Source of the DNA: a virus
Virus record (IMG/VR): IMGVR_UViG_3300025132_000022
Coordinates: 57,519 to 121,518 of that record
DNA: 64,000 nucleotides
Direction: 5' to 3' (one strand)
Part shown: piece after piece, positions 1-64,000 of the stretch
Layout of the letters: the number at the start of each line of letters is the position of its first letter
Numbering within the stretch: the first letter of the stretch is position 1
Made by a program: the position numbers and the translations under genes
The notes under the pieces: model-generated
The model's database searches: none
What the model saw: only the letters and a program-made list of their open reading frames with translations
What the model was told of the DNA's origin: nothing

Positions 1-1379
1 AGCGTACCAGATACACCAAAGAGGACTGCGTCATTCTTTCTACCACCGTTAGTTGAAAGCGAAAGACCTTGTGTAGATCCAATCTTGAAAAGAAGATCTG
101 CACCTGCGCCTCCGCCTGCGTTACCTAAGATCACGCTTGCGACGCCTGCTGAACCAGATCCTGCCGTACCACCGATTTGAAGACCAGCGCCCTCAAGAGC
201 GTCGCCTGCTGAACCTGATGCTGCTGCAATAATCTGCTTATTAGCAATTTCAAAATGCTCTGAAGTTGTAATACTAGATTTGTAAGTTCTTGCATCGAGT
301 TGATCTACAACCAACTTGTGGAACTTACCAGACGAACCAGAAAGATCATTAGCAGTCACAACATGAAGATTTGACGTACCTGATGATGTAATGTTTGTAG
401 CAACCACCTTACGGAAATCACCTTCATCACCGTCAATCTTGTGAAAGAGTGACGTGCCAGAAGACGTAACTACTGTTGCAATTGCCTTGCGGAAATCACC
501 CTCGTCAGCATCCAACTTGTGGATTGTTGAAGTTCCTGAACCAGTGAATACAGTTGCAATCGCCTTGTTGAACGTACCTTCATCAACGTCTGCTTTGTGA
601 ACATGAATATTGTTTGAAGCAGAAAGATTAGTTGTCTTGATTACGTTAAAAGTACCCTCATCTACATCCACTTTGTGAATTGATGCTGTACCAGAACCAG
701 TGATTGTAGTAGCAACAAGTTTTCTAGTGTCTACTTCGTTTGCATCCAACTTGTGAATTGTTGAAGTTCCTGAACCAGAAATTTGATTTGCATATACATA
801 CTGGAATCTTCTACCTGCTGCACCAAGATTTAGTCCCAAATCTGTTGCTGGTTGAAGTGCTGTTGCAGTGAGTTCCAACTCGTCAGAACCATTGATATTG
901 AATGAAAGTGTTGTCTTAGCATTCACTGTAAGTCCAGTTTTAGAGTCTGCGTAGATCTCGCCCGTAGAACCTGAAATAGCAGTGTATGCGAACACCACCT
1001 TACCACCATCAGACGCAGTCAGGTGTACACCGTCAGTCCTGATTTTAGAAATTGCATCCATTGCGTTGGTACCGCCTGCGCCGTGGAACTGAATGTGCCC
1101 CTCGTCACCGACTGCTGCGTTTGACGCAGATACTGCTGCCTTGAGATGTGCGAACGTTACCGTCCTCATACCACCGCCGTCGCCCTTTGATGCGGAAACG
1201 ATCAAGACGTCCGCATCTTCAAGATGTGCAACGTCGTTTCTTGCCTGAAACAGGTCTAAGTGACCAACTTGAACTGAACCTGATTGAATTTTGTCTCTCG
1301 TGATTACCGACGTGCTAAGTTTTGCAGTGGTAATCGCGGAATCGGCCAAGAGTTTTGTGCCTATTTTTGTTTTAGCCAT
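1..1379 (-). CDS. Repeat-containing tail fibre/structural protein, 3' end outside window
   Basis: An open frame starts at an ATG at 1379 and runs off the left edge without a stop, giving about 459 residues. The start has a clear Shine-Dalgarno (AAGGAG) about 8 bases upstream. The first 60 residues (MAKTKIGTKLL...) resemble the N-termini of phage fibre or structural proteins, which often begin with an anchoring segment. Residues about 200-330 are five tandem 26-residue units built on the pattern GSGTSxIHKxDxDEGxFxKxxAT. The rest is rich in Gly, Ala, Ser and Thr. Low-complexity beta-type repeats of this kind are typical of trimeric fibre shafts, so a fibre role is inferred from composition and position. 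It is the last gene of the head-neck block, after a 73-base gap. No receptor-binding tip is visible because the C-terminus is missing. Confidence 0.7.
   Translation of the reverse strand, partial: MAKTKIGTKLLADSAITTAKLSTSVITRDKIQSGSVQVGHLDLFQARNDVAHLEDADVLIVSASKGDGGGMRTVTFAHLKAAVSASNAAVGDEGHIQFHGAGGTNAMDAISKIRTDGVHLTASDGGKVVFAYTAISGSTGEIYADSKTGLTVNAKTTLSFNINGSDELELTATALQPATDLGLNLGAAGRRFQYVYANQISGSGTSTIHKLDANEVDTRKLVATTITGSGTASIHKVDVDEGTFNVIKTTNLSASNNIHVHKADVDEGTFNKAIATVFTGSGTSTIHKLDADEGDFRKAIATVVTSSGTSLFHKIDGDEGDFRKVVATNITSSGTSNLHVVTANDLSGSSGKFHKLVVDQLDARTYKSSITTSEHFEIANKQIIAAASGSAGDALEGAGLQIGGTAGSGSAGVASVILGNAGGGAGADLLFKIGSTQGLSLSTNGGRKNDAVLFGVSGT
393..782 (-). repeat. Five in-frame 78-bp tandem repeats in the fibre gene
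   Basis: Each unit codes 26 residues. The units, by position on the plus strand, are 705-782, 627-704, 549-626, 471-548 and 393-470, with a degenerate sixth unit at about 315-392. The conserved core is xSGSGTSxIHKxDxDEGxFxKxxAT. Units differ at both DNA and protein level, so the array looks like an old, selected structural repeat and not a recent slippage product. Confidence 0.8.
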
Positions 1380-1452
1380 TTTAATTGCTCCTTAAATGTA
1401 TTGTTATTTTTTTACACGAACAAAAACCAAACAGCATATAAAACGGACTGGT

Positions 1453-1668
1453 TTATGAGAAGAGAACCTTCTTTAAATTTCTAACGTTATTATCAAACTT
1501 ACAAAACTCAGAATTCAAAAACTCTAACGAAAGAGCTTGGCACTCACCCAACCGATCATCAAACTCAAAATGAAACTTTCCTGAATCTAACCGCCTACAT
1601 CTAATCAGGTTAATACCCTTCAACTGTAAGTAAGCGGCGATCCCTATATCAGATGTTGTAAAATTCAT
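1453..1668 (-). CDS. Small DUF5659-like protein
   Basis: This 71-residue protein begins MNFTTSDIGIAAYL and continues with a KGINLIRCRRLDSGKFHFEFDD-type block. It matches from memory the pattern of the DUF5659 family: a short protein with a TSD motif near the start, a hydrophobic helix, and a strand ending in FEF or FVF plus acidic residues. The function of that family is unknown. The start at 1668 is preceded by AGAGAGG, and the 32-base gap upstream carries a CTATTTA motif and a TATAAT-like string. Family assignment is by pattern only. It lies between a 143-residue acidic protein and the fibre gene. Confidence 0.6.
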   Translation of the reverse strand: MNFTTSDIGIAAYLQLKGINLIRCRRLDSGKFHFEFDDRLGECQALSLEFLNSEFCKFDNNVRNLKKVLFS

Positions 1669-1690
1669 ACTATATTATACCTCTCTCACC

Positions 1691-1697
1691 TAAATAG
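1691..1697 (-). promoter_or_regulatory. CTATTTA motif, putative late promoter element
   Basis: On the coding strand the site reads ACTATTTAGG. It lies 23 bases before the start of the DUF5659-like gene, in the short gap between two genes. It is one of six copies placed 16-34 bases upstream of gene starts. T4-type phages use a short AT-rich late promoter box (TATAAATA) near -10, and this heptamer may be the equivalent here. The role is inferred. Confidence 0.4.
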
Positions 1698-1700
1698 TGC

Positions 1701-2132
1701 CTACTGCTTAACAAATGCTAGATTTCCTGACCCAGCTTCATCTAATTCTAGTGTATATCCTGCATTTGGGTCCAATGAGTACCTTTCTCTGAGTTCTTGG
1801 ACAAATTTTTCGTTATTTTCACGAACATTTTCAATTTCTTCAAGTTTTAAGAGTTTCTGCACTTCATGATCCCTCATGTAAACACCGTATTCTGTGAGTC
1901 TTGAGTTGAGCAAATCCCTGTTTGCGAAGAACGTCTTCGTATCTGATGGTTCCAAAACAACATAAGAATCGTCAATCTCCTCCTCTTCAGTATCTGTCCA
2001 CTCTTCCTCGATATCTTCTGGGTTTACGCCCGACTTCAGTGTCTCTGCGGCAAGCAATGCCTTATTTGCCAACTCTGGATTTTCTTCCTTTAACTCGTCC
2101 AGCATCCCTAATAATTTATTCAAAACTGACAT
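1701..2132 (-). CDS. Acidic hypothetical protein
   Basis: This 143-residue protein is not recognised. The first 30 residues form a Leu/Glu-rich helical segment (NKLLGMLDELKEENPELANKA). Residues about 35-55 are strongly acidic (EEEWTDTEEEEIDD), followed by a region with likely helices around RDHEVQKLLKLEEIENVRE. The C-terminal 25 residues look beta-like and less charged. The start at 2132 has a strong AAGGAGG at ideal spacing. It follows the longer gp15-like gene by 14 bases, and a CTATTTA motif lies in the end of that gene. It could be a virion-associated or assembly protein by location, but nothing in the sequence proves that. Confidence 0.65.
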   Translation of the reverse strand: MSVLNKLLGMLDELKEENPELANKALLAAETLKSGVNPEDIEEEWTDTEEEEIDDSYVVLEPSDTKTFFANRDLLNSRLTEYGVYMRDHEVQKLLKLEEIENVRENNEKFVQELRERYSLDPNAGYTLELDEAGSGNLAFVKQ

Positions 2133-2146
2133 TCTCTACCTCCTTA

Positions 2147-3376
2147 TTAATCAGCAATATAACTAAATAGTATGTTTGCACCATTTGCTGGCGCTTCTTC
2201 GAAAGTAACTGTTCTACTACTTAAAGTATAGTCGTTATCTGCTCCGACTCTCATCAATATTCCCTGGTTGAACACCATCAAAGTACCGTCAACAAACTGA
2301 TCTGGTACAGTAAACTGCACTCTGTTGCCGTCTGCTGTTTCTGCTGGTACCTGGGCGACTTTATAGTTTGTCTTTGTCACAGCATCTGCGGAACTAACTC
2401 CACTCCCTCCCCCACTGCTTGCGCCGCTTGACACGGCAGATGTGGTCACTGCTCCTGGGTTCCTTCTTTGAGGATAATTAGCAATGTTGTCATCAATTCT
2501 GGATGTCAACAAGTCTGACTTTAATCCTTCCAGCCCGTACAATCTTCCATTGGCAGTATCTAGATCATCAGCAGTAACTATCCTCTCTCTTGGTATTTTG
2601 ACCTCTACTATATTCTCTCTAATGGATAAATTTGGTTGCAATCGATTTGCACCCTCGCCTGTCAACCAACCAAGGACTTCAATATTTATTTTAGTTTCAA
2701 ACTTTCTCTCCTCGTTAGAGAAACTACTGATATTGTTGCTTTGTGAAAAACTTTCCTGAACGAATGCTTCGTATCTTAATCTGCCTTCTTCTATGATTAC
2801 ATAGTTTATGCCACCTGGTCTCGTTATGAACGGGGTGACGACCTGGTTCATTTGTTGTTGATACTCTGTTCTTAGTGTTATTTCATACTCGACTGTCACA
2901 TAGACTGGCAGGGGTATCGTTAAAGTCTCATAGACTACTTTGCTGTTTTTGCGTGGAAAGTTTAGTTGCCCCGCTCGCTTCATCATTGATGAGTTTGCAA
3001 AGTTGGCAGTCTTATCCTGCTTTATTCTCCTGGATACGGATATCGAACCTCCTCTAACTCTGTCAATTGGAGGAATGTTTGCATAGACAGTTCCTTTGCG
3101 GGACGGATCCTTAGTTACATTGGTTCTCTCTATTGTTATGATCGGTAAAATTAGCGTTCCTTCGGCATCCCTGAATCTGCTGTCCTTCTTACTTAGAAAC
3201 ATTCTCTCAGCAGATGTCCAGACAACTGGCACTTTCTTGAACCCATTCGAAGTTATACACCTGATGTCCAACGTTTCGTTAATAAACTTGTGCATCGCCA
3301 AATCTACAGTCTCAATCGTAGATGGAGGAAAGGGTATGTCTTCAATTCTGCGAGATTTTGTTACTGATAATACCAT
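2147..3376 (-). CDS. Tail completion/sheath stabiliser, gp15-like, long paralogue
   Basis: This 409-residue protein shares an N-terminal domain of about 270 residues with the next gene upstream, with near-identical blocks such as LRTEYQQQMN, SNEERKFETK and VEVKIPRER. The layout (KKVPVxWxSAER, then LPIITIER, then a YEITLRTEYQQQMN helix, then a strand-rich end) matches the pattern of T4 gp15. In T4 that protein caps the sheath and tail tube and joins tail to head. After residue 290 this copy adds a Gly/Ser linker (SSGASSGGGSG) and a beta-type domain of about 75 residues ending NILFSYIAD, like Ig or adhesin-like appendages on phage virions. Whether it works with or instead of its neighbour is unknown. 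The gp15 assignment is by pattern, at moderate confidence. Confidence 0.65.
   Translation of the reverse strand: MVLSVTKSRRIEDIPFPPSTIETVDLAMHKFINETLDIRCITSNGFKKVPVVWTSAERMFLSKKDSRFRDAEGTLILPIITIERTNVTKDPSRKGTVYANIPPIDRVRGGSISVSRRIKQDKTANFANSSMMKRAGQLNFPRKNSKVVYETLTIPLPVYVTVEYEITLRTEYQQQMNQVVTPFITRPGGINYVIIEEGRLRYEAFVQESFSQSNNISSFSNEERKFETKINIEVLGWLTGEGANRLQPNLSIRENIVEVKIPRERIVTADDLDTANGRLYGLEGLKSDLLTSRIDDNIANYPQRRNPGAVTTSAVSSGASSGGGSGVSSADAVTKTNYKVAQVPAETADGNRVQFTVPDQFVDGTLMVFNQGILMRVGADNDYTLSSRTVTFEEAPANGANILFSYIAD
2164..2170 (-). promoter_or_regulatory. CTATTTA motif, putative late promoter element
   Basis: The coding strand reads ACTATTTAGT inside the last codons of the gp15-like paralogue (coding Leu-Phe-Ser), 32 bases before the start of the acidic 143-residue gene. 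Because it also encodes protein here, this copy is weaker evidence than the intergenic ones. Confidence 0.3.
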
Positions 3377-3379
3377 GCC

Positions 3380-4225
3380 TTACAACCCATACCTTGCCAA
3401 CTCGTCAGGATCAACTATTGTCCTTTCTCTGGGTATCTTGACTTCTACCACTGTTTCGTTTATCGCCTTGTGTGGCGTTTCTTGATTTATGCCACTGCCG
3501 ATCAAGTGTCCCAAAACTTTTATGTCGAATTTGGTCTCAAACTTTCTTTCCTCGTTGGAGAAGTTGCTTATGTTATTCTCATGAGAATACTCCTGCTGAA
3601 TAAACCCTTCGTACCTGTGGTTCTGATCTCTGATAATTATGTAGTTTATGCCGCCTGGAACTGTCATAAAGGGTACCACAAGGTCGTTCATTTGCTGCTG
3701 GTACTCCGTTCTAATGGTGATTTGATACATCACCGTAATGTAGATTGGCAACGGAATAGAGACCGTCTTATACACGGTTTTTTCAGTTTTATCTGGAAAG
3801 TTTAGTTGTCCCCTTTTTCGCAAAGCATGAGCGTTTTTATAATTCGAGGTCTTACCTTGAACGATTTTCTGCATAACTGGAATCGTGCCACCCTTAACCT
3901 GGTCGGTTGATGGGATGTTTGCCCAAACGGTCCCCTTTTCGTTAGGACTCTTGATCATCGAAGTCCTCTCTATCGTCATGATGGGCATAATCAGTGCGCC
4001 TTCATCGTCTCTAACTCTATTGTCTTTCTTGCTGAGTGCTGATCTTTCCGCTGAGACCATTAGGACTGGGACTTTTTTCATGCCGCTGGGACTATTCGTG
4101 TGCAAATTCATCTGTTCGTCCACAAACTTATACATCGCAGCGTCTATGTTCTCTATCCTAGAGTCAAACACTCGCTTTCCTTCGTATTCATTTAACGGTT
4201 TGCTAAAAGGTTTATGACGTTCCAT
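3380..4225 (-). CDS. Tail completion/sheath stabiliser, gp15-like
   Basis: This 281-residue protein is close in length to T4 gp15 (about 270). Conserved features are a KKVPVLMVSAER segment near residue 50, LIMPIMTIERTS near 80, a YQITIRTEYQQQMNDLVVPF block near 165, and VEVKIPRERT near the C-terminus. By position it is the gp15 counterpart in a gp13-gp14-gp15 series, as in T4. It would sit at the head-proximal end of the tail and lock the sheath to the neck. Its start at 4225 overlaps the end of the gp14-like gene by 14 bases and has AGAGGG upstream. The downstream gene is a longer paralogue, which indicates duplication. Confidence 0.7.
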   Translation of the reverse strand: MERHKPFSKPLNEYEGKRVFDSRIENIDAAMYKFVDEQMNLHTNSPSGMKKVPVLMVSAERSALSKKDNRVRDDEGALIMPIMTIERTSMIKSPNEKGTVWANIPSTDQVKGGTIPVMQKIVQGKTSNYKNAHALRKRGQLNFPDKTEKTVYKTVSIPLPIYITVMYQITIRTEYQQQMNDLVVPFMTVPGGINYIIIRDQNHRYEGFIQQEYSHENNISNFSNEERKFETKFDIKVLGHLIGSGINQETPHKAINETVVEVKIPRERTIVDPDELARYGL

Positions 4226-4703
4226 TGAATAGTCCCTCTCTCGCCTTTATGCACTCTGCGGTTATCTCCATCATGTGCTCTCTTTGACCAAAAATCTGCC
4301 TTGGTTCGTTCAAGGTCGCAATCTCATAATACGTTTCGCCATATAGGACGAAATCACCCTCCCTAACAAACAAGTTCTGATCTTCGGTCAGTCTTCTCTT
4401 ATGAAAGTGGACCATGATCTTTGATTTTCTATCTACCCCAAGATTGGTTGTCTCTGTCTCGTAACCTTGCCACTCCACAAGAGCGTGAACCATGATTGGA
4501 TTTAAAAAAGTCTTGTTCAGTGCTTCGCCATAGATGGGATGAAAGTTGGTCTCTTCAATGGAAACGGGATAGTAGACAATCTGCTGCCCAATCACTCTTT
4601 CGACGACTTCGTCACTAACCTGCTTTACAAGATCGCGTTCTTTTTTACCCGTAAAAAGAGGTGGTGGTGGTGCGTCTGGTTGGTTCCATTTGTTATCACC
4701 CAT
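4212..4703 (-). CDS. Neck protein, gp14-like
   Basis: This 163-residue protein shows the order of short motifs seen in T4 gp14-type neck proteins: a VYYPVSIEE strand, a GEALNKTF segment, a GYETETTNLGVD region, a KIMVHFHKRRL strand, a REGDFVLYGETYYEI hairpin and a final QIFGQREHMMEITAECIK helix. T4 gp14 helps gp13 close the portal vertex and joins the head to the tail. This copy is shorter than T4 gp14 (256 residues), mainly at the N-terminus, which here is a Pro-rich stretch (DAPPPPLF). The start at 4703 overlaps the end of the gp13-like gene region and is preceded by GGGGTGAT. The call rests on motif order and on the gp13-gp14-gp15 series. Confidence 0.62.
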   Translation of the reverse strand: MGDNKWNQPDAPPPPLFTGKKERDLVKQVSDEVVERVIGQQIVYYPVSIEETNFHPIYGEALNKTFLNPIMVHALVEWQGYETETTNLGVDRKSKIMVHFHKRRLTEDQNLFVREGDFVLYGETYYEIATLNEPRQIFGQREHMMEITAECIKAREGLFNGTS

Positions 4704-4709
4704 ACTTTA

Positions 4710-5963
4710 TCACCCCACGTATACCGAATATGGTATCCTTTGTAAAACTTTTTCTGATGCGTCAACTGCTGCTGCTTCTTGTTCCGCTATCTTCTGATAG
4801 GTTAATTCAGCGAGTGTAGACTTCAACTCTTCTCTAAGTGAGTTCTGCTCTTCTTTTCCTTGCGATACTAGGTCTGAACCATTTAGTGTCACACTGTCAC
4901 CTGGAATCGGTAATGATGCAAATTTCGACCTAACCTGTCCCAAGGTTTCCTTGGATAGCGCCAGTGCAAACCTTCTAATCCATTGCTTACCTATCGAATT
5001 TATAGTATCGTACGGCAAATTAGAGAATGGCAATGTATTCATGTTGTTGACGCCTTCCAACTCACCTCGACCATTGCTGTCATCCTCTAGGTTTGACGAA
5101 GGCACAGAGAACTCAACCCACATCTTCGTGGGTCCTCCAGAATACGGACATGGAAAAAGTCTTATTTTATTATTCCTTAACTCGTATGACCAGTGGGACA
5201 TTCTAGTGTATATCGCATCCTCAAAAGCAAGCGCTTGAGACTTGTTTTGCCATGATGGTACAAGTTGAAAAGTGGAATCATCTGAAAATTGTCCATAATT
5301 GTGGAAATTACCAACCACATTCAGTCCGCCGTAGTACCCATAGAATCTCCACATTGCACTGGGCGTCTTGTAATACACTTTCTTGATCAGTACTCTTTTG
5401 CCATTGATCTTGCCAGTGTATGGTTTGCCCGTCTCAGAAGAAATTATGTCTTGTAAATCATAGTCCTGCTGTCCCACAGTGACATCAAACGACGCGGAGT
5501 ACTGTACGGAATCTTTAAGTCCTATCTCGGAACCCATCCTCTCTGACACTCTTCTTGACATACCGTAATCGAACTTTGGATACTTAAGACTACCAGATGC
5601 TGCGCCAGAAGTTAATTCACCCTTGTGATCGAAGGTTCCCGTTGCATGACCCAAGAAACTGGGTAAGGCGTTGTTTGCCTGATGTACATTGATAAGATAT
5701 GAATACTCAAGCACCGCTTCTTCATATGAAGCGTAAATATTCCCGTCCGACAATTCAATATCTAAAACGTCGCCGCCTAATTTCTTATACGTATATGCAA
5801 CCTGGTCTACTGCACCAGATACAAAATTGCCTGAAAAGAGCGTACTGGTGTTGTCAGAATAAATTTTATATGGTAATAGTCTGTTTACGTTACCGTGACT
5901 TCCAGTTTCTGGTAAGATGCTCTTACTAGAATTACTAGCAGGTCTCAAATTTGGTAAAGCCAT
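4710..5963 (-). CDS. Neck protein, gp13-like
   Basis: This 417-residue protein is longer than T4 gp13 (about 309). Gp13 binds the filled portal and starts neck assembly. Supporting features are a central YDLQDII segment followed by a beta-rich domain with an aromatic block (SAMWRFYGYYGG), an NNKIRLFPCP strand, and a C-terminal helix-loop-helix. That C-terminal part reads KQWIRRFALALSKETLGQVRSKF, then LPIPGDSVTLNG and a charged helix, a pattern recalled from gp13-like proteins of marine T4-type phages. The start at 5963 has CGGAGGAC in good position. A 65-base gap upstream holds a CTATTTA motif, so a transcript probably begins here for the neck genes. Confidence 0.68.
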   Translation of the reverse strand: MALPNLRPASNSSKSILPETGSHGNVNRLLPYKIYSDNTSTLFSGNFVSGAVDQVAYTYKKLGGDVLDIELSDGNIYASYEEAVLEYSYLINVHQANNALPSFLGHATGTFDHKGELTSGAASGSLKYPKFDYGMSRRVSERMGSEIGLKDSVQYSASFDVTVGQQDYDLQDIISSETGKPYTGKINGKRVLIKKVYYKTPSAMWRFYGYYGGLNVVGNFHNYGQFSDDSTFQLVPSWQNKSQALAFEDAIYTRMSHWSYELRNNKIRLFPCPYSGGPTKMWVEFSVPSSNLEDDSNGRGELEGVNNMNTLPFSNLPYDTINSIGKQWIRRFALALSKETLGQVRSKFASLPIPGDSVTLNGSDLVSQGKEEQNSLREELKSTLAELTYQKIAEQEAAAVDASEKVLQRIPYSVYVG

Positions 5964-5984
5964 TATTAGTCCTCCGTGCTTAAG

Positions 5985-5991
5985 TAAATAG
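5985..5991 (-). promoter_or_regulatory. CTATTTA motif, putative late promoter element
   Basis: The coding strand reads GACTATTTACTT in a true intergenic gap, 22 bases before the gp13-like start and just upstream of its CGGAGG ribosome site. This is one of the cleanest copies of the motif. Confidence 0.45.
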
Positions 5992-6028
5992 TCTCAAACT
6001 TAACAAAACGCTAGGACTTCAAATTTCT

Positions 6029-6427
6029 TTATGCTTCTGCAGTCTTCTTTGCGGACCTTTTTCTCGTAGTTGTTTTGCGAGCAGGGGTAGTGCTTTTGGT
6101 AGTCGTAGTTGTTTTTCTACGTCTAGTCTGTTTCTTCTTGGGAGGCGGCGGAGCAACTTCTTGCACCTCTGGTTCCTCTACTTGAAGAAGTTCTAGTTCT
6201 GGTTGTGGTTCCCAGGGTGGAGTAATTTCTTTCTTCTCCACTGCGGGTTCGTTTACAACAACCTGTACCTGCTCTTCCTCTTTAACTTCCTCACTGGTGT
6301 TCATGTCAATTGTAACAACACCATTTGTGACATTGTGGCGAGCATTAAAACCCAAAGTCTCCCTCTTGAGAGCATACTTTCTAGCATACTTGCCTTTCAT
6401 CATTCTTTTTTTACGTTTACCCATCAT
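6029..6427 (-). CDS. Histone-tail-like basic protein
   Basis: This 132-residue protein has three zones. Residues 1-25 are very basic (GKRKKRMMKGKYARKYALKR). The middle 60 residues are acidic and Pro-rich. The last 40 are a Lys/Arg/Thr tail with repeated TTTRKRSAKK-like units, reminiscent of histone H1 tails and of phage DNA-condensing proteins. The middle segment has no recognisable fold. Its position between the capsid-side genes and the neck genes suggests an internal head or DNA-binding protein, but that is inference from composition and place. AAAGGAG lies just before a double ATG start (6427 or 6424). Confidence 0.6.
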   Translation of the reverse strand: MMGKRKKRMMKGKYARKYALKRETLGFNARHNVTNGVVTIDMNTSEEVKEEEQVQVVVNEPAVEKKEITPPWEPQPELELLQVEEPEVQEVAPPPPKKKQTRRRKTTTTTKSTTPARKTTTRKRSAKKTAEA

Positions 6428-6477
6428 TAAACTCCTTTAACTAAAACGATCATACTATAACTAGGTTGAAAATATAG

Positions 6478-6509
6478 AAAAACCCCCAACCAAATTGGAA
6501 GGGGGTTTA
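6478..6509 (-). terminator. Rho-independent terminator after the 144-residue structural gene
   Basis: On the coding strand the stem AAACCCCC/GGGGGTTT (with inner CCAA/TTGG) is followed by a T run. The stem has eight pairs with an A-A mismatch before the inner pairs. It sits 20 bases after the stop of the 144-residue gene, exactly where a terminator is expected. Confidence 0.85.
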
Positions 6510-6528
6510 AGACATCCTCTAAGTCCTA

Positions 6529-6963
6529 TTAGGATACGAGTGGTGCTGCAGCGATCGAGTTGACCGCTTCTGCGCCGCCGCTGGATCTAGACAGAAGTGC
6601 CCACCCAGATGCTGTCCAGATGCATGTAACCGTTTCACCAATGTTTGTCAATGTAAACGATGCCCATGCGCCTGCGGTGGTGGCTGGGGTAACCGATGCC
6701 GCGTTGGTTGCGTGCAAACCTACAAAGTACTTCAACTGTCCTACCGTAGTACCATCTGCCAATGTAACAGCCATTGTGTCACCGTCCGAAGTTACCAAGG
6801 AAACTGGTACCGTTACGCTCGCAGCGCCTGCTGCTGTTATCGCTTCAGTACTTAGTGCCAAACTATTAACACCCGTTAGTCCTGCTCCACCCAAAGACAA
6901 CTCTCTCTTTAAATTCTCAATTAACGCCTCGACTCTCGCGAGTCCTACTCTTTTTGTACCCAT
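6529..6963 (-). CDS. Small abundant structural/decoration-like protein
   Basis: This 144-residue protein opens with a short helix (GLARVEALIENLKREL) and is otherwise a Thr/Ala/Val/Ser-rich beta protein, with strands such as TVPVSLVTSD and a GAWASFTLTNIGETVTCIW core. It has no catalytic signature. Strong AATGGAGGG before its start, its own terminator right behind it and another terminator in front of it mark it as a separately controlled, probably highly expressed gene next to the major capsid protein. Such small genes often encode capsid decoration or fibritin-like proteins, but the sequence alone does not decide. I recall a similar N-terminus in other marine phages without a known function. 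Confidence 0.65.
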   Translation of the reverse strand: MGTKRVGLARVEALIENLKRELSLGGAGLTGVNSLALSTEAITAAGAASVTVPVSLVTSDGDTMAVTLADGTTVGQLKYFVGLHATNAASVTPATTAGAWASFTLTNIGETVTCIWTASGWALLSRSSGGAEAVNSIAAAPLVS

Positions 6964-6988
6964 ATCTATAACCCTCCATTGGTTTTAC

Positions 6989-6996
6989 CATTTATA
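6989..6996 (-). promoter_or_regulatory. TATAAATG box resembling the T4 late promoter
   Basis: The coding strand reads ATTATAAATGG, one base from the T4 late promoter octamer TATAAATA. It lies 26 bases before the start of the 144-residue gene, between two terminators, where an independent promoter is needed. It differs from the CTATTTA motif seen elsewhere, so it may be a chance match. Confidence 0.35.
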
Positions 6997-7050
6997 ATCA
7001 TGTCATGAAACTGGGTAGATTCATACCATTCTCAAATAACTAGTCTTAGA

Positions 7051-7090
7051 AAAAACGAAACCCCTGATCAAATTAATGACCAGGGGTTTT
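7051..7090 (-). terminator. Rho-independent terminator after the major capsid gene
   Basis: The coding strand shows an AAACCCCTG/CAGGGGTTT stem with a loop around ATTAAT, followed by a T-rich run (CGTTTTTT). It begins 28 bases after the capsid stop at 7118, and the stem is nine base pairs with further imperfect pairs inside. Confidence 0.85.
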
Positions 7091-7117
7091 GTTTCTAATC
7101 GTTAAGATTGTTAACTA

Positions 7118-8944
7118 TTAGCTAGTCGCACCTGCTTCGCCAGTGAGACCTCTCACGATAACAAGACCATACATATCTGGTCTAACCATCTTCTTAGCGT
7201 AACGGGTCATAACACCCTTACGTGGTACGAAATCTTCCGTACCGAAAATGGTAGGCGTTACCTGCAATGGTACGTATGGAGCGTATACGAAACCGCTCTC
7301 AAGGAAAGAATTTCCTCTACGACCTACAAGAAGGATGTTCCTTGGGAAGTATGGATCTACCATAACGTCAAACTTCTTGCTGAGTGATCCTGTCTTAACA
7401 GCACCGATGTCACCACGGTCAGCGTCTGCCGTAACAGAAGCGCGGAAACCGCTTGTGAACTCAAGGATGTTAGCAACCTCTGGTGAACAAACAACAAAGT
7501 TTGCACCACCGCGAAGTGTCTTTCTGTGGATCTGAGCACTTACGTCATTGATTGTCTCAATGAGAGTCTCATACCACTCGCTAACGGTACCAGTGAAGTC
7601 TGGCGCTGCCGAAGAAGCACCAATCTCTGCACCAGCGGAGTTAACGAAAAGACCTGGAGCGCGTGACCAGTAACGAGTACCAGCCTTAGCACCTTGGATA
7701 AGGTCACCAAGAATTTCTTGGTCGATTTCAAGAGCAATTTGCTCTGAAAGAATACCAGTTAACTCGACCTCTGCGTCCAAGTTGTGATAAGCATTGAGGT
7801 CCTGACCTAACTCAGGGGTCCACTTCGCCTTCAACTTCTTGGTCTGAGCGGTAACAGCAATACTGTCTACCTTGATGTCGATCTCTGCGATTCTTGAATC
7901 CTTTCCAAGTGAAGATCTGTTAGCGTTACCGTCAGCAGCGCCTTCCAATGGGAAGTCACTAGCAACAACAGCACCAAGACCACTTGGAGAACCTGCTGCG
8001 CCAAAACTATCATTCAAAGGATAGTTAGCGACACCGATTTGATCCTTGCCAGCGCCTGCTTCAAGAGCAGTGCCTTCGAAGTCAATCGAAGCGGCAGCGG
8101 TATCAACAAGAACGATACGAATCGTAGTGCTATCAACCTTCTGCGTCAAACGACGAACATGCTTTGTCGTTGTTCTGAAGTCGTCTACACCGCCGATGTT
8201 GTCGTCAAAACCACGGATCTTGCCCGCAGCAACCTGCAACTCAATTGCATTAAGCGCGTCTTCATTAAGGTTTGAGAGTGAATCAAAATCACAATCTAAA
8301 ACCTGGACCTTGTACGTTGTGTTTGCAAGAAGATCTGCGTCATATCTTACCAACTTCTTCTCAGCGTCATCAAGAGCAGATACCAACTTACCACCTGCGG
8401 CAAGTTGAATGGTCAGAATACCAAGACCTGCAGTATCCGCAGCATCGACAGAACCAGTTGCGTGCGTGTAACCAGTACCAAGGTCATAAAAACCACCAGC
8501 ACCGTCTTGGGTAAGATCCTCATCAAGGTTAACACCATTGATCAAGTTACGACCTACGACGTTACCACCATAGATTGACTCACCAGCGGTCATACCCGCA
8601 ACATTGTCACTGTGGACAAAATCCAAGAAGAAGATAAGTCCACTTGGAAGACTCATAGGCTGAACGCTTACGAGTTCGTTTGCAATCAATCCACCGAATA
8701 CACGACGGACGATTGGGAAAGCAACTGATGCGAAACCTTCGACATCACCTGCAGACATTGAGGATGCTTCACGGAGAAGCTCCTTTGCTTGGTTCTCAAG
8801 GAGAACCGCCATACCATTTTTCTGAGAATCGTTCGTAATACCCTCTAAAAGACCAGTCTTTTCCCACTTTTCAAGAAGTGCTTGACCTTCCTTAGAGACG
8901 TCACGTCGAACAATACCTTCAGTTAATTTTTCTAATACAGACAT
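7118..8944 (-). CDS. 23: Major capsid protein, gp23-like
   Basis: This 608-residue protein matches T4 gp23 in order. An N-terminal helical propeptide region is followed by a VQPMSLPSGLIFFLD segment near residue 95 (T4: VQPMNSPTG). A LKAKWTPELGQDLNAYHNLD block near residue 370 leads into SEQIALEIDQEIL (T4: LKAKYSIELAQDL and LEINREVV). Late in the protein come GGANFVVCSPEVANIL, FDVMVDPYFPRNILLVG and FVYAPYVPLQ. It is larger than T4 gp23 (521), mainly through an extra beta-type region between about residues 150 and 345. T4-type capsid proteins lose their N-terminal part to the gp21 protease, which is encoded upstream. The start at 8944 has AGGAGG in good position, and a terminator follows the stop. 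It forms the icosahedral shell. Confidence 0.95.
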   Translation of the reverse strand: MSVLEKLTEGIVRRDVSKEGQALLEKWEKTGLLEGITNDSQKNGMAVLLENQAKELLREASSMSAGDVEGFASVAFPIVRRVFGGLIANELVSVQPMSLPSGLIFFLDFVHSDNVAGMTAGESIYGGNVVGRNLINGVNLDEDLTQDGAGGFYDLGTGYTHATGSVDAADTAGLGILTIQLAAGGKLVSALDDAEKKLVRYDADLLANTTYKVQVLDCDFDSLSNLNEDALNAIELQVAAGKIRGFDDNIGGVDDFRTTTKHVRRLTQKVDSTTIRIVLVDTAAASIDFEGTALEAGAGKDQIGVANYPLNDSFGAAGSPSGLGAVVASDFPLEGAADGNANRSSLGKDSRIAEIDIKVDSIAVTAQTKKLKAKWTPELGQDLNAYHNLDAEVELTGILSEQIALEIDQEILGDLIQGAKAGTRYWSRAPGLFVNSAGAEIGASSAAPDFTGTVSEWYETLIETINDVSAQIHRKTLRGGANFVVCSPEVANILEFTSGFRASVTADADRGDIGAVKTGSLSKKFDVMVDPYFPRNILLVGRRGNSFLESGFVYAPYVPLQVTPTIFGTEDFVPRKGVMTRYAKKMVRPDMYGLVIVRGLTGEAGATS

Positions 8945-8964
8945 TGTATTGTAACCTCCTAATA

Positions 8965-10038
8965 TTAATTTCTGTTTTTAATTCCAGCTAATCGCTGCAT
9001 TCTGTCAGCAAAAATATCTGCTGACGTGGTCTTTTTCTCTTCACGAGATCGGACCAATAAGCTAGATCTTCTATTAACTGCTTCACTCAGTGATTCTGGA
9101 CTTTTTTCTTGTTGTTTAGTCTCCACTGTGTTTTGAAGGGTCTCATAGATAACCTTTGCTTGTTTTGCATCTTCGGCCTTAGCGATTGCTTCAACAATAC
9201 TCTTTTTCTGTCGCTCATTCAGGGAGCCACAATCCAAAGTCCGATTGATATAAAGTAACTTTGCGTTTGATGTATTAACAGCATCAAACTTTTCTTTCAA
9301 TTGTACAATAGCAGATTTGTGAGCATCTAACTCACCTCCTAAAGTTTTATTCTCATTAACTAAATTTTCATTCTGTTTATTAAGGTTGTTGTTGGATTCT
9401 TCTAGTTTAGCAAGTGCAGATCTTAATGCTTCTGTTTCTTCCTTAACTTCATCGTCCTGCATTCTCGCGAGTTCCATCTCGACTGCATGATCCACCTCTT
9501 CATTAGAGACTCCCATCCATCCACGCTTTTGTGGTTTCATGTCAACTTTAAGGGATTCCATAATTTCGTCAACAAAGATCTCTTCCAACTCTTCTTCTAG
9601 TTGGGTGAGAGTCTCAGTTGCCAAAGATTCAGCGTCTGCGGATGCGCCAATCTCGTCAGACATTCCTGCCGCGAGATCGTCATGATCCTGCTTATCTGCC
9701 TGGAGCGAGTCCGAAGCAGAAATCCCCTCCTCCTCTTCAATTTCTTTAATTCTTTTCTCAATTGCGTCGAGGTCCAGTTCGACCTGACCGCTTTCTGATG
9801 CTGGGATGTCATCCATCTTCTCTTCATCAGAGACGTCTGCAGTAGACTGCTCGCCGTCGTCGTCTGTGGGTTCTTCCATGCCTAGATCCAAACTATCCTC
9901 ATCCTGTTCCAGTAAAACGGAAACAGCATCCTTAATCTGATCTGAGTACTTTTCAATAACCATTTGCTCTGCATTTTTAAGAGCGGCGTCTTTAAGCGCC
10001 TTTGCGTCAATAATTGCTTGTTCTAGAAGTGATGACAT
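8965..10038 (-). CDS. 22: Prohead core scaffold, gp22-like
   Basis: This 357-residue protein is very acidic in its first half (DSLDLGMEEPTDDDGE and similar). It forms a long coiled coil in the second half (EETEALRSALAKLEESNNNL and onward). It directly precedes the capsid gene, as gp22 precedes gp23 in T4. Prohead core proteins of this class fill the procapsid, template its shape and are digested by the gp21 protease. Sequence identity with T4 gp22 is low even in known phages, so the call rests on position, length, charge and coiled-coil character. The start at 10038 has AAGGGG. A CTATTTA motif lies 34 bases upstream, suggesting its own promoter for a scaffold-capsid transcript. Confidence 0.75.
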   Translation of the reverse strand: MSSLLEQAIIDAKALKDAALKNAEQMVIEKYSDQIKDAVSVLLEQDEDSLDLGMEEPTDDDGEQSTADVSDEEKMDDIPASESGQVELDLDAIEKRIKEIEEEEGISASDSLQADKQDHDDLAAGMSDEIGASADAESLATETLTQLEEELEEIFVDEIMESLKVDMKPQKRGWMGVSNEEVDHAVEMELARMQDDEVKEETEALRSALAKLEESNNNLNKQNENLVNENKTLGGELDAHKSAIVQLKEKFDAVNTSNAKLLYINRTLDCGSLNERQKKSIVEAIAKAEDAKQAKVIYETLQNTVETKQQEKSPESLSEAVNRRSSLLVRSREEKKTTSADIFADRMQRLAGIKNRN

Positions 10039-10071
10039 AATTTACCCCTTATATAAAAATATGTTCAATAA

Positions 10072-10078
10072 TAAATAG
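10072..10078 (-). promoter_or_regulatory. CTATTTA motif, putative late promoter element
   Basis: The coding strand reads CACTATTTATTA in the 98-base gap before the scaffold gene, 34 bases from the start codon. A perfect 8-bp inverted repeat lies just upstream of it. This is a strong candidate because the following scaffold-capsid pair must be made in large amounts. Confidence 0.45.
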
Positions 10079-10081
10079 TGA

Positions 10082-10100
10082 AGGTGTTTTGTAAACACCT
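10082..10100 (-). other. Perfect 8-bp hairpin in the scaffold leader
   Basis: AGGTGTTT and AAACACCT are exact complements separated by three bases. No T run follows on the coding strand, so it is not a standard terminator. It sits four bases upstream of the CTATTTA motif and could be an operator-like or RNA-processing element. A second near-palindrome (CCACATTGTGG) lies at 10114-10124. The 98-base gap otherwise holds only a TATAAT-like string. Confidence 0.5.
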
Positions 10101-10136
10101 GAAATTTATTATACCACATTGTGGGTGTAGTTTTGT

Positions 10137-11114
10137 TTATTGTTGAGGATTAGTTCTCAAAGAGAAAAGTCCAGGAACCGTCATTCTTTTTTGGGCCCAG
10201 GGAAGGTCATGTCTAATAAGGGATTTCAAACCACTGGATGCGACTCGCGTTATCGAACCGTTCACCGTGGTGAAGTGATTATCCAGACCCGAATAGTCTT
10301 TGATCTGACCTCCAGCAGGATCATCGTCACACTTGTAATACCCAACGAGATCAGTGCCCTTGGCAAGGGTTCTATAATTCTGATGTATGCGGCCGCCATT
10401 GTATATATTTGTTACATCAGCATCGGTGAAGGCGGAACCTCCAGTGGTGCCGACCCCAACGAGTTCGGCGGAAGAATGGTTATAAAACAAAAAGTTTGAC
10501 AGTTTCGCCTTTATATGTTGATGGTTGTCGGTGCTGAGATTGCCTAAATACTGGCTGGCGTTCATTATGCCGAGGTTGGTGTAGGCGTCGTTTGGAGATA
10601 CAACAGCAGATCCCCAGGTTGATCCGTTTTTGTAAAACTGGACCTTTTCAGTATTATTGTTATCTGCTGTCTCAGGTGTGTAAGCCATCACAACGTGCAC
10701 CCAGTTACCCTCTTCATCTTCAAAAAAATCCTTACCGCCCACTTGGGTGGTGATAAATTGATTCGACTCGTTGACATCTTCATCACGCATGGATATTCCG
10801 AGTGTCTCGTTTCGGTACCACACATGAAGAGGATACCAAGAATTCCAAATAAACCTGTAAGTAGAATCGCTTGCTACATTGAGATTAATCCAAAAAGCAA
10901 TGGTAAATGGGTGATCTGTATCGTGTGCCAATGAGGATATTTCAAAATCATTTTGATCTGAGGATCTGGAAGCGTAAGTGGTATTAGTGCCACCAAAATT
11001 GAGTGCAGTTGGGTCTTCCACCTTTTCTATGAAGGTCTTCGTGCCTGGGTCCTCATTAACCTCGCGCTGATTGTCAACCACAAAATCAGGTCTTATGGTG
11101 TGTTGTCTTTTCAT
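10137..11114 (-). CDS. LamG/concanavalin-like virion protein
   Basis: The ATG chosen at 11114 gives 325 residues (MKRQHTIRPDF) and starts two bases after the stop of the gene before. A longer in-frame ATG at 11144 would overlap that gene and has no better ribosome site. The body has LamG/concanavalin jellyroll signatures: FTIAFWINL near residue 80, GNWVHVVMAYTPE in the middle, VQFYKNGSTWGSAVV, and a final part with DLVGYYKCDDDP and IKDYSGLDNH. Domains like this bind glycans or form virion appendages. The gene sits between head proteins (protease side) and the scaffold, so it may decorate the capsid and not the tail. The location is the main evidence for that, and it is weak. Confidence 0.7.
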   Translation of the reverse strand: MKRQHTIRPDFVVDNQREVNEDPGTKTFIEKVEDPTALNFGGTNTTYASRSSDQNDFEISSLAHDTDHPFTIAFWINLNVASDSTYRFIWNSWYPLHVWYRNETLGISMRDEDVNESNQFITTQVGGKDFFEDEEGNWVHVVMAYTPETADNNNTEKVQFYKNGSTWGSAVVSPNDAYTNLGIMNASQYLGNLSTDNHQHIKAKLSNFLFYNHSSAELVGVGTTGGSAFTDADVTNIYNGGRIHQNYRTLAKGTDLVGYYKCDDDPAGGQIKDYSGLDNHFTTVNGSITRVASSGLKSLIRHDLPWAQKRMTVPGLFSLRTNPQQ

Positions 11115-11116
11115 GA

Positions 11117-11548
11117 TTAGAAAGTAGAGGCAGCGGCGTAGCATCTAACATCCGCTGTTGTTCCAACAAACGCTACTCTATCTACTCCTGCAATCTCAAA
11201 AGTAACCAGTTCTCGACTTGCTGCGGTGTGAGTGTTTTCAGCAGCGCCAGTGTCAGGTGCTGTTACCGTTAGTGCAGTAGATGCATCTCCTATCTTCGTA
11301 AGAGGTGCCCACTTTTGAAACGCATGATTGTATCCATATAAAGTAACAGTTAGTCCAGCACCAACATTCTTGTCTGTCACAAGAACATGAAGAAATCTTT
11401 GGTTCTCTGTTGCGTAACCGTCCGTAACAGCATCCAATGTTGCTACCAACACTACATCAACTTCACCGCCCTGTACTCCTGATAGACTTTTGGGACCTCT
11501 TGTTCTGCCCCAACTTCTGTGTGTATGAAATCCCGATGTTATGCTCAT
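11117..11548 (-). CDS. Hypothetical beta-rich protein of the head block
   Basis: This 143-residue protein is not recognised. A short basic N-terminus (HTHRSWGRTRGPKSL) is followed by beta-type strands (VDVVLVATLDAV, RFLHVLVTDKNV, LTVTLYGYNHAF) and a Thr/Ala-rich region. It ends with a strand pair (RVAFVGTTADVRCYAAA). No enzyme motif is seen. The profile suits a small decoration or structural protein, and the surrounding genes are head genes. Its start at 11548 has TGGAGAT at good spacing. Confidence 0.6.
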   Translation of the reverse strand: MSITSGFHTHRSWGRTRGPKSLSGVQGGEVDVVLVATLDAVTDGYATENQRFLHVLVTDKNVGAGLTVTLYGYNHAFQKWAPLTKIGDASTALTVTAPDTGAAENTHTAASRELVTFEIAGVDRVAFVGTTADVRCYAAASTF

Positions 11549-11573
11549 TTTAAATCTCCATAATTAAATATAT

Positions 11574-11798
11574 TTAGTCTTTAAACTTTTCATTAAACTT
11601 TCTTGTTGATTCTTGAGAAAGTTTCTTCTTTCTCTCCTTCTTCAACTTTCTAACTTCAGACTTTGGGGTGAATTGCATTCGTTTTCTCACCTTATCGATC
11701 AGTCCTTCCTTTTTTGTTTTCTTTACGAATCTTCTGATCATTCTCATCTGATCTTCGTTATGTCTTGGTTTTACATCAAAATTAACTGCTTTAGCCAT
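11574..11798 (-). CDS. bS21-like ribosomal protein homologue
   Basis: This 74-residue, very basic protein fits bacterial ribosomal protein bS21 in length (E. coli 71) and key positions. After a short N-terminus it has an acidic-start helix then the RRF signature (E. coli LRRFKRS; here IRRFVKKT). A K-x-G turn (KKEGLID) follows, then VRKRMQF, a Pro residue, SEVRKLKKERKKK, and a Lys-rich tail. bS21 sits on the 30S subunit near the anti-Shine-Dalgarno and affects mRNA initiation. Homologues encoded by phages are known in marine and giant phages. The gene has AAAGGAT at good spacing. It lies inside the head block, between a conserved 138-residue protein and a beta-rich protein. Confidence 0.8.
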   Translation of the reverse strand: MAKAVNFDVKPRHNEDQMRMIRRFVKKTKKEGLIDKVRKRMQFTPKSEVRKLKKERKKKLSQESTRKFNEKFKD

Positions 11799-11808
11799 TA
11801 TAAATCCT

Positions 11809-12225
11809 TTATTTTAGTGCGTCCCACTTGCCGCCAAAGGCACCAAGTAGTCCGTCGATATCAACACCCTTGTCATTAGGGTCTATGTTTGCAAGAGGCG
11901 AATGAGATGGTGTTGCGTTTGGAGATCCTGCACTTGATAGTGGAGCAGTGCCCTCAAATATGTCTACGCCGCCATAGGCATCTTTCCCAATCGCTGAAAG
12001 TATTTTACTTTTTGACTCCTGCAATCTTCTTGAAACCTTTTCAGTATCTCTTTTTGGCGAAACGGACTCTTGCTTCTTTTGCTCTACAATCGGTTGTCCC
12101 ATTCCAGATACGATCTCTGCGACCAGAGTGGATAGGACCCCCTCTTCAAATATCGCTTCTTTTATACACTCCATAACAAGTGGTTTTAAAACTTTTTTCA
12201 ATTTATTCAATTCTTGTTCTTTCAT
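11809..12225 (-). CDS. Conserved hypothetical protein next to the prohead protease
   Basis: This 138-residue protein has an N-terminal amphipathic helix (KEQELNKLKKVLKPLVMECIK) and a VAEIVSGMGQP turn. A charged middle (QESKSKILSAIG) follows, then a flexible Gly/Ser/Pro end and a final GGKWDALK. A similar N-terminal motif is recalled in marine T4-type phages without a known role. It overlaps the protease gene by four bases and uses GAGGAC. By position it may belong to the prohead core, where T4 keeps small proteins gp67 and gp68, but identity is not shown. Confidence 0.6.
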   Translation of the reverse strand: MKEQELNKLKKVLKPLVMECIKEAIFEEGVLSTLVAEIVSGMGQPIVEQKKQESVSPKRDTEKVSRRLQESKSKILSAIGKDAYGGVDIFEGTAPLSSAGSPNATPSHSPLANIDPNDKGVDIDGLLGAFGGKWDALK

Positions 12226-12827
12226 TTCGTCCTCAATACGTTGTTCATTAATCTATTGATCTTGTCTTCCTTGGATAGTGGTCTCGACATGTCCCTAGAT
12301 TCATGCACCTGAGACATTATTGCACCTGGGGTAGATGGGTCTGAAACCATATCAAAACAAATCAGTTGAAAATCGTCTTCTACCAAGGTAACTCCGTTGT
12401 TTTCTGTCACAGAACCCATACCTCTAGAGGAAATACCGCATGGTACGCCTGCCTGTACAAGATTCTTGAGTATATTTCCAGAAGGCGTAGGCAACACCTC
12501 TATCTTGCCCATCACTTTTTGCCCGTCCATCCATATTTCAGTCACAAGGTGTGATGCGTTTTGCAAGTTAATGACAGATGACTCGGGATGATCAAGTTCC
12601 CCAAGTGCTCGGCGCTGCTCTACCAACTTAGCATAACGGCCAACCTCTCTCTCCAAAAGAGCGTGAGGGTAAACTCTGCCATTTGCGTTCTTTGTCTCAG
12701 ACATTTGCATTACACCAGTTAGGATAGTCACTTTTCCTTCAGCGACTCTCCTCTTCTCATCTTCAGTGAGCAGGTCCTGGCAAACGCCACCGTCACACAA
12801 CTCAAAATATTCTCTCAATAGTTTCAT
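12222..12827 (-). CDS. 21: Prohead core protease, gp21-like
   Basis: The chosen start is the ATG at 12827 (201 residues, MKLLREYFELCDGG), which has GAGG six bases upstream. An in-frame TTG four codons earlier is a poorer start. The family is the T4 gp21-type serine protease of prohead maturation. It digests scaffold and trims capsid and other head proteins inside the procapsid. Two motifs hold the expected catalytic residues: GELDHP (His about 80) and GISSRG (Ser about 133-134), with DDFQLICFDMVSDPS nearby. The length agrees with T4 gp21 (212). It stands between a small membrane-protein gene and a conserved protein. A hairpin sits just before its ribosome site, perhaps affecting translation. 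Confidence 0.93.
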   Translation of the reverse strand: MKLLREYFELCDGGVCQDLLTEDEKRRVAEGKVTILTGVMQMSETKNANGRVYPHALLEREVGRYAKLVEQRRALGELDHPESSVINLQNASHLVTEIWMDGQKVMGKIEVLPTPSGNILKNLVQAGVPCGISSRGMGSVTENNGVTLVEDDFQLICFDMVSDPSTPGAIMSQVHESRDMSRPLSKEDKINRLMNNVLRTK

Positions 12828-12840
12828 AATATTCCTCAAT

Positions 12841-12855
12841 GCGGGGGTAACCCGC
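12841..12855 (-). other. GC-rich hairpin before the gp21 ribosome site
   Basis: GCGGG and CCCGC pair across a five-base loop (GTTAC/GGTAA). It ends about four bases before the GAGG of the protease gene and follows the stop of a 16-codon micro-ORF. No T run follows, so it is not a simple terminator. It could modulate translation of the protease. Confidence 0.5.
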
Positions 12856-12860
12856 GTCAG

Positions 12861-12911
12861 TTACTTGCCACTGCAGCAGCGTCTAACTCTTTGTAACATC
12901 CAGCGCTTCAT
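12861..12911 (-). CDS. Micro-ORF of 16 codons, basic peptide
   Basis: An ATG at 12911 overlaps the TGA of the membrane-protein gene (ATGA), with GAGGAG five bases upstream, which is an excellent ribosome site. The frame codes MKRWMLQRVRRCCSGK then TAA. The peptide has net positive charge and a CC pair. The overlap and ribosome site indicate that it is translated, coupled to the gene before. Function is unknown: it could be a leader regulating the protease downstream, or a tiny head or membrane peptide. The gap to gp21 otherwise contains only a hairpin. Confidence 0.55.
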   Translation of the reverse strand: MKRWMLQRVRRCCSGK

Positions 12912-13213
12912 GACTTCTCCTCATAGTTATGCCTTATATTGAACCCGTAATCGTTAACAAGCATGCTTCCAAAGTAACACACAATTGACGAATAACATCC
13001 CAACACAAAGGCGGTGACCAAAGATTGGTCAAAAGTAAATAGTTCTGTAAACGGACTTAACGCCCACAAAATAATGCCTGTCCAAAACCCTGTGCACATC
13101 GGACAGGATAGAAGTTTTCCCATCCACCCCTGAGTGGGGCGGATTCTATCAAATATACTTCCGTAAATGATTATTTGTGTCATGCCGATGCAGGCAATCG
13201 TATAGGTGAGCAT
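12908..13213 (-). CDS. Small multi-span membrane protein with SCPMCTGFWTG motif
   Basis: This 101-residue protein has three likely membrane segments: residues 2-18 (TIACIGMTQIIIYGSIF), 40-55 (CTGFWTGIILWALSP) and 65-85 (LVTAFVLGCYSSIVCYFGSM). The motif LLSCPMCTGFWTG resembles the conserved core of DUF1360-type membrane proteins, which carry CPxCxxFW. Their function is unknown. The protein could be holin-like, but a holin-type gene is present elsewhere, and this one lies next to the prohead protease, where a membrane role is odd. The start at 13213 shares a base with the end of the gene before it. Ribosome site TGGAGAG. Confidence 0.7.
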   Translation of the reverse strand: MLTYTIACIGMTQIIIYGSIFDRIRPTQGWMGKLLSCPMCTGFWTGIILWALSPFTELFTFDQSLVTAFVLGCYSSIVCYFGSMLVNDYGFNIRHNYEEKS

Positions 13214-13776
13214 TATCTCTCCATTATCTCTCTCAAGATAGAATACATGTACTGATACCCGTACGGTCTAACCTGATGATCTAGAGAACCCTTCTTGTTG
13301 GTATGTGGAACTTCCCCCAATTCTGTGCTGTCCACCTCTTCGGGGTCTAGGAAGAAATTTTGTAAAGTGTCCTTGTACAACTCGCGAGACTTCATGTTTG
13401 GTTCATCTTCTTTTAGAAAATTAAATATTTCCAAAAGTGTAAGTTGAAAAGATGATATGTCTTCGGATGCAGATTCCATTATCTGCCCTTCCAGTGAAGA
13501 ATGTACTGAACCTGATTTTATTGACCCCCTATCAATGATGCCTACCTTTGACAGTTTTGTTAACAATTCATCTTGCGTATAGTAAGTCTCTTCGGAAACA
13601 CTGTCTTTTGGGAACGTAGATACCCTACTTTTCTCCTTTGAAACAACAATGTCGATCAAGTCATGGTCAAATATCATCAAATCTCCATTGAGTGTTTTTC
13701 TCGCCTCTTGGAAAAAAATCTGTTTTGTAACAGGTTCCTGATCTTTAGCGCCTCGAATGATGTTGATTTTAAGCAT
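13213..13776 (-). CDS. Conserved hypothetical protein of the head block
   Basis: This 187-residue protein has a hydrophilic N-terminus (MLKINIIRGAKDQEPV), an FFQEARKTLNGDLMIFDHDLIDIV block and a charged middle. Its C-terminus is helical (FNFLKEDEPNMKSRELYKD) with a final YQYMYSILREIMER helix. No enzyme motif is visible. It lies between the portal-proximal 270-residue protein, which it overlaps by eight bases, and a membrane protein. A head-assembly role is suggested only by position. Confidence 0.55.
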   Translation of the reverse strand: MLKINIIRGAKDQEPVTKQIFFQEARKTLNGDLMIFDHDLIDIVVSKEKSRVSTFPKDSVSEETYYTQDELLTKLSKVGIIDRGSIKSGSVHSSLEGQIMESASEDISSFQLTLLEIFNFLKEDEPNMKSRELYKDTLQNFFLDPEEVDSTELGEVPHTNKKGSLDHQVRPYGYQYMYSILREIMER

Positions 13777-14581
13777 TTTCCATTTCCTCGACCAACCCCT
13801 GTATCATCAGGACCTCAGATACTAAATTGTCGTCAACTTCCTTGTCACTATATGATTCTAATTTTAACATAATGTCGTCATATTTCGTCTTCAGGTCTTC
13901 GCCCTGAAGGAGATCACTGTTTTCGAAACTTCTCAACTTTGTCTTCAATTCTGACACCTGGTCGTTTAAATACACCTTAAGTCCCAAAGAGTTGTCTGAA
14001 AAGGACGCGATGTAATTCGTCAGTAGTTCTCTTTGATTATCTGGCAAGGATGCGTATTTTTTATTAAAACTTTCAACAAATGTCCTGTAGGTCAGGTTAT
14101 CAATGTGTGTTTTAGAGTCTGAGTCCTCCTCAACGGTCAGAGATTCGACAATCTTCTGTTCCAGGAGCATCTTTTCCTTTATTGAGGTTTTATCGTTAAA
14201 AATATTATAAACAGTTGCGAGGTTCTTGTAGTTTGGGACAAAATTGCCGAACACCTGAGATGATAAATTGTAATTAATTTCCTTAATTAATTTATTCTGA
14301 CTTGTAAAAATGTCTTGTCTGTCAAGAGATGCATATCTCTGCTTTGCCTCAGTTAGTATAAACTTCGCTGTCTCCTTTGTTAAGTTCTTGGATTCCAGGA
14401 TTTCTTTGTATATTTTCAATTCCCTATTTAAAACACCGCTCTTTGAAAAATGCTCTTTAATGATGTCTCTAACAACGGTCTGTCTTGCAGTGTTCTTTTT
14501 AACGACAGACTTAACATACTCTCTCGTAAGTGCTTCAAATAAGAAAGCGGTATTTCTCTTTTTGTTGTGTTTTAGTCTCAT
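13769..14581 (-). CDS. Conserved helical protein downstream of the portal
   Basis: This 270-residue protein is largely helical with many Lys, Glu, Leu and Asn residues. It begins MRLKHNKKRNTAFLFEALTRE, an N-terminus recalled from several marine T4-type phages without a known role. Coiled-coil-like stretches occupy residues about 90-130 and 205-260. By place (portal, then this gene, with the protease further down) it corresponds to the T4 gp67/gp68 prohead-core zone, although it is longer. It overlaps the portal by four bases and the next gene by eight. AGGGAAA is the ribosome site. Confidence 0.6.
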   Translation of the reverse strand: MRLKHNKKRNTAFLFEALTREYVKSVVKKNTARQTVVRDIIKEHFSKSGVLNRELKIYKEILESKNLTKETAKFILTEAKQRYASLDRQDIFTSQNKLIKEINYNLSSQVFGNFVPNYKNLATVYNIFNDKTSIKEKMLLEQKIVESLTVEEDSDSKTHIDNLTYRTFVESFNKKYASLPDNQRELLTNYIASFSDNSLGLKVYLNDQVSELKTKLRSFENSDLLQGEDLKTKYDDIMLKLESYSDKEVDDNLVSEVLMIQGLVEEMENA

Positions 14582-16548
14582 TTTTTGGTTTCCCTGTTTT
14601 GTAATTCTTTAATAAGATCAGATACTTCTTTGCCTCTAAGAAATATATTCTCCTCTTCTCTAATATAACTAGTAAGTTTAGACTCCGAAAGTCTCTGCTT
14701 ATCTTCCTCAACCACACCTCTAGATAAAGATTTTAGTTTCTTGTATCCAGGAATGGTCTTATAAGATTGGGTCCGACCTCCAGTGTCTCTCTTGTCTCGT
14801 TCGCCAGTCACCTGTTTCGTGATATGTATCTTGCCCTTTGCTCTCTTGTGTTTCGCATCGTAAGAGTCTTCCCTGGATCCTGGTGCTGCTAGTAGCGCTC
14901 CAGCGTCTTCTTCTCCTGCGTCTGCACCCAGATCTGCACCGAGGTCTCCTTCGCCTCCAAGAACATCCTCTCCACCTGTAGTGTCAATACCTTCTCCGCC
15001 TTCTCCACCTGTGCCGAGGTCGGTACCCAAGATATCTTCCTCACCGCCTGGTGTGCCGCCCGCTGCTGCGGTTGCTTCTGCTTGCGCCTGCTCTGCAGCA
15101 GACTCAAGGCGAGCGTCGAATTGTCTATCGTAATACATTTGCCTTTGGTTTTTGACAAATTCTTCCTCTGTCATGCTGAACAGGTGAGATGCAATCCACT
15201 GTCTGCTAAAGAATCCTTCAGTCGCTGTTGATGCAACGTCAAACTTAGTCTTCCAGTGTTCCAGTTCTTGGAGTTCTGCAATCTTAGACGGACTATTCAT
15301 CTTTAATTTGAAATTAATCAAATCCTCGCCTCGGTAACCCAAGGTGTAAAGGTGCACGATGCCTATCTTTTCGAGTTCAGTAACAACAGATCTTTGCAGT
15401 CTTTGCACAGTTCTGGCAAATCTGATGTCCTTCTGTGCTAGTGTGGTGGCATCTTCACCGCCACCCGCTTCTGCGTTCGTGTTTGAAATATAGGAACCTG
15501 GGATTTTCAATGCAGAGAATAACTTATCTCTCAGGTACTTAACATCCTCGATGTCGCCAGTATAGGTGCCACCTGGTAAACTCTCGACTCTAGAACTGGA
15601 TCCCGCGCGTGTAGGTATGAAGTAATCTTCATCAACAGACATAGGGTTATATCGCAAGTCAACACGCCCCGAAGCAGGATCAACCACCTGGTTTCTCTTC
15701 ATTTGCGTCATAACCTTTTGCATGTATTGTTCTATATCTTGAGGTGGTATATTGCCCACGTCGATGTAGAAAACACGGCGCTCGGGTGATCTCACAATCC
15801 TATATGCCATCATAGCATCTTCAAGTAAGGTCAACTGTCTCCAAATACGCCTGGCAGGTTCTAGGACCGATGTGCCATAAGGTGCGTACTTGTCGTTACC
15901 CAATATCCTAAAGTGTCCAATTTGCCAGTTTTCAAACGTTAAACCTGCCGAGTTCCACTGAAACTGACAGTAGTTAGGGTTTGTTTTGTCCTCGCCTTCA
16001 AGTCTTTCTAGTTCCTGTCCTGGCATCCCTATAACGCTTTTAATTCCTAAGTTCTCATCTATATCAAGATAAAGAAAGAAGTCGCCGTACTTAACCATCG
16101 TTCGGCACCATCCAAAAATATTGTACTCCAAATTCATAATACTGAAATACAATGCGTGCAATATTCCCTTTATTTCTTCGTTGTTGCAATCTATTGTCAT
16201 CAAGGGTTGCAAGGCACTATGAGTAGTCATCTCATCTGCATATATGTCTATAGCGGAGGCAATCTCGGGTGTGTACTCCATTTGATCAAAGTCCACATAC
16301 CTCTCTAGTCTGTTTTGATTGTTTTGAGCGCTTCCGTACAATCCAGCAAACGGGTTATGGTCCATTCTCTTGAATTGCTTTCCGCTGGCGGATGTGAATC
16401 TGCTGGCATACTTATCTAACTGCCTTCTTCTTAATCGTCTTGCCGTCTGGGTCCTGTAATTGACAATGGGACCTGATAGTAGTCTTGTCAGTTTTTTGAA
16501 CAATGTACTCTGCTGATTTTTCGGGTTTACTTTTCTAGGTCCTGCCAT
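14578..16548 (-). CDS. 20: Portal vertex protein, gp20-like
   Basis: This 656-residue protein has T4 gp20-type features. It starts with a basic segment and has DFDQMEYTPEIASAIDIYADEM near residue 90. Further on are GWCRTMVKYGDFFLYLDID, a LEPARRIWRQLTLLEDAMM helix near 230, RAPERRVFYIDVGN-like sequence (here SPERRVFYIDVGN), and LKIPGSYI with EDATTLAQKDIRFARTVQRL. The ring of portal subunits forms the DNA gate at one vertex of the head. T4 gp20 is about 524 residues; here a Gly/Asp/Glu-rich stretch at about 496-552 (GGEGGEGIDTTGGED) and a basic tail follow. The terminase gene lies just upstream by five bases. Confidence 0.92.
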   Translation of the reverse strand: MAGPRKVNPKNQQSTLFKKLTRLLSGPIVNYRTQTARRLRRRQLDKYASRFTSASGKQFKRMDHNPFAGLYGSAQNNQNRLERYVDFDQMEYTPEIASAIDIYADEMTTHSALQPLMTIDCNNEEIKGILHALYFSIMNLEYNIFGWCRTMVKYGDFFLYLDIDENLGIKSVIGMPGQELERLEGEDKTNPNYCQFQWNSAGLTFENWQIGHFRILGNDKYAPYGTSVLEPARRIWRQLTLLEDAMMAYRIVRSPERRVFYIDVGNIPPQDIEQYMQKVMTQMKRNQVVDPASGRVDLRYNPMSVDEDYFIPTRAGSSSRVESLPGGTYTGDIEDVKYLRDKLFSALKIPGSYISNTNAEAGGGEDATTLAQKDIRFARTVQRLQRSVVTELEKIGIVHLYTLGYRGEDLINFKLKMNSPSKIAELQELEHWKTKFDVASTATEGFFSRQWIASHLFSMTEEEFVKNQRQMYYDRQFDARLESAAEQAQAEATAAAGGTPGGEEDILGTDLGTGGEGGEGIDTTGGEDVLGGEGDLGADLGADAGEEDAGALLAAPGSREDSYDAKHKRAKGKIHITKQVTGERDKRDTGGRTQSYKTIPGYKKLKSLSRGVVEEDKQRLSESKLTSYIREEENIFLRGKEVSDLIKELQNRETKK

Positions 16549-16553
16549 TATTA

Positions 16554-18140
16554 TTATCCTTTAAACAACCAGGGGTATTGTGTGTAGTTCCTGTCATGTG
16601 TCTTCTTTTTTTCAAAAACATTGTCACCATCGTAACCCTGCATACCTTTTATTGTTGTGTTCATTTTAGTTTTTGCTGATACCATTGTAGCAAGAAATGC
16701 CTTATTATATTCTATATTTCTCTTGTTTTCAATCAAGGCAGTGTCCCTTACCCAACATCCTATTGCACATGCCATAATTAAATCATCGTTGTACGATCTC
16801 ATTGCTTCTGGTCTTCCGTTGTTCCAAATAAAGGTCTTCATCTCGTTATAAAGACGAGGCGAATTTATGGTAATTAGTTCATTTCTTACAAATTCTTCCA
16901 ACTTTGCAACAATCAAGGGTCTTGTCTTTTGACTAGTTGTAAAACCTGCAACTGCATTGGATGCTGCCTCTGCAGTAACTTGGTCAACGTATTCGTGTGA
17001 TGACTTTATTGAGTGATACAAATTTGGGTACTGCATTTCTCTTAATTTGTCCAAAACTGCAAACCCCACAGTGTTGTTCTCAACGACCAACATGCAGTCG
17101 CCGTATTCTCTTCCTGCGTCAAAAAGTATTTTAGAAAACAGGTCTGGAGTTATCCTTCCTTGATATTCCGCCACAATCTCCATCGTCAAGGTGTCGAATA
17201 TGTGAAATACCGAAAAGTCCTTACCGTCACCCCTAGCAACATCGGCACTTAAAAGATACGGTACACCAGATTCCGCCTCTTTCCATATCCAGTAATTTCT
17301 GTCAAAACCCGTCCTGTACTTTGGTTCTGAAACGAATTGCGACAATATCTTCATTCTATCTGGGTGAAACACTGTTTCGCCCGACATGTTAAAGTTACAC
17401 TCCAACTCTTGGGCGATCTGCCTCCTGGACATGTTCTTTGTTTCTTTCTCAAACCATTCTTGGTCTCTGTCTGGATGAACGTCCCACGGTAATGTCATGG
17501 GAAGAAAGTCATTTGACTGAGTCTCGGCATCAGTGAATGTCTTATGAAACCAATTGCCAACACCATTAGGAGTAGATAACGCTATGCATCGACCACCAGT
17601 TGAAAGAGTGGGATATAAACCAGTCCACAACTCGTCCAAACCCTCAACGTGAGCGGCCTCGTCAATAACTAAAAGAGAAAGTGCCTCAGAACGCCCAGCG
17701 TCGCCAGAGGTTGATGATGCCTTTATTTGCGAACCATTGGACAACTCAAACGAAGTTCTATTATCAATTGAAACCTCCGCTATTCTTATCCACTCTGGAC
17801 AATTTCTCAATATTGTTTTCACCTTCTTTACGAGGTTTGCTGCAGTGCCGAACTTGGTTGCCAAAACAAGAACATTCTTCTCCTTATGAAAAAGCATCAA
17901 CCAAACAACATACGCCGCAGTAACAGTTGACAAACCCAACTGTCTTGCTTTCAACACTACATTAAATCGATTGTCTTGAAAGTTCTTAAGTGCGACCTTT
18001 TGAAAGGGGTAGGTCTTAAAGGGTATCAACCCCTTGAGTGGGTGAGTAATTTTAGCATAATTGGTGATGAAATAGTCTGGGTCTCGTCCCGACTTTACTA
18101 TTTCTCGCATTATTTCTTTCTTACTTAAGACTGAGTTCAT
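16554..18140 (-). CDS. 17: Large terminase subunit, gp17-like
   Basis: This 528-residue protein is the motor-nuclease that packages DNA. The ATPase half has a Walker A variant at residues 64-72 (KARQLGLST) and Walker B at 156-161 (LLVIDE, with D160 and E161), with a motif-III-like SGDAGR and ALSTPNG region nearby. The nuclease half has D300 (LLSADVARGDG), E354 (LVVENN) and D452/D453 (YNDDLIMAC) as the RNase-H-fold metal ligands. Length is slightly less than T4 gp17 (610). It is followed by the portal after five bases and overlaps the gene before by four bases. AGGAAG is the ribosome site. No classical gp16 small terminase was identified. Confidence 0.95.
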   Translation of the reverse strand: MNSVLSKKEIMREIVKSGRDPDYFITNYAKITHPLKGLIPFKTYPFQKVALKNFQDNRFNVVLKARQLGLSTVTAAYVVWLMLFHKEKNVLVLATKFGTAANLVKKVKTILRNCPEWIRIAEVSIDNRTSFELSNGSQIKASSTSGDAGRSEALSLLVIDEAAHVEGLDELWTGLYPTLSTGGRCIALSTPNGVGNWFHKTFTDAETQSNDFLPMTLPWDVHPDRDQEWFEKETKNMSRRQIAQELECNFNMSGETVFHPDRMKILSQFVSEPKYRTGFDRNYWIWKEAESGVPYLLSADVARGDGKDFSVFHIFDTLTMEIVAEYQGRITPDLFSKILFDAGREYGDCMLVVENNTVGFAVLDKLREMQYPNLYHSIKSSHEYVDQVTAEAASNAVAGFTTSQKTRPLIVAKLEEFVRNELITINSPRLYNEMKTFIWNNGRPEAMRSYNDDLIMACAIGCWVRDTALIENKRNIEYNKAFLATMVSAKTKMNTTIKGMQGYDGDNVFEKKKTHDRNYTQYPWLFKG

Positions 18141-18697
18141 CTCTTCCTGTTTGCAAAATCGTATGCCTTGAAGGCTTCATAGGGATCGACTTTTCTTTCG
18201 TCGTTAGGAGTCTTCTTCGCTTCTGGTGTTGATGGAATATCCAGGTCTGGTCTATCAGGTTTTTGTTCCTCAAGTCCACCAATCTTGAACTTCTGAACTG
18301 CAGTGACTAAAGTTCTAACCCTAGAGACAGGTTGAACAAGAACATTGACTTCTCCATCTTGCGATAGGGTCAAACTACTCTTGGTAAGTGCCCTGTACTC
18401 CTTTTTTATGAACGTCGCTACGTCAGAAATCATCGAAGATACATCATTCTCCAAGGTGCCACCATACACTTCCTTGAGTCTGACTTCGCTTGAATAGGTG
18501 ATGCAAATACAGTTTCCTGATTCAAACTTCACTCCGAAACCGTCCATAACTCTAGAGTCGATGAGTGGGTTCGTATCCTCATCGCCTTCCCTTTTCAACC
18601 CAATCTTCAAGGGTTCGTCATTTTCATCCAAGGCACCATCGTATTTCTTCGCCAGTACCTGCGAGATGCCGTTAATAATCTCAAGTGTTGTTGCCAT
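18137..18697 (-). CDS. Conserved protein upstream of the terminase
   Basis: The start at 18697 (MATTLEIINGIS) gives 186 residues, with AAGGAG seven bases upstream. A longer frame to 18856 would overlap the zinc-ribbon gene and lacks a ribosome site. The sequence contains IDSRVMDGFGVKFES, CITYSSEVRLKEVYGG, a helical VSSMISDVATFIKKEYR and a SLTLSQDGEVNVLVQPVSR block. This pattern is recalled from marine T4-type phages as a conserved protein of unknown function. Because it precedes gp17 where T4 places gp16, it may be a small terminase analogue, but no gp16-like helical core is evident. Confidence 0.68.
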   Translation of the reverse strand: MATTLEIINGISQVLAKKYDGALDENDEPLKIGLKREGDEDTNPLIDSRVMDGFGVKFESGNCICITYSSEVRLKEVYGGTLENDVSSMISDVATFIKKEYRALTKSSLTLSQDGEVNVLVQPVSRVRTLVTAVQKFKIGGLEEQKPDRPDLDIPSTPEAKKTPNDERKVDPYEAFKAYDFANRKR

Positions 18698-19085
18698 TTG
18701 TTTGCTCCTTTGTTGGACGCCATCCGTTTTCCCACCTTTCTTCTCTGTCTTCGATCCACTGTACGTAACAACCAAAACAACATTCGTATCTCGCCATATA
18801 CAGATCGTCTTTTCCAGAGAAAGAGTAAGATCCACAAACTGGACATTCCCTTTCATTTTCTTTAGTAAGTAGTTTTTTGCTTATCAAAAAACCTTTGAAC
18901 TTTTCTTTAGAGTTTTTCGAGTTTTTTGCTGCCTGAAGTTTGTAAAACTCTTTTACCTCTTCAGCATGTTTTTTTTCCTTTTCTGGTGTCCAGTGCTTTT
19001 TGGGGTTCTCGATTGCCTCAGAACCCCAGCGTTGCACTATTGCCCTTTCAAGTTTCACAATAAAGTTCGGATCATCACTCTTCAT
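18681..19085 (-). CDS. Zinc-ribbon-like small protein
   Basis: This 134-residue protein has an N-terminal segment LERAIVQRWGSEAI, a charged Lys/Glu helix (EKKHAEEVKEFYK), and a C-terminal CPVC...CCFGC arrangement at residues about 81 and 102, separated by YSFSGKDDLYMARYE. That spacing suits a zinc ribbon. A tail rich in Trp and charged residues (WIEDREERWENGWRP) follows. Its partner is unknown; such proteins may bind DNA, RNA or proteins. It overlaps the gene after it by 17 bases and touches the lysis cassette gene upstream. The start at 19085 has GGGTAA. Confidence 0.65.
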   Translation of the reverse strand: MKSDDPNFIVKLERAIVQRWGSEAIENPKKHWTPEKEKKHAEEVKEFYKLQAAKNSKNSKEKFKGFLISKKLLTKENERECPVCGSYSFSGKDDLYMARYECCFGCYVQWIEDREERWENGWRPTKEQTNGNNT

Positions 19086-19522
19086 CAGTTACCCAATACA
19101 GAAACTATCACTAAAACAGTGGTTGCTCCAACGACGAACCCACCTGCTGTAAACAGGTACCAATAATTGTTAGGCCGCTTCAGTGCGGCAAATTCCAACT
19201 GTTCAATCTGTTCTGTCTTTATTTGATCCATTGCGAGATACTCCGACTGGATTGACTCCAACCTTGTTTCCAACATCATGATGCTCAACTCATGCTTTGC
19301 GTTCAACTCTTCGGTCAACTTGTCTAGTTTGAGTTTACACCTTGCGCCTTCTTGCTCTTTATCTGCAATCATCTTTGCCATTGCAGGGTTAGTAAAACAC
19401 CAACCTGCAAAGGGGACAGAATCTCCTGAGTCTACCCTTAGTACGGGATTCGCATGTACTGTGCCAAAACTAATTAAGGTCAGAAAGATTAAAAAGTGTT
19501 TCAATCCTCTTCTCGACTGCAT
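19085..19522 (-). CDS. Signal-peptide protein with C-terminal membrane anchor, lysis-cassette-associated
   Basis: The start at 19522 (MQSRRGLKHFLIF) gives 145 residues, with GGAAGGAG six bases upstream. An earlier in-frame ATG at 19549 lacks one. The N-terminus is a signal peptide (RRGLKHFLIFLTLISF, then VHA-NP as a likely cleavage site). The export region has FAGWCFTNPAMAKMI, a coiled-coil-like stretch and a C-terminal membrane segment (WYLFTAGGFVVGATTVLVIVSVL). The first 53 bases lie inside the gene upstream, out of frame, an arrangement typical of Rz/Rz1-type spanin pairs. However, it has no lipobox Cys, so it is not a standard o-spanin. A similar protein architecture is recalled in other marine phages. 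Confidence 0.65.
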   Translation of the reverse strand: MQSRRGLKHFLIFLTLISFGTVHANPVLRVDSGDSVPFAGWCFTNPAMAKMIADKEQEGARCKLKLDKLTEELNAKHELSIMMLETRLESIQSEYLAMDQIKTEQIEQLEFAALKRPNNYWYLFTAGGFVVGATTVLVIVSVLGN

Positions 19523-19856
19523 CAGGATCTCCTTCCATTTCTTCAACAACTTGCTTTATTTTTTCTTTGTTCTTTTTTGTAAGTATAGCACTTTTTTCTG
19601 CATATTTTTCTTCTAAGTTTTTAATGGTCTCGTGATACTGCTTGACAAGCAAATCTCTTTTAGTTAACTCTTTTTTGTGGTTCTCTTTTAGAGTAACTAT
19701 TTGTTTATCATACGACTCTTTCTTCGCTGCCAGTACGTCGAGTGCTGCTTCTGCGTTCTTTCTAGACAACGCCCATACAACAATAGACCACACAACTAGA
19801 AAAGGAATCTTCCAGTTTTCCCTCAACCAGATCCATGCTAATTTTATGTGAAACAT
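19470..19856 (-). CDS. Inner-membrane anchored coiled-coil protein, i-spanin-like
   Basis: This 128-residue protein has one membrane segment near the N-terminus (PFLVVWSIVVWALSR, about 18-32) and then a long coiled coil with Lys/Glu heptads (LAAKKESYDKQIVTLKENHKK to KEKIKQVVEEMEG). This is the shape of Rz-like i-spanins, which bridge the inner membrane and the outer membrane partner during Gram-negative lysis. It starts six bases after the holin-like gene, and its last 53 bases encode the start of the next gene in another frame, as in nested spanin pairs. The proposed function rests on topology and neighbourhood; no endolysin is seen in the window. Confidence 0.65.
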   Translation of the reverse strand: MFHIKLAWIWLRENWKIPFLVVWSIVVWALSRKNAEAALDVLAAKKESYDKQIVTLKENHKKELTKRDLLVKQYHETIKNLEEKYAEKSAILTKKNKEKIKQVVEEMEGDPDAVEKRIETLFNLSDLN

Positions 19857-19862
19857 TTTGGT

Positions 19863-20060
19863 TTACTTTTTTCCGTGCTTCCACTGAACCGCTAAATCAA
19901 CTAAAGCCTGAGAACCAATATAGGCAAGAGTCACCGCCACCCAATCACTTGAAGTTACCGTACCGTAAACACACAAACTAGTTGCCGTAATCCAGGCAAG
20001 GAACTTGCGAGATATGAATCGCTCTGTATATTTGTCAGCAAATGATTTTAGTGCTGTCAT
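19863..20060 (-). CDS. Holin-like small membrane protein
   Basis: The start at 20060 (MTALKSFADKYTERF) gives 65 residues and has AAGGAGG at good spacing. An in-frame ATG at 20111 would overlap the preceding gene and lacks one. Two membrane segments are seen (KFLAWITATSLCVYG and WVAVTLAYIGSQALVDLA), with basic residues at the C-terminus (KHGKK). The length and two-span layout agree with small class II holins. It is followed immediately by spanin-like genes, which supports a lysis role. A holin forms membrane holes to end the infection. The family is not pinned down. Confidence 0.7.
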   Translation of the reverse strand: MTALKSFADKYTERFISRKFLAWITATSLCVYGTVTSSDWVAVTLAYIGSQALVDLAVQWKHGKK

Positions 20061-20073
20061 AATATTACCCTCC

Positions 20074-23000
20074 TTAGACGCTGACATGTGCGAAACCGTC
20101 TTTTTTGTCAATAACGATCTGCGTATCCACTGCGTCTTTAAGAGTATCTAGGTGTGAAATTAGTATAACAGTCTTAAAATATGACTTCACCATATCAATA
20201 ATTCTGACAAAACCTTCCATATTATCCTCGTCCAGCGCTGTACCTGGCTCGTCCAAAATGAAGATATCTGGTTTTGGAAGACTTGAAACCGACAGTAGCG
20301 ATAACCTTATTGCCATCGATGCAATTGTCTTTTCGGCACCCGAACCCATCTCTAGTGGTCTAGGTTCAAACTTGGGATGTTTAATGAAGATATCCAGTTT
20401 CTTGTCCTCGTTTAAAATAAACACCTCGAAGTCAACAATGCCTGTCAAAATCTTCGCAATCTCTTCATTTATCACTGGTAGTCTGTTCTTTATAACGTTG
20501 TATGAAATTCCATTAGTGTGAAAACAGGTCATAAACAATTCATATGCTGCATACTCTACTCTCAGAGACTCCAACTCTTCCTTGTCATCTTGAAGATTTT
20601 TTATCTGCTGCTCCACAGATCCAACCTCTCTGAACAGGTTGTTTGTTTGTTTCTTGCAGGATGCACAGTCCTTCTTGAGTTTGCCAGCGTCCTTCTCAAG
20701 GGAATTCATTTCGCTTATGAGTTCTTCCAGGTTCTCAATTGCTTCACGGTTATCATCGTACTGCTTCAGTTTCGAGTTCAGTTTCTCTATAATAGAATCC
20801 TGCACGGCGATGTCGCTCACGCCTTTGTCAATCTTCAGTTGAAGGTTAGTGACTTTTTCAGACAACTCTATTTTTTTATCCTTTACTTGTTGATATCTTT
20901 CCAGATAACTTGAAACTTTTATCTGCTCATCAGAACTATACTCTTCACCGATCATATTGATCTGCTTAGAGACGCTGCTCATGATAGATTGCCTGTCAGA
21001 TATTGCTTCTTCTACTATAGATGAACATTCCTCGCACAAACGATCTTGCTGAGACACCAGTAGAAATTTCTGCTCTGATGCTTTTTCAAGGTCTCTCAGT
21101 AGACCTTCTATCGCTTCTTCCCTCTTCGCAAAAGAATCCCTCTTGTCTCGATACTTTTCAATGTCAAACTCCGAAAGAAACTTTACAATCTTTTCATACC
21201 TATCTTTTGACTCTTCGATCTCTGTTCTGTTGTCAAGCAATACGCCCTTTAGGTTGCTTAACTTTTTAGTCGCAGTCTCTTTCTCCATATTGATGCGGAC
21301 GGGATCGATAATCTCTGTTGGAGCAGCGTCAACTTTACCCTTAATGGTAGCGACCCGCTTCTGAAGGTCCTGTACTTGCCCCTCCATTTGTTTGCATCTT
21401 TCTTGATTTTTCTTAAGTATCTCATTCTTTTCGACCAGAACGCTAGTTGCTTGTTCGATTTGCTGATCATAATCATTTCCCTCCAATCTCCTCAAAGCGC
21501 CTCGTATGTCGGCGGACTCATCTTTTGCCATTTTAAATTTTCTGTCGAACACTTCCAGGTCAAGAAACTTGGCAAGGATTTCTTTTCTCTTAGTTGATCC
21601 CTGATTTATAAATGTAAGAGAATCCAGTTGGGACGCCATTGATGTCATCAAGAAGTCGTCCAGGTTTCCAAAGTATTTCCTAATGTTGTTGTCAGTGTCT
21701 TGTCTGGATGTTCCATTTAAACTTTCAGTATTACCAATCGCGTCACTGGAGTAGAAGTTAACATCCGTCTTTGCTTCCTCTGTTTCCACACCTTTCAGTT
21801 TCTTGGTGTACTTCTCAGATATGCGCTCAATACTCAGTTCCTTGTCCGCAATCTTGATTGTTGCTTTGGCGGAACCTACATCCATGTTTTGATTAATCAT
21901 GTTTAAGTTTTTTCTGACTGACTTGGAAGTTGAATTGTACACTGCATACAACAAACTGTCAACAACGGAGGACTTACCCGAAAAGTTCTTTCCGAAGATT
22001 CCAACGATACCCTCCAGTTTTGTAAAGTCTATCTTGTTGTTAGATCCATAATTAAAGAGACCATCCCACTCTAGCGACTGCATACTCCAGTTTACATTCC
22101 TGTAAACTTCTTCAGAGTCCTCAATGGTCTTGTTTATTTTAGAGTTTAGGGACAGTACCTTTTCCATCACTTCCTCGGCGACTTCATAGTCCTCAAGGTA
22201 GTCCTTGATTAATCTATTTTGAACATTGATGTTCCTAAGATCTTCCTGTCGTACCGTGTCACTCTCTACGTCCAGTGCTTTACTAGATGCTCTATTTAAG
22301 TACGTTATGCTTTCTGGTTTGAATTTGAATTTAGCTATGTCAACGCTTCGGCGCATGACATCGAGCGAGATGTTCGAATCTGCAACCAACCTTAAACGTG
22401 CACCATCTGGAATCTCTGTGTCAGGTAAAGTCCCATCTTTGTTGAGGTTTATAGTAACAAAGGGTTGCGGGTTCTTGAATGTAATCAACTTACATGTAAA
22501 ATCGTCCTTACTGGCAATATCCCAAAGCAAATACCCCTTATCCAAGGACTCTCCAAAGTTCTGTTGTACAGTTGAACCAGCGTACCGAATGCGACCATGA
22601 GTATCTAAAATTTGCGTTTTGTGTATATCACCAAGGAAGGCAAAATCAAATTCATCAAAAATGCTGATGTCGTGATCTCCGCCCAGTGTCCAATTCAGAT
22701 CTGTTTTCGATTTATCGATAGCACCGTGATAGAGTGCAATGTTGACCGCGTGTTCATCTGTAGGGTCTGTCCAATTGTCTTCGTCAAATACAGATAAAAC
22801 ATTTAGGCAAAACCCGCCCTCTAAGCGATGTTCTCCAGCGTTCTTGAGTAAGACTATGCGATCATTGTCTAACGCCTTCACAATGGGCGATATCGCATCC
22901 TGACGACTATCATTTTTCAGATTGCCGTCGTGATTTCCCAGTATAATGTAAGTTGGTGCAATTTTGGCAAGTTGAGTGAAAAATTCTCTTGCCATGTCAA

Positions 23001-23169
23001 CAAACTCTGGAGATATCTGTGTCTTTGTGTGTGCGATGTCTCCGCAATGAATTATGTAATCTACCTTCTCCTCTTTTAGAGAAGCGTACAATTGCTTGAA
23101 GACTTCATTATATTCATAGTGAAACTTAAGGTTGCGGATATGCGTATCCGCGATGTGGGCAAACTTCAT
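20074..23169 (-). CDS. Fused Mre11-Rad50-type exonuclease (gp47-gp46 in one chain)
   Basis: This 1031-residue protein joins a T4 gp47/Mre11 nuclease and a gp46/Rad50 ATPase in one frame. Metallophosphatase motifs are D8 and H10 (IADTH), D44 (HCGDIAH), GNHD (78-81), ALYHGAI, and a GDIHK block. The C-terminal part has Walker A near residue 390 (GKNFSGKSS), long coiled coils with CxxC pairs (CEEC near 711 and CASC near 836), a signature-type motif (MGSGAEKTIASM) and Walker B (FILDEPGTALDED). A final switch His follows (ISHLDTL). It resects DNA ends in recombination-dependent replication and repair. T4 uses two separate genes (339 and 560 residues). The summed size and order support a natural fusion with no internal start needed. 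The ribosome site is CGGAGG. Confidence 0.93.
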   Translation of the reverse strand: MKFAHIADTHIRNLKFHYEYNEVFKQLYASLKEEKVDYIIHCGDIAHTKTQISPEFVDMAREFFTQLAKIAPTYIILGNHDGNLKNDSRQDAISPIVKALDNDRIVLLKNAGEHRLEGGFCLNVLSVFDEDNWTDPTDEHAVNIALYHGAIDKSKTDLNWTLGGDHDISIFDEFDFAFLGDIHKTQILDTHGRIRYAGSTVQQNFGESLDKGYLLWDIASKDDFTCKLITFKNPQPFVTINLNKDGTLPDTEIPDGARLRLVADSNISLDVMRRSVDIAKFKFKPESITYLNRASSKALDVESDTVRQEDLRNINVQNRLIKDYLEDYEVAEEVMEKVLSLNSKINKTIEDSEEVYRNVNWSMQSLEWDGLFNYGSNNKIDFTKLEGIVGIFGKNFSGKSSVVDSLLYAVYNSTSKSVRKNLNMINQNMDVGSAKATIKIADKELSIERISEKYTKKLKGVETEEAKTDVNFYSSDAIGNTESLNGTSRQDTDNNIRKYFGNLDDFLMTSMASQLDSLTFINQGSTKRKEILAKFLDLEVFDRKFKMAKDESADIRGALRRLEGNDYDQQIEQATSVLVEKNEILKKNQERCKQMEGQVQDLQKRVATIKGKVDAAPTEIIDPVRINMEKETATKKLSNLKGVLLDNRTEIEESKDRYEKIVKFLSEFDIEKYRDKRDSFAKREEAIEGLLRDLEKASEQKFLLVSQQDRLCEECSSIVEEAISDRQSIMSSVSKQINMIGEEYSSDEQIKVSSYLERYQQVKDKKIELSEKVTNLQLKIDKGVSDIAVQDSIIEKLNSKLKQYDDNREAIENLEELISEMNSLEKDAGKLKKDCASCKKQTNNLFREVGSVEQQIKNLQDDKEELESLRVEYAAYELFMTCFHTNGISYNVIKNRLPVINEEIAKILTGIVDFEVFILNEDKKLDIFIKHPKFEPRPLEMGSGAEKTIASMAIRLSLLSVSSLPKPDIFILDEPGTALDEDNMEGFVRIIDMVKSYFKTVILISHLDTLKDAVDTQIVIDKKDGFAHVSV

Positions 23170-23180
23170 CGAACCTCCGA

Positions 23181-23369
23181 TTAAATGTTTACGTTTTCGT
23201 TAATGTGGGTGAATAGTCTTTCTAGAAAGTTGATTTTCTGATTTTCGTTCAATGATTCGAACTGCTTGATGGTATCTTCTGCCATAGAAAATCCCTCACC
23301 GCTGGTGTCGAAGGACCTCTCGATCTCTTCACTAATTAATGATTTTAACTTCTTCTTATCAATAAGCAT
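23181..23369 (-). CDS. Small hypothetical protein between primase and Mre11-Rad50
   Basis: The start at 23369 (MLIDKKKLKSLI) gives 62 residues and has GGAGG eight bases upstream inside the primase's last codons. A longer frame to 23390 lacks it. The sequence is helical, with acidic centre (EIERSFDTSGEG) and a C-terminal QFESLNENQKINFLERLF helix. There are no recognisable motifs. It lies in the DNA-metabolism block and may assist one of its neighbours. Confidence 0.55.
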   Translation of the reverse strand: MLIDKKKLKSLISEEIERSFDTSGEGFSMAEDTIKQFESLNENQKINFLERLFTHINENVNI

Positions 23370-23373
23370 CTCT

Positions 23374-24300
23374 TTAACCTCCAAAGTCAAGTGTTTGTAA
23401 TAAGTAGTCCTCTCGTGTTATAAGAGAGGCACGTTTCTTATACTCGCTCAATAGATGATCTGGCACTTCTCCCAGATCAGGATAATCATATAGTTTAATT
23501 TTACATACTTTGACACCAAAGTCAAGTAAATTCTTGACTATTTTTAGTTCTTTTTGTTTGGCGTCCTGATCTAAGCAGATATATACTATCTTGCACTTTT
23601 CAACTATCTTCATAAAGAGTTTGCTCTTCATGTTTAGTGTTGATCCCAAGATCGGAATGCTGTTTTCGTACTTAAGAGAATCGAAAAAACCCTCAACAAG
23701 AACCACAGGTTTGGTCCAGTCGACAAATATGTCATTAAACACCACATCTCTAGAACACGGTGGATTCTTATATTTCATATAGCAGTTGCCGAAAGATCTT
23801 GCAATATAGTAATTCAACTCACCACTAGAATCAAAAGACGGAACTACAACCCTGTTCTTATACGGACCATGAAAGCAGAACCCCATCTTATAGAGAAGTA
23901 TGTCGGCGAAGGTTACACCCCTGTCTAAAAGGTATTTCTTTGCTTTCTTGCCGATAGAGGAAAGTTTCGCACTAGACAGAGATGTAAAATGCTCTGGAAG
24001 ATCTAAACTCTCCTTCATTACATACTTGTCTTTTTCCTTAAACAATTCATCAAATCTGGTTATCTCAACCTGATTTACGAGTGAGTTCCACCTGGACCTC
24101 AACTCCCTATCTCTTATGAGGGTTCCCAGATTATTTCCACGATAGTCACAGATCCAGCACTTAAACGCATTTTTGTTTATGTTGACTGACATTTTTCTTT
24201 TGTGATGATTGCACTTGGGACAATAGAACAACATCTCGTCGTTCGACTCGTAATAAGAACCAAGACTTTGTTTTATAATACTTAATTTTTCACTATACAA
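23374..24300 (-). CDS. 61: DNA primase, T4 gp61/DnaG type
   Basis: This 308-residue protein has an N-terminal zinc-binding motif (CPKC at 27-30, His pair at 32-33, CWIC at 48-51) followed by a variable linker. The Toprim core has VVLVEGFFDSLKY near 200 and YICLDQDAKQK near 245. That arrangement matches T4 gp61, which makes RNA primers for lagging-strand synthesis together with a helicase. A gp41-like helicase is not seen in this window. The start codon appears to be TTG at 24300, overlapping the RuvC-like gene by 19 bases; the next in-frame Met would remove part of the N-terminal segment. The start is therefore less certain than the gene. Confidence 0.9.
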   Translation of the reverse strand: MYSEKLSIIKQSLGSYYESNDEMLFYCPKCNHHKRKMSVNINKNAFKCWICDYRGNNLGTLIRDRELRSRWNSLVNQVEITRFDELFKEKDKYVMKESLDLPEHFTSLSSAKLSSIGKKAKKYLLDRGVTFADILLYKMGFCFHGPYKNRVVVPSFDSSGELNYYIARSFGNCYMKYKNPPCSRDVVFNDIFVDWTKPVVLVEGFFDSLKYENSIPILGSTLNMKSKLFMKIVEKCKIVYICLDQDAKQKELKIVKNLLDFGVKVCKIKLYDYPDLGEVPDHLLSEYKKRASLITREDYLLQTLDFGG

Positions 24301-24806
24301 AGATTATAACCCGCTTTCGCTATTACCCAACTATCTGACTTGTCCATGATACCTGGTTTTACATTTCCATTCTTTGTATATTCTACTATGAAAGTGGGTT
24401 CATTTGCAACAACAAAATCAAAACTTTTTTGTTTTCCCTTTTCGCCTTTGGAAACCTTTATACCAACCTGCTTTCTGGCCGAGGTTGCTGCGAGCATCTC
24501 AGGCATACGATCAAACTCATTCCAGCACACCCAAGACACTATGCCATTGAATCTAGACAGTGTCGACAAGGTCTGTGCTGAAGAGAATCCAGAACGAAAA
24601 GATTGTAGTGACTGCTCTATGAAAATGTGTTCAAATTTGTACGGCAAGTCTTGCAACATCCTCTTTACGTAGTCTGCCTTGTGGTAGATTGTTGGGAAGT
24701 GATTTTTGTTCCTCGTGTCCCAATACTCGTTATACACGCATTTTCCACTCGCATCAAGAACAGTCACGCCTGTTATGCTTGTTGATACATCTAACCCTAG
24801 AATCAT
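24282..24806 (-). CDS. RuvC-like Holliday-junction resolvase/nuclease
   Basis: This 174-residue protein has the RNase-H/RuvC signature: GLDVST near residue 4 (first Asp), an acidic residue in FIEQSLQSF near 65, and DKSDSWVIAKAG near 155 with two Asp ligands. RuvC-type nucleases cut recombination or branched packaging intermediates. T4 itself uses the unrelated gp49, so a RuvC fold is a lineage difference also found in other phages. It is next to the primase and a J-domain gene, within the DNA-metabolism block. ATG at 24806 follows GGACAA and overlaps the end of the J-domain gene by four bases. Confidence 0.87.
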   Translation of the reverse strand: MILGLDVSTSITGVTVLDASGKCVYNEYWDTRNKNHFPTIYHKADYVKRMLQDLPYKFEHIFIEQSLQSFRSGFSSAQTLSTLSRFNGIVSWVCWNEFDRMPEMLAATSARKQVGIKVSKGEKGKQKSFDFVVANEPTFIVEYTKNGNVKPGIMDKSDSWVIAKAGYNLCIVKN

Positions 24807-25474
24807 TTATTGTCCAATAAAAAAGAGGCATATCCTTCGATTAGTTTCTTCTTTTCTGAGTCCTGGTCCATGTGATACCACTCCCATGCCACGCTTTTAG
24901 TCATGTTGTTTATGTTGTGTTGAATTTTTTGTATCTTCTTATCAATATCCTCAACACCAACAGGCACTTCGTCAGGTATCTCTATGTCTAGCATTGTCGC
25001 ATACTCAACTAATTTAAAATAATTCTCACTGTCCACTGCGGCGGTTACCTTTTGGAATATTTGTTTCTTCTCTTCGTCGTCGCCTATCTTGTCGGGGTGT
25101 GTCTTGCTTGCTATCTTCCTGTACAAACTCTTATATTCCTTTGGTAACAGTTTTTTAGGTTTTTCTTGTGGTGGGTCTATGATCTGTTCCTCGAAATCTG
25201 GTTGTACCTTGTTCTTGTTTTTCTTGTACTGCGCTTGTTGTTTCGCACGCTTGGCGGTCTTATTCATAGGTTTCTCATCTTCTCCAACCAGTCCTGCAAT
25301 TTTTTTGAGTTTATGTTTAACTGTTCTGTTATCAATTGATTCTATGTAATCCTTGAAGTATTTTGAAAATTGCTCCATTGCTTTTATGTTTATTATCTCA
25401 TGGATTTCCAATTTCTTCAAGGAAAATTTTAATTCATGAATTTTTAGTTCAAAGATTTGATTTTTGTTCTTCAC
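24803..25474 (-). CDS. J-domain (DnaJ-like) protein
   Basis: This 223-residue protein starts with a GTG codon at 25474. The first 90 residues are a charged helical region. Near residue 110-165 is a J-domain with the HPD motif at 126-128: EYKSLYRKIASKTHPDKIGDD, then KKQIFQKVTAAVDS. J-domains activate Hsp70 (DnaK) ATPase, so this protein could recruit a host DnaK to phage assembly or replication complexes. The C-terminal part is helical, ending WYHMDQDSEKKKLIEGYA. It overlaps the tail gene before it by one base. The HPD motif is intact. Confidence 0.82.
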   Translation of the reverse strand: MKNKNQIFELKIHELKFSLKKLEIHEIINIKAMEQFSKYFKDYIESIDNRTVKHKLKKIAGLVGEDEKPMNKTAKRAKQQAQYKKNKNKVQPDFEEQIIDPPQEKPKKLLPKEYKSLYRKIASKTHPDKIGDDEEKKQIFQKVTAAVDSENYFKLVEYATMLDIEIPDEVPVGVEDIDKKIQKIQHNINNMTKSVAWEWYHMDQDSEKKKLIEGYASFLLDNK

Positions 25475-26787
25475 TAGAAATCCAACTTTAATTTAAACGT
25501 GTAGTCCCTGTTTTCGGTTTTGCGGATTGGGTTTGCAAGTTTGGCAACGGCAATCAGTCTGCGCTGATCGTCATAGATTCCTATTTTCGAGACGTACACC
25601 TGCTTGTTGAAAGACCCAGTTGGATCTGGATATGGACTGTGTTGTAAATTTTCGAACATCAGATCATCAAATTCCTGATACTTGGTCGAACTTGTAATAG
25701 GTGATTTTGGCTGATTCCTCTTATATACAGTCGGGTTCGTAGAGTTGTTTAACTCTCCCTTTGGCATGTGCGCCATCATCGTTACTGTTGGTACAAAACT
25801 CACCCCTTTAAATTTCATCCTAAACATTGCATTCTGCAAGAGTCCACGAGACGGTCCATCGTCTTCGTTAGCACCTTCAGCAAAATCAATCCATCGCGGC
25901 CTTGACACTTGAGCGTTAAACGTTTCAGTCGCGTCTTGGGAGACGTCCCAACTTCCAGTGAGTGCAATAAATCCCTCATTGTACAGGACTGTTCCAACAA
26001 CCTTGTTGTTATGCTTTTTGGCGTTATATGTTCCAGATACTTGAATCAGTTCTCCATTCTTCTTTATGTCTCTTGCCTCTGCTGCAAGAGCACCTGTCAT
26101 AAAAATTTGTAAAACAACAGACCCCTTGTCGATACTAGATCCGTAAAATATGCTGGGTATTTCCACTAGAGACATTTCTTGCGTTGCTTTGTTCCAACCC
26201 TTGATACCCATATCATGAACGTCGTTGGATCTAGGATTAGTGGTATCATCAAAAGCAAAATGGTGACTGTGTCTTATGTTTTCGTTAAAGGTGTTCCTCA
26301 ATGCGATAATGAACTTCTTATTTCTAACAACCCTACTGTAACTTCCATGGAACCGTGAATCATCATTTCTTTCTTGTATTGAAGAAACGCCGCCATCTAG
26401 TCTCGTTCTCTTGATACTGGAAGAGAGAGGGTACTGTGATTTAATGACGTCTCCGAATTTAAACTGGTTGGATGAATCAAACTCACTTGTGCTGATTGTT
26501 TTGAATGCCGTGCGTGCACCATCCTTTGTTATAAACGGATATATGGAAGTGCCAGCGGGCGGTAAAGCGAGACCGCCATTGTTGATGGGTCTATCAACGT
26601 TCAATTCGAAAAGAGATATAAAACCCTGCGGGACTGCCAATAGGTTACCGTTTTCGGCCGCTCTGTCATCAGAATTTTTAAAATTATTGTAATATACCTT
26701 AGAGTCATAGATTATAAAATCTGATTCTGGAAAAGTCTTTACTTGATTGTATATTAAATCGTATTTACCAAATCTCTTAAACGGCAT
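25474..26787 (-). CDS. Tail/virion structural protein with shared C-terminal module
   Basis: This 437-residue protein is not recognised as a whole. It is Ser/Asn/Gly-rich and beta-type, as fibre or baseplate proteins often are. The last 40 residues (VSKIGIYDDQRRLIAVAKLANPIRK) closely resemble those of the next gene (VTSIGLYSPDNELMATAKLSEPLRK), which shows a shared module, perhaps for assembly. It is the last of the tail block before the J-domain gene. Ribosome site GGGGCGG is weak. The role is inferred from composition and place. Confidence 0.6.
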   Translation of the reverse strand: MPFKRFGKYDLIYNQVKTFPESDFIIYDSKVYYNNFKNSDDRAAENGNLLAVPQGFISLFELNVDRPINNGGLALPPAGTSIYPFITKDGARTAFKTISTSEFDSSNQFKFGDVIKSQYPLSSSIKRTRLDGGVSSIQERNDDSRFHGSYSRVVRNKKFIIALRNTFNENIRHSHHFAFDDTTNPRSNDVHDMGIKGWNKATQEMSLVEIPSIFYGSSIDKGSVVLQIFMTGALAAEARDIKKNGELIQVSGTYNAKKHNNKVVGTVLYNEGFIALTGSWDVSQDATETFNAQVSRPRWIDFAEGANEDDGPSRGLLQNAMFRMKFKGVSFVPTVTMMAHMPKGELNNSTNPTVYKRNQPKSPITSSTKYQEFDDLMFENLQHSPYPDPTGSFNKQVYVSKIGIYDDQRRLIAVAKLANPIRKTENRDYTFKLKLDF

Positions 26788-26799
26788 AACACACCGCCC

Positions 26800-28044
26800 C
26801 TAATAGTCTAACCTTACTCTTAGCGTAAGTTCGTTTGTTGGATCCTTTCTAAGAGGTTCTGAAAGTTTCGCCGTTGCCATTAGTTCGTTGTCTGGTGAAT
26901 AAAGACCAATCGAAGTCACGTAAGAGACAGGCATGTCACTTGGGACGTCTTTTACCCTAATCTTGGAAGACTGGAGATAAGTTGGATTTGCACTGTAATT
27001 AAACTCGTTATGATTCGCTCTACAGAAGTAGACTGTTGAGTTAAGTTCTGTCGTGTTATTGAAAGACAGGTTGTGAATTCTTCTTCTAATATTATTAGCA
27101 ATGTGTTCAATCTTTGAACCCGTCAGCATTTGAGTAATACTCGCACTAAATGAAGTGTTAACCTGACTGTTGTGGCCTGAGAAGTGATCACCAGTTGAGT
27201 GCTCACCATTCATACTCATCGAGACTGTAGTTGAAAGTAAACCCGTATTTCCGTCGAGACCTGAGTCACCATCATGTCCCATGAAGACAGACGCAGTCAA
27301 AACTGCAACACCTGCTTGGTAGAAGATAAGTCCTGCATGCCCATCAACGGAAAGACTACCAGTGATTCTGTTACTGATGTCCTGCTCGTCGCTTTTCGAC
27401 CCAAAGGACGCGGAAAGAATACCATACTCACCTGCTGGTGAATTGATTCTATAATCATTTTGTGCATTCGTGTCTTTAAGTGTCAAAATGTTCACAAGTT
27501 GAGATCTCAACCCCTTCTTCTTCAAGACAGGATTTACACCAAGATCCAGTTGGAAACTACCTTTCTTTATTTCATCCTTAACAAGAAGTCTAGACAGGTT
27601 AATAAAAATAACTTCCTTCATCTTACCAAATGCATCTGCGGTATCCTTGGGATCCGAAACGTTACCGTCGTTGTCGAACAATCTAATGTTACCAGATGTA
27701 TCGTGACCCATAAGTACTTGAGCCATTTGATTGTACATGGAGATTTTCTTTTCCTGCTGTGCTCTTGCGACCGTTTTGACATTGCCAGATAAGGAACTTC
27801 TAGATGAATACCCAACAGAAATATCAAAAATATGATTAGCAGAGGAACTCAAGTAAGGATAGTCGTAGACTGATTGAAACATTCCGTGAGAATAGTTTTT
27901 AACATTCAACTCTGTCTTGAGTCCCAGGTCTCCACCGTGGTACGTTCCTGAGACAATCGCTCCAGTAATTGGTATCGCCTCATGAAGAAGAGTTTTAGTT
28001 GTTGTGATGTCGTTATTCAAAAATGTTTTAAATGTTGTAGCCAT
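26800..28044 (-). CDS. Tail/virion structural protein, partial paralogue of the next gene
   Basis: This 414-residue protein has Asn/Ser/Gly-rich beta content and a C-terminal module shared with the 437-residue neighbour (VTSIGLYSPDNELMATAKLSEPLRK near 375-400, then LRVRLDY). It lies between a 347-residue structural protein and its paralogue, separated by 9 and 12 bases. AAGGAT is the ribosome site. It may form part of a tail appendage, but no specific function can be given. Confidence 0.6.
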   Translation of the reverse strand: MATTFKTFLNNDITTTKTLLHEAIPITGAIVSGTYHGGDLGLKTELNVKNYSHGMFQSVYDYPYLSSSANHIFDISVGYSSRSSLSGNVKTVARAQQEKKISMYNQMAQVLMGHDTSGNIRLFDNDGNVSDPKDTADAFGKMKEVIFINLSRLLVKDEIKKGSFQLDLGVNPVLKKKGLRSQLVNILTLKDTNAQNDYRINSPAGEYGILSASFGSKSDEQDISNRITGSLSVDGHAGLIFYQAGVAVLTASVFMGHDGDSGLDGNTGLLSTTVSMSMNGEHSTGDHFSGHNSQVNTSFSASITQMLTGSKIEHIANNIRRRIHNLSFNNTTELNSTVYFCRANHNEFNYSANPTYLQSSKIRVKDVPSDMPVSYVTSIGLYSPDNELMATAKLSEPLRKDPTNELTLRVRLDY

Positions 28045-28053
28045 GTTTTATCC

Positions 28054-29097
28054 TTACGCCTTCTTAGTATATCTAATCGGAATGTCAAGCGAAACACCCG
28101 TTGTTGCAGAAGTAATCTTAATGATTGTATCAATTATCTTAAATGACAATGCAGTGCCTTCAGAATCGGTAGATTTGAGACCTGCCTGATCTGCTCCACT
28201 TATGGTGCCACCAAGTTTGTCAAACAAGAAGCTAGACGACTTCAAATTGATGCTTGGTTCAATTTTAAAGTGTAGTATCGAATCTCTGGGTCCATTAATT
28301 CTGTGTATCGACAAATCGCCATCTACCGAACCTGCGTTAGTTGTTGGCAAACTGTCAACGACGACAGGTGCTTGATTAGTGTTCTTGGTGATGACAAGTG
28401 GACTACCTTGTCCAGATACCGTGTTCTCACTAATATAGTAAGACGCAACCTGGTCATCATCAATGAAAGATACTGGTACCTGATCTGCATTGGCAGATAC
28501 CAAAGACCCAAGTCGATGATCCATTTCAATGATAAATTGAGTTTCTTGCAAGGTTGCTGGCATGTTGACTGCTGGTGAAATTTCCGTAGTATCCAAACCT
28601 CGCTCAATCAGTATCGACTGATTAAATGATCTAAGTCTCTCGGACGTTCTTCCTCTGAGAATGCCATCATCGGTTGCGGAATCGGTGCTGAGTTGGTCTT
28701 CAGTGTTTTTATCCACTGTCACGAGATAACCACCAGTGGTAGTATTAATCTTACTAGCACTGAGCTTAGGTGATTGCAACGTCTTATTTGGATTTCCGCC
28801 ATTCATCAACCTCATTACAGGCAAATACAATATATTAGTTCTTGTGATGGTAATTAACTTGCTCTTCATCGTGGAAGTGTTATTTGTAAACGCTTCTAAC
28901 AAAGGAGTCCTTAAAACCTCCAGGTCGTAATATGCAGAACCACTGGGGTGATTCTTGTTATATAATGAATAATCAATCTCGTCGTCGCCGAGGGCAAACT
29001 TGGAAATTCTAAAATCCCCTCGTGCCATTCTAAAGCGACCTGTGTCTGTCAATACGGCGTCTAAGATTATATCGCCAGAATTATCAAGAAATGCCAT
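28054..29097 (-). CDS. Tail structural protein with conserved N-terminal module
   Basis: This 347-residue protein begins MAFLDNSGDIILDAVLTDTG. Its N-terminal 50 residues (a LTxxGR/KxxxxxGxF pattern ending DDEIDYSLYN) match those of the 352-residue gene further up (EVIDIELTQLGKYLLSKGRF, then DDEILYN). The rest is a mix of beta strands (VPVSFIDDDQVASYYIS, LHFKIEPSINL) without known motifs. A CTATTTA motif lies 28 bases upstream, and GAGGAG is the ribosome site, suggesting this as a transcription start for the following genes. Confidence 0.62.
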   Translation of the reverse strand: MAFLDNSGDIILDAVLTDTGRFRMARGDFRISKFALGDDEIDYSLYNKNHPSGSAYYDLEVLRTPLLEAFTNNTSTMKSKLITITRTNILYLPVMRLMNGGNPNKTLQSPKLSASKINTTTGGYLVTVDKNTEDQLSTDSATDDGILRGRTSERLRSFNQSILIERGLDTTEISPAVNMPATLQETQFIIEMDHRLGSLVSANADQVPVSFIDDDQVASYYISENTVSGQGSPLVITKNTNQAPVVVDSLPTTNAGSVDGDLSIHRINGPRDSILHFKIEPSINLKSSSFLFDKLGGTISGADQAGLKSTDSEGTALSFKIIDTIIKITSATTGVSLDIPIRYTKKA

Positions 29098-29124
29098 GTA
29101 CTAAAACTCCTCAAACTTCACATC

Positions 29125-29131
29125 TAAATAG
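29125..29131 (-). promoter_or_regulatory. CTATTTA motif, putative late promoter element
   Basis: The coding strand reads ATCTATTTAGATG in the 37-base gap before the 347-residue tail gene, 28 bases from its start. It overlaps an inverted repeat (CATCTAAATAGATT). Same heptamer as the other proposed late promoter sites. Confidence 0.4.
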
Positions 29132-29134
29132 ATT

Positions 29135-32100
29135 TTAACATATTAAATTCACTTTTTTATTTTCTTGATCTTCTGTGAGTTTAACATTAAAAGTTACATC
29201 TATGTCTACTTCTTTTCCTGTGTCCTTACTTCTAACTCTTATTTTAAACTTTTTCTTCCAAAGTTTTTCTTGTAAATTGGGTCCAATCAGACTAAGTGAA
29301 TCCAATCCTTGCTTAAATTCTGAAAACTGTCCGCTGCCTAAATTTAACGTTCTTTGTTCAAAATTAGGTTTTAACATTATGAATTGTCTCATTTCAGCGG
29401 CAGATTGTTCTTTTTCTAACCTTGCCGCCTCAAGGTCAGCAGCATTCACAATTTTGTGAGACAGTCGCACGGCGTCATTTACCTTCACCAATTCAACTTC
29501 ATGTATGTGCCCTGGGTTTGAAATTTTACCATGTATATCCCTGCACCTAAATAAGTAATAATATTTAACGTTTGGCGAAATTGCATCGGTGATTGTCGCA
29601 TTGTCTGCTGTGGAATTTATCGTCTTTATATTCTGGTCAAAGAAATCTTGCAAAGATTCAGGATATCGAGACAGTCTGAAGATTTCAAATATCTTTGTTG
29701 GGTCGTCTGACCTATGTTGAATCAACATTGCGTTTGCTGGATCATTTACTATTTGATTTTCTATAGACGTTAGATCAAAATCTTCTTCAGTGTCTATAAG
29801 ACCTTGATTTAGCGCTGCCAAGGCATACATTTCGGTATCTGAATCTAGTAAAATAACTGGAGGCGCTCTGTACTCTCCTCCGTTTTGTCTTAGTGTAATA
29901 GATATTCTGTTGTCCACGTTCTTGAATGGTACTATTTCTACATCTGGAAAAACTGGTGGAGAGTCTATAACCACTGTTCTTTTTTGCGTTGTCGGTACTA
30001 GGCATATCTTCAGACATGGCAAGTTCCTTATGCCAAAAGGCATGTCGAACTTTCCAGTAGGAGATAATTTTTCGGATGAGACAGCAAACGCTCTGGCAAA
30101 GTTACCCACACAGTTGTGGTACGTATACTTGTTTCCAACAATGGCAACAATTCTGTTTATTCTGTACTCATATACCTGACCGTACTTAACCTGACTATCA
30201 ACGAATCTTTCTACTTCCCTGTCATTGTTCGCCATTATGTAGAAGTTTGATATCAATTCGCTTCCCTTATACTTTTCGATCATAAATCCCAAAAGTTCGT
30301 TCTTGGCGGGAACTCCATTCAGGACTTGGTCATAACTTCTCACTGAGTTATTGACAAAATTAGTTATCTGCATTTTCATCTTCAGTAACCGAAATATTAG
30401 TGAAAATTTCTCTATAGGACTCATACTTGGTCTGTTTGTCATCCTTTCAAAGAACGGGGCCCACCAATCAGAAAAGTCTATCATCCTTGTCGGCATTGGA
30501 ATCGTGTCAGAATGTGTTATGAGATTCTGTGGAACAACTTCAGCAGTCTGATTGAGGGAAGTTTGAACTGCCTGGTCTATGTAACTCGCTGGTGTGGTGT
30601 CCATTGTTCTCTCTGGTGCTTGTGATATTGCTTCCATTAAGTCTATCAAGATCGACTTGTCTCCATCGTGCGAGAGGGCGGTTGCAATTGTTGATCGTTT
30701 TATCTTGCCAAATTCCATTTCGACAAACATCGGATTCATGTACCTTTGCTCGTAAAGGTCGTCCAAAGTCTGTCTTGGTATCGATGACAGCAAGATGTTC
30801 TTGTCTTTGTTGTCAGGTATGAGTCCGTAATAATCTGCCATATGCACAGCAAACGCCCGTGCAGATTCGTCCGTGCCGTCTGACATCTGCTGTATTAGTC
30901 TAAACTGCTCATTTTGAACTTCCACATCAGATGCCTCACTGGGCGTAATGTCAGACAGGGATGATAGATTGTAGAACCTATCGGCAGCAAGCAGTCTCGC
31001 AAACCTTAAATCATCAAAATCCTCTGGCAGGAATGTTGACAACCCCTCCTTTCTTGAATTTGATAAAGCCTTCGCCAAGGTCGTTCCCTGGTACGGTGAC
31101 GGTAGTTCTAGTTCGGACACCACATCAGAAATCACATCCTCGTACAAGCAGTCGTAATAAGAATATACTGGTCTTATGTCAAAATACGCATCACTGCCCA
31201 CATCAACAAAGTCTGACTCTTCCTTTGTCAGCAAATCTGTCACATTTGCAGTATAGTCAGAGAAAACAGTATTACCAGTGTACACAACGCCGCTAGATAT
31301 TGCGACGGACATCGGGTCTGTAGACGACTCTTCAGAGAAGTTTTTAGTTCCGTAAAAAGGAATTACAGGAAAAAGGTTGAGACTCTTGCCGTCGGCAATT
31401 GATCTGTATGATGGTGATGTATATATGTTTCTCCAGTGTAGCGGGTTTCCTTGCGTTGCTGCTAGGCGTCGGGCGTTTTCTATGAAAAGGGAATTAGCGC
31501 TGTTTCTCATAATTCCCATGTCCTCTAAGATCTGTTCTGAAACATGTCCGTAAAAATAGTCTGACCACACCCAATCTTTGTTTGATGATTTCTCACACTC
31601 TATAACATAAACTTCGTTCTTTACCTTAAACCCTAGACTATTTTCCAACATCGGATTCGTCTGTGCTTCTTCGTAGAATTGCCAGTTTGAGGTGTCTGAC
31701 GAAAATTGAGCATAAGGTTTCTCTTCACTGACCAGACTAAAATACGCTCTCTTCGCTGCATCAAAGTGAAACATCCCCCACCTTAACTTATTTCCGAACC
31801 CTGGCCTGCTATTAATAAAATATAGATCTGCACCCCTTGAGGCGTGATATGCTTTCACATCCTGAATGCTTCTATAATCCTTCGGCCCTTCCAAGTGACC
31901 TGCATTAAACCACACCTTATCAGACACCCAACGAACATTGTCCTGTATGTCCAGTGTCTCTTTTTGTTGGTTTAAAATCTTGGGAACGTTGGACGGAAAT
32001 CGGTAAGGTGTTGCAATCGGCGTGAAGGCCAACAATTCTTTAGGTTTTGCCTTAAACTTTTGTGTCTCCCTATCAACGTTGTCTGTACCTTCGCCAGTTA

Positions 32101-32494
32101 TTGTGCCGTTATGAAAAATCCATGTGCTCTTCTCAGCAGAAAAAAGATTTGTCACAACTGGCGTTAGAGTTATATCATCTTCCAGGAGAATGTCTGTTCC
32201 AGGTAACCCTGGTCTTATGTCTTCGTTCACTTTCTTGGCGATGTTGTAGGCGGCCGCGGCGCGTAACTGTCCGCCGAAACCAAGTTCCTCTGCGGTCTCT
32301 GCCACAAATCTAACCTGCTCTTCCATATTGACCTGCATGCCGCCCTGGGTTATATTGGGTTCTGCGGAACCTGCTAATAAATTTCCTCCAGGTAAGGATG
32401 ATGGAATTCCAGGAATTTGGAATTCAGGAGAAACTTCGTCTTCTTCCTCTTCTTCCTCAATCTGTTCTCTGATGTCACACGTCTCTTCTACCAT
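29135..32494 (-). CDS. Large tail/baseplate protein with FN3-like region
   Basis: This 1119-residue protein starts with an acidic, Pro-containing segment (EEEEEEDEVSPEFQIPGIP). A long middle part includes aromatic-rich stretches such as KLRWGMFHFDAAKRAYFSL. Around residues 900-1000 a beta segment (LSRYPESLQDFFDQN, then KYYYLFRCRDIHGKISNPGH) has the look of a fibronectin type III domain. No enzyme motif is visible. It is in a run of large tail genes (1196 before, 347 after). Its role in the tail or baseplate is inferred from size, context and lack of other signals. Ribosome site GTGAGG at 32494. Confidence 0.6.
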   Translation of the reverse strand: MVEETCDIREQIEEEEEEDEVSPEFQIPGIPSSLPGGNLLAGSAEPNITQGGMQVNMEEQVRFVAETAEELGFGGQLRAAAAYNIAKKVNEDIRPGLPGTDILLEDDITLTPVVTNLFSAEKSTWIFHNGTITGEGTDNVDRETQKFKAKPKELLAFTPIATPYRFPSNVPKILNQQKETLDIQDNVRWVSDKVWFNAGHLEGPKDYRSIQDVKAYHASRGADLYFINSRPGFGNKLRWGMFHFDAAKRAYFSLVSEEKPYAQFSSDTSNWQFYEEAQTNPMLENSLGFKVKNEVYVIECEKSSNKDWVWSDYFYGHVSEQILEDMGIMRNSANSLFIENARRLAATQGNPLHWRNIYTSPSYRSIADGKSLNLFPVIPFYGTKNFSEESSTDPMSVAISSGVVYTGNTVFSDYTANVTDLLTKEESDFVDVGSDAYFDIRPVYSYYDCLYEDVISDVVSELELPSPYQGTTLAKALSNSRKEGLSTFLPEDFDDLRFARLLAADRFYNLSSLSDITPSEASDVEVQNEQFRLIQQMSDGTDESARAFAVHMADYYGLIPDNKDKNILLSSIPRQTLDDLYEQRYMNPMFVEMEFGKIKRSTIATALSHDGDKSILIDLMEAISQAPERTMDTTPASYIDQAVQTSLNQTAEVVPQNLITHSDTIPMPTRMIDFSDWWAPFFERMTNRPSMSPIEKFSLIFRLLKMKMQITNFVNNSVRSYDQVLNGVPAKNELLGFMIEKYKGSELISNFYIMANNDREVERFVDSQVKYGQVYEYRINRIVAIVGNKYTYHNCVGNFARAFAVSSEKLSPTGKFDMPFGIRNLPCLKICLVPTTQKRTVVIDSPPVFPDVEIVPFKNVDNRISITLRQNGGEYRAPPVILLDSDTEMYALAALNQGLIDTEEDFDLTSIENQIVNDPANAMLIQHRSDDPTKIFEIFRLSRYPESLQDFFDQNIKTINSTADNATITDAISPNVKYYYLFRCRDIHGKISNPGHIHEVELVKVNDAVRLSHKIVNAADLEAARLEKEQSAAEMRQFIMLKPNFEQRTLNLGSGQFSEFKQGLDSLSLIGPNLQEKLWKKKFKIRVRSKDTGKEVDIDVTFNVKLTEDQENKKVNLIC

Positions 32495-32525
32495 ATCTTA
32501 AGTATACCTCACAAACTTTTAATTT

Positions 32526-35500
32526 TTAATAACCATAACCACCCAGTCTGGGCCCGCTGCTTCCCGATCGTCCCATGTTGGGTGTTCGTCCACGACTACG
32601 TGATGAACTCCGTGACGCACTTGAGGTTCTAGGTGCCGCTCTAAAGTTACCCATACTAGTGGAGGCACTTGCCCTGGTCGTACCTACTCTACTTGTACTT
32701 GTTCTACTTGTACTTGTTCTACCCGTGCTTCTAGATCCGCGCGTGAGATTCTTTCGACCCGATGATTGTACAGACTTCTTAGTTCTGTTTGTTCGAGTGG
32801 ACGTTCGCGTTGTCGTGTTTCTACTACCACCAAGAGGACCCGTTCCACCTAATCCGCTGCCCATTCCGCCTAGTCCAGCACCAACAGCGCTCTTCACAGC
32901 ACCTATGGCGGGCGACACTGGAAAACTAGTTAACACCTTGCTCATGGGTCCTGGAAAAGAGGATGGAAATTTTGGAAATTTCTGAATCTGTGGTATTTGT
33001 GTCGGCAATGACGGGAAAGAACTAGTAAACACTCTTCCAGATTCTGCAAAAATTGCACCAGCAGGAAAGTTTGGCAAAGTTACTTGTGGTAACTGAGGTA
33101 TCCTAATTGGCGGCAGTGGTTGGATGTCATTAAACAACCCTGGGTAGAGCCCCTCTTCTCTAATAAATCTGTTATCTTCGTTGCTGATCTCATTACCAGT
33201 TGGTCTGTTGTCGACAATTCCACAAGTTGCAATGTTGGAACTTACAAATTCCTCAATATTCAAGTCAGATAAGGAAGTCTCGGCGCGTAGAAGATCTTCG
33301 ATCGAGTTGGAGTACTGAAATGCGCCATCTAGCATCTCTTCTGTTATCGAACTTAGAAAACTAAAATACCCAGGAAAAGATGAACCTCGCGATTGAGAAG
33401 AGGCAGGAGTTACAGGTTCCGCGTTTACCGCACCGAGGACAGAATTTGTTGCTTGTGGTCCATTTCTAATGTTCATCAGGTTCAGTTCTTGAACGAAATT
33501 ACTTATCAACTTTCCATCGCTTGGCGTAGCTAGGATAAACCTCTTCAACTTGTATCTTCTTTTAAACGGTTTTTTCTTTCGTTTATTTCCTTTTCTCTTT
33601 TGCTCGTGGTATGCCTTTATCTTACCCTGACGCTCAAGGTCTTCCGCCTTCTGGCGGGCACGGCGGGCAGATTCCTCCCTTTTCATTTCTTTTTCATCAA
33701 AAAATACCTCATCGTCGCCAATGATAATTGATAACGGAGTCATCCTTGCCGTTGCTGCTTCAATCGCTGCACCAGGGAACCTGCTTCTTTCGAGTGCCAA
33801 CCTGTCTCGATATACTTGATCTGATATCCGTGGTATACCCAGTCCTTTTTGTAGGTCGCCGTCTCTCCAGTACCTAAAGAACACGCGTTGAAGTGGACTC
33901 ATGTCGATATAATTGTCACTCTCTGTTGGAGATCCATCTTCATTTTCGTCTACGCCCGAAAACCACCTTTGCATAGTCAAAGTATTATCGCCTCTTGCCT
34001 TGTATCCACTACCTTCAGTACTTAATGAGTAAGTGTACCCAATGTCAAAATAATCCTCCAGATCCATAACCAGGTCTTGGTATGTTTTTATAAAAGACCT
34101 TATCGTCTCAGGGCGGGCATTTGACGGATTAATCATGTTGTAAAGTGATTCGGCTGCTGAAGTCATGGTCATCGACTCTTGAGACATCAGCAAATCTAAT
34201 GGAGTTGCTCTGATGCCAGCGGCATTACCTTCATTGACCATACCTCTTTCGCCATCATTACCCTGAACTGGGTTAGAGTAGTTATATAAACTGACTTCAG
34301 ACTTCGCAAACGCTATCTCAATTATATCAATGTAATTGTCAACAAAACCTTGTAATCCATACTTTCTCTTTGACTTTGTAACAAAATCCTTAGTGAAGGT
34401 GTTGGTTACTGCATCGTAGTTTCCTTGCTGGACCGACTCGCCATACTGTGGCGGATCTCTGACATCATCTAAACTTATCGGTTGATTTGGATCAGGTTTT
34501 ATTATCATCCTTGAATCAAAAACTGGGATTGATGCTTCCTGTAGGTACAAGTTCAACTGTTGCAAATTCCTTCTTGCGACTTGCAGCAAGTTTATAAATC
34601 GATCCTTTGTGGGATCCTTCACCCTCAACTTGACCCCATATTGAAATACCGCACCTGTTCCCAAGTAATCAGCAACCTCCCTGTCTTCAACAAAAAATCT
34701 TCTCTTTATGATCCCTGCAAAACCAGGGACCTGCACTTCCATTATCTTCGAATCGCCATCCTCTTTTGTTGCAACTTTTCTGTTGCCGCCCAATGAGATC
34801 GAGGCGTTTTGACCGCTGGTGGCGACTATAAAATCCTCCTCCTCAACTTGATCAAAAGGGATTCTAGTGAGAGATCCCAACCTGTTGTTACCCAGCAACC
34901 TTTTCGTAACTCTCCTTCTCACAACTGTAATTTCCAGAATATCCAAAAGCGCAGGATATCCAAACATAATATTCGCCTGGTTAGACTTGACCAGATCATA
35001 ATATCTGGTATGCTCATAAATGGACGGTAGATCAATTGTGAACTCGATGTTTGCAACCTTTTCCATCCTATCGAAATCTACTACAACGTCCTCAACATCA
35101 AAAAAGTCTTTATTCGACTTTTCAATCAAGTCCAGAGAAGGTATCGAACTGTCAAAGGTTTGCAGAGATGGAGGTTGATAGTTTGTTTCCTGTAGTCTTT
35201 GGAACGATCTAAAGTCCTGTATCTTAGTTAACGGAACTTGGCGTGATATCAATGACCGACTGTTATCCTTGTGCATTAGACCCGTCATTATACTTCCGTC
35301 ACCCATGGTGTGGACGGGTCCATAGTACGGTTGATTTGTTATTGCATCCTTGTACACCAAGGCAGTGGACTCCACAAGTCCGTCTCTAGTTATCGTGTCC
35401 GCCACAAGGTCGCCTGTTACATACCCCAACCTTCTAATCTCGTCAGGTGTAATTTCATCCAAACTAAGGGATTCAAAATCAAAATATGTAAAACAGACCA

Positions 35501-36116
35501 AGGACAAATCCTTGCACATACCGAACTCTTCGGTCTCTACCTTAAATGTATGAGCGTACGGTATGACGTTTATGAGATTGTTATTAAGGTCATATTCTTG
35601 ATACTGTGAATTTCTGACTTCAAACCCTATGGTTTCTGGTCTTGCATCCTTTATCTCAAGAAGTACCCTGTTCTCTTCGCGATTCAAGTTTTGTACTGCC
35701 TGTTTTAAGTATTGCTCAAACGATGGCATCGTAGACGGAAGATTTACTCGCCATCCGAAGGCACTAAAATTTCTTATCGTATTGAACACAGTCTCAAAAA
35801 CAGAATTATCGCTAAAAAGCATTACAGCAATTTTAAGAGATGATAGCACCTCATCTTGCACCTGGTTCGCATCTTCTTCTGGATTTTGATTGTTTGTGAT
35901 AACACCAAGTCCTTCTTCCGAAAGCACATCCTTAATTTGAAAATCAACAGTTATTGCGGTGCCTGGTGCTTTAACCTTTCGTAACACCCTCCTTCTGCGG
36001 GTATTCCTAAATTCTAACTTAGAAATTTGAGTGTCCTCTAAGGTAATTCTACGAGTATAAACTTTTGGTAAAAATTGACCTACAATGTCATCTGAATTCT
36101 TAAACCGCTCAGTCAT
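32526..36116 (-). CDS. Large tail protein with Ser/Arg-rich basic C-terminal tail
   Basis: The start chosen at 36116 (MTERFKNSDDIV) has GGGAG at good spacing and overlaps the preceding gene's stop region; an ATG at 36137 lacks a ribosome site. The 1196-residue protein has no named domain that I recognise. About residues 825-857 are a strongly basic, charged helical linker (RQKAEDLERQGKIKAY, then KGNKRKKKPFKRR). The final 115 residues are low-complexity and rich in Gly, Ser, Thr and Arg (TRTSTRTNRTKKS, RTSTSRTSTSR, RSSSRSRGRT), ending GGYGY. A tail of this sort may bind nucleic acid or glycans, or form a flexible anchor. It is placed within the tail block. Confidence 0.6.
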   Translation of the reverse strand: MTERFKNSDDIVGQFLPKVYTRRITLEDTQISKLEFRNTRRRRVLRKVKAPGTAITVDFQIKDVLSEEGLGVITNNQNPEEDANQVQDEVLSSLKIAVMLFSDNSVFETVFNTIRNFSAFGWRVNLPSTMPSFEQYLKQAVQNLNREENRVLLEIKDARPETIGFEVRNSQYQEYDLNNNLINVIPYAHTFKVETEEFGMCKDLSLVCFTYFDFESLSLDEITPDEIRRLGYVTGDLVADTITRDGLVESTALVYKDAITNQPYYGPVHTMGDGSIMTGLMHKDNSRSLISRQVPLTKIQDFRSFQRLQETNYQPPSLQTFDSSIPSLDLIEKSNKDFFDVEDVVVDFDRMEKVANIEFTIDLPSIYEHTRYYDLVKSNQANIMFGYPALLDILEITVVRRRVTKRLLGNNRLGSLTRIPFDQVEEEDFIVATSGQNASISLGGNRKVATKEDGDSKIMEVQVPGFAGIIKRRFFVEDREVADYLGTGAVFQYGVKLRVKDPTKDRFINLLQVARRNLQQLNLYLQEASIPVFDSRMIIKPDPNQPISLDDVRDPPQYGESVQQGNYDAVTNTFTKDFVTKSKRKYGLQGFVDNYIDIIEIAFAKSEVSLYNYSNPVQGNDGERGMVNEGNAAGIRATPLDLLMSQESMTMTSAAESLYNMINPSNARPETIRSFIKTYQDLVMDLEDYFDIGYTYSLSTEGSGYKARGDNTLTMQRWFSGVDENEDGSPTESDNYIDMSPLQRVFFRYWRDGDLQKGLGIPRISDQVYRDRLALERSRFPGAAIEAATARMTPLSIIIGDDEVFFDEKEMKREESARRARQKAEDLERQGKIKAYHEQKRKGNKRKKKPFKRRYKLKRFILATPSDGKLISNFVQELNLMNIRNGPQATNSVLGAVNAEPVTPASSQSRGSSFPGYFSFLSSITEEMLDGAFQYSNSIEDLLRAETSLSDLNIEEFVSSNIATCGIVDNRPTGNEISNEDNRFIREEGLYPGLFNDIQPLPPIRIPQLPQVTLPNFPAGAIFAESGRVFTSSFPSLPTQIPQIQKFPKFPSSFPGPMSKVLTSFPVSPAIGAVKSAVGAGLGGMGSGLGGTGPLGGSRNTTTRTSTRTNRTKKSVQSSGRKNLTRGSRSTGRTSTSRTSTSRVGTTRASASTSMGNFRAAPRTSSASRSSSRSRGRTPNMGRSGSSGPRLGGYGY

Positions 36117-37167
36117 CACACGCTCCCATGACGTCATCTATTGAAAGTACTGGGATATCTTCACCACCCCTGTCCTGATTTCGTCGTGCACTGATGGCGG
36201 ATCTCATCTGGTTCTTAAGTTTAGTTGGATTCAGACCGCCAAATCCAACCTCGTATTCTTCGGCAATTTCCTCGTCTATAAGGAAGTCGAAATAGTCTTC
36301 AATATATTCTCTAGAGGCCACTTGAGAACTATTTCTGTTTGTATAAATTCTCTTTAGCGACTCCACCTCTTCACTGCCGCTTTTGGTTTTCACCTCTTTC
36401 AATTCCACCTCAAAGAACTCAACTTCAAAATTCTGCTTCTTATAATCAACGGCTCGCTCAATCATACTTATGATTAATCCACTGTCCTCGACTTCAAGTC
36501 TCATATGGTCAGTGAAAGTTATCTCGTTTTCGATCCCACTAAAAGCGGCCGCGAAGTCATCGCTAGTGAAACCATAATCTGGATCTTCTGTTGATAGCGG
36601 TTTTGCGTTGAGTTTGTAATCGACCTCCACATTCAGCACTGGTCTCTTTATACCAACATTTGGTGAAGACGAACTTATGTTAACTGATTTTATCTCCCCG
36701 TCCAGAATACTCTCTATATCCCAAGATGGTGCGGACTGTTCACCCACTACAGAATTACCTATCATATTTCTAAGTAAGTTTCTATCGTCAGCGCCCATCT
36801 TTTCCACAGTCAAATGATCACTGCCGTAAATGTCTCCCGCTGGAAGTTCCTCAATTCTGCCTGTTTTTCTAGCTTGCCACCCCAATCCTCTTTTTTTAAC
36901 TATCTCATGTCCATTCAAGGCAAGAACTCTTGACTCCACGCCATCATGTTCGTACATTGTCTTGAATCTTTGAGTGTCTTTCTGTATTCTGTTCGATGTC
37001 TGCTTGCCTTTTTCTGGACTACCGTCTGCATATTCTACATTGTATAATATTTCATCATCCGAAAAAACATAAAAAACTGGTTTGAACCTACCTTTTGATA
37101 GAAGATATTTGCCCAACTGAGTCAACTCGATATCAATAACTTCTTCTTTCTTATTAAAAAACGACAT
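36109..37167 (-). CDS. Tail structural protein with conserved N-terminal module
   Basis: This 352-residue protein opens MSFFNKKEEVIDIELTQLG, then KYLLSKGRFKPVFYVFSDDE. That module also begins the 347-residue tail gene at 29097. The remainder is charged and mixed alpha/beta, with FEVEFFEVELKEVKT near residue 240. Its end is acidic (SIDDVMGACDD). It directly follows the giant protein after nine bases and overlaps the next gene by eight. It probably links two tail components, judged only by its module sharing and position. Confidence 0.6.
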   Translation of the reverse strand: MSFFNKKEEVIDIELTQLGKYLLSKGRFKPVFYVFSDDEILYNVEYADGSPEKGKQTSNRIQKDTQRFKTMYEHDGVESRVLALNGHEIVKKRGLGWQARKTGRIEELPAGDIYGSDHLTVEKMGADDRNLLRNMIGNSVVGEQSAPSWDIESILDGEIKSVNISSSSPNVGIKRPVLNVEVDYKLNAKPLSTEDPDYGFTSDDFAAAFSGIENEITFTDHMRLEVEDSGLIISMIERAVDYKKQNFEVEFFEVELKEVKTKSGSEEVESLKRIYTNRNSSQVASREYIEDYFDFLIDEEIAEEYEVGFGGLNPTKLKNQMRSAISARRNQDRGGEDIPVLSIDDVMGACDD

Positions 37168-37176
37168 TCACTTTCC

Positions 37177-40100
37177 TCAAATACTGATATTAGGTATGGC
37201 TGATCTCGACTGGCGAGGTGCTCTCAATCCTTCAGTGTCTAACTCTGCTCTCCTAAACCTAACTTCGGCACTAATATTAACTAGTTCGATTAACGAAAAG
37301 TAATCATACGGCCAATTAAAACCGTACTCGAAGACATCATTTTCTACATTCAGCGCTCGCTCTGGGTGGTTCAAAGGCAACCTGTCTCTGATTTTCTTCT
37401 TGAAGTAGTTTGCTTGCGCCTTTTGCTTGACCTTGAAAACTATCCACTGCACGTCTTCATCCAGTTCTCCATTGTTTAGCAAGAAACTATCTTCTCTATC
37501 TCCCAATTCATGAAAAATTGCATTCGAACTTAAAACTCGACTGCCGTCAGCGCCGCCGAAAGTATCATCGCCGATGCTTGGTGACACGTTTTGCCATATT
37601 TTTGCAAGATCATCTCTCGTCAAAGTAACCGAAAACTCGAATAAATACATCGCAAATGGTTCGATATATTTTGTTTGTGGATTATTGTACTTCAAGAAGT
37701 TGAACTGAGGTGGAATATTGAATTCCAACATAGATTTAACCATCTTAAAGATTGAACGTCTGGGTGTAACTACTCTGGGTGGATCAGGCAATCTATCATT
37801 AGACGCTGGGCCAGGTAAGGTACCGCCCGATCTTCTAACCGCTTCAACATCCAAGATGTTCGCGTTGTCTCTCTGAGATCTCCTGCCCTCTTCCGTGTCA
37901 ATTTGATAGTTCTTAAATCCTAGATTTCTAACTGACTGATATACTTCATCTTTCGGTAGTTTGAAAAACTTTCTTTCCCCGTTGACTGTCCTAAACGGTA
38001 TTGCTACGATTGCTTCTTTTATTGTACGAGAGTCTGCGAGTTGACCTACCGTCTGCGTTTCGTTGTCTATGCCCAACAACTTTGACAGATCACTAGACCC
38101 GTTTCCTGGGATGACTCTAACTGACGGTCTCTTTCTAGTTCTGTGTGATCCCGTCTGGTGCCAAACCCCTCTCACTCTTGGCAAGTGTTGTATAGTCTTT
38201 GATGTCCTTGGCTGATCGATGTCGTCATAAGCAACTCTGGAAAAGTCAAATGTAGGACATTCGAACTTACTTTGGATCACAATGGAGGACCTATCGGGCA
38301 ACACTGTTCCATCCGTGTCGTAACTTTGTACAAGAGAGTTGTCCGACTTCAACTGAAGTCCATTGAAACTTTCTGAAAGTTGCATTGCATGAGCCCTGTT
38401 ATAAGATCCAACCACTGTGTTGAATCGATCACTTTCGTTGGAGACGAATCCACTCGATTTTGATGAAATCGATCCCGTGGCAGAAACCCTTCTGTAATAA
38501 ACAATTTCTGTATCTCTAGCGATCTCAGCAATCGTTGTATATGCTGGTCCGTCCTTTGCTGTAAATGTAAGCATTGCTCTAGCATATCCATCGTAGTGTG
38601 GTGGCAAGTATGGAGAAAAACCATAACCAACAAGGTCAGCAGATCTACTAAAATGTGTCCCGTTGGGGTGTGTATTTCTGAACTTTCCAGCGTCAAAAGG
38701 AATTCCGAATGCTGCAGGATTGTTGTACATTGGGTTATCTCTTTGAAACGAGCGGCGAAGGCCCGCGTTTAATTCAATGCCCATCTTGTACTCTTTTCCA
38801 ACTTCTGGTTCAAACTGAGGAGTGTCCGCTGAAGTGATCGTTACACCTCTTCGGTTTGCCAAGAAGAAATCCAAGCACTCTGCGTAAAAATTACTTGCAG
38901 CATAAGAGTAGACTGTTTTGCCTGTTTCTTTTGCGTCCGAAAGATTGAACACTGCCAGCGTAGATCCAGAATTCTTTGCCAACCCAAAATGGAAGTTTTC
39001 GTCTGTCTTATAGTTAGCACTGTAGGAGTCGTTTGCAACCCAACTAAAAGATTGTTGCTTGTGATCGTTTTGCCCCCTGTAACGGCGGGCGTTCGTAACG
39101 CTTGCCAAAATACTAGCACTAGGGTGTGGTTCCACTTCGTAAAACAGTGCGTTCTCATCTCTCATCTCAGGAGTATGAACGGCGGGGTCTATGATTGCCT
39201 CAAAGGGAACTCTAGTTATAGAACGTATTCCTGTATTCTGTAAGTCCATCTTTTGTCCCCAACCGTGCGAACCGATTGGTTCTGTTCCGATATCTGATGA
39301 CCCCGTGAAGTGGTTGTGTCCATAACTGGCAGATCCGATTCTTGGGATGGATGCATCATCTGTGAAGTTAAACTTACTCCCCACAACAAAAGACGGTATC
39401 ATTATTGAACCAGTGCAAGTAGAATAGGAACTGCTCAATTCAACGTTATTATCATGGAGCACCTTTTCCTGATAGTCGTCTGGATCTGTAAAGTACGTAC
39501 CGTCTTCTATATTGACATACCACGTTTTGTAGTCCCTTCTGTTAACAGGCGTCGCGGTTGGTGCGCCAGTATAAGAGTACCCAGTCTCGGTGGCATATTT
39601 ATATGTGTATTGTGCGGGATTAGAAACGTCAACAATGCCGTTGTATCTCTGCCTTTTTTTATTAGAGTACCTAAGATCATTCGCTAAAGATCCAGTCCAT
39701 TGTGTAAATCCATAAAATGTACCAGTTAAGTGATTATACTTTGTCGGCATATTAAACCCGTCGTATGAGGGTGCACTACCAGTTGTGTTATTTATTATCC
39801 TGCCAGTAAAGAGTGGTTGAGCGTGGTTAAACACATGCAACCCATTAGGGTGAGGGTCCAAGTACCCCGTATCTTGCCCAGGTCGATACCACCCTATAAT
39901 GTTGTTTGCTGATGCGCCTAGTATAGAATAAGGATTTCTTGGTCCAAGGGTGTCGCCTATCGTTTTAAATACTTGCAATGTAGTACCAGCATTGTCGCCG
40001 CCCGTCATTCCTTCAAACTTTGCAAGTCCTTCCGTAAAATCTGGAGTTGTGTTAACATACCCACTCAAGGACTTTGCCATTGCATCTGTGCCTGGAGTGT

Positions 40101-43100
40101 TGAGAATGACCATTTCTGTTAGCATGAACTCAGATGGTTTTAAGTAGTCCAGCGGTAAGTCTTGACTGACGCCTTCTGTTGCGATGATGTGAGAAGCGGC
40201 ACCGTTAACAAAATTGGTCTTACTCAATCCGCCTGCGCCTGTTCCACCAAGAGTGACGGTTCCGTTACCTGATGGCCCAAAACTTCTCTGTCTAATCGTT
40301 ACAGTGGTTGAATTAACGGTAGCGGTTAATAGGCGATTTGCATTTAAGCAAGTCGCTATGTTAGTTGCTGTTACAGCAGCAGATCCACCAATCGCATAAG
40401 TAGGAGCATCAGTGTGTGTTGCCGAGGTCGTCCCAGCGTGTGCTGTAGCTACAATCGTAGTACCATCAGTGGCGTCAAAAGTTATAGTTGTATTTCCTGC
40501 GCTCAAACTACCATTATTTGTTACCTGGACCGTAGCAGAGGCAGCAACTGGCGTAGTGCCTATGTTCGTTGCTTCGGTTGAATCTAGTTGTCCGTCAATG
40601 TGAAACTTATCTTTAGGATCGACATCATTGAGTGCAATATCTTCAAGGTAACCTTTATCGTTAGCATCGAGATCTGGTCTGGAATTACCATGAGGACCAA
40701 TTCCAGAATTTGCACTAATAGTTCCGTTACTAAGAAGTGTGTTTATCCTGTTGACATACCCTAAGTTCCCTCCAATGAAACAGTTTCTGCTGCCATCTAA
40801 TCTAGGAAATGCAGTATTTGTGCGGCCGCCCACTCCCGTGTAACTGAAAAATCCAGTGGAAGCATTAACAACTGCAGCGGCAGTAAACTTTTCTCCGTTT
40901 AACCAAGCGTCAAACCCTGTGATACTACCAGCGCCACTGTTTACGTTTGAATATCCTATGTTGTCTAAGTCAAGGGACAGTAACACATGGTTCCACCCAG
41001 GTGACATTGCCTTGTGTTGATTTATTTCCCCAGAAGTCGATTGCCTACTGATAGAGAAGTACTCTGTACCATCACCACCAGAGCAAATGAATCCAACGGT
41101 GTGTCTTCTATCTGGCGTGTAACCTGTACCATTTATAACGGTACCTCTATGGTGATCGTAGCGGCCGCCAAGAGAATCGACACCTACATAGTACCCAAAA
41201 TGAACACCCTTCTTCCACGCATTTGCTGTGTCATCTGAGTTACCAAACGATGCAATACATCCTTTTTGCCTGAGTGCACCAATAGTAGTTCCTGGCCACA
41301 TGTCACCCGAGAACGCTGTTGAGTACGTCTTTGGTAAATACATCCAAAATGATACGGTCAATGCTTTGCCAGATACACCTTCGCCGCCTGGTGCATAACT
41401 ACCAGAGACAAGTTTCGCCCAGTCAGAACCGCCGCCGATCTCAATTCTGTTTCTAGAGAGTTTTTTGTCTTTCTTAACTGCCTGTACACTTTCACCGCTT
41501 CGATAGTTCCATGAACCCGCTTCGGTTCCGCCAGTGTCGCCCCTTAAACTAGCAGACTGAAACATTACGCCATACTGATTGTACAGTCTGTCTTCTTGTG
41601 GTTCAATAATTGGATAGTCTACTGCTATACCAGACTTGACCGTATTGAATCCGATACCAGGTGCGTAGTACGGAGCAAGTGCATTTCTCCAATGTCCACC
41701 AGAAACATGAGTGCTATAAGATGAACTAAACTCTGTCGCTAATTGTACCATTCTGTCTGCTGGGTAGAACCCTCTGTAAGGTAGGAATTTTTTGTACGCT
41801 CTGCATCTCAAGATAAACTCTGCTGGTTCGACACCCTTAATTTCTGCCATCTGCTCTTTCACAATGTCAAAATCTTTCAGAAAGTCTGAATTACTGTAGA
41901 CTTTATAGAAATTTTCCTCGGCGCTGTTGCTGGGTTCGGTTACCTTAGATCCCGTTATGTTCAAGAAAGAATCATTACATGCAAAAAATGGATCTGCTCC
42001 ACCAACTTCGTTAACGTAATAGTTCATGTGATCGCTTATTTTAAACTCTGGTACAATTGAGTAATTCTTTGCAATCAACCTAGATTGTTCTGAAAAGTTC
42101 TCAAACTTGTCGAACTTAAACGGAGTGCTTCTTGATTGATCAGGAATCTTGAATGTCTGAGAATTGTATAGATGGTGATCGATCTTGTCATTTTTCTGAT
42201 AGATTGCCACCAGTTGCTTCTTTGGCATTTGTCGAAATATCTTGTCGTAAGTTTTAAAATCTGCTGATGATATTTTGGATACACCAATGTTCTCCCCTGT
42301 TTCATCGCCAAAGTGATCAAGTGCACCGAAAGACAATAAGGAGTGCTTTGGATTAGTGCTGGTGGCATAATAGGACTTAGAATTGCCTGCAAAAATTTGT
42401 GCTGACGGGAATGAACTTGTTGGGTTGCGTGATGCGTCAATAGCAATCTGTTCAGAATTAAAAAACAATTTAAATTCGTCTGACGGGTTTGTCTTCTTAG
42501 AGTGATATATTGTTGGCATGTAAATATTCCAACCTGGTTCATTTGCGCCGTTTGTGGGTGCGCCCTGAACAAATCTTACGTCTACCGCGCTGCCGAGTCC
42601 ACCTGTAACATATACTGAGTGGTACTTGAATATCGGATGTCCACTTGTTCCTTTCGTTCTCCTGTGTTCATCTGTTGCTAATATTTTTGCAACAGTTGTC
42701 CAGTTATTGTCTCCACTGTCTCGGTCGCTGACCCCCAACTGCACATAGAGTGGATAGGAGCCAGAGTTTAGTGAATCTATTTCTCTAATACCAAACGCGT
42801 CATCTGTGCTAGAACCGCTGTTTCCTGTTCTTAGGTGAAAATTAATTAACACTGCCTTTGATGCATCCACCAAAGCGCCTGTTGTCTGGATGTACCTGAT
42901 ATGAGAATGAGAACCCATATAGGTATCGTCATTTGCCTCATCATAACCGTCGAGCGAGGTGTTGTATGCAATTGGTGCCCCCATCAATGCTATTGGTGCA
43001 ACATGGTCTTCTGGATTGGAACCATTAGTTGTCGCATTATAAATTCTTGGACCAGTAACAGGAGATCCATTTTCTGCTGTTTGATTTAAGTGATTGCGCA

Positions 43101-46100
43101 TCCCAATAGGGACACGGCCGTAATCGGAGTATCCTTCTTCATCGTCTACACCACTAAAACCGTTTCCAAATCCATTAGAGTTTGGCAATGACATCGTAAG
43201 TGCTGCGTATATGTGACTTAAGTTGTGTGCCGCCGCAGCCACGGGTTGGTTTCTCCAATACGGCGCAACAGCGAAATCTGAGAAGAACTGTGCTTTTCTA
43301 TGGATAGTCCATGCTAGTTCAAGTTCTTGAAAATCACCTTGCACAGGTACACTCGCTGTTGCTTGCATCGGGAACGGTCTGGCGTACAGGGCGCTAGGTA
43401 TTGGGTCCGCAGCATTATTGTGAAATATGGAGTAATTCGCAAACAACTCGCCGCTACCGTCAGAACCCAAAGTGTCCGTTGTTTTACTCAACGCAACCGT
43501 CTTAAATCCATCTGGTGCGTCTAGAGGCCAAACGGAAAGTTTAGGGACAGTATATCCTTGAGAATTTACGCCGTTGGTTTGAGTTCTCTCGTCTCTTCTA
43601 TTCTTCCAAAAGTCTTTTGCAGAAAAGTCAACCCTCTCTCTCGTTCTTTCAAGGTAAGTGTTCTCTTCTTTGGGAAAAATGTTAATCCGATATATTGCCA
43701 TAGAAGAACGTGGTCTACTTAAATCAAAACCTCTAAGCATATTGTTGTTAAAGATGGACACCTTCGATCCATCAGCAGTGTTAATTTTCAAAAGATCTGT
43801 TAAATCATCTGATGCAAATTTACCGATAACATTTTGAAAAGAAAACTTATTACTTGCAAATCTTGGCCTGTTTTCACTATCTCTGACGATACCGAGCAAT
43901 CTAATTGGTTGCTTATTGGACGATACTGGAGGGTCTACAAACCTGAAATCAGTACTGGACACATCTCTAGACCTGACCGATGTGACTTTTTCGTGTCCTG
44001 TGGAATCTGGCCATGAATAGTTGCCCAGCGTATTTGTACGAACAGTAGTTATTCGACCCTCTTGTTGAGAGGTGGGCGGGGCATAGATATTGTTTCTTGC
44101 GATATGCCTACCCATTTGGGTCTGTCCAACTCTTAATTGCTTCCAACTTGGATAACCGTAGGGGCCCTGTCGATGTAATATGCTTCCCGACAGTAAGGCA
44201 CTACCAGAGAGTGTATTGGTTGTTGTATTTGTTCCTGGGTCAAGAATATCATTCACATCACTATTTGGCATATTTAGTCCAGCAAAGGTGACAGTGTAAT
44301 CTTCTTGACCCTTTCTCTCTCGACCAGGCAATATCCTACCTCTTGTGCCGATACTGGCGCTCAAGAACGGGTATGTCCTTTCATACTTCAGAGACCCTGT
44401 GGCACCAAGGATGGATGCGTCTGTGAAGGAGTGTAGGTGTCCTGCGATTTCAACCTTTCTCCTTCCTGTGTTCAGGGACGCAGTTATCCACGCATACTGA
44501 TAATCATTCTGCGGAATGGGATGTTGTACAAAAGCATTATCCCGATTTACATCCGTCTCGCCTTTATATCCATCAATTGGTCCGTCGCTTCGCATTGCAA
44601 AGCGATGTCTCGGGTTAGGATTAACTTTGTGGTTAGTCGGTAAACTCGTGTGAAAGAATTTAATATCCCTCAGTCCGTAGTGATCGAGGTCAGAACCAGC
44701 GGTGAATGTTCCCGCAATCCAGCGAACATAAATATCCTCTGTTTGCCCTGCTATTGATACATCAGCATCATGAAATTGATGTGTGCCTGCATCATTGGCA
44801 TGAGATATTGTCAGTGCTGTTTGGTAAACACCTGACAACCCTACTTTATATTGAAAAAAGAGAGGTTCGTTTGACTCAGGATTGTTGGTTAATCCAAAGT
44901 TTTGACTGAGTCCTGCATCGTCCGCTCCAATAATGTACTGAAATTTTATACGCACTGGGGTCTTTATCGGTGAATCATATTGAACCCATCGGAAATATGA
45001 TCGTGCAAACAGTAGTGGCAACCCTAATCCGACTCCGTTGACGTGGGTGTCTCGGTTTCCCTTTAAGGCCAAGATCTTCGAAGATGTGTCGGATGAGTTG
45101 TGTAAAACTCTAGGTCCGAGGGTCTCCGTCTCGTCGCTTTCGTTACTTGTCCACCCAGACGGTAATGTGTCTGTTGTTACATTTCCAAAGTTAATTGATA
45201 AAAACGGTCCAGGTGATCGAGGATCTATTCCAGTCTGGGGTATTTCGTTTAGAAAGTTTAGAGGTTGACGAACTGTCAAATTTCTATAGTTCAAAGAATT
45301 GTATACAGAATATTGATTAGTCTCCCTGTCAAGTCCATGTCCGCCCCTACTATCTCCTGCGACTTCAGGTCCGCCAGGGGAGGAAAACCTTGCCTTAAAT
45401 ACCGTTTTGCGGACTGGTCTTGCAAACTTTGCAAACTCCTTTACACCTGGTATTCCACGAGAAACTGAAGACGTCATTTGCTCCAAGTTGTCTATGAGGA
45501 AATCTTTTCTCTGGTCTTCAGACGTATATTGCACAATATCGTACATATGGTTAAAGTTACCAAGAGAAATACTAGATGTTGTGCTTTGTATGTTATCTAT
45601 ATTTACAGGTCGTTTCGCCAGAGGTGTTCTTAGGACCTGCGCGGACTGGAGACTGTGGTCTACGACTGGTAAATTATCACTGTCTATCTCCATTGAGGTT
45701 GGCGGTAACACATACAACTTACTGTCCTGTGCCAGGATCCTGAACGCTTCCTGTCTGCTTCTGCCATCCTTCTTTGCGTCCATATTTCCCAACAGCGAAG
45801 CGGACAGGTCTTGATGCCTATGTGCATTGCCCCCGACCCAGCGCTCGGTGAATGGAGATTGTAAGGTAACTTCTCGATCATCACCATATTCATCGGAATG
45901 CAGGTTAGTTATGTCAACGCCTTTTTTAAATTTCTCATGAAGGTTCGCCTGGTATCCAGAAATTGGATCCAGCGAACTGCTGTAAAGTGTAAATGGTGCT
46001 ATGTCGTTTACATCCATATCCCTATTGGAATGGGATATGTCCGCCGATGCCTTCACTTTATGCTTCCTGCTTGGGTTGATCACATCCTTACAGGGGTTTG

Positions 46101-49100
46101 ATGATGCCTCGGATCCCGTTACTGCAATATGAGATATTCCATGGGCAGTGGAAACGCCCGTAAACAATCGCTTCTTTTTGTTTCCAAACGTATTATCTCC
46201 ACCCTTAGCGTGGCGCTGATCCTCAACAGACAATCTATATGGTCGAGAAAGTTTTCTGACCGCATAAGTTGATCCAGACACAAAAGTATTTGCAGTCTTT
46301 CGTATAATTTCTCTATCTGGATCTACTTCCAAAGTTCCAGACACCAGTATATCTGAATTTCTTTGTGCGCGTTCTTTTGTCCACAGGCAGTGATTGTTTG
46401 CACCTTTGTCTATTGGAGCGTGGCCATGTTGCCAGTCGTACATCAACTCGTTGATTGCCCTGATTTGACCAACTGGATTAGGTTCCTTGAAGTCCATTGA
46501 AGGATACTTCATCTGAAACTTGTTTCTTTCGAGAATGTGACTTTCGATTACGTTCCTAATATCCTCAGATGCCACTACAGATGCTGGAACAAACTGATCT
46601 ATCATGATCGAAAGTGATGAGTCCAACCATTTATAGTAGTCAGAAAATCTCTCAATGTCTGGAGAGTTGCCTATTCTATCGAAAAACAACTGTCTCAGTT
46701 TAGCCAATGACTTATAGTCTTTTCTATACCTCTCGACAGGTGATCCTATGATGTTATTGAAATCTGTTATACCTGCAAAAAAGTTCAACATCTCGTCTGA
46801 AATAACACCGTACATACTTTTTTCAAAAGAGAAGTAAAAATCCGTGGGTTTGGTTTCTCTAGTAAAAGTCTCGTCGTCAAATCCTGAAATGTTAACCATG
46901 TCTCCAGATCTGATATTTTCCATTGGTTGCAGTTTAACTCCAGAGTCATATTCCATATTGACACTGCCAGTGCCAAGTTCACCAAAGTTTATACCTTGTG
47001 CTGGGTGGAGATACTTAATCGTCTCTTCCAATGGTCCGCCGTATAGGTTCGAATCTACTGATCCAGAGGACACGTCAGTAATCCACATTTTTCCGCCAGG
47101 GTTTGAACCAGACAAGTCATTAAAATTCCAATTTATTGCTAGAGTTTCAATCCTCGGAAGGTGTGTTCCCTCAAGATTATCGAGAGGCATGATATCTCTA
47201 CCAGGACTTGTGACTCCATACGAACTCGGATCTATTGTGTGTTGATGAAGTTCGTCGTTTGTCAAAAACGTGATCCAGTGTCTAAAGTTACTGATCTTAA
47301 CATCTGATGCTTGCAGTAGTCCGCCGTCAAAGTCCGTCCTGTGTGAACCGACATAGAACCTTCTAGACGCTTGCGTGAAATCATCACCAGTGGCAGTAGA
47401 CATTGAACTGCTGATTATAAACTGTTGATCGACAACGTCGTTAACTGAGGAAAAACAAGACAACTCTATGAAGTAAGGATTAGTTGATCCTGAAACCGCC
47501 ATCGAATCGGGGTTGTCCCTGTTGCGTAACCTTGTTCGAACAGCGACTTGCCATCTTCTAGAACTGTACAAATCATGTATAAAGGGCGTCTCCACTGGTT
47601 CAAACAAATTATTTCTGGACGTTAAGACAAACTTAGCAGTTCTAGAGTCCTGCCTATCTTTGACGGCATATACCTGAAAGTTTGCTACGTCATCTGTGTC
47701 TCTTGTCCAAGCGTGGGTTGTGCCATTTTGCCCTGCTGCGTTAGTCCTAACAGCGTGGCACCCAAACAGACTCGAACTCTGAGGGGTGTCAAAGTAAAAC
47801 CGATGCCCGATCGAGTGTCTGGCGGGGAAGAATACCTGTGCCTGGGTTGTTGACCCTGCTGGTAAGTTACTTGATCCCGATACGTACCCTCTTGTGTCCT
47901 TTTGTCTGTAAGTACTTGGAATGCTAGTAGTTTGAAAAACAGTGGCGTCCTTACTAGAGTCAGAGTTAAAATTAACATACTTGTTCTTAATAGTCGCTGG
48001 AACATAACTGCTTTCCAGCGGGTACACAGAATCAGTTGAGTAGACATTCATCTTAATCAGTTCGTTGTCGATACCAAAGCACCTAAACAAGTTTCTGAAC
48101 GATCTCTCAGTACCTTTGGACTTATATATGTCTGTCAGGTTGTTGTAGATGTTGTTGTAGATAAAATTCTTAATATTGTGCAGTTTTTCTTTAAATTTAT
48201 CTTCTTCATTTCTGTCATTAAAAATGTTTATGGTATCTTTGTCTAGAAACAGTTCTGGAGTTACCAACCCTAATGATTCAAGTTTTACGTTGTTAAAGGG
48301 ATGTGGTTTAAATTTTAAATCCAAGTACTTCTTGTTCTTTACATCCCTCATGTCTCTTATTTGAAGGAAGAGACTGTCAAAATAACTTGCCATGATTTGA
48401 GTTATCTTTCTCAGTTCATGTCCATTGTTTAGTCCATCATCATCTACGATCCAGTCTGGGATTGAATAGTACAGACTTGAGTTATTCGTCAGGTCGAAGG
48501 CGTATCCCTCTTCGAGAGAACTTGTTGTAAAAGCGATAACTTCTGGATGTGTCGGGTAAAGTATCGGATCTCTAAATTCTGCAAAGGAAGCGGAGGATTC
48601 TGTAATAGCAGAACCCGTGTGGCGAGCGTCTGTTGCGTACCCTATCCAGTTTCCGTTAGAAACTCTACCAGAATAGTCCAATACAATGTTGTCAATACCA
48701 GTGTCACCAGTGACGCCTTCATTGAATTTATAATAAACACCGAGTGAGGCATTTTCTATGTTCTCATTAGCACCTGCGCCAACTTGGTGATTGTAAAATC
48801 TACCAACCTGCTTTGAGTTTCTTGATGACTTCCAGAACCTAAACTCATCTATAGATCCTGCTAGTTTACCGTAACCACGTCCTGGATACTGAAGTCTTTG
48901 TACTTCGCCCTTTATGCCAGAGTTCGTTATAATACTAGCACCGTTGGTGAGAGTGCCGTTGTACCCACTGACATAATCCTTGATTCCGCCTGCGCCTGCT
49001 GCATCATCGGCATCGCCCATCTTGAACCAGGAAACAATGTTTGAGTACGCACTAAAGGTAGTCATCTCCAAGATCTTGCCAGTGTTATAAAGTTCGGTTA

Positions 49101-50652
49101 CCTCTGCTGCTGACAGTTCCTTATCAAAGATGACAACATCTGCCATCCTATCTTCGAATACTCGATTTGCATTACTATCGGCAGCGCCGTCTATGGTAGC
49201 TCCAATAGCAACTGCACTGGGTGAACTTTTCATGCAAACATATCCATTACCATGACCTGCGCCAGAGTTGGTCTCATCTTTTGTTGCAGCGGTTACAGAT
49301 GCATCTGTGTATAGATTTATACCCGAGGCATTGCCAGATCCGTCATAAGTTGCCACAACGTGGTGCCAAGTGTTACTCGTTAAAGTTACGGCGTTTGCTT
49401 GAGCGCGGATTGCGTCACCTGAAAGACTTCCCCCATTATCATAAAGAAACATTCGAATCTTGCCAGACGCTTGTTTAAATAACCATTCAGTCTTTTGAGG
49501 GTTTCCACCGACACCATCAAAATCTGCCTTTGACATAAATGGTCCATTGTCTGACGCAACGTTTCCAACAAACACCCATGCAGATAAAGAGAATGGTTTG
49601 TCTGATGTATCATCAGTGAAACTGTATGCATCTTGGTCACTAACCGTAACGCAGTCATTTGTACCATCAAAACTGATTGCGTTATGCGCAACAACAGGTT
49701 GGCTGTCACTTCCAGCATCTAGGTCGTCCTTGTGCGCAACTAGAGCACCAATCGAACCAACCATTGCAGATCTAAGAACTCCAACCGAACTACCAGTTAG
49801 GGACGTGCTGTGCAATTGCCCATCTACGTAAGACCTTACTAAAACTGAACTTGATAAATTTTGATATGTAAATGAATAATGATGCCACTTGTCATCTGAA
49901 CCACTAGTATAAAGAGAGGGTTCACCAACTCGAACATTCTTAAATCCTGTGGACCCAGACTGGTACGTTAGTAGAAAAGGCGACTTTGACGAATCACTAC
50001 TGTCAAGTTCCACTGTTAGTCGCCCATATTTGTGATCACCTTCAACAGACCCAGTCGTGGTTACATCTAGAATAACCTCTCTTTCTGTCTTAGATGCGCC
50101 TGCAAATGACTGCTTCTTCATCCAAAATTCAACTGTGTTGCCTGTCTGTCCGTTAATTTCTAAGTTAGAAGACCTGCCACTAGATGTGTGAAACACGTTG
50201 CCGACGTTTGGTCCGCCCTTGATGTATACATATTCTTTGGTTGCTGGGTTGCCGTATGCGCCTGAGATGGATGTTTGGGTGCCCCAACTGCCGCCTGTGT
50301 GTCCTGAAAACTTTATATAACCCGTTGTTCTAGGGTATTCATTTTCAAACAGGTGAGTGTCAAACCCGCTCGAATCATTAAAGAATTTTACCTTTTCTCT
50401 TAGAGTTCCGTCGTACGGATAAAGTTGCTGTATTCTTTTTATACCAGCGTCGTAATACTCCTCAAGAGAACCGTACTGTACAAACTCCTCTGGAATAGAA
50501 AAGTCAGTGTGAGATTTTACACTAATCTTATCCTTGAGATATTGCTCAATATATCCAACAGACTCTACGTCATCAAGATACTGCGTAAAACTGCTTTTAG
50601 ATTCGGTTTTTTGAGAACCTTTACCTTTTCCAAATAAACTTCTAAGACTCAT
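37177..50652 (-). CDS. Giant 4491-residue tail/baseplate protein with LamG-like domains
   Basis: This one open frame covers 13.5 kb without interruption. Visible segments are an N-terminal assembly part (about 1-125, SLEEYYDAGIKRIQQLYPYDG) and a LamG/concanavalin-like domain about 130-310 (TVEFWMKKQ, DDKWHHYSFTY). A second is at about 320-530 (SLSAWVFVGN, NTWHHVVATYDG). A tail-like segment with NLTDIYKSKGTERSFRNLF is at about 840. A third LamG-like domain is near 3060-3310 (LTVSFWMYLP, PGWNHVLLSLD). A beta domain near 3370-3490 is like one in the 771-residue neighbour. The end is rich in charged residues (VRFRRAELDTEGLR). LamG folds often bind carbohydrates, so the protein may recognise or span host surface glycans. 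It sits between baseplate wedge and tail genes. Similar giant proteins occur in marine phages. Confidence 0.85.
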   Translation of the reverse strand: MSLRSLFGKGKGSQKTESKSSFTQYLDDVESVGYIEQYLKDKISVKSHTDFSIPEEFVQYGSLEEYYDAGIKRIQQLYPYDGTLREKVKFFNDSSGFDTHLFENEYPRTTGYIKFSGHTGGSWGTQTSISGAYGNPATKEYVYIKGGPNVGNVFHTSSGRSSNLEINGQTGNTVEFWMKKQSFAGASKTEREVILDVTTTGSVEGDHKYGRLTVELDSSDSSKSPFLLTYQSGSTGFKNVRVGEPSLYTSGSDDKWHHYSFTYQNLSSSVLVRSYVDGQLHSTSLTGSSVGVLRSAMVGSIGALVAHKDDLDAGSDSQPVVAHNAISFDGTNDCVTVSDQDAYSFTDDTSDKPFSLSAWVFVGNVASDNGPFMSKADFDGVGGNPQKTEWLFKQASGKIRMFLYDNGGSLSGDAIRAQANAVTLTSNTWHHVVATYDGSGNASGINLYTDASVTAATKDETNSGAGHGNGYVCMKSSPSAVAIGATIDGAADSNANRVFEDRMADVVIFDKELSAAEVTELYNTGKILEMTTFSAYSNIVSWFKMGDADDAAGAGGIKDYVSGYNGTLTNGASIITNSGIKGEVQRLQYPGRGYGKLAGSIDEFRFWKSSRNSKQVGRFYNHQVGAGANENIENASLGVYYKFNEGVTGDTGIDNIVLDYSGRVSNGNWIGYATDARHTGSAITESSASFAEFRDPILYPTHPEVIAFTTSSLEEGYAFDLTNNSSLYYSIPDWIVDDDGLNNGHELRKITQIMASYFDSLFLQIRDMRDVKNKKYLDLKFKPHPFNNVKLESLGLVTPELFLDKDTINIFNDRNEEDKFKEKLHNIKNFIYNNIYNNLTDIYKSKGTERSFRNLFRCFGIDNELIKMNVYSTDSVYPLESSYVPATIKNKYVNFNSDSSKDATVFQTTSIPSTYRQKDTRGYVSGSSNLPAGSTTQAQVFFPARHSIGHRFYFDTPQSSSLFGCHAVRTNAAGQNGTTHAWTRDTDDVANFQVYAVKDRQDSRTAKFVLTSRNNLFEPVETPFIHDLYSSRRWQVAVRTRLRNRDNPDSMAVSGSTNPYFIELSCFSSVNDVVDQQFIISSSMSTATGDDFTQASRRFYVGSHRTDFDGGLLQASDVKISNFRHWITFLTNDELHQHTIDPSSYGVTSPGRDIMPLDNLEGTHLPRIETLAINWNFNDLSGSNPGGKMWITDVSSGSVDSNLYGGPLEETIKYLHPAQGINFGELGTGSVNMEYDSGVKLQPMENIRSGDMVNISGFDDETFTRETKPTDFYFSFEKSMYGVISDEMLNFFAGITDFNNIIGSPVERYRKDYKSLAKLRQLFFDRIGNSPDIERFSDYYKWLDSSLSIMIDQFVPASVVASEDIRNVIESHILERNKFQMKYPSMDFKEPNPVGQIRAINELMYDWQHGHAPIDKGANNHCLWTKERAQRNSDILVSGTLEVDPDREIIRKTANTFVSGSTYAVRKLSRPYRLSVEDQRHAKGGDNTFGNKKKRLFTGVSTAHGISHIAVTGSEASSNPCKDVINPSRKHKVKASADISHSNRDMDVNDIAPFTLYSSSLDPISGYQANLHEKFKKGVDITNLHSDEYGDDREVTLQSPFTERWVGGNAHRHQDLSASLLGNMDAKKDGRSRQEAFRILAQDSKLYVLPPTSMEIDSDNLPVVDHSLQSAQVLRTPLAKRPVNIDNIQSTTSSISLGNFNHMYDIVQYTSEDQRKDFLIDNLEQMTSSVSRGIPGVKEFAKFARPVRKTVFKARFSSPGGPEVAGDSRGGHGLDRETNQYSVYNSLNYRNLTVRQPLNFLNEIPQTGIDPRSPGPFLSINFGNVTTDTLPSGWTSNESDETETLGPRVLHNSSDTSSKILALKGNRDTHVNGVGLGLPLLFARSYFRWVQYDSPIKTPVRIKFQYIIGADDAGLSQNFGLTNNPESNEPLFFQYKVGLSGVYQTALTISHANDAGTHQFHDADVSIAGQTEDIYVRWIAGTFTAGSDLDHYGLRDIKFFHTSLPTNHKVNPNPRHRFAMRSDGPIDGYKGETDVNRDNAFVQHPIPQNDYQYAWITASLNTGRRKVEIAGHLHSFTDASILGATGSLKYERTYPFLSASIGTRGRILPGRERKGQEDYTVTFAGLNMPNSDVNDILDPGTNTTTNTLSGSALLSGSILHRQGPYGYPSWKQLRVGQTQMGRHIARNNIYAPPTSQQEGRITTVRTNTLGNYSWPDSTGHEKVTSVRSRDVSSTDFRFVDPPVSSNKQPIRLLGIVRDSENRPRFASNKFSFQNVIGKFASDDLTDLLKINTADGSKVSIFNNNMLRGFDLSRPRSSMAIYRINIFPKEENTYLERTRERVDFSAKDFWKNRRDERTQTNGVNSQGYTVPKLSVWPLDAPDGFKTVALSKTTDTLGSDGSGELFANYSIFHNNAADPIPSALYARPFPMQATASVPVQGDFQELELAWTIHRKAQFFSDFAVAPYWRNQPVAAAAHNLSHIYAALTMSLPNSNGFGNGFSGVDDEEGYSDYGRVPIGMRNHLNQTAENGSPVTGPRIYNATTNGSNPEDHVAPIALMGAPIAYNTSLDGYDEANDDTYMGSHSHIRYIQTTGALVDASKAVLINFHLRTGNSGSSTDDAFGIREIDSLNSGSYPLYVQLGVSDRDSGDNNWTTVAKILATDEHRRTKGTSGHPIFKYHSVYVTGGLGSAVDVRFVQGAPTNGANEPGWNIYMPTIYHSKKTNPSDEFKLFFNSEQIAIDASRNPTSSFPSAQIFAGNSKSYYATSTNPKHSLLSFGALDHFGDETGENIGVSKISSADFKTYDKIFRQMPKKQLVAIYQKNDKIDHHLYNSQTFKIPDQSRSTPFKFDKFENFSEQSRLIAKNYSIVPEFKISDHMNYYVNEVGGADPFFACNDSFLNITGSKVTEPSNSAEENFYKVYSNSDFLKDFDIVKEQMAEIKGVEPAEFILRCRAYKKFLPYRGFYPADRMVQLATEFSSSYSTHVSGGHWRNALAPYYAPGIGFNTVKSGIAVDYPIIEPQEDRLYNQYGVMFQSASLRGDTGGTEAGSWNYRSGESVQAVKKDKKLSRNRIEIGGGSDWAKLVSGSYAPGGEGVSGKALTVSFWMYLPKTYSTAFSGDMWPGTTIGALRQKGCIASFGNSDDTANAWKKGVHFGYYVGVDSLGGRYDHHRGTVINGTGYTPDRRHTVGFICSGGDGTEYFSISRQSTSGEINQHKAMSPGWNHVLLSLDLDNIGYSNVNSGAGSITGFDAWLNGEKFTAAAVVNASTGFFSYTGVGGRTNTAFPRLDGSRNCFIGGNLGYVNRINTLLSNGTISANSGIGPHGNSRPDLDANDKGYLEDIALNDVDPKDKFHIDGQLDSTEATNIGTTPVAASATVQVTNNGSLSAGNTTITFDATDGTTIVATAHAGTTSATHTDAPTYAIGGSAAVTATNIATCLNANRLLTATVNSTTVTIRQRSFGPSGNGTVTLGGTGAGGLSKTNFVNGAASHIIATEGVSQDLPLDYLKPSEFMLTEMVILNTPGTDAMAKSLSGYVNTTPDFTEGLAKFEGMTGGDNAGTTLQVFKTIGDTLGPRNPYSILGASANNIIGWYRPGQDTGYLDPHPNGLHVFNHAQPLFTGRIINNTTGSAPSYDGFNMPTKYNHLTGTFYGFTQWTGSLANDLRYSNKKRQRYNGIVDVSNPAQYTYKYATETGYSYTGAPTATPVNRRDYKTWYVNIEDGTYFTDPDDYQEKVLHDNNVELSSSYSTCTGSIMIPSFVVGSKFNFTDDASIPRIGSASYGHNHFTGSSDIGTEPIGSHGWGQKMDLQNTGIRSITRVPFEAIIDPAVHTPEMRDENALFYEVEPHPSASILASVTNARRYRGQNDHKQQSFSWVANDSYSANYKTDENFHFGLAKNSGSTLAVFNLSDAKETGKTVYSYAASNFYAECLDFFLANRRGVTITSADTPQFEPEVGKEYKMGIELNAGLRRSFQRDNPMYNNPAAFGIPFDAGKFRNTHPNGTHFSRSADLVGYGFSPYLPPHYDGYARAMLTFTAKDGPAYTTIAEIARDTEIVYYRRVSATGSISSKSSGFVSNESDRFNTVVGSYNRAHAMQLSESFNGLQLKSDNSLVQSYDTDGTVLPDRSSIVIQSKFECPTFDFSRVAYDDIDQPRTSKTIQHLPRVRGVWHQTGSHRTRKRPSVRVIPGNGSSDLSKLLGIDNETQTVGQLADSRTIKEAIVAIPFRTVNGERKFFKLPKDEVYQSVRNLGFKNYQIDTEEGRRSQRDNANILDVEAVRRSGGTLPGPASNDRLPDPPRVVTPRRSIFKMVKSMLEFNIPPQFNFLKYNNPQTKYIEPFAMYLFEFSVTLTRDDLAKIWQNVSPSIGDDTFGGADGSRVLSSNAIFHELGDREDSFLLNNGELDEDVQWIVFKVKQKAQANYFKKKIRDRLPLNHPERALNVENDVFEYGFNWPYDYFSLIELVNISAEVRFRRAELDTEGLRAPRQSRSAIPNISI

Positions 50653-50654
50653 AA

Positions 50655-52970
50655 TTACTCTACTCTAAATTTAAACTCATCTTTGTTAACGATGTTTTGC
50701 TCATAACTATCCGTTGAAATCTCTATCGCGTACATGTAACCAGGTTCAAATAAGGACATATCAAGTTTAAAGTAACTTCCGCTTGAATCATATGACATCT
50801 TACTGTGTGGAATACTACCTGAACCATATGACACAACCTCCTCTTCATCAATAACCCTGAATGCCCGATAATATACATTATACAATACTTCGCTCTCGAT
50901 TTTGCTGGTAGCTACCGTATAAATATTCGGTTGATAATCTTTTTTGCGGACATTGAGTCGCAAAGTGGGATGATCCTTGGTTTTATAGATTGGTTTTAAG
51001 TTTGCAATAGATACAACATACTCTTCATCAGCGTTGTTGTACGGAAGCGGCGTATGTGTTTTAACATAAATCGCAGAACCCGTAAACAACTCATGCTTGC
51101 CCCCATTGTGATTACTGTCCGTGTGAGACCAAACATCATAGACTTTTGTGTGTGATCCTGTAGTTGCCAAAGATGCACTATAAATCCCAGTCTCATGAAG
51201 GTAACATTCCGCAAAGTCTTGGGCGTGACCATCAGCAAAAGTGTTGCTTGGCACTGATACGTTCGCCACGGATGCCATACTTAGCGCTTTGTTGCCTGCG
51301 GTTCCAATGGCGTTCTGGGTGACTGTCACTGTACCGTCGCCGTTATCTACTGCGGTGACTGCTAAACTAGAATTCGCAATAGATTGCTGTATTCTTTCTG
51401 CAATTCCAGAATTATTACCAAGCACAGAAAAGATACCTATAGTGGACGCGGTAGCACTACTTGCTGCAACCGAATTATTTCCTTGTTGAAATGTGAACGT
51501 AACGGAAGCGTCTGCAGAATCGGTCATCGTAAACGTTTCAGCGTTTCCAGGATTACCAGCAACAGTTATTACTGCTTTTGCACGGCCGTCCTGAACGCCG
51601 CCGCCGACTGGTAAAACGATTGCCTTTGATCCAGGAGTTAGATCGGGGTACAACCTAACCCTCATTAATGCCTCGCCTGTAGATTGATCAGCGCCATTGG
51701 GGTCCGTCTTCAGTGCTGGAATGTTTGTCAACCCTCTTCTTGTATAGTTGTACATGTACAAGGTGTTTAGATTCTCAGGACCAGTGGCAAGCGAAGAACT
51801 CTTGTAGAAATTTGCTCTGTCATCTCTAATGTGATCATCATACCTTGCTTCTATGCAAGGTTTCTTGAAGAAAAACTCTGTGCCTCTAGCAAAAAACTTT
51901 TTGGTATAGTAAGATCTCTTTCTTTCTCCATCCTCAAAAGATCCTGACATCTTCACCATGACACCGTAATTTTCTCTATCAGGATCCACAGTTGATTCTG
52001 CTGCAATCCACTCTTCAACTAGAGCGGTAATGTTGAGTTCAATATCCTCCGTGCCGTCGTCAAGATCAACCTTGTAATGAGGCAGGTTTTTGCCTGGTGT
52101 ATATCCAACCTCATGAAAGTCGCCGCCTTGAGTGGTCCATCTAGTCTTTCCGCCTCTCTGCACTCTTGTCAGAGTGAGGTGTGAAGAGTTTGATATACTT
52201 TCTGGAATTATCGATCCAGATGTGCCGCCAACTACAGTGTTCGTAAGTCTTACGGTTGCACCAGTCGCATCTCCTGTGTCTGCCTCCAGAACAGATGCAT
52301 TAAGGTTGACATCCACAAGACCATCGACGGCAGCCTTTAGTCTTAATGCGAAGTTAGCGACTGTATCTGACGGTGCTTGGTCAAGTTGGACCTCAACTTC
52401 GGTGCCGTCCAAATTTGGAGCATTATCGTTCCCATCTGTATCGAACCAGAAATTATATCTTTGCTGCTTCTTGTTGTCGTCTACAACTTGAAGTATGAAA
52501 TATTTATTTTGATAGTTGCCTGGTGTTGCTGTTACGAATTTCACGTCAGTTATATCTGCAACTTTTGTATCGTTTCTGAAAATCCAGTTTGAAACGTCTA
52601 GGTCGGAGTATTCCTCCATATCAAGACCAGGACCTTCGCTCCAAGACTGCGATATAGGAAGAACTGCTAATGTTGAATTCTTTGGAAGAGTTTGTCCATG
52701 CTCTGCATTGTGAAGTCGCAAAACAAATTTAACGCTACCAGAAGCAGGTATGACCGAGTTTGTTCTATCTGCAGCAATTTTTGATATATTAAAGTTCACA
52801 AGTGCTCTAGATTTTTCTATGGAACCAGACGAAGCTTGTCCGAATATGGAAAAAACCTCCAATATGTCAGACCGTCCTGCGTTGGACCCAGTACCCCTGA
52901 CTGTGAGTGTTGAACTAAATGCATTGTTAATAGTGTTGTCTGCGCTCGAAAAGTACCTCTTTATGCTCAT
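50655..52970 (-). CDS. Baseplate/tail protein with DNRLRE-like N-terminus
   Basis: This 771-residue protein begins MSIKRYFSSADNTINNAF. Its first 170 residues (RALVNFNISKIA, SVKFVLRLHNAEHG, LAVLPISQSWSEG, DLDVSNWIF) follow the DNRLRE or CBM96-type pattern of surface and wall-associated beta domains. Insert regions near 185-260 and 460-580 are Ala/Gly/Thr-rich; the second (ITVAGNPGNAETFTMTD to VTVTQNAIGTAGN) resembles a segment in the giant protein. The C-terminal 150 residues include LRLNVRKKDYQPNIYTV and end EFKFRVE. By position between gp6 and the giant, it could occupy the place of T4 gp7 or gp8, but sequence does not show that. It overlaps the gp6 gene by four bases and starts with AAGGAA. 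Confidence 0.62.
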   Translation of the reverse strand: MSIKRYFSSADNTINNAFSSTLTVRGTGSNAGRSDILEVFSIFGQASSGSIEKSRALVNFNISKIAADRTNSVIPASGSVKFVLRLHNAEHGQTLPKNSTLAVLPISQSWSEGPGLDMEEYSDLDVSNWIFRNDTKVADITDVKFVTATPGNYQNKYFILQVVDDNKKQQRYNFWFDTDGNDNAPNLDGTEVEVQLDQAPSDTVANFALRLKAAVDGLVDVNLNASVLEADTGDATGATVRLTNTVVGGTSGSIIPESISNSSHLTLTRVQRGGKTRWTTQGGDFHEVGYTPGKNLPHYKVDLDDGTEDIELNITALVEEWIAAESTVDPDRENYGVMVKMSGSFEDGERKRSYYTKKFFARGTEFFFKKPCIEARYDDHIRDDRANFYKSSSLATGPENLNTLYMYNYTRRGLTNIPALKTDPNGADQSTGEALMRVRLYPDLTPGSKAIVLPVGGGVQDGRAKAVITVAGNPGNAETFTMTDSADASVTFTFQQGNNSVAASSATASTIGIFSVLGNNSGIAERIQQSIANSSLAVTAVDNGDGTVTVTQNAIGTAGNKALSMASVANVSVPSNTFADGHAQDFAECYLHETGIYSASLATTGSHTKVYDVWSHTDSNHNGGKHELFTGSAIYVKTHTPLPYNNADEEYVVSIANLKPIYKTKDHPTLRLNVRKKDYQPNIYTVATSKIESEVLYNVYYRAFRVIDEEEVVSYGSGSIPHSKMSYDSSGSYFKLDMSLFEPGYMYAIEISTDSYEQNIVNKDEFKFRVE

Positions 52971-54760
52971 AATACGGTTCCTTGAATATCTGTGTCGGGA
53001 AACTTCAGTTCATAGACGTGATCAAACGGCAATGTTAAAGTTCTACCATCCATGCTAAGTCCCTCCTGTATGTCAAATGCCACTGACGAATATCCATCAC
53101 CAGACACGTTGACAACTTCTACATCCGTTACATCGATAACAAAATCTAAATTGCCAAGAAGTTTGTAAATGTCATTAAGGAAGAGTGCTTCGCCAATTTC
53201 TGGATGGATTCGGAAATATTCTGATATCTCCCTATTGCAGATTGTGATTGCCTCTGATGAATTGTAACTCGCGTCAGTTATCAATTGATAGTTAATGCCT
53301 ATATTTACTATGCTGGCGTCCAGGATGTCAAAAGAGTCTGCCATCATTCTATAGTGTTCTATCCAATGTTTTAAATTATGCTTCTGTGTTTGGTTGCAGT
53401 TCGTCAGGTTTCCCTCTAAATCTTCTGATGTTATGTAGAGGTTGATGTTCCTCTTAAAAGAATCCTTATCAACATCCACTCGGCACCTCTTTATGCCTCC
53501 AAACTTTGCGGGCATACTATACACCATTGACTTATAGTCCTGCATTGTCACCGCCCTGTTCTGTGAAGCAAATTGACTTTTTGCTCTTTCAATTATCTCT
53601 TCAGAGTCTGGTATCTCTAGGTCTCCCAAAATTTGTTCTGGATTAAAAACTTCTATTGATCCTACTACGCCTTGCCTCTTGGATGCTATCAACACCGTCT
53701 CATCTGGAAAGGTAAACACTGGGTCAGATGCAATCGTAACTGTGCCAACGGCCGAATTTGTAACCTCTCTATCGTCCCTCCTCACTCTCACAAGAAGAGT
53801 TGTGTTCGAGGGAGATATTCCCATCTTAGTAGTGGATGTCAGATTCGTTGGATCAAATTCGTTATCTGAAATGTATTGTGTGCCGAACTGGTTAATTACA
53901 ACCTTTGAGGGGTCTTCATATGATCCAGAGGTAATGTTGTCATCGCTTCCCTGTCCAAACTGTATTTCAACGCCGCCTTCAAAAAAGTCAGCAACAAACC
54001 TTCTGGGTACGGATAGGGGTTTTAGTATATTTTTTACAAACTTCATGTCAGCGTTTCTATTGGAAACATCTGTGTATATCACATCTTGAGACAAGTGCTG
54101 CACCTCATAATATCTGTTACCCTCTGCATCAGTGATATCGACGATCTCAGAAGCGTTTTCTACATCAAGAGTAACGCTCTTGAACCTCTCAAAAGAACCA
54201 ACAGGAACTGTCACCTCTTCTACGAAACCAGACTTTATCTGCCCTAGTGCCCTGATTGCAAATTTTGTAGGTGCGCCGCTAGATTCGTCGACCTCCATAA
54301 CAATAGTTGCATTGTCTGGAGAATCAAATATCACATCCTCTATCAAAGTGTAGCGGCCGCCGTCCTCGCTAGAAAAAGCAGATCCCTGCCTCAAGATTGG
54401 CATATAATCATAGTCAGGCGCACCTGTCTGAACATTTGAAGGGACTGTGACATAGAACTCACAAATACCATAGGATGTTATTGATTCGTTGTATTTGTAT
54501 CCCATTGACCTTGCTAACGAAATTACGTTCTGCTTTTCAATTGCTGTATCCAAAAAACTTTCGTTGACCTGGTAGTCTAGATAGTACGACAGCACGTCAC
54601 CAATGTATGCGACCGAGTCCAACAGCAAAGAACCAAAAGACGCTTCGCTAAAATCTTTGTATGTATCTGGGTAATATCTTCTTGCGTGATCGACCAGTCC
54701 TTCCTTTATTGAGTTAAAGTCTCTTGCGGTGTATGAAATTGGTATCTTCTTTTTTGACAT
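52967..54760 (-). CDS. 6: Baseplate wedge protein, gp6-like (Baseplate J family)
   Basis: This 597-residue protein matches gp6 and Baseplate_J-type wedge proteins. The N-terminus has SYTARDFNSIKEGLVDHARR, SEASFGSLLLDSVAYIGDV and NESFLDTAIEKQNVISLARS (the TA-x-x-NV-x-LA-x-x-GY pattern). The middle contains ASDPVFTFPDETVLIASKR. The C-terminal half has NRAVTMQDYKSMVYSMPAKF. T4 gp6 (660 residues) forms the ring of wedges around the hub. Together with the adjacent gp25-like gene it marks this as the baseplate block. It overlaps the 771-residue gene by four bases. GAGGAT precedes the ATG. A CTATTTA motif lies 16 bases upstream of the ATG, right after the stop of the gp25-like gene. Confidence 0.9.
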   Translation of the reverse strand: MSKKKIPISYTARDFNSIKEGLVDHARRYYPDTYKDFSEASFGSLLLDSVAYIGDVLSYYLDYQVNESFLDTAIEKQNVISLARSMGYKYNESITSYGICEFYVTVPSNVQTGAPDYDYMPILRQGSAFSSEDGGRYTLIEDVIFDSPDNATIVMEVDESSGAPTKFAIRALGQIKSGFVEEVTVPVGSFERFKSVTLDVENASEIVDITDAEGNRYYEVQHLSQDVIYTDVSNRNADMKFVKNILKPLSVPRRFVADFFEGGVEIQFGQGSDDNITSGSYEDPSKVVINQFGTQYISDNEFDPTNLTSTTKMGISPSNTTLLVRVRRDDREVTNSAVGTVTIASDPVFTFPDETVLIASKRQGVVGSIEVFNPEQILGDLEIPDSEEIIERAKSQFASQNRAVTMQDYKSMVYSMPAKFGGIKRCRVDVDKDSFKRNINLYITSEDLEGNLTNCNQTQKHNLKHWIEHYRMMADSFDILDASIVNIGINYQLITDASYNSSEAITICNREISEYFRIHPEIGEALFLNDIYKLLGNLDFVIDVTDVEVVNVSGDGYSSVAFDIQEGLSMDGRTLTLPFDHVYELKFPDTDIQGTVL

Positions 54761-54775
54761 TAGGAATCCTCTGTA

Positions 54776-54782
54776 TAAATAG
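54776..54782 (-). promoter_or_regulatory. CTATTTA motif, putative late promoter element
   Basis: The coding strand reads AACTATTTATACAG, between the gp25-like stop and the gp6-like start. It is only 16 bases from the ATG, so a transcript starting just downstream would have a very short leader. This is the least convincing spacing of the six. Confidence 0.3.
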
Positions 54783-55166
54783 TTAACGAACTGAATTTAG
54801 ATCCAATGATAAATCAAGAACATCATTGGACAAAATTCCACTTATAAAATAAATCATTTTAATATTCAAAACTTGTTCCACCGTATAGACCTCTAACTCT
54901 CTTATGACGACTGAAGGCATGTATGTTGCCAGTTGGGTCACGATCCTGCTTCTTAATTCGGCAATCGACTCGGGAGTGTCGTTTTCAAATAAAAACCTCC
55001 TGATTCCGACGCCAAAATCTGGTATCATGACTCGCTCGCCAGGACTAGTCAGAATTACATTTTTAATATTTTGTTTCGTATTTTCTGCCAAGTTTCGGGT
55101 TAAAGACATTCCGTTTTCTGCCTTTGAAACATTGATTGGTATTTTAGGTCCAAACCCAATACTCAC
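54783..55166 (-). CDS. 25: Baseplate wedge protein, gp25-like
   Basis: This 127-residue protein starts with GTG at 55166, preceded by GGGGAGGAT, and overlaps the large protein before it by four bases (GTGA). It matches gp25 in length (T4 132) and motifs: NLAENTKQNIKNVILTSPGERV near 25, then MIPDFGVGIRRFLFEND and a middle helix (ELRSRIVTQLATYMP), ending with VIRELEVYTV and LDLSLDLNSVR. Gp25 belongs to the phage baseplate wedge and works with gp6 in the sheath-initiating part of the tail. The GPW/gp25 family includes a lysozyme-like fold in some members. Confidence 0.93.
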   Translation of the reverse strand: MSIGFGPKIPINVSKAENGMSLTRNLAENTKQNIKNVILTSPGERVMIPDFGVGIRRFLFENDTPESIAELRSRIVTQLATYMPSVVIRELEVYTVEQVLNIKMIYFISGILSNDVLDLSLDLNSVR

Positions 55167-58100
55167 GATTCATCCTCCCCTTTATCCTCACATAAACCCT
55201 GTGGACTTGGAGCACCAGGGTTTTTGCATTGCTTTTTCTCTTTAATAGTACTTAGTCTCTCTGCAGTTAATTCTGGTGCGGAAAGTGCAAGTACGCCGAA
55301 CGGACCTAGCGGGTATCCGTACCTGGTTGGTCCCTGGGTAGCTATGCCTGCAACGTGCTGCCCAACCTTACCTAGTGCTCGAAAGTCTGGTAGCGGTAAT
55401 GACGCCAAGAGGATATCAAGCGGCAGCGCATTAACGGGAACGTACTGCTTTTTGCCGTTCTTTGTACCAAAACCCTTATCCAAGGTAGATCCGTCATACT
55501 CAAACAAAGAACCACCGACCAGTCCTGAATTTAGTCCCGTCTTCATGTCGCATGGATTTTCTCTATATTGTTTTCTCATATCTGCATAGGCAGGGTCCCC
55601 AAATCGACCAGTTGTTCTGACCATCCTCGCATAGGATTGTTTAACTAACCTTTCCAGCATTCTCGTGAACATGGTCCAATAATCACCCAAAGACTTCTCC
55701 TCTTCAAAGGCTTTGATTTCATTTACACTAAGTTGTGGTTCGGGTTCCGCTGTGACATCATGAGCGGTACCTGCGACGCCCATCAATCCCAGGCAAGCAA
55801 CCTTCGTCGCTCCAAAGAGGTCATCGCTTTCCTTGAATCTATCGAAAACTACATTATTTTGTAAAGCATGTATCCCAACATATCTGTTCAGAGGAAAGAC
55901 TATATTGAACATAATATTCGCTGGGTGTGTGATATTTGTTTTGTCAATCGGCCTGGAATTGACATTTTGGTTTGTGTCCCCAAGGGACAGAACATTTTTC
56001 ACCAGACTATCTTTATGCATTTCGTATATTGAATTTCTGATGACTTCTCTTCTTTTCTCTAGTCCAACCAACTCAGACTGCGAGGATTCGGAACCATACT
56101 CTATTGTGTTTGATGAAAACACCATGGGGTAAAACAACTTATCTTGTGTTTGCGTGTTGTGTGTTTCCGAATATACATCATCTAAACATTTTACATCCTC
56201 TACGTGTTCATAAATCGGTACCGAATATACAAGTACATTCTTGATATCATCGTCATATAGTTTACCGAATGTCCTGGAAGCATTAGTTGCTGAACCAAAA
56301 CCTGCTATGCTTGCTGCGGTTGATGCTATATTATAGAAAGCAGACTTATAGTTCAGTCCAGTGGGATTATCGGGAGTCGTCAATTTTTCTTTATCTGCGT
56401 ACGCAAGAAAGCATTTTTTACGATTAAATATCGAACTGTCGCCCAGCAACCCTATTGTCCTATCAGACGCATCCAAAATATCTTTTTGAACCTCAAGATT
56501 TGGTGTGAAGTCTTTAAATATTTTGCTAGGTTCGGTCATAACCGTGCCTATTCCCGTAGCGGTGTCTTGGTTTTCATTGGTAATTGTCGGCGGAGATTCA
56601 TATTGCCTAGAAACTTTTTGCCCCATCATTAGGCGTGCGCCTACTTGCAAGTTGTTTTTCAAAAAATCATATAGCGCTTTTTGTCGGGGCAAGATTTGTG
56701 ACTCATAAAACAAACTTATGGGCAAGTCTGCTCTCTCTTCTGGTGATAGTTGACTCCACTCCACTGGTCTCAAAATCGCAAGCGCGCCGCCTGTAATCTT
56801 AGAATTGGAAAAAGTGGTTTGATCCAGTGCGGGTGTATACGCTCTACTAATATAATAATCTAGAACATCGTTCTGTATAGTTACATCCTCCTTGTAAAAT
56901 GGAGTTGCTTCTGTACTGATCCCGATGAACGCGGCAGTTGCCGTGTCGAGAATACGCATAGAATACACAGGATCACTTCTGAGTCCGCTGTTGTTGTACC
57001 AAGGGGTGACATAATCAATTGATCTTTTTGCGTACGCAACTCTTTCAAACAACGACTTGACTCTACTATAGTACCCAGAACCCTGTTGTGTCTGTTCATC
57101 TGTCCTCCAAAAAACTCTTGTCTTCAAGTTTTGTTGAGGTTCGTCAGTTGAAGTAGGCCAGTTATAGATAATGTCCATCATGTTCGTCAAGCAATTCACT
57201 ATGAGTTCCGCCTTTCTCCTCCTTGGGATGTCCTTATATTTGTATCCTGGGTTGTCACTGTATCTTTCTTGTTCAAATACAAATTGCCTACCTAGAAACT
57301 TATACGCGCCCAAGGTACCAAAATTAACCTTGAATCCATCTGATTCTGGCATCTGTTGCTGATTGTACACGCCAACTTCATCTTCGGGTATGTTATTACT
57401 CCAACTTCTCGCCATGACCCTGTTTTCGTTAAACTCATCTTCCAAGTTTACGTCATCAATGATATATAACATCCTGTCTATCAACTGCTCTTTGGTAACT
57501 GCCCCAGACCTGTAAGCGTAATCAATATCAGTTAAATAACCGACTGGTTCAATAGGCGCGGCTGCTTCCATCTCTCTTTCTCTGCCATAATTTGAACCAT
57601 ATCCCTCAATTGCAGAATCAAACCCAAAAATCTTTCCACCACTTTCTGTATTAGATGCTCGAACTATTCCCTCGTTTTTCATTGCAAACCCAAGGTCAAT
57701 CATCATCTTAATTACTGTTGAATTTTCAATTCTTCTTTCAAGGTAAGCACGCTTGTGACCCTGTGGCCTATTTCTTCGCTCTATGGCATTTGGACGTCCA
57801 GCAAAAAAGTTGCTTAACATTTTGAGATAGAAGGATTTTGTAAAATCATACTCAAGTTGATTCTTCTTGAGGTTGTCTGCCAATGATTGTAGCGATTCTT
57901 GCCTAGTATTGGTGTCCTCTGTCCCTAACAACAAAGACTCAAGGTCTTCTGGAGATATATATTCAGAATACAAACTGGTCTCTGCACTTGTGCCTATGTG
58001 TGGAAGGTTCTGAAATATTGGATCCGAATTGACCGCCAAAAATAATTCACTATACAGTCTATAGAACTCCTGAAAGTCCTTTATCCTATAGAATCTTTCC

Positions 58101-61100
58101 ATCCAAAAATGTCCAGAGTTTATTTTCTTCTGTATCAATTCTTCAGAATACCCATCAAATGCAAACTTGTCATATATATTTGGTATTGTGGCACTAACGG
58201 GTACCTCCTTAAATCCATTTAAATTGTTTATAAGGTCGGATGCTCGGCGCTGTTCATCGACGAACGCCTCTCTTCTCTGTTGTGGCGTCATTTCAAATAC
58301 ATCAGGGTTTTCAAGTTGGTCGGCGGCGCGGCGGAGTGCTCTAGCGGCCTGCGGAGATACGGATTCCATGACAGATGCTTGTCTACGAAGTTCTGCAACT
58401 CGATTTGCTACATCGGAGGTGCTCATCTCTGGGAACACCATGTCATTTTGCACTTTTAACAACTCAAGGTAATAGTACACACTTTCGTATAACCTTTCCT
58501 GTTCCTGTCTCTCTGCGTCATTGAGGGAACTTTCCGAGTTTCTCAAGATTAGTTTAGGAAAATTGTTGACACTTGGAACGTTCTTGACATTCTCTGCTAT
58601 TTCATTTCTAATTTTTTCTTCAAAAGACATATGCCTGTTGTCAAACAGTTTAGTAACAAACTCCTCAATAGAGGATGTATCGATGTTTCTAAGGATCAAG
58701 GAACGGATCGCCTCTTGTTCGTCGTCAATAAGTGTTATTTCTTTAACTGCTTTCATGACTTTTTTTCTAAAACTTGTTGATATGATCCTGTTGTTGATAT
58801 CATTGGCAACGTAATTGACAATGTAATCTATCATGAACTGAGTACCAAACACTCCCTTTGGTCCGAAATTAGAGAACAAGAACATACTCTTAAAGACGAC
58901 TTCCAGGCAGGAAAACTTAACATAAAGACCAAACAACCCAGATGCAATAGACTTCTGAAAGGGACCAGTTTCGGAAAAATCCCTATTTACAGGATCGTTT
59001 TCAGGCTTTTCTGTTTCATTCGCATATGAGTTCAAAAAGTCCTCAACAATTTCATCAAAGTTGAGCAACTTTGGGTTCGGTACATAGCACGGGGCGCTTT
59101 GTAGATCACCCTCTACATTAAAACTTTCGCCGATATCTCTTTGAAGTTGAAACATTTCGTCATACGAAAAATACTTTGAATTTTTTACCAAATCTGTCAA
59201 GTGATAGTTAAAAGAATCAACATATCCTTCGTATATAGAAAACCCATCCTGCCTTGAGGCGGCAGTAACAGCGATCAAATTAAGCAGGTACACGAGTCTT
59301 TCCTGTCCAGTGATTTCACCATCATTGTCTCGATCCAACTCTAGAGAACCTCCGCTCTCTATGAATCCAGACAGGTGATTTCTTATTGTGTCGTTTTCAT
59401 AAAGATCAAGATTTGTTTGAGATCTGTTGTCCGAAATACTTTTCAACCCGTTGATGAACAAGTCCGCAAAACCACCTGGTCTAAGTAACTTGTCTGGGTG
59501 CTTCTCTGAGATGATGTCTGCTGATTGTGACCTCATTGCAATATATTCTGGTGGTAATCTATCCTTATACACCTTGTTGAAGTACACATTTCCCGCATTT
59601 CTGGACACATCATTTACAATGTAAGATACCCTGTAACAATCTTTCATTTTACTAGAGATGAACGGCATATCAGAATACCCAACCGACATCAAGGTTGGTG
59701 TGTTGGATTTTGAATCTACATCAACGTTTCTTAGTGGCGAGTCCATGACGCGAGTTGCAACTCGTGTGTGTAACTCTCTGTATGGGGATCCCATAGTTGA
59801 TGATGTCTTACGGGTGATTGTAGTTAAATCTTGGGATGAAATTTCTTTTAGTTCTGGAAATACCTTAAATTCATCTTTGGAATACTTTGACACATAGTCT
59901 GATACATGTTTTTGAACAAGTTCTGAAAATTGTTCTGCTTTTTCTGGGTCGACCTCTCTCGACACATCTATAAGCACCGCTTCGGCGTCTTCAGAGTTGT
60001 CTTCAAAATAAAACCTTATGTATTCAAACTCTTCGTCAGCAACACCAATCTCATTTAAGGACGTCCTATATTGTAAGAGTTCCAATGGCACAGTCGATTT
60101 GACTCTTAGTTTTCCAGTCTTTCTCGCTGGAATTCCTTGCTCTAGGTTCGCTACCTGGTTTACGTAGTGCCTAAAGTATATATAATCCTTGTCATTGAAT
60201 CCTGTCTCTCCTGGTTTGATCAGTTGCGTATCTCTGTCAACCATCTGATCAGGAATGCCAGGGGCTTCAAGAGTAAAGACGTTCTCAATGTTGGATAATA
60301 TTGCTGCCGTGGCGGTTTTGGCCACTCTATCATGATGAGGGTTGCTGAGAGGTCCTGGTAAATTCTTCTCTGCCAACTTAGAGGGTGTGTTTCCGCTTGG
60401 CAATAAGGAGTCAAAGTTTCCACTGGACGCTATATCTCTCAGGGCGTCACGTCTCTTATTCGCTGCCTCCATCTCCTTTGCAATCTCAGCGCTTGTCAAT
60501 CCAGACCCCTGCAGTCTGTTTCTCAGTCCCGCCATGCCGCTGCGTTCATCACACAAAGCATCAGCAACTACGACTTCCTGTATCTCCCTGAGTCTATCGC
60601 AGAGATATGGATCTACAACCTGTCCAAGTACTCTAAAAAATTCACTTACCTCCGCCACTGTTGTCATCACTTTTTTAAGCTCTGAATTTGAAGACCTTAC
60701 TACATTGAGGACAACTTTAAGTACGCCAGGTGATGCTTCACCCTGCAGCAGGTCGCAAAGTTCAGACGGGCGCAATACAAGACTAATAGCATCAAAGAGA
60801 GACCCTATCGAACTCTCATCTTCCCCGAACAAAATGTCCTGAGATATATTAAGATTGTTCAATACTTCTGAAGTCTTGGTTGCCATGTCTGCTTTTTGTT
60901 GAGCGTCAGCGAACGGATTGTTTTCATTTTTTGCATTAAGTTCTGAAAACTTCGCTGCACCGTACTGCAACGCATCAACACAATCTGGATACGATATCGC
61001 CTCTAGCATATTTTTAACAAACTCGCAGATAAACGACATTATCATATCTGCAAAGGCAATTTTTATTTGAGGTAGTACAAAGTTCAATGGATTGAATGTT

Positions 61101-63583
61101 GGCAGTTTTGGTAGTGCAGGTATGTCAAACTTCAAATCTATGTTAAATTCTATGTCCTCCAAACCTGGTACACATTTCTTGTAGTCGCACAGAATCATTT
61201 GAGGATCCCATTTTTGTAAAAAATCTCTCCACATATCTTCAAAATTACAGGCAAGTTCCCCAAACTTGGGATAGACGTCGGCAGTGTCAATAATTTTTCC
61301 CTTTTGCTCAAAAAAAGTGGACTGCAGAAGATTATCCACGCTTTGACCTGCAAGTCTGCGCTGTTCCTTGATGTGCTCCTCGACAGTTTTTATTCCCCGT
61401 ATGTCAAAATCAAACCCTACATTTATGCCCTTTCTTTTACCTTTCCTGAACGTAAACTTTGGTGTTGGGTAGTGAAACCTGCTAAAAAATATAACAGCGG
61501 GTATGCTCTGAGTGTCTCTGCATGGATTTGGTCTTAAGAATTTTAAAATTCTGGGCGTGTCGTCTTTATCTCCAAACCCCTTTCGACAGAGAGAGAACAA
61601 ATAAGAAACGGTTGTAGGGTAAATAAACGGATCCCTGGTTGTGAAAAGATTTAGTCCCGCTGTTAATTCCTTTTGTTTGTTTGCTTTTTTGTCAATATAT
61701 ACAACCTTGTATATCCTGTGACCCACCTCCACTTCTATCAATGGCGATGATATTTGGTCCTGATTTTCTAATGCTGGTTGTAAACTAGGATCCACGTTTT
61801 GTGGTGCAGGCACCTCTTTTTTCACTATGTCATAATATATCAAAAGTTCATCTTCATTGTTCGGTCCAACTCTCAAGGTCCTACCGTTAGCGTCGAGAAA
61901 CTCTTCTAGTGCTGTGGCAAGATTGAGTATCCTTTTGGACTCATTTATTGGGCTAATCTGAGGAACGATTGGCGGCGCTGGTGGTGGACGAAATTTATTA
62001 TATTTTCTTGGTTTTGTTGGGTTATCTTTGTTGTCACGTTCGAACTCTTTCATTTCTTTGTCAAACTTGGCAACCTGTTCTGACAAAAATTCTAAATGTT
62101 TTTTTAGTTCTCCGACATTATATGTTGCTGGGTTTACTAATCCATTCTCTAATCGTTTTGCTGTCGTGTCAGAATTTTGTGCTTCAATTTCTTTTTGAGT
62201 GTTCTTGTCAATATCTTCTGGACTAGCGCCCGATTGTCCTGTTTTTGCCTTGTTCCACGAATTTCTTAAAGAGTCTTTAACTGCCTTTTCTGCTTTTTGT
62301 CGCTGACCGTCACGCCATTTACGGGCACCTGATTTGATTGCGTTTCCTTGTCTTGTCCAAAATTCTTTCTTAAAAGGTTGGTTAAGAGATTCTGTCACAA
62401 ATTTCTCTGCTGCTTTGTACCCTGCGGCCGCTGCTGCGATGTTATTAGGGTCCAACACATTGACGGTACCGCCGAAGTCTGCTGCGCCGCTTCCGCCCCT
62501 AATTTGGTTAAACATATCTTTTCTTATCTTTATTCTCAGTTTATAAGTGGCGCTTGGGCGGGCACCTGGACTTACGATAGATTCTATACTGGCAAATATT
62601 GGTTTTGCTCCTGGCAGTAAACTCTGTCCGAATAGAACATCAATCTTATCTCCATTCATCTGATCGTTGAGTGACATTTGATTAATTGTAAACTTAAACT
62701 CTTGTCCACTAACAAACCCTGGAGGACTTTCAACTCTGCGCTGATAAACTAATATCTCCTCAAACAATCGTCTTGGCAAATCACCGTCATCAATAGCATC
62801 CTGCAAGGGTGAGACGATTGGTATAAAAGTTCTCTCTGCTGCATTGACAACCCAAACTTTCTCCTTTCCATAAAAGTCAAACACTTCCTTAACAGCGTTC
62901 CTTAAATGAATCGCTGGAAGGTGTGGGTTGGACTGAAAGTATTGATTAATATCTTGAGATCCAGCGGTTAAGTGCTGTTGTCTCGTGATTCTTGTATCGA
63001 AAGCGTAAGTCACGAACTCATTTCCAATTTTTGGTGGGTCCTGTTCTTCATTCTTGGTATTAAAAGCAGCAGAAGGGTCTACACTACCTGGTGGACGTGC
63101 AAGATATTCGGCAAAACCTGGGCGGCGAATCAGGTCTGTGGCGGCGCGATTTAACCCCAAGTCAATCATAGTCTTGAAAGTTGGTTCAAAAACTTGACCT
63201 CTTTCAGTCAAAAACCCGCCTGGCAGGTCTACGTTTAGCGTAGCGCCTTCCAGTAATTCTTCTGCAATGATTGCTCCTACATCAAATTCTCCGTCTCTCT
63301 CCATGTTGTCAAGAAGACCTTCTGTAGAGAAACCGTAATCTCCATAGTCGAATATCCTTTGCCTGTTGTCTTCCTGAAATTGGACCAATGCATTTTCAGT
63401 TATAGGATCAAATTCGGGACCAGTCGAACTAAGGTCACCAATTCCAAGAAAGTATTTTATAATCTGAACATCTAATCCTTTGGACCCTACTCTGATCGGA
63501 AGATTGTATTTAACAGTTACAGATTGCCGTTCATCGTTTCGATCCAGATACTCGTATTTAAAAGATAAAGTTTTATTTTCCAT
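55163..63583 (-). CDS. Very large baseplate protein with peptidoglycan-binding-like N-terminus
   Basis: The ATG at 63583 (MENKTLSFKYEY) gives 2806 residues; the in-frame TTG two codons earlier is a poorer start. Residues about 25-90 have the pattern of a peptidoglycan-binding module: NLPIRVGSKGLDVQIIKYFLG, FDPITENALVQFQEDN, YGFSTEGLLDNME. This would fit a tail tip that contacts the cell wall. Around residues 800-1000 are CVPGLEDIEFNIDLKFDIP, FNPLNFVLPQ and LRPSELCDLLQGEA with several Cys. Long helical stretches (FVDEQRRASDLINNL, EEKIRNEIAENVKN) follow. No catalytic site is seen. It sits just before gp25 and gp6, so it is probably a baseplate hub or wedge component. Its size is unusual for the T4 baseplate. 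Confidence 0.7.
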   Translation of the reverse strand: MENKTLSFKYEYLDRNDERQSVTVKYNLPIRVGSKGLDVQIIKYFLGIGDLSSTGPEFDPITENALVQFQEDNRQRIFDYGDYGFSTEGLLDNMERDGEFDVGAIIAEELLEGATLNVDLPGGFLTERGQVFEPTFKTMIDLGLNRAATDLIRRPGFAEYLARPPGSVDPSAAFNTKNEEQDPPKIGNEFVTYAFDTRITRQQHLTAGSQDINQYFQSNPHLPAIHLRNAVKEVFDFYGKEKVWVVNAAERTFIPIVSPLQDAIDDGDLPRRLFEEILVYQRRVESPPGFVSGQEFKFTINQMSLNDQMNGDKIDVLFGQSLLPGAKPIFASIESIVSPGARPSATYKLRIKIRKDMFNQIRGGSGAADFGGTVNVLDPNNIAAAAAGYKAAEKFVTESLNQPFKKEFWTRQGNAIKSGARKWRDGQRQKAEKAVKDSLRNSWNKAKTGQSGASPEDIDKNTQKEIEAQNSDTTAKRLENGLVNPATYNVGELKKHLEFLSEQVAKFDKEMKEFERDNKDNPTKPRKYNKFRPPPAPPIVPQISPINESKRILNLATALEEFLDANGRTLRVGPNNEDELLIYYDIVKKEVPAPQNVDPSLQPALENQDQISSPLIEVEVGHRIYKVVYIDKKANKQKELTAGLNLFTTRDPFIYPTTVSYLFSLCRKGFGDKDDTPRILKFLRPNPCRDTQSIPAVIFFSRFHYPTPKFTFRKGKRKGINVGFDFDIRGIKTVEEHIKEQRRLAGQSVDNLLQSTFFEQKGKIIDTADVYPKFGELACNFEDMWRDFLQKWDPQMILCDYKKCVPGLEDIEFNIDLKFDIPALPKLPTFNPLNFVLPQIKIAFADMIMSFICEFVKNMLEAISYPDCVDALQYGAAKFSELNAKNENNPFADAQQKADMATKTSEVLNNLNISQDILFGEDESSIGSLFDAISLVLRPSELCDLLQGEASPGVLKVVLNVVRSSNSELKKVMTTVAEVSEFFRVLGQVVDPYLCDRLREIQEVVVADALCDERSGMAGLRNRLQGSGLTSAEIAKEMEAANKRRDALRDIASSGNFDSLLPSGNTPSKLAEKNLPGPLSNPHHDRVAKTATAAILSNIENVFTLEAPGIPDQMVDRDTQLIKPGETGFNDKDYIYFRHYVNQVANLEQGIPARKTGKLRVKSTVPLELLQYRTSLNEIGVADEEFEYIRFYFEDNSEDAEAVLIDVSREVDPEKAEQFSELVQKHVSDYVSKYSKDEFKVFPELKEISSQDLTTITRKTSSTMGSPYRELHTRVATRVMDSPLRNVDVDSKSNTPTLMSVGYSDMPFISSKMKDCYRVSYIVNDVSRNAGNVYFNKVYKDRLPPEYIAMRSQSADIISEKHPDKLLRPGGFADLFINGLKSISDNRSQTNLDLYENDTIRNHLSGFIESGGSLELDRDNDGEITGQERLVYLLNLIAVTAASRQDGFSIYEGYVDSFNYHLTDLVKNSKYFSYDEMFQLQRDIGESFNVEGDLQSAPCYVPNPKLLNFDEIVEDFLNSYANETEKPENDPVNRDFSETGPFQKSIASGLFGLYVKFSCLEVVFKSMFLFSNFGPKGVFGTQFMIDYIVNYVANDINNRIISTSFRKKVMKAVKEITLIDDEQEAIRSLILRNIDTSSIEEFVTKLFDNRHMSFEEKIRNEIAENVKNVPSVNNFPKLILRNSESSLNDAERQEQERLYESVYYYLELLKVQNDMVFPEMSTSDVANRVAELRRQASVMESVSPQAARALRRAADQLENPDVFEMTPQQRREAFVDEQRRASDLINNLNGFKEVPVSATIPNIYDKFAFDGYSEELIQKKINSGHFWMERFYRIKDFQEFYRLYSELFLAVNSDPIFQNLPHIGTSAETSLYSEYISPEDLESLLLGTEDTNTRQESLQSLADNLKKNQLEYDFTKSFYLKMLSNFFAGRPNAIERRNRPQGHKRAYLERRIENSTVIKMMIDLGFAMKNEGIVRASNTESGGKIFGFDSAIEGYGSNYGREREMEAAAPIEPVGYLTDIDYAYRSGAVTKEQLIDRMLYIIDDVNLEDEFNENRVMARSWSNNIPEDEVGVYNQQQMPESDGFKVNFGTLGAYKFLGRQFVFEQERYSDNPGYKYKDIPRRRKAELIVNCLTNMMDIIYNWPTSTDEPQQNLKTRVFWRTDEQTQQGSGYYSRVKSLFERVAYAKRSIDYVTPWYNNSGLRSDPVYSMRILDTATAAFIGISTEATPFYKEDVTIQNDVLDYYISRAYTPALDQTTFSNSKITGGALAILRPVEWSQLSPEERADLPISLFYESQILPRQKALYDFLKNNLQVGARLMMGQKVSRQYESPPTITNENQDTATGIGTVMTEPSKIFKDFTPNLEVQKDILDASDRTIGLLGDSSIFNRKKCFLAYADKEKLTTPDNPTGLNYKSAFYNIASTAASIAGFGSATNASRTFGKLYDDDIKNVLVYSVPIYEHVEDVKCLDDVYSETHNTQTQDKLFYPMVFSSNTIEYGSESSQSELVGLEKRREVIRNSIYEMHKDSLVKNVLSLGDTNQNVNSRPIDKTNITHPANIMFNIVFPLNRYVGIHALQNNVVFDRFKESDDLFGATKVACLGLMGVAGTAHDVTAEPEPQLSVNEIKAFEEEKSLGDYWTMFTRMLERLVKQSYARMVRTTGRFGDPAYADMRKQYRENPCDMKTGLNSGLVGGSLFEYDGSTLDKGFGTKNGKKQYVPVNALPLDILLASLPLPDFRALGKVGQHVAGIATQGPTRYGYPLGPFGVLALSAPELTAERLSTIKEKKQCKNPGAPSPQGLCEDKGEDES

Positions 63584-63585
63584 AT

Positions 63586-64000
63586 TCAATTAACCTTATT
63601 ATACTTACTTTTGATTGCAGTTTTTGATCCATCTTCAAGATATTTCTTCTCCATGACATCTGGGTTCTGTTGTAGCGCGAAGGCAGATGGCGTATCCACA
63701 GAAACAAGTTTTATTATATTTCTGGTGTTTTCAATCATCAAACTAGGCAATTTGACTGTCGGACCTGATGTGGCGGAGACGTGCTCGTGCTGTAGAAGTG
63801 CTGAATTTAGTTTAATTAAGTCCTGTTTCAAGGACGCAACAGCGCCTGCAACTTGTGCTTGATTATCCAACATCTCCTTTAATAAGTGAGTCAGATTGTC
63901 ACCCTTTATCAAAGGTTGTAGTTCTAATGCTTTGTTTGCAGCAATTAAACAAATGCCCATGGGTTCTCCAGAATCTTCGCCACCCTTGGAACTAATAGAT
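63586..64000 (-). CDS. Hub/baseplate-like protein, 5' end outside window
   Basis: The frame remains open to the right edge (KGGEDSGEP directly precedes the internal Met at 63960), so the gene is truncated and about 138 codons are seen. The visible part contains GICLIAANKALELQPLIKGDN, then HLLKEMLDNQAQVAGAVASL and a middle LQHEHVSATSGPTVKLPS. Related C-terminal ends are recalled in tail hub or spike proteins of marine T4-type phages (GIxLIAGN, LQPMVxGDNLxE patterns). The identification is tentative and rests on this recollection and the position in front of the baseplate genes. Its stop lies two bases before the next start. Confidence 0.5.
   Translation of the reverse strand, partial: SISSKGGEDSGEPMGICLIAANKALELQPLIKGDNLTHLLKEMLDNQAQVAGAVASLKQDLIKLNSALLQHEHVSATSGPTVKLPSLMIENTRNIIKLVSVDTPSAFALQQNPDVMEKKYLEDGSKTAIKSKYNKVN

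Follow-up and report, generated by a model that had tools for sequence, protein, structure and literature searches.

A phage gene predicted to encode Mre11 and Rad50 in a single chain, and its viral relatives

Background

The Mre11-Rad50 complex, made of a nuclease and an SMC-type ATPase, is an M2R2 assembly in its separate-chain form. The bacterial example, E. coli SbcD/SbcC, consists of two chains from adjacent genes, with a 1048-aa SbcC carrying a CxxC hook (CPLC) and a GHIH motif in the nuclease. In phage T4, the same two activities belong to gp47 and gp46, whose genes are likewise separate, with 46.1 and 46.2 lying between them.

Fusions of both proteins are known as well. They were described starting from Mimivirus R555 by Yoshida, Claverie and Ogata 2011 (PMC3175470), who argued that abundant aquatic homologues of R555, often located near primases, are phage genes, included a case from a Bacillus phage, and noted that R555 has Asp where P. 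furiosus Mre11 has His206. The idea of a fusion is therefore not new, and such fusions are common in aquatic phages.

Here we analyse one such gene in a stretch of 64,000 nucleotides (the window), which belongs to a virus record of 121,518 bases (IMG/VR IMGVR_UViG_3300025132_000022, positions 57,519 to 121,518), together with its viral relatives.

Results and discussion

The gene and its domains

The open reading frame translates with zero internal stops, and the profile searches divide its product into two halves (Table 1). Pfam assigns Metallophos to residues 1-183 (4e-12) and SMC_N/AAA_23 to residues 365-1021 (2e-9, 4e-9); PHROGs assigns an SbcD-like family to residues 1-346 (2e-33) and an SbcC-like family to residues 311-1029 (1e-46). 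Mre11 and Rad50 in one uninterrupted frame of 1031 residues, as the preliminary description had read the sequence, are thus borne out, and the motifs that it had named are present: D8/H10, GNHD at 78-81, GDIHK at 180-184, GKNFSGKSS at 393-401, MGSGAEKTIASM at 941-952 and FILDEPGTALDED at 970-982.

The Mre11 half comprises the phosphoesterase (D8, H10, D44, N79/H80, H148, D181, H183), a capping region and a helix-loop-helix at 314-351; the motifs DxH, GDxxD/H and GNHD and two C-terminal metal-binding motifs are all present. The ATPase half has a complete set of Walker A, signature, Walker B and D-loop, the C-lobe carrying GSGAEKT, FILDEP and ALDE as the last three, along with H1006. Among 106 distinct sequences of the family, D8, H10, D44, H47, H80, D81, H148, D181 and H183 are invariant in the nuclease half, and K399, S943, G944, E946, D973, E974 and D980 in the ATPase half.

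The AlphaFold2 model (pLDDT 78.5, pTM 0.47) has globular heads and two long helices, 539-708 and 713-882, which form the arms of the predicted coiled coil and are joined by a turn at 709-712; the low pTM is put down to the long flexible coil of the model. At the domain border, the model places helices at 314-328 and 332-351 and the next strand at 360. The protein thereby has the helix-loop-helix/capping region and the linker of about 9-12 residues of the fusion proteins of Yoshida et al. 2011.

Table 1. Features of the predicted single-chain Mre11-Rad50 gene and its surroundings, in window coordinates
Feature	Position	Strand	Remarks
Single-chain Mre11-Rad50 gene	20074..23169	minus	1031 aa + stop; ATG start at 23169, end at 20074
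Ribosome-binding site GGAGG	23174..23178	minus	4 nt 5' of ATG
Mre11/SbcD half, residues 1-345	22135..23169	minus	PF00149, phrog_100, secondary structure
Rad50 N-lobe, residues 358-538, Walker A GKNFSGKS	21556..22098	minus	Pfam, PHROGs, model, conservation
Predicted antiparallel coiled coil, residues 539-882	20524..21555	minus	AlphaFold2 model; covarying pairs
Predicted zinc hook C712-E-E-C715	21025..21036	minus	hairpin apex; model, conservation, covariation
C592	21394..21396	minus	first member of covarying cross-arm cysteine pair
C838	20656..20658	minus	second member of cross-arm pair
Rad50 C-lobe, residues 888-1031	20077..20508	minus	Pfam, motifs, conservation
69-aa ORF	23181..23390	minus	between primase and fusion; kept only in close relatives (8 loci)
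Primase	23374..24300	minus	directly upstream of fusion; phrog_47 1e-38
RuvC-like resolvase candidate	24282..24806	minus	upstream of primase; phrog_159 4e-4 (weak match); syntenic in 48 loci
T4-like capsid Gp23	7118-8944	minus	match 4e-70
T4 portal Gp20	14578-16548	minus	match 1e-80
T4-type large terminase	16554-18140	minus	T4-like structural gene

The predicted zinc hook and a covarying cysteine pair

Two CxxC pairs had been noticed in the chain, 125 residues apart, and which of them is the zinc hook was left undecided. Both are present, the real spacing being 123 residues, and the AlphaFold2 model puts CEEC 712-715 at the tip of the coiled coil, not CASC 835-838. At least two cysteines occur at positions 700-730 in all 106 distinct close relatives, mostly as C-x6-C (PCGxxFPxCKFIKDA), the CxxC form of the hook being confined to the lineage of the window gene and a few others. 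Covariation between the two arms, calculated as APC-corrected mutual information with sequence weighting (effective 70 sequences), points to the same place. In many leading inter-arm pairs the residue numbers add up to about 1428, so that the hairpin is centred within CEEC, on residue 714; of the 40 top pairs, 17 fall within 8 of this sum against about 4 expected (binomial 7e-8, for a window chosen after seeing the data). Because the turn of the model, the apex cysteines and the centre of covariation coincide, CEEC 712-715 is the predicted zinc hook.

The same analysis ranks the pair 592-838 first of 53,343 (z = 8.0). C592 is found in 89 and C838 in 90 of the 106 sequences; 87 have both, 14 neither and 5 one only (Fisher 7e-13, with no correction for relatedness). 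CASC 835-838 is rejected as the hook: C835 is incidental (14/106), and C838 pairs across the coil with C592, so that CASC appears to contribute one half of a cross-arm cysteine contact. As a tentative reading, C592 and C838 may face each other across the arms as a thiol staple, a metal site or a redox switch tuning head-to-hook signalling, in most of the family alongside a C-x6-C hook; a cytoplasmic disulfide is not assumed for this putative contact. We found no description of such a second site in the coiled coil.

Occurrence of fused and split forms

IMG/VR yielded 58 relatives at the first scan and many more in later ones, at least 598 of its viral contigs matching one motif of the fused family. 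Fused and split forms were counted, as had been proposed, among 182 related loci: 154 of them (128 distinct) have both halves in a single ORF, a figure that is not an unbiased fused-to-split ratio, since the loci were picked by similarity to a fused protein and some are the same contig fetched twice. Nearly all of the other 28 either run off the end of a contig or are long single ORFs of which the alignment covers only a part.

In the collection of annotated phages, isolated and huge phages have the single-chain form too: Microcystis phage Mel-JY01, Tenacibaculum phages pT24, PTm1 and PTm5, Chryseobacterium phages MA9V-1 and MA9V-2, Sphingomonas phage PAU and the huge phages LR756501 and LR756503. 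In phage records these proteins are named only "metallo-phosphoesterase", "DNA repair exonuclease" or "AAA domain". An apparent fused gene in Rhizobium phage RHph_TM21B (L107:6001-8858), its frame broken by two masked N runs, is absent from the annotation. Two separate genes were found in T4, S-SSM7, HTVC008M, Moorella phage MTATph1, Lactobacillus phage 3-521, Stenotrophomonas phage Mendera, Vibrio phage PG07 and Enterococcus phage Revolver; those of Mendera and PG07 overlap, an arrangement from which a fusion could easily arise.

Outside viruses, a plasmid scan gave no full-length relatives of the fusion and a first genome scan no cellular ones. A wider cellular scan gave matches only in metagenome-assembled contigs, which are probably phage sequence binned with bacteria. 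One of them, a supposed bacterial chromosome from a WOR-3 MAG (CP070664.1), contains a phage fusion gene of clade A, at 57% identity, that runs into a masked N stretch followed by unrelated sequence; it is possibly a chimera or a prophage and is no evidence for a cellular relative.

Comparison with R555, T4 and E. coli

Foldseek with the predicted structure returns R555-like proteins of giant viruses first and over their full length (Tupanvirus 6e-58), at 17-23% identity, and then Tenacibaculum phages; among solved structures it matches Chaetomium MRN, E. coli SbcCD and archaeal and bacterial Mre11-Rad50. With R555 the window protein shares a nuclease followed by an ATPase in one chain, GDxxH with Asp for His206, and the helix-loop-helix with a short linker, although R555 is longer (1351 against 1031 aa). 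The metagenomic sequences of 2011 were fragments, whereas the window gene is of full length and belongs to a phage whose head genes are of T4 type. These genes, the primase upstream and the R555-like fold matches fit the prediction made in 2011. The single-chain homologues of cultured and huge phages have the same order and motifs in one ORF and form one clade with the window protein, but their identity to it is about 31% or less, and those of Tenacibaculum and huge phages are longer chains.

T4-type capsid, portal and terminase and the same assumed role connect the window phage with T4, yet the separate-gene arrangement of gp46/gp47 is absent, T4 has GHFH instead of GDIH and falls on another branch of the tree. 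E. coli SbcD/SbcC resembles the window protein in its two activities, its CxxC hook and its structure, and differs in being two chains; the genome records of E. coli and T4 agree with the preliminary description, which had cited both as separate-chain systems. The Asp that matches His206 is D181, invariant in 14 aligned fused proteins, while the split forms of T4, HTVC008M, Moorella phage and E. coli have His there. Split Vibrio PG07 (GDLH) and fused Sphingomonas PAU (GHIH) are exceptions, so this Asp is not a strict marker of fusion. In place of His206, it could mean altered metal use or activity.

Origin of the fused clades

In trees of each half and of both combined, four fused phage clades group together with 98-100% support in the first set; with more split pairs, support for this grouping was 69% (Mre11 half), 100% (Rad50 half) and 100% (combined), in a sample of split pairs that is small and from which R555 is missing. 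These four clades, which hold most fused phage forms, appear to share one origin. Xanthomonas phage phiXF1 lies outside the fused group in the Rad50 and combined trees, which suggests a separate, second fusion. Its protein of 951 aa (L106:6001-8856), listed as a hypothetical protein, is an unrecognised Mre11-Rad50 fusion with a CPTC hook.

Fused genes that are split again

Of 80 loci of one clade, 31 are broken and 49 intact. The break falls within the nuclease active site, at a single point between GDIHK and YPGS, in a 484-kb huge phage (L002:5944-10166) and in freshwater and soil phages (L082, L205-L232, L240 and L241), the habitat being a reading of metagenomic origin rather than one made contig by contig. 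A tail has been added to the first fragment (e.g. "FREVEIEIDEDDLYKYPGCTIIE"), and the second has a new start and a head ("MGKKIKIKVKKPWIAYPGS"). A gene for a 301-aa Vsr-like endonuclease stands within the gap in L216 and L226, a shrunken remnant of it in L220/L222 and a different endonuclease in L002, while in most other broken loci only about 110-160 nt separate the two fragments. In a tree, broken forms are scattered among intact ones, which means that the gene was broken, or the broken form transferred, more than once. An intron at the break was considered for L002 and L082 and rejected: Rfam finds none, and both fragments have their own starts and added tails.

Genes in pieces are known from T4 mobA/topoisomerase and Aeh1 mobE/nrdA (PMC2988022). 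By analogy, the re-split Mre11-Rad50 genes match this pattern, some copies still retaining a homing-type endonuclease gene. A limited literature search found no earlier description of Mre11-Rad50 genes in pieces.

Genomic setting

The primase stands upstream of the fusion in 71 of the 73 clade A/B loci with enough upstream sequence, in a comparison that left out the loci of the IMG/VR scan behind the figure of at least 598 contigs; the same order is found in Microcystis phage Mel-JY01 and in the 484-kb huge phage. A RecA-family gene is located elsewhere in the virus record. No further SbcC or SbcD is found in its 121,518 bases, the record being a fragment beyond which a second, split copy is possible. 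The window has T4-like structural genes, yet the fusion stands in place of gp46/gp47. Two giant ORFs are located on the minus strand at 37177-50652 (4491 aa, with the concanavalin-like lectin domain PF13385) and at 55163-63589 (2808 aa, matching no Pfam family).

Proposed function and its alternatives

We consider it very likely, judging from sequence, model and analogy, that the gene encodes a complete one-chain Mre11-Rad50 (SbcD-SbcC) enzyme for recombination-dependent replication and repair. Two such chains, in contact at their Rad50 ATPase heads and Mre11 parts, would build an M2R2 body like that of the two-gene complexes, and the hairpin 539-882 would end in the predicted zinc hook C712/C715, joining the coiled coils. 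As ATP drives the heads open and closed, they would control the metal-dependent nuclease, and this may trim the ends of broken or replicated DNA and so allow the phage RecA-like recombinase to load; the role would be that of T4 gp46/47. The nuclease:ATPase ratio of 1:1 that fusion had been expected to fix is indeed fixed, without changing the stoichiometry, because the separate-chain complex already has it. What the fusion fixes is co-synthesis and local concentration.

That the single frame is an artefact of assembly or sequencing joining two genes has practically no probability left. No stop lies between the halves, and the one-ORF arrangement recurs in the 154 loci and in several isolated phages, whose genomes already refute the artefact. 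Two products from one gene are improbable. Translation could also begin inside the gene at M335, where the Mre11 part ends, and yield a Rad50-type chain of about 697 aa, so that fused protein and free ATPase coexist; no other candidate start close to the border between the domains has a fair site (for M335, GAGG lies 5 nt upstream and the anti-Shine-Dalgarno energy is -5.9 in the window). Such an internal start, named in the preliminary description as what would speak against a single chain, is thus weakly indicated in the window but not conserved in the family: the position is ATG in just 21 of 41 members, and its mean energy is -3.0 against a mean of -6.7 kcal/mol at the native start (84% at or below -5) and a background of -2.0. 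We reject the second product on account of this lack of conservation.

The assignment to recombination, finally, may be questioned on the grounds that the T4 record annotates gp46/gp47 as required for recombination and for host-DNA degradation, and that SMC-like heads occur in defence systems as well, Lamassu and JetABC being among the fold matches. A protein acting mainly as a degrader of host DNA, or against host defences, nevertheless seems unlikely to us: a primase and a RuvC-like gene lie nearby, a RecA-family gene is present in the record, and the sequence is of the Mre11-Rad50 type, not of the Lamassu type. A single-chain Mre11-Rad50 for phage recombination remains the preferred reading.

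Conclusions

What is new here is the assignment of the hook, the covariation of C592 and C838, the one origin of four fused clades and the re-split genes, the first three as far as models, alignments and trees indicate. Full-length phage genes are now known where the paper of 2011 inferred them from short metagenome sequences, and the viral contigs found by the motif scan show how frequent they are. A single-chain Mre11-Rad50 of about 115 kDa is a convenient subject for studies of structure and mechanism, and the family offers specific points for testing in its cysteine pair that covaries, its C-x6-C hook and its re-split genes.
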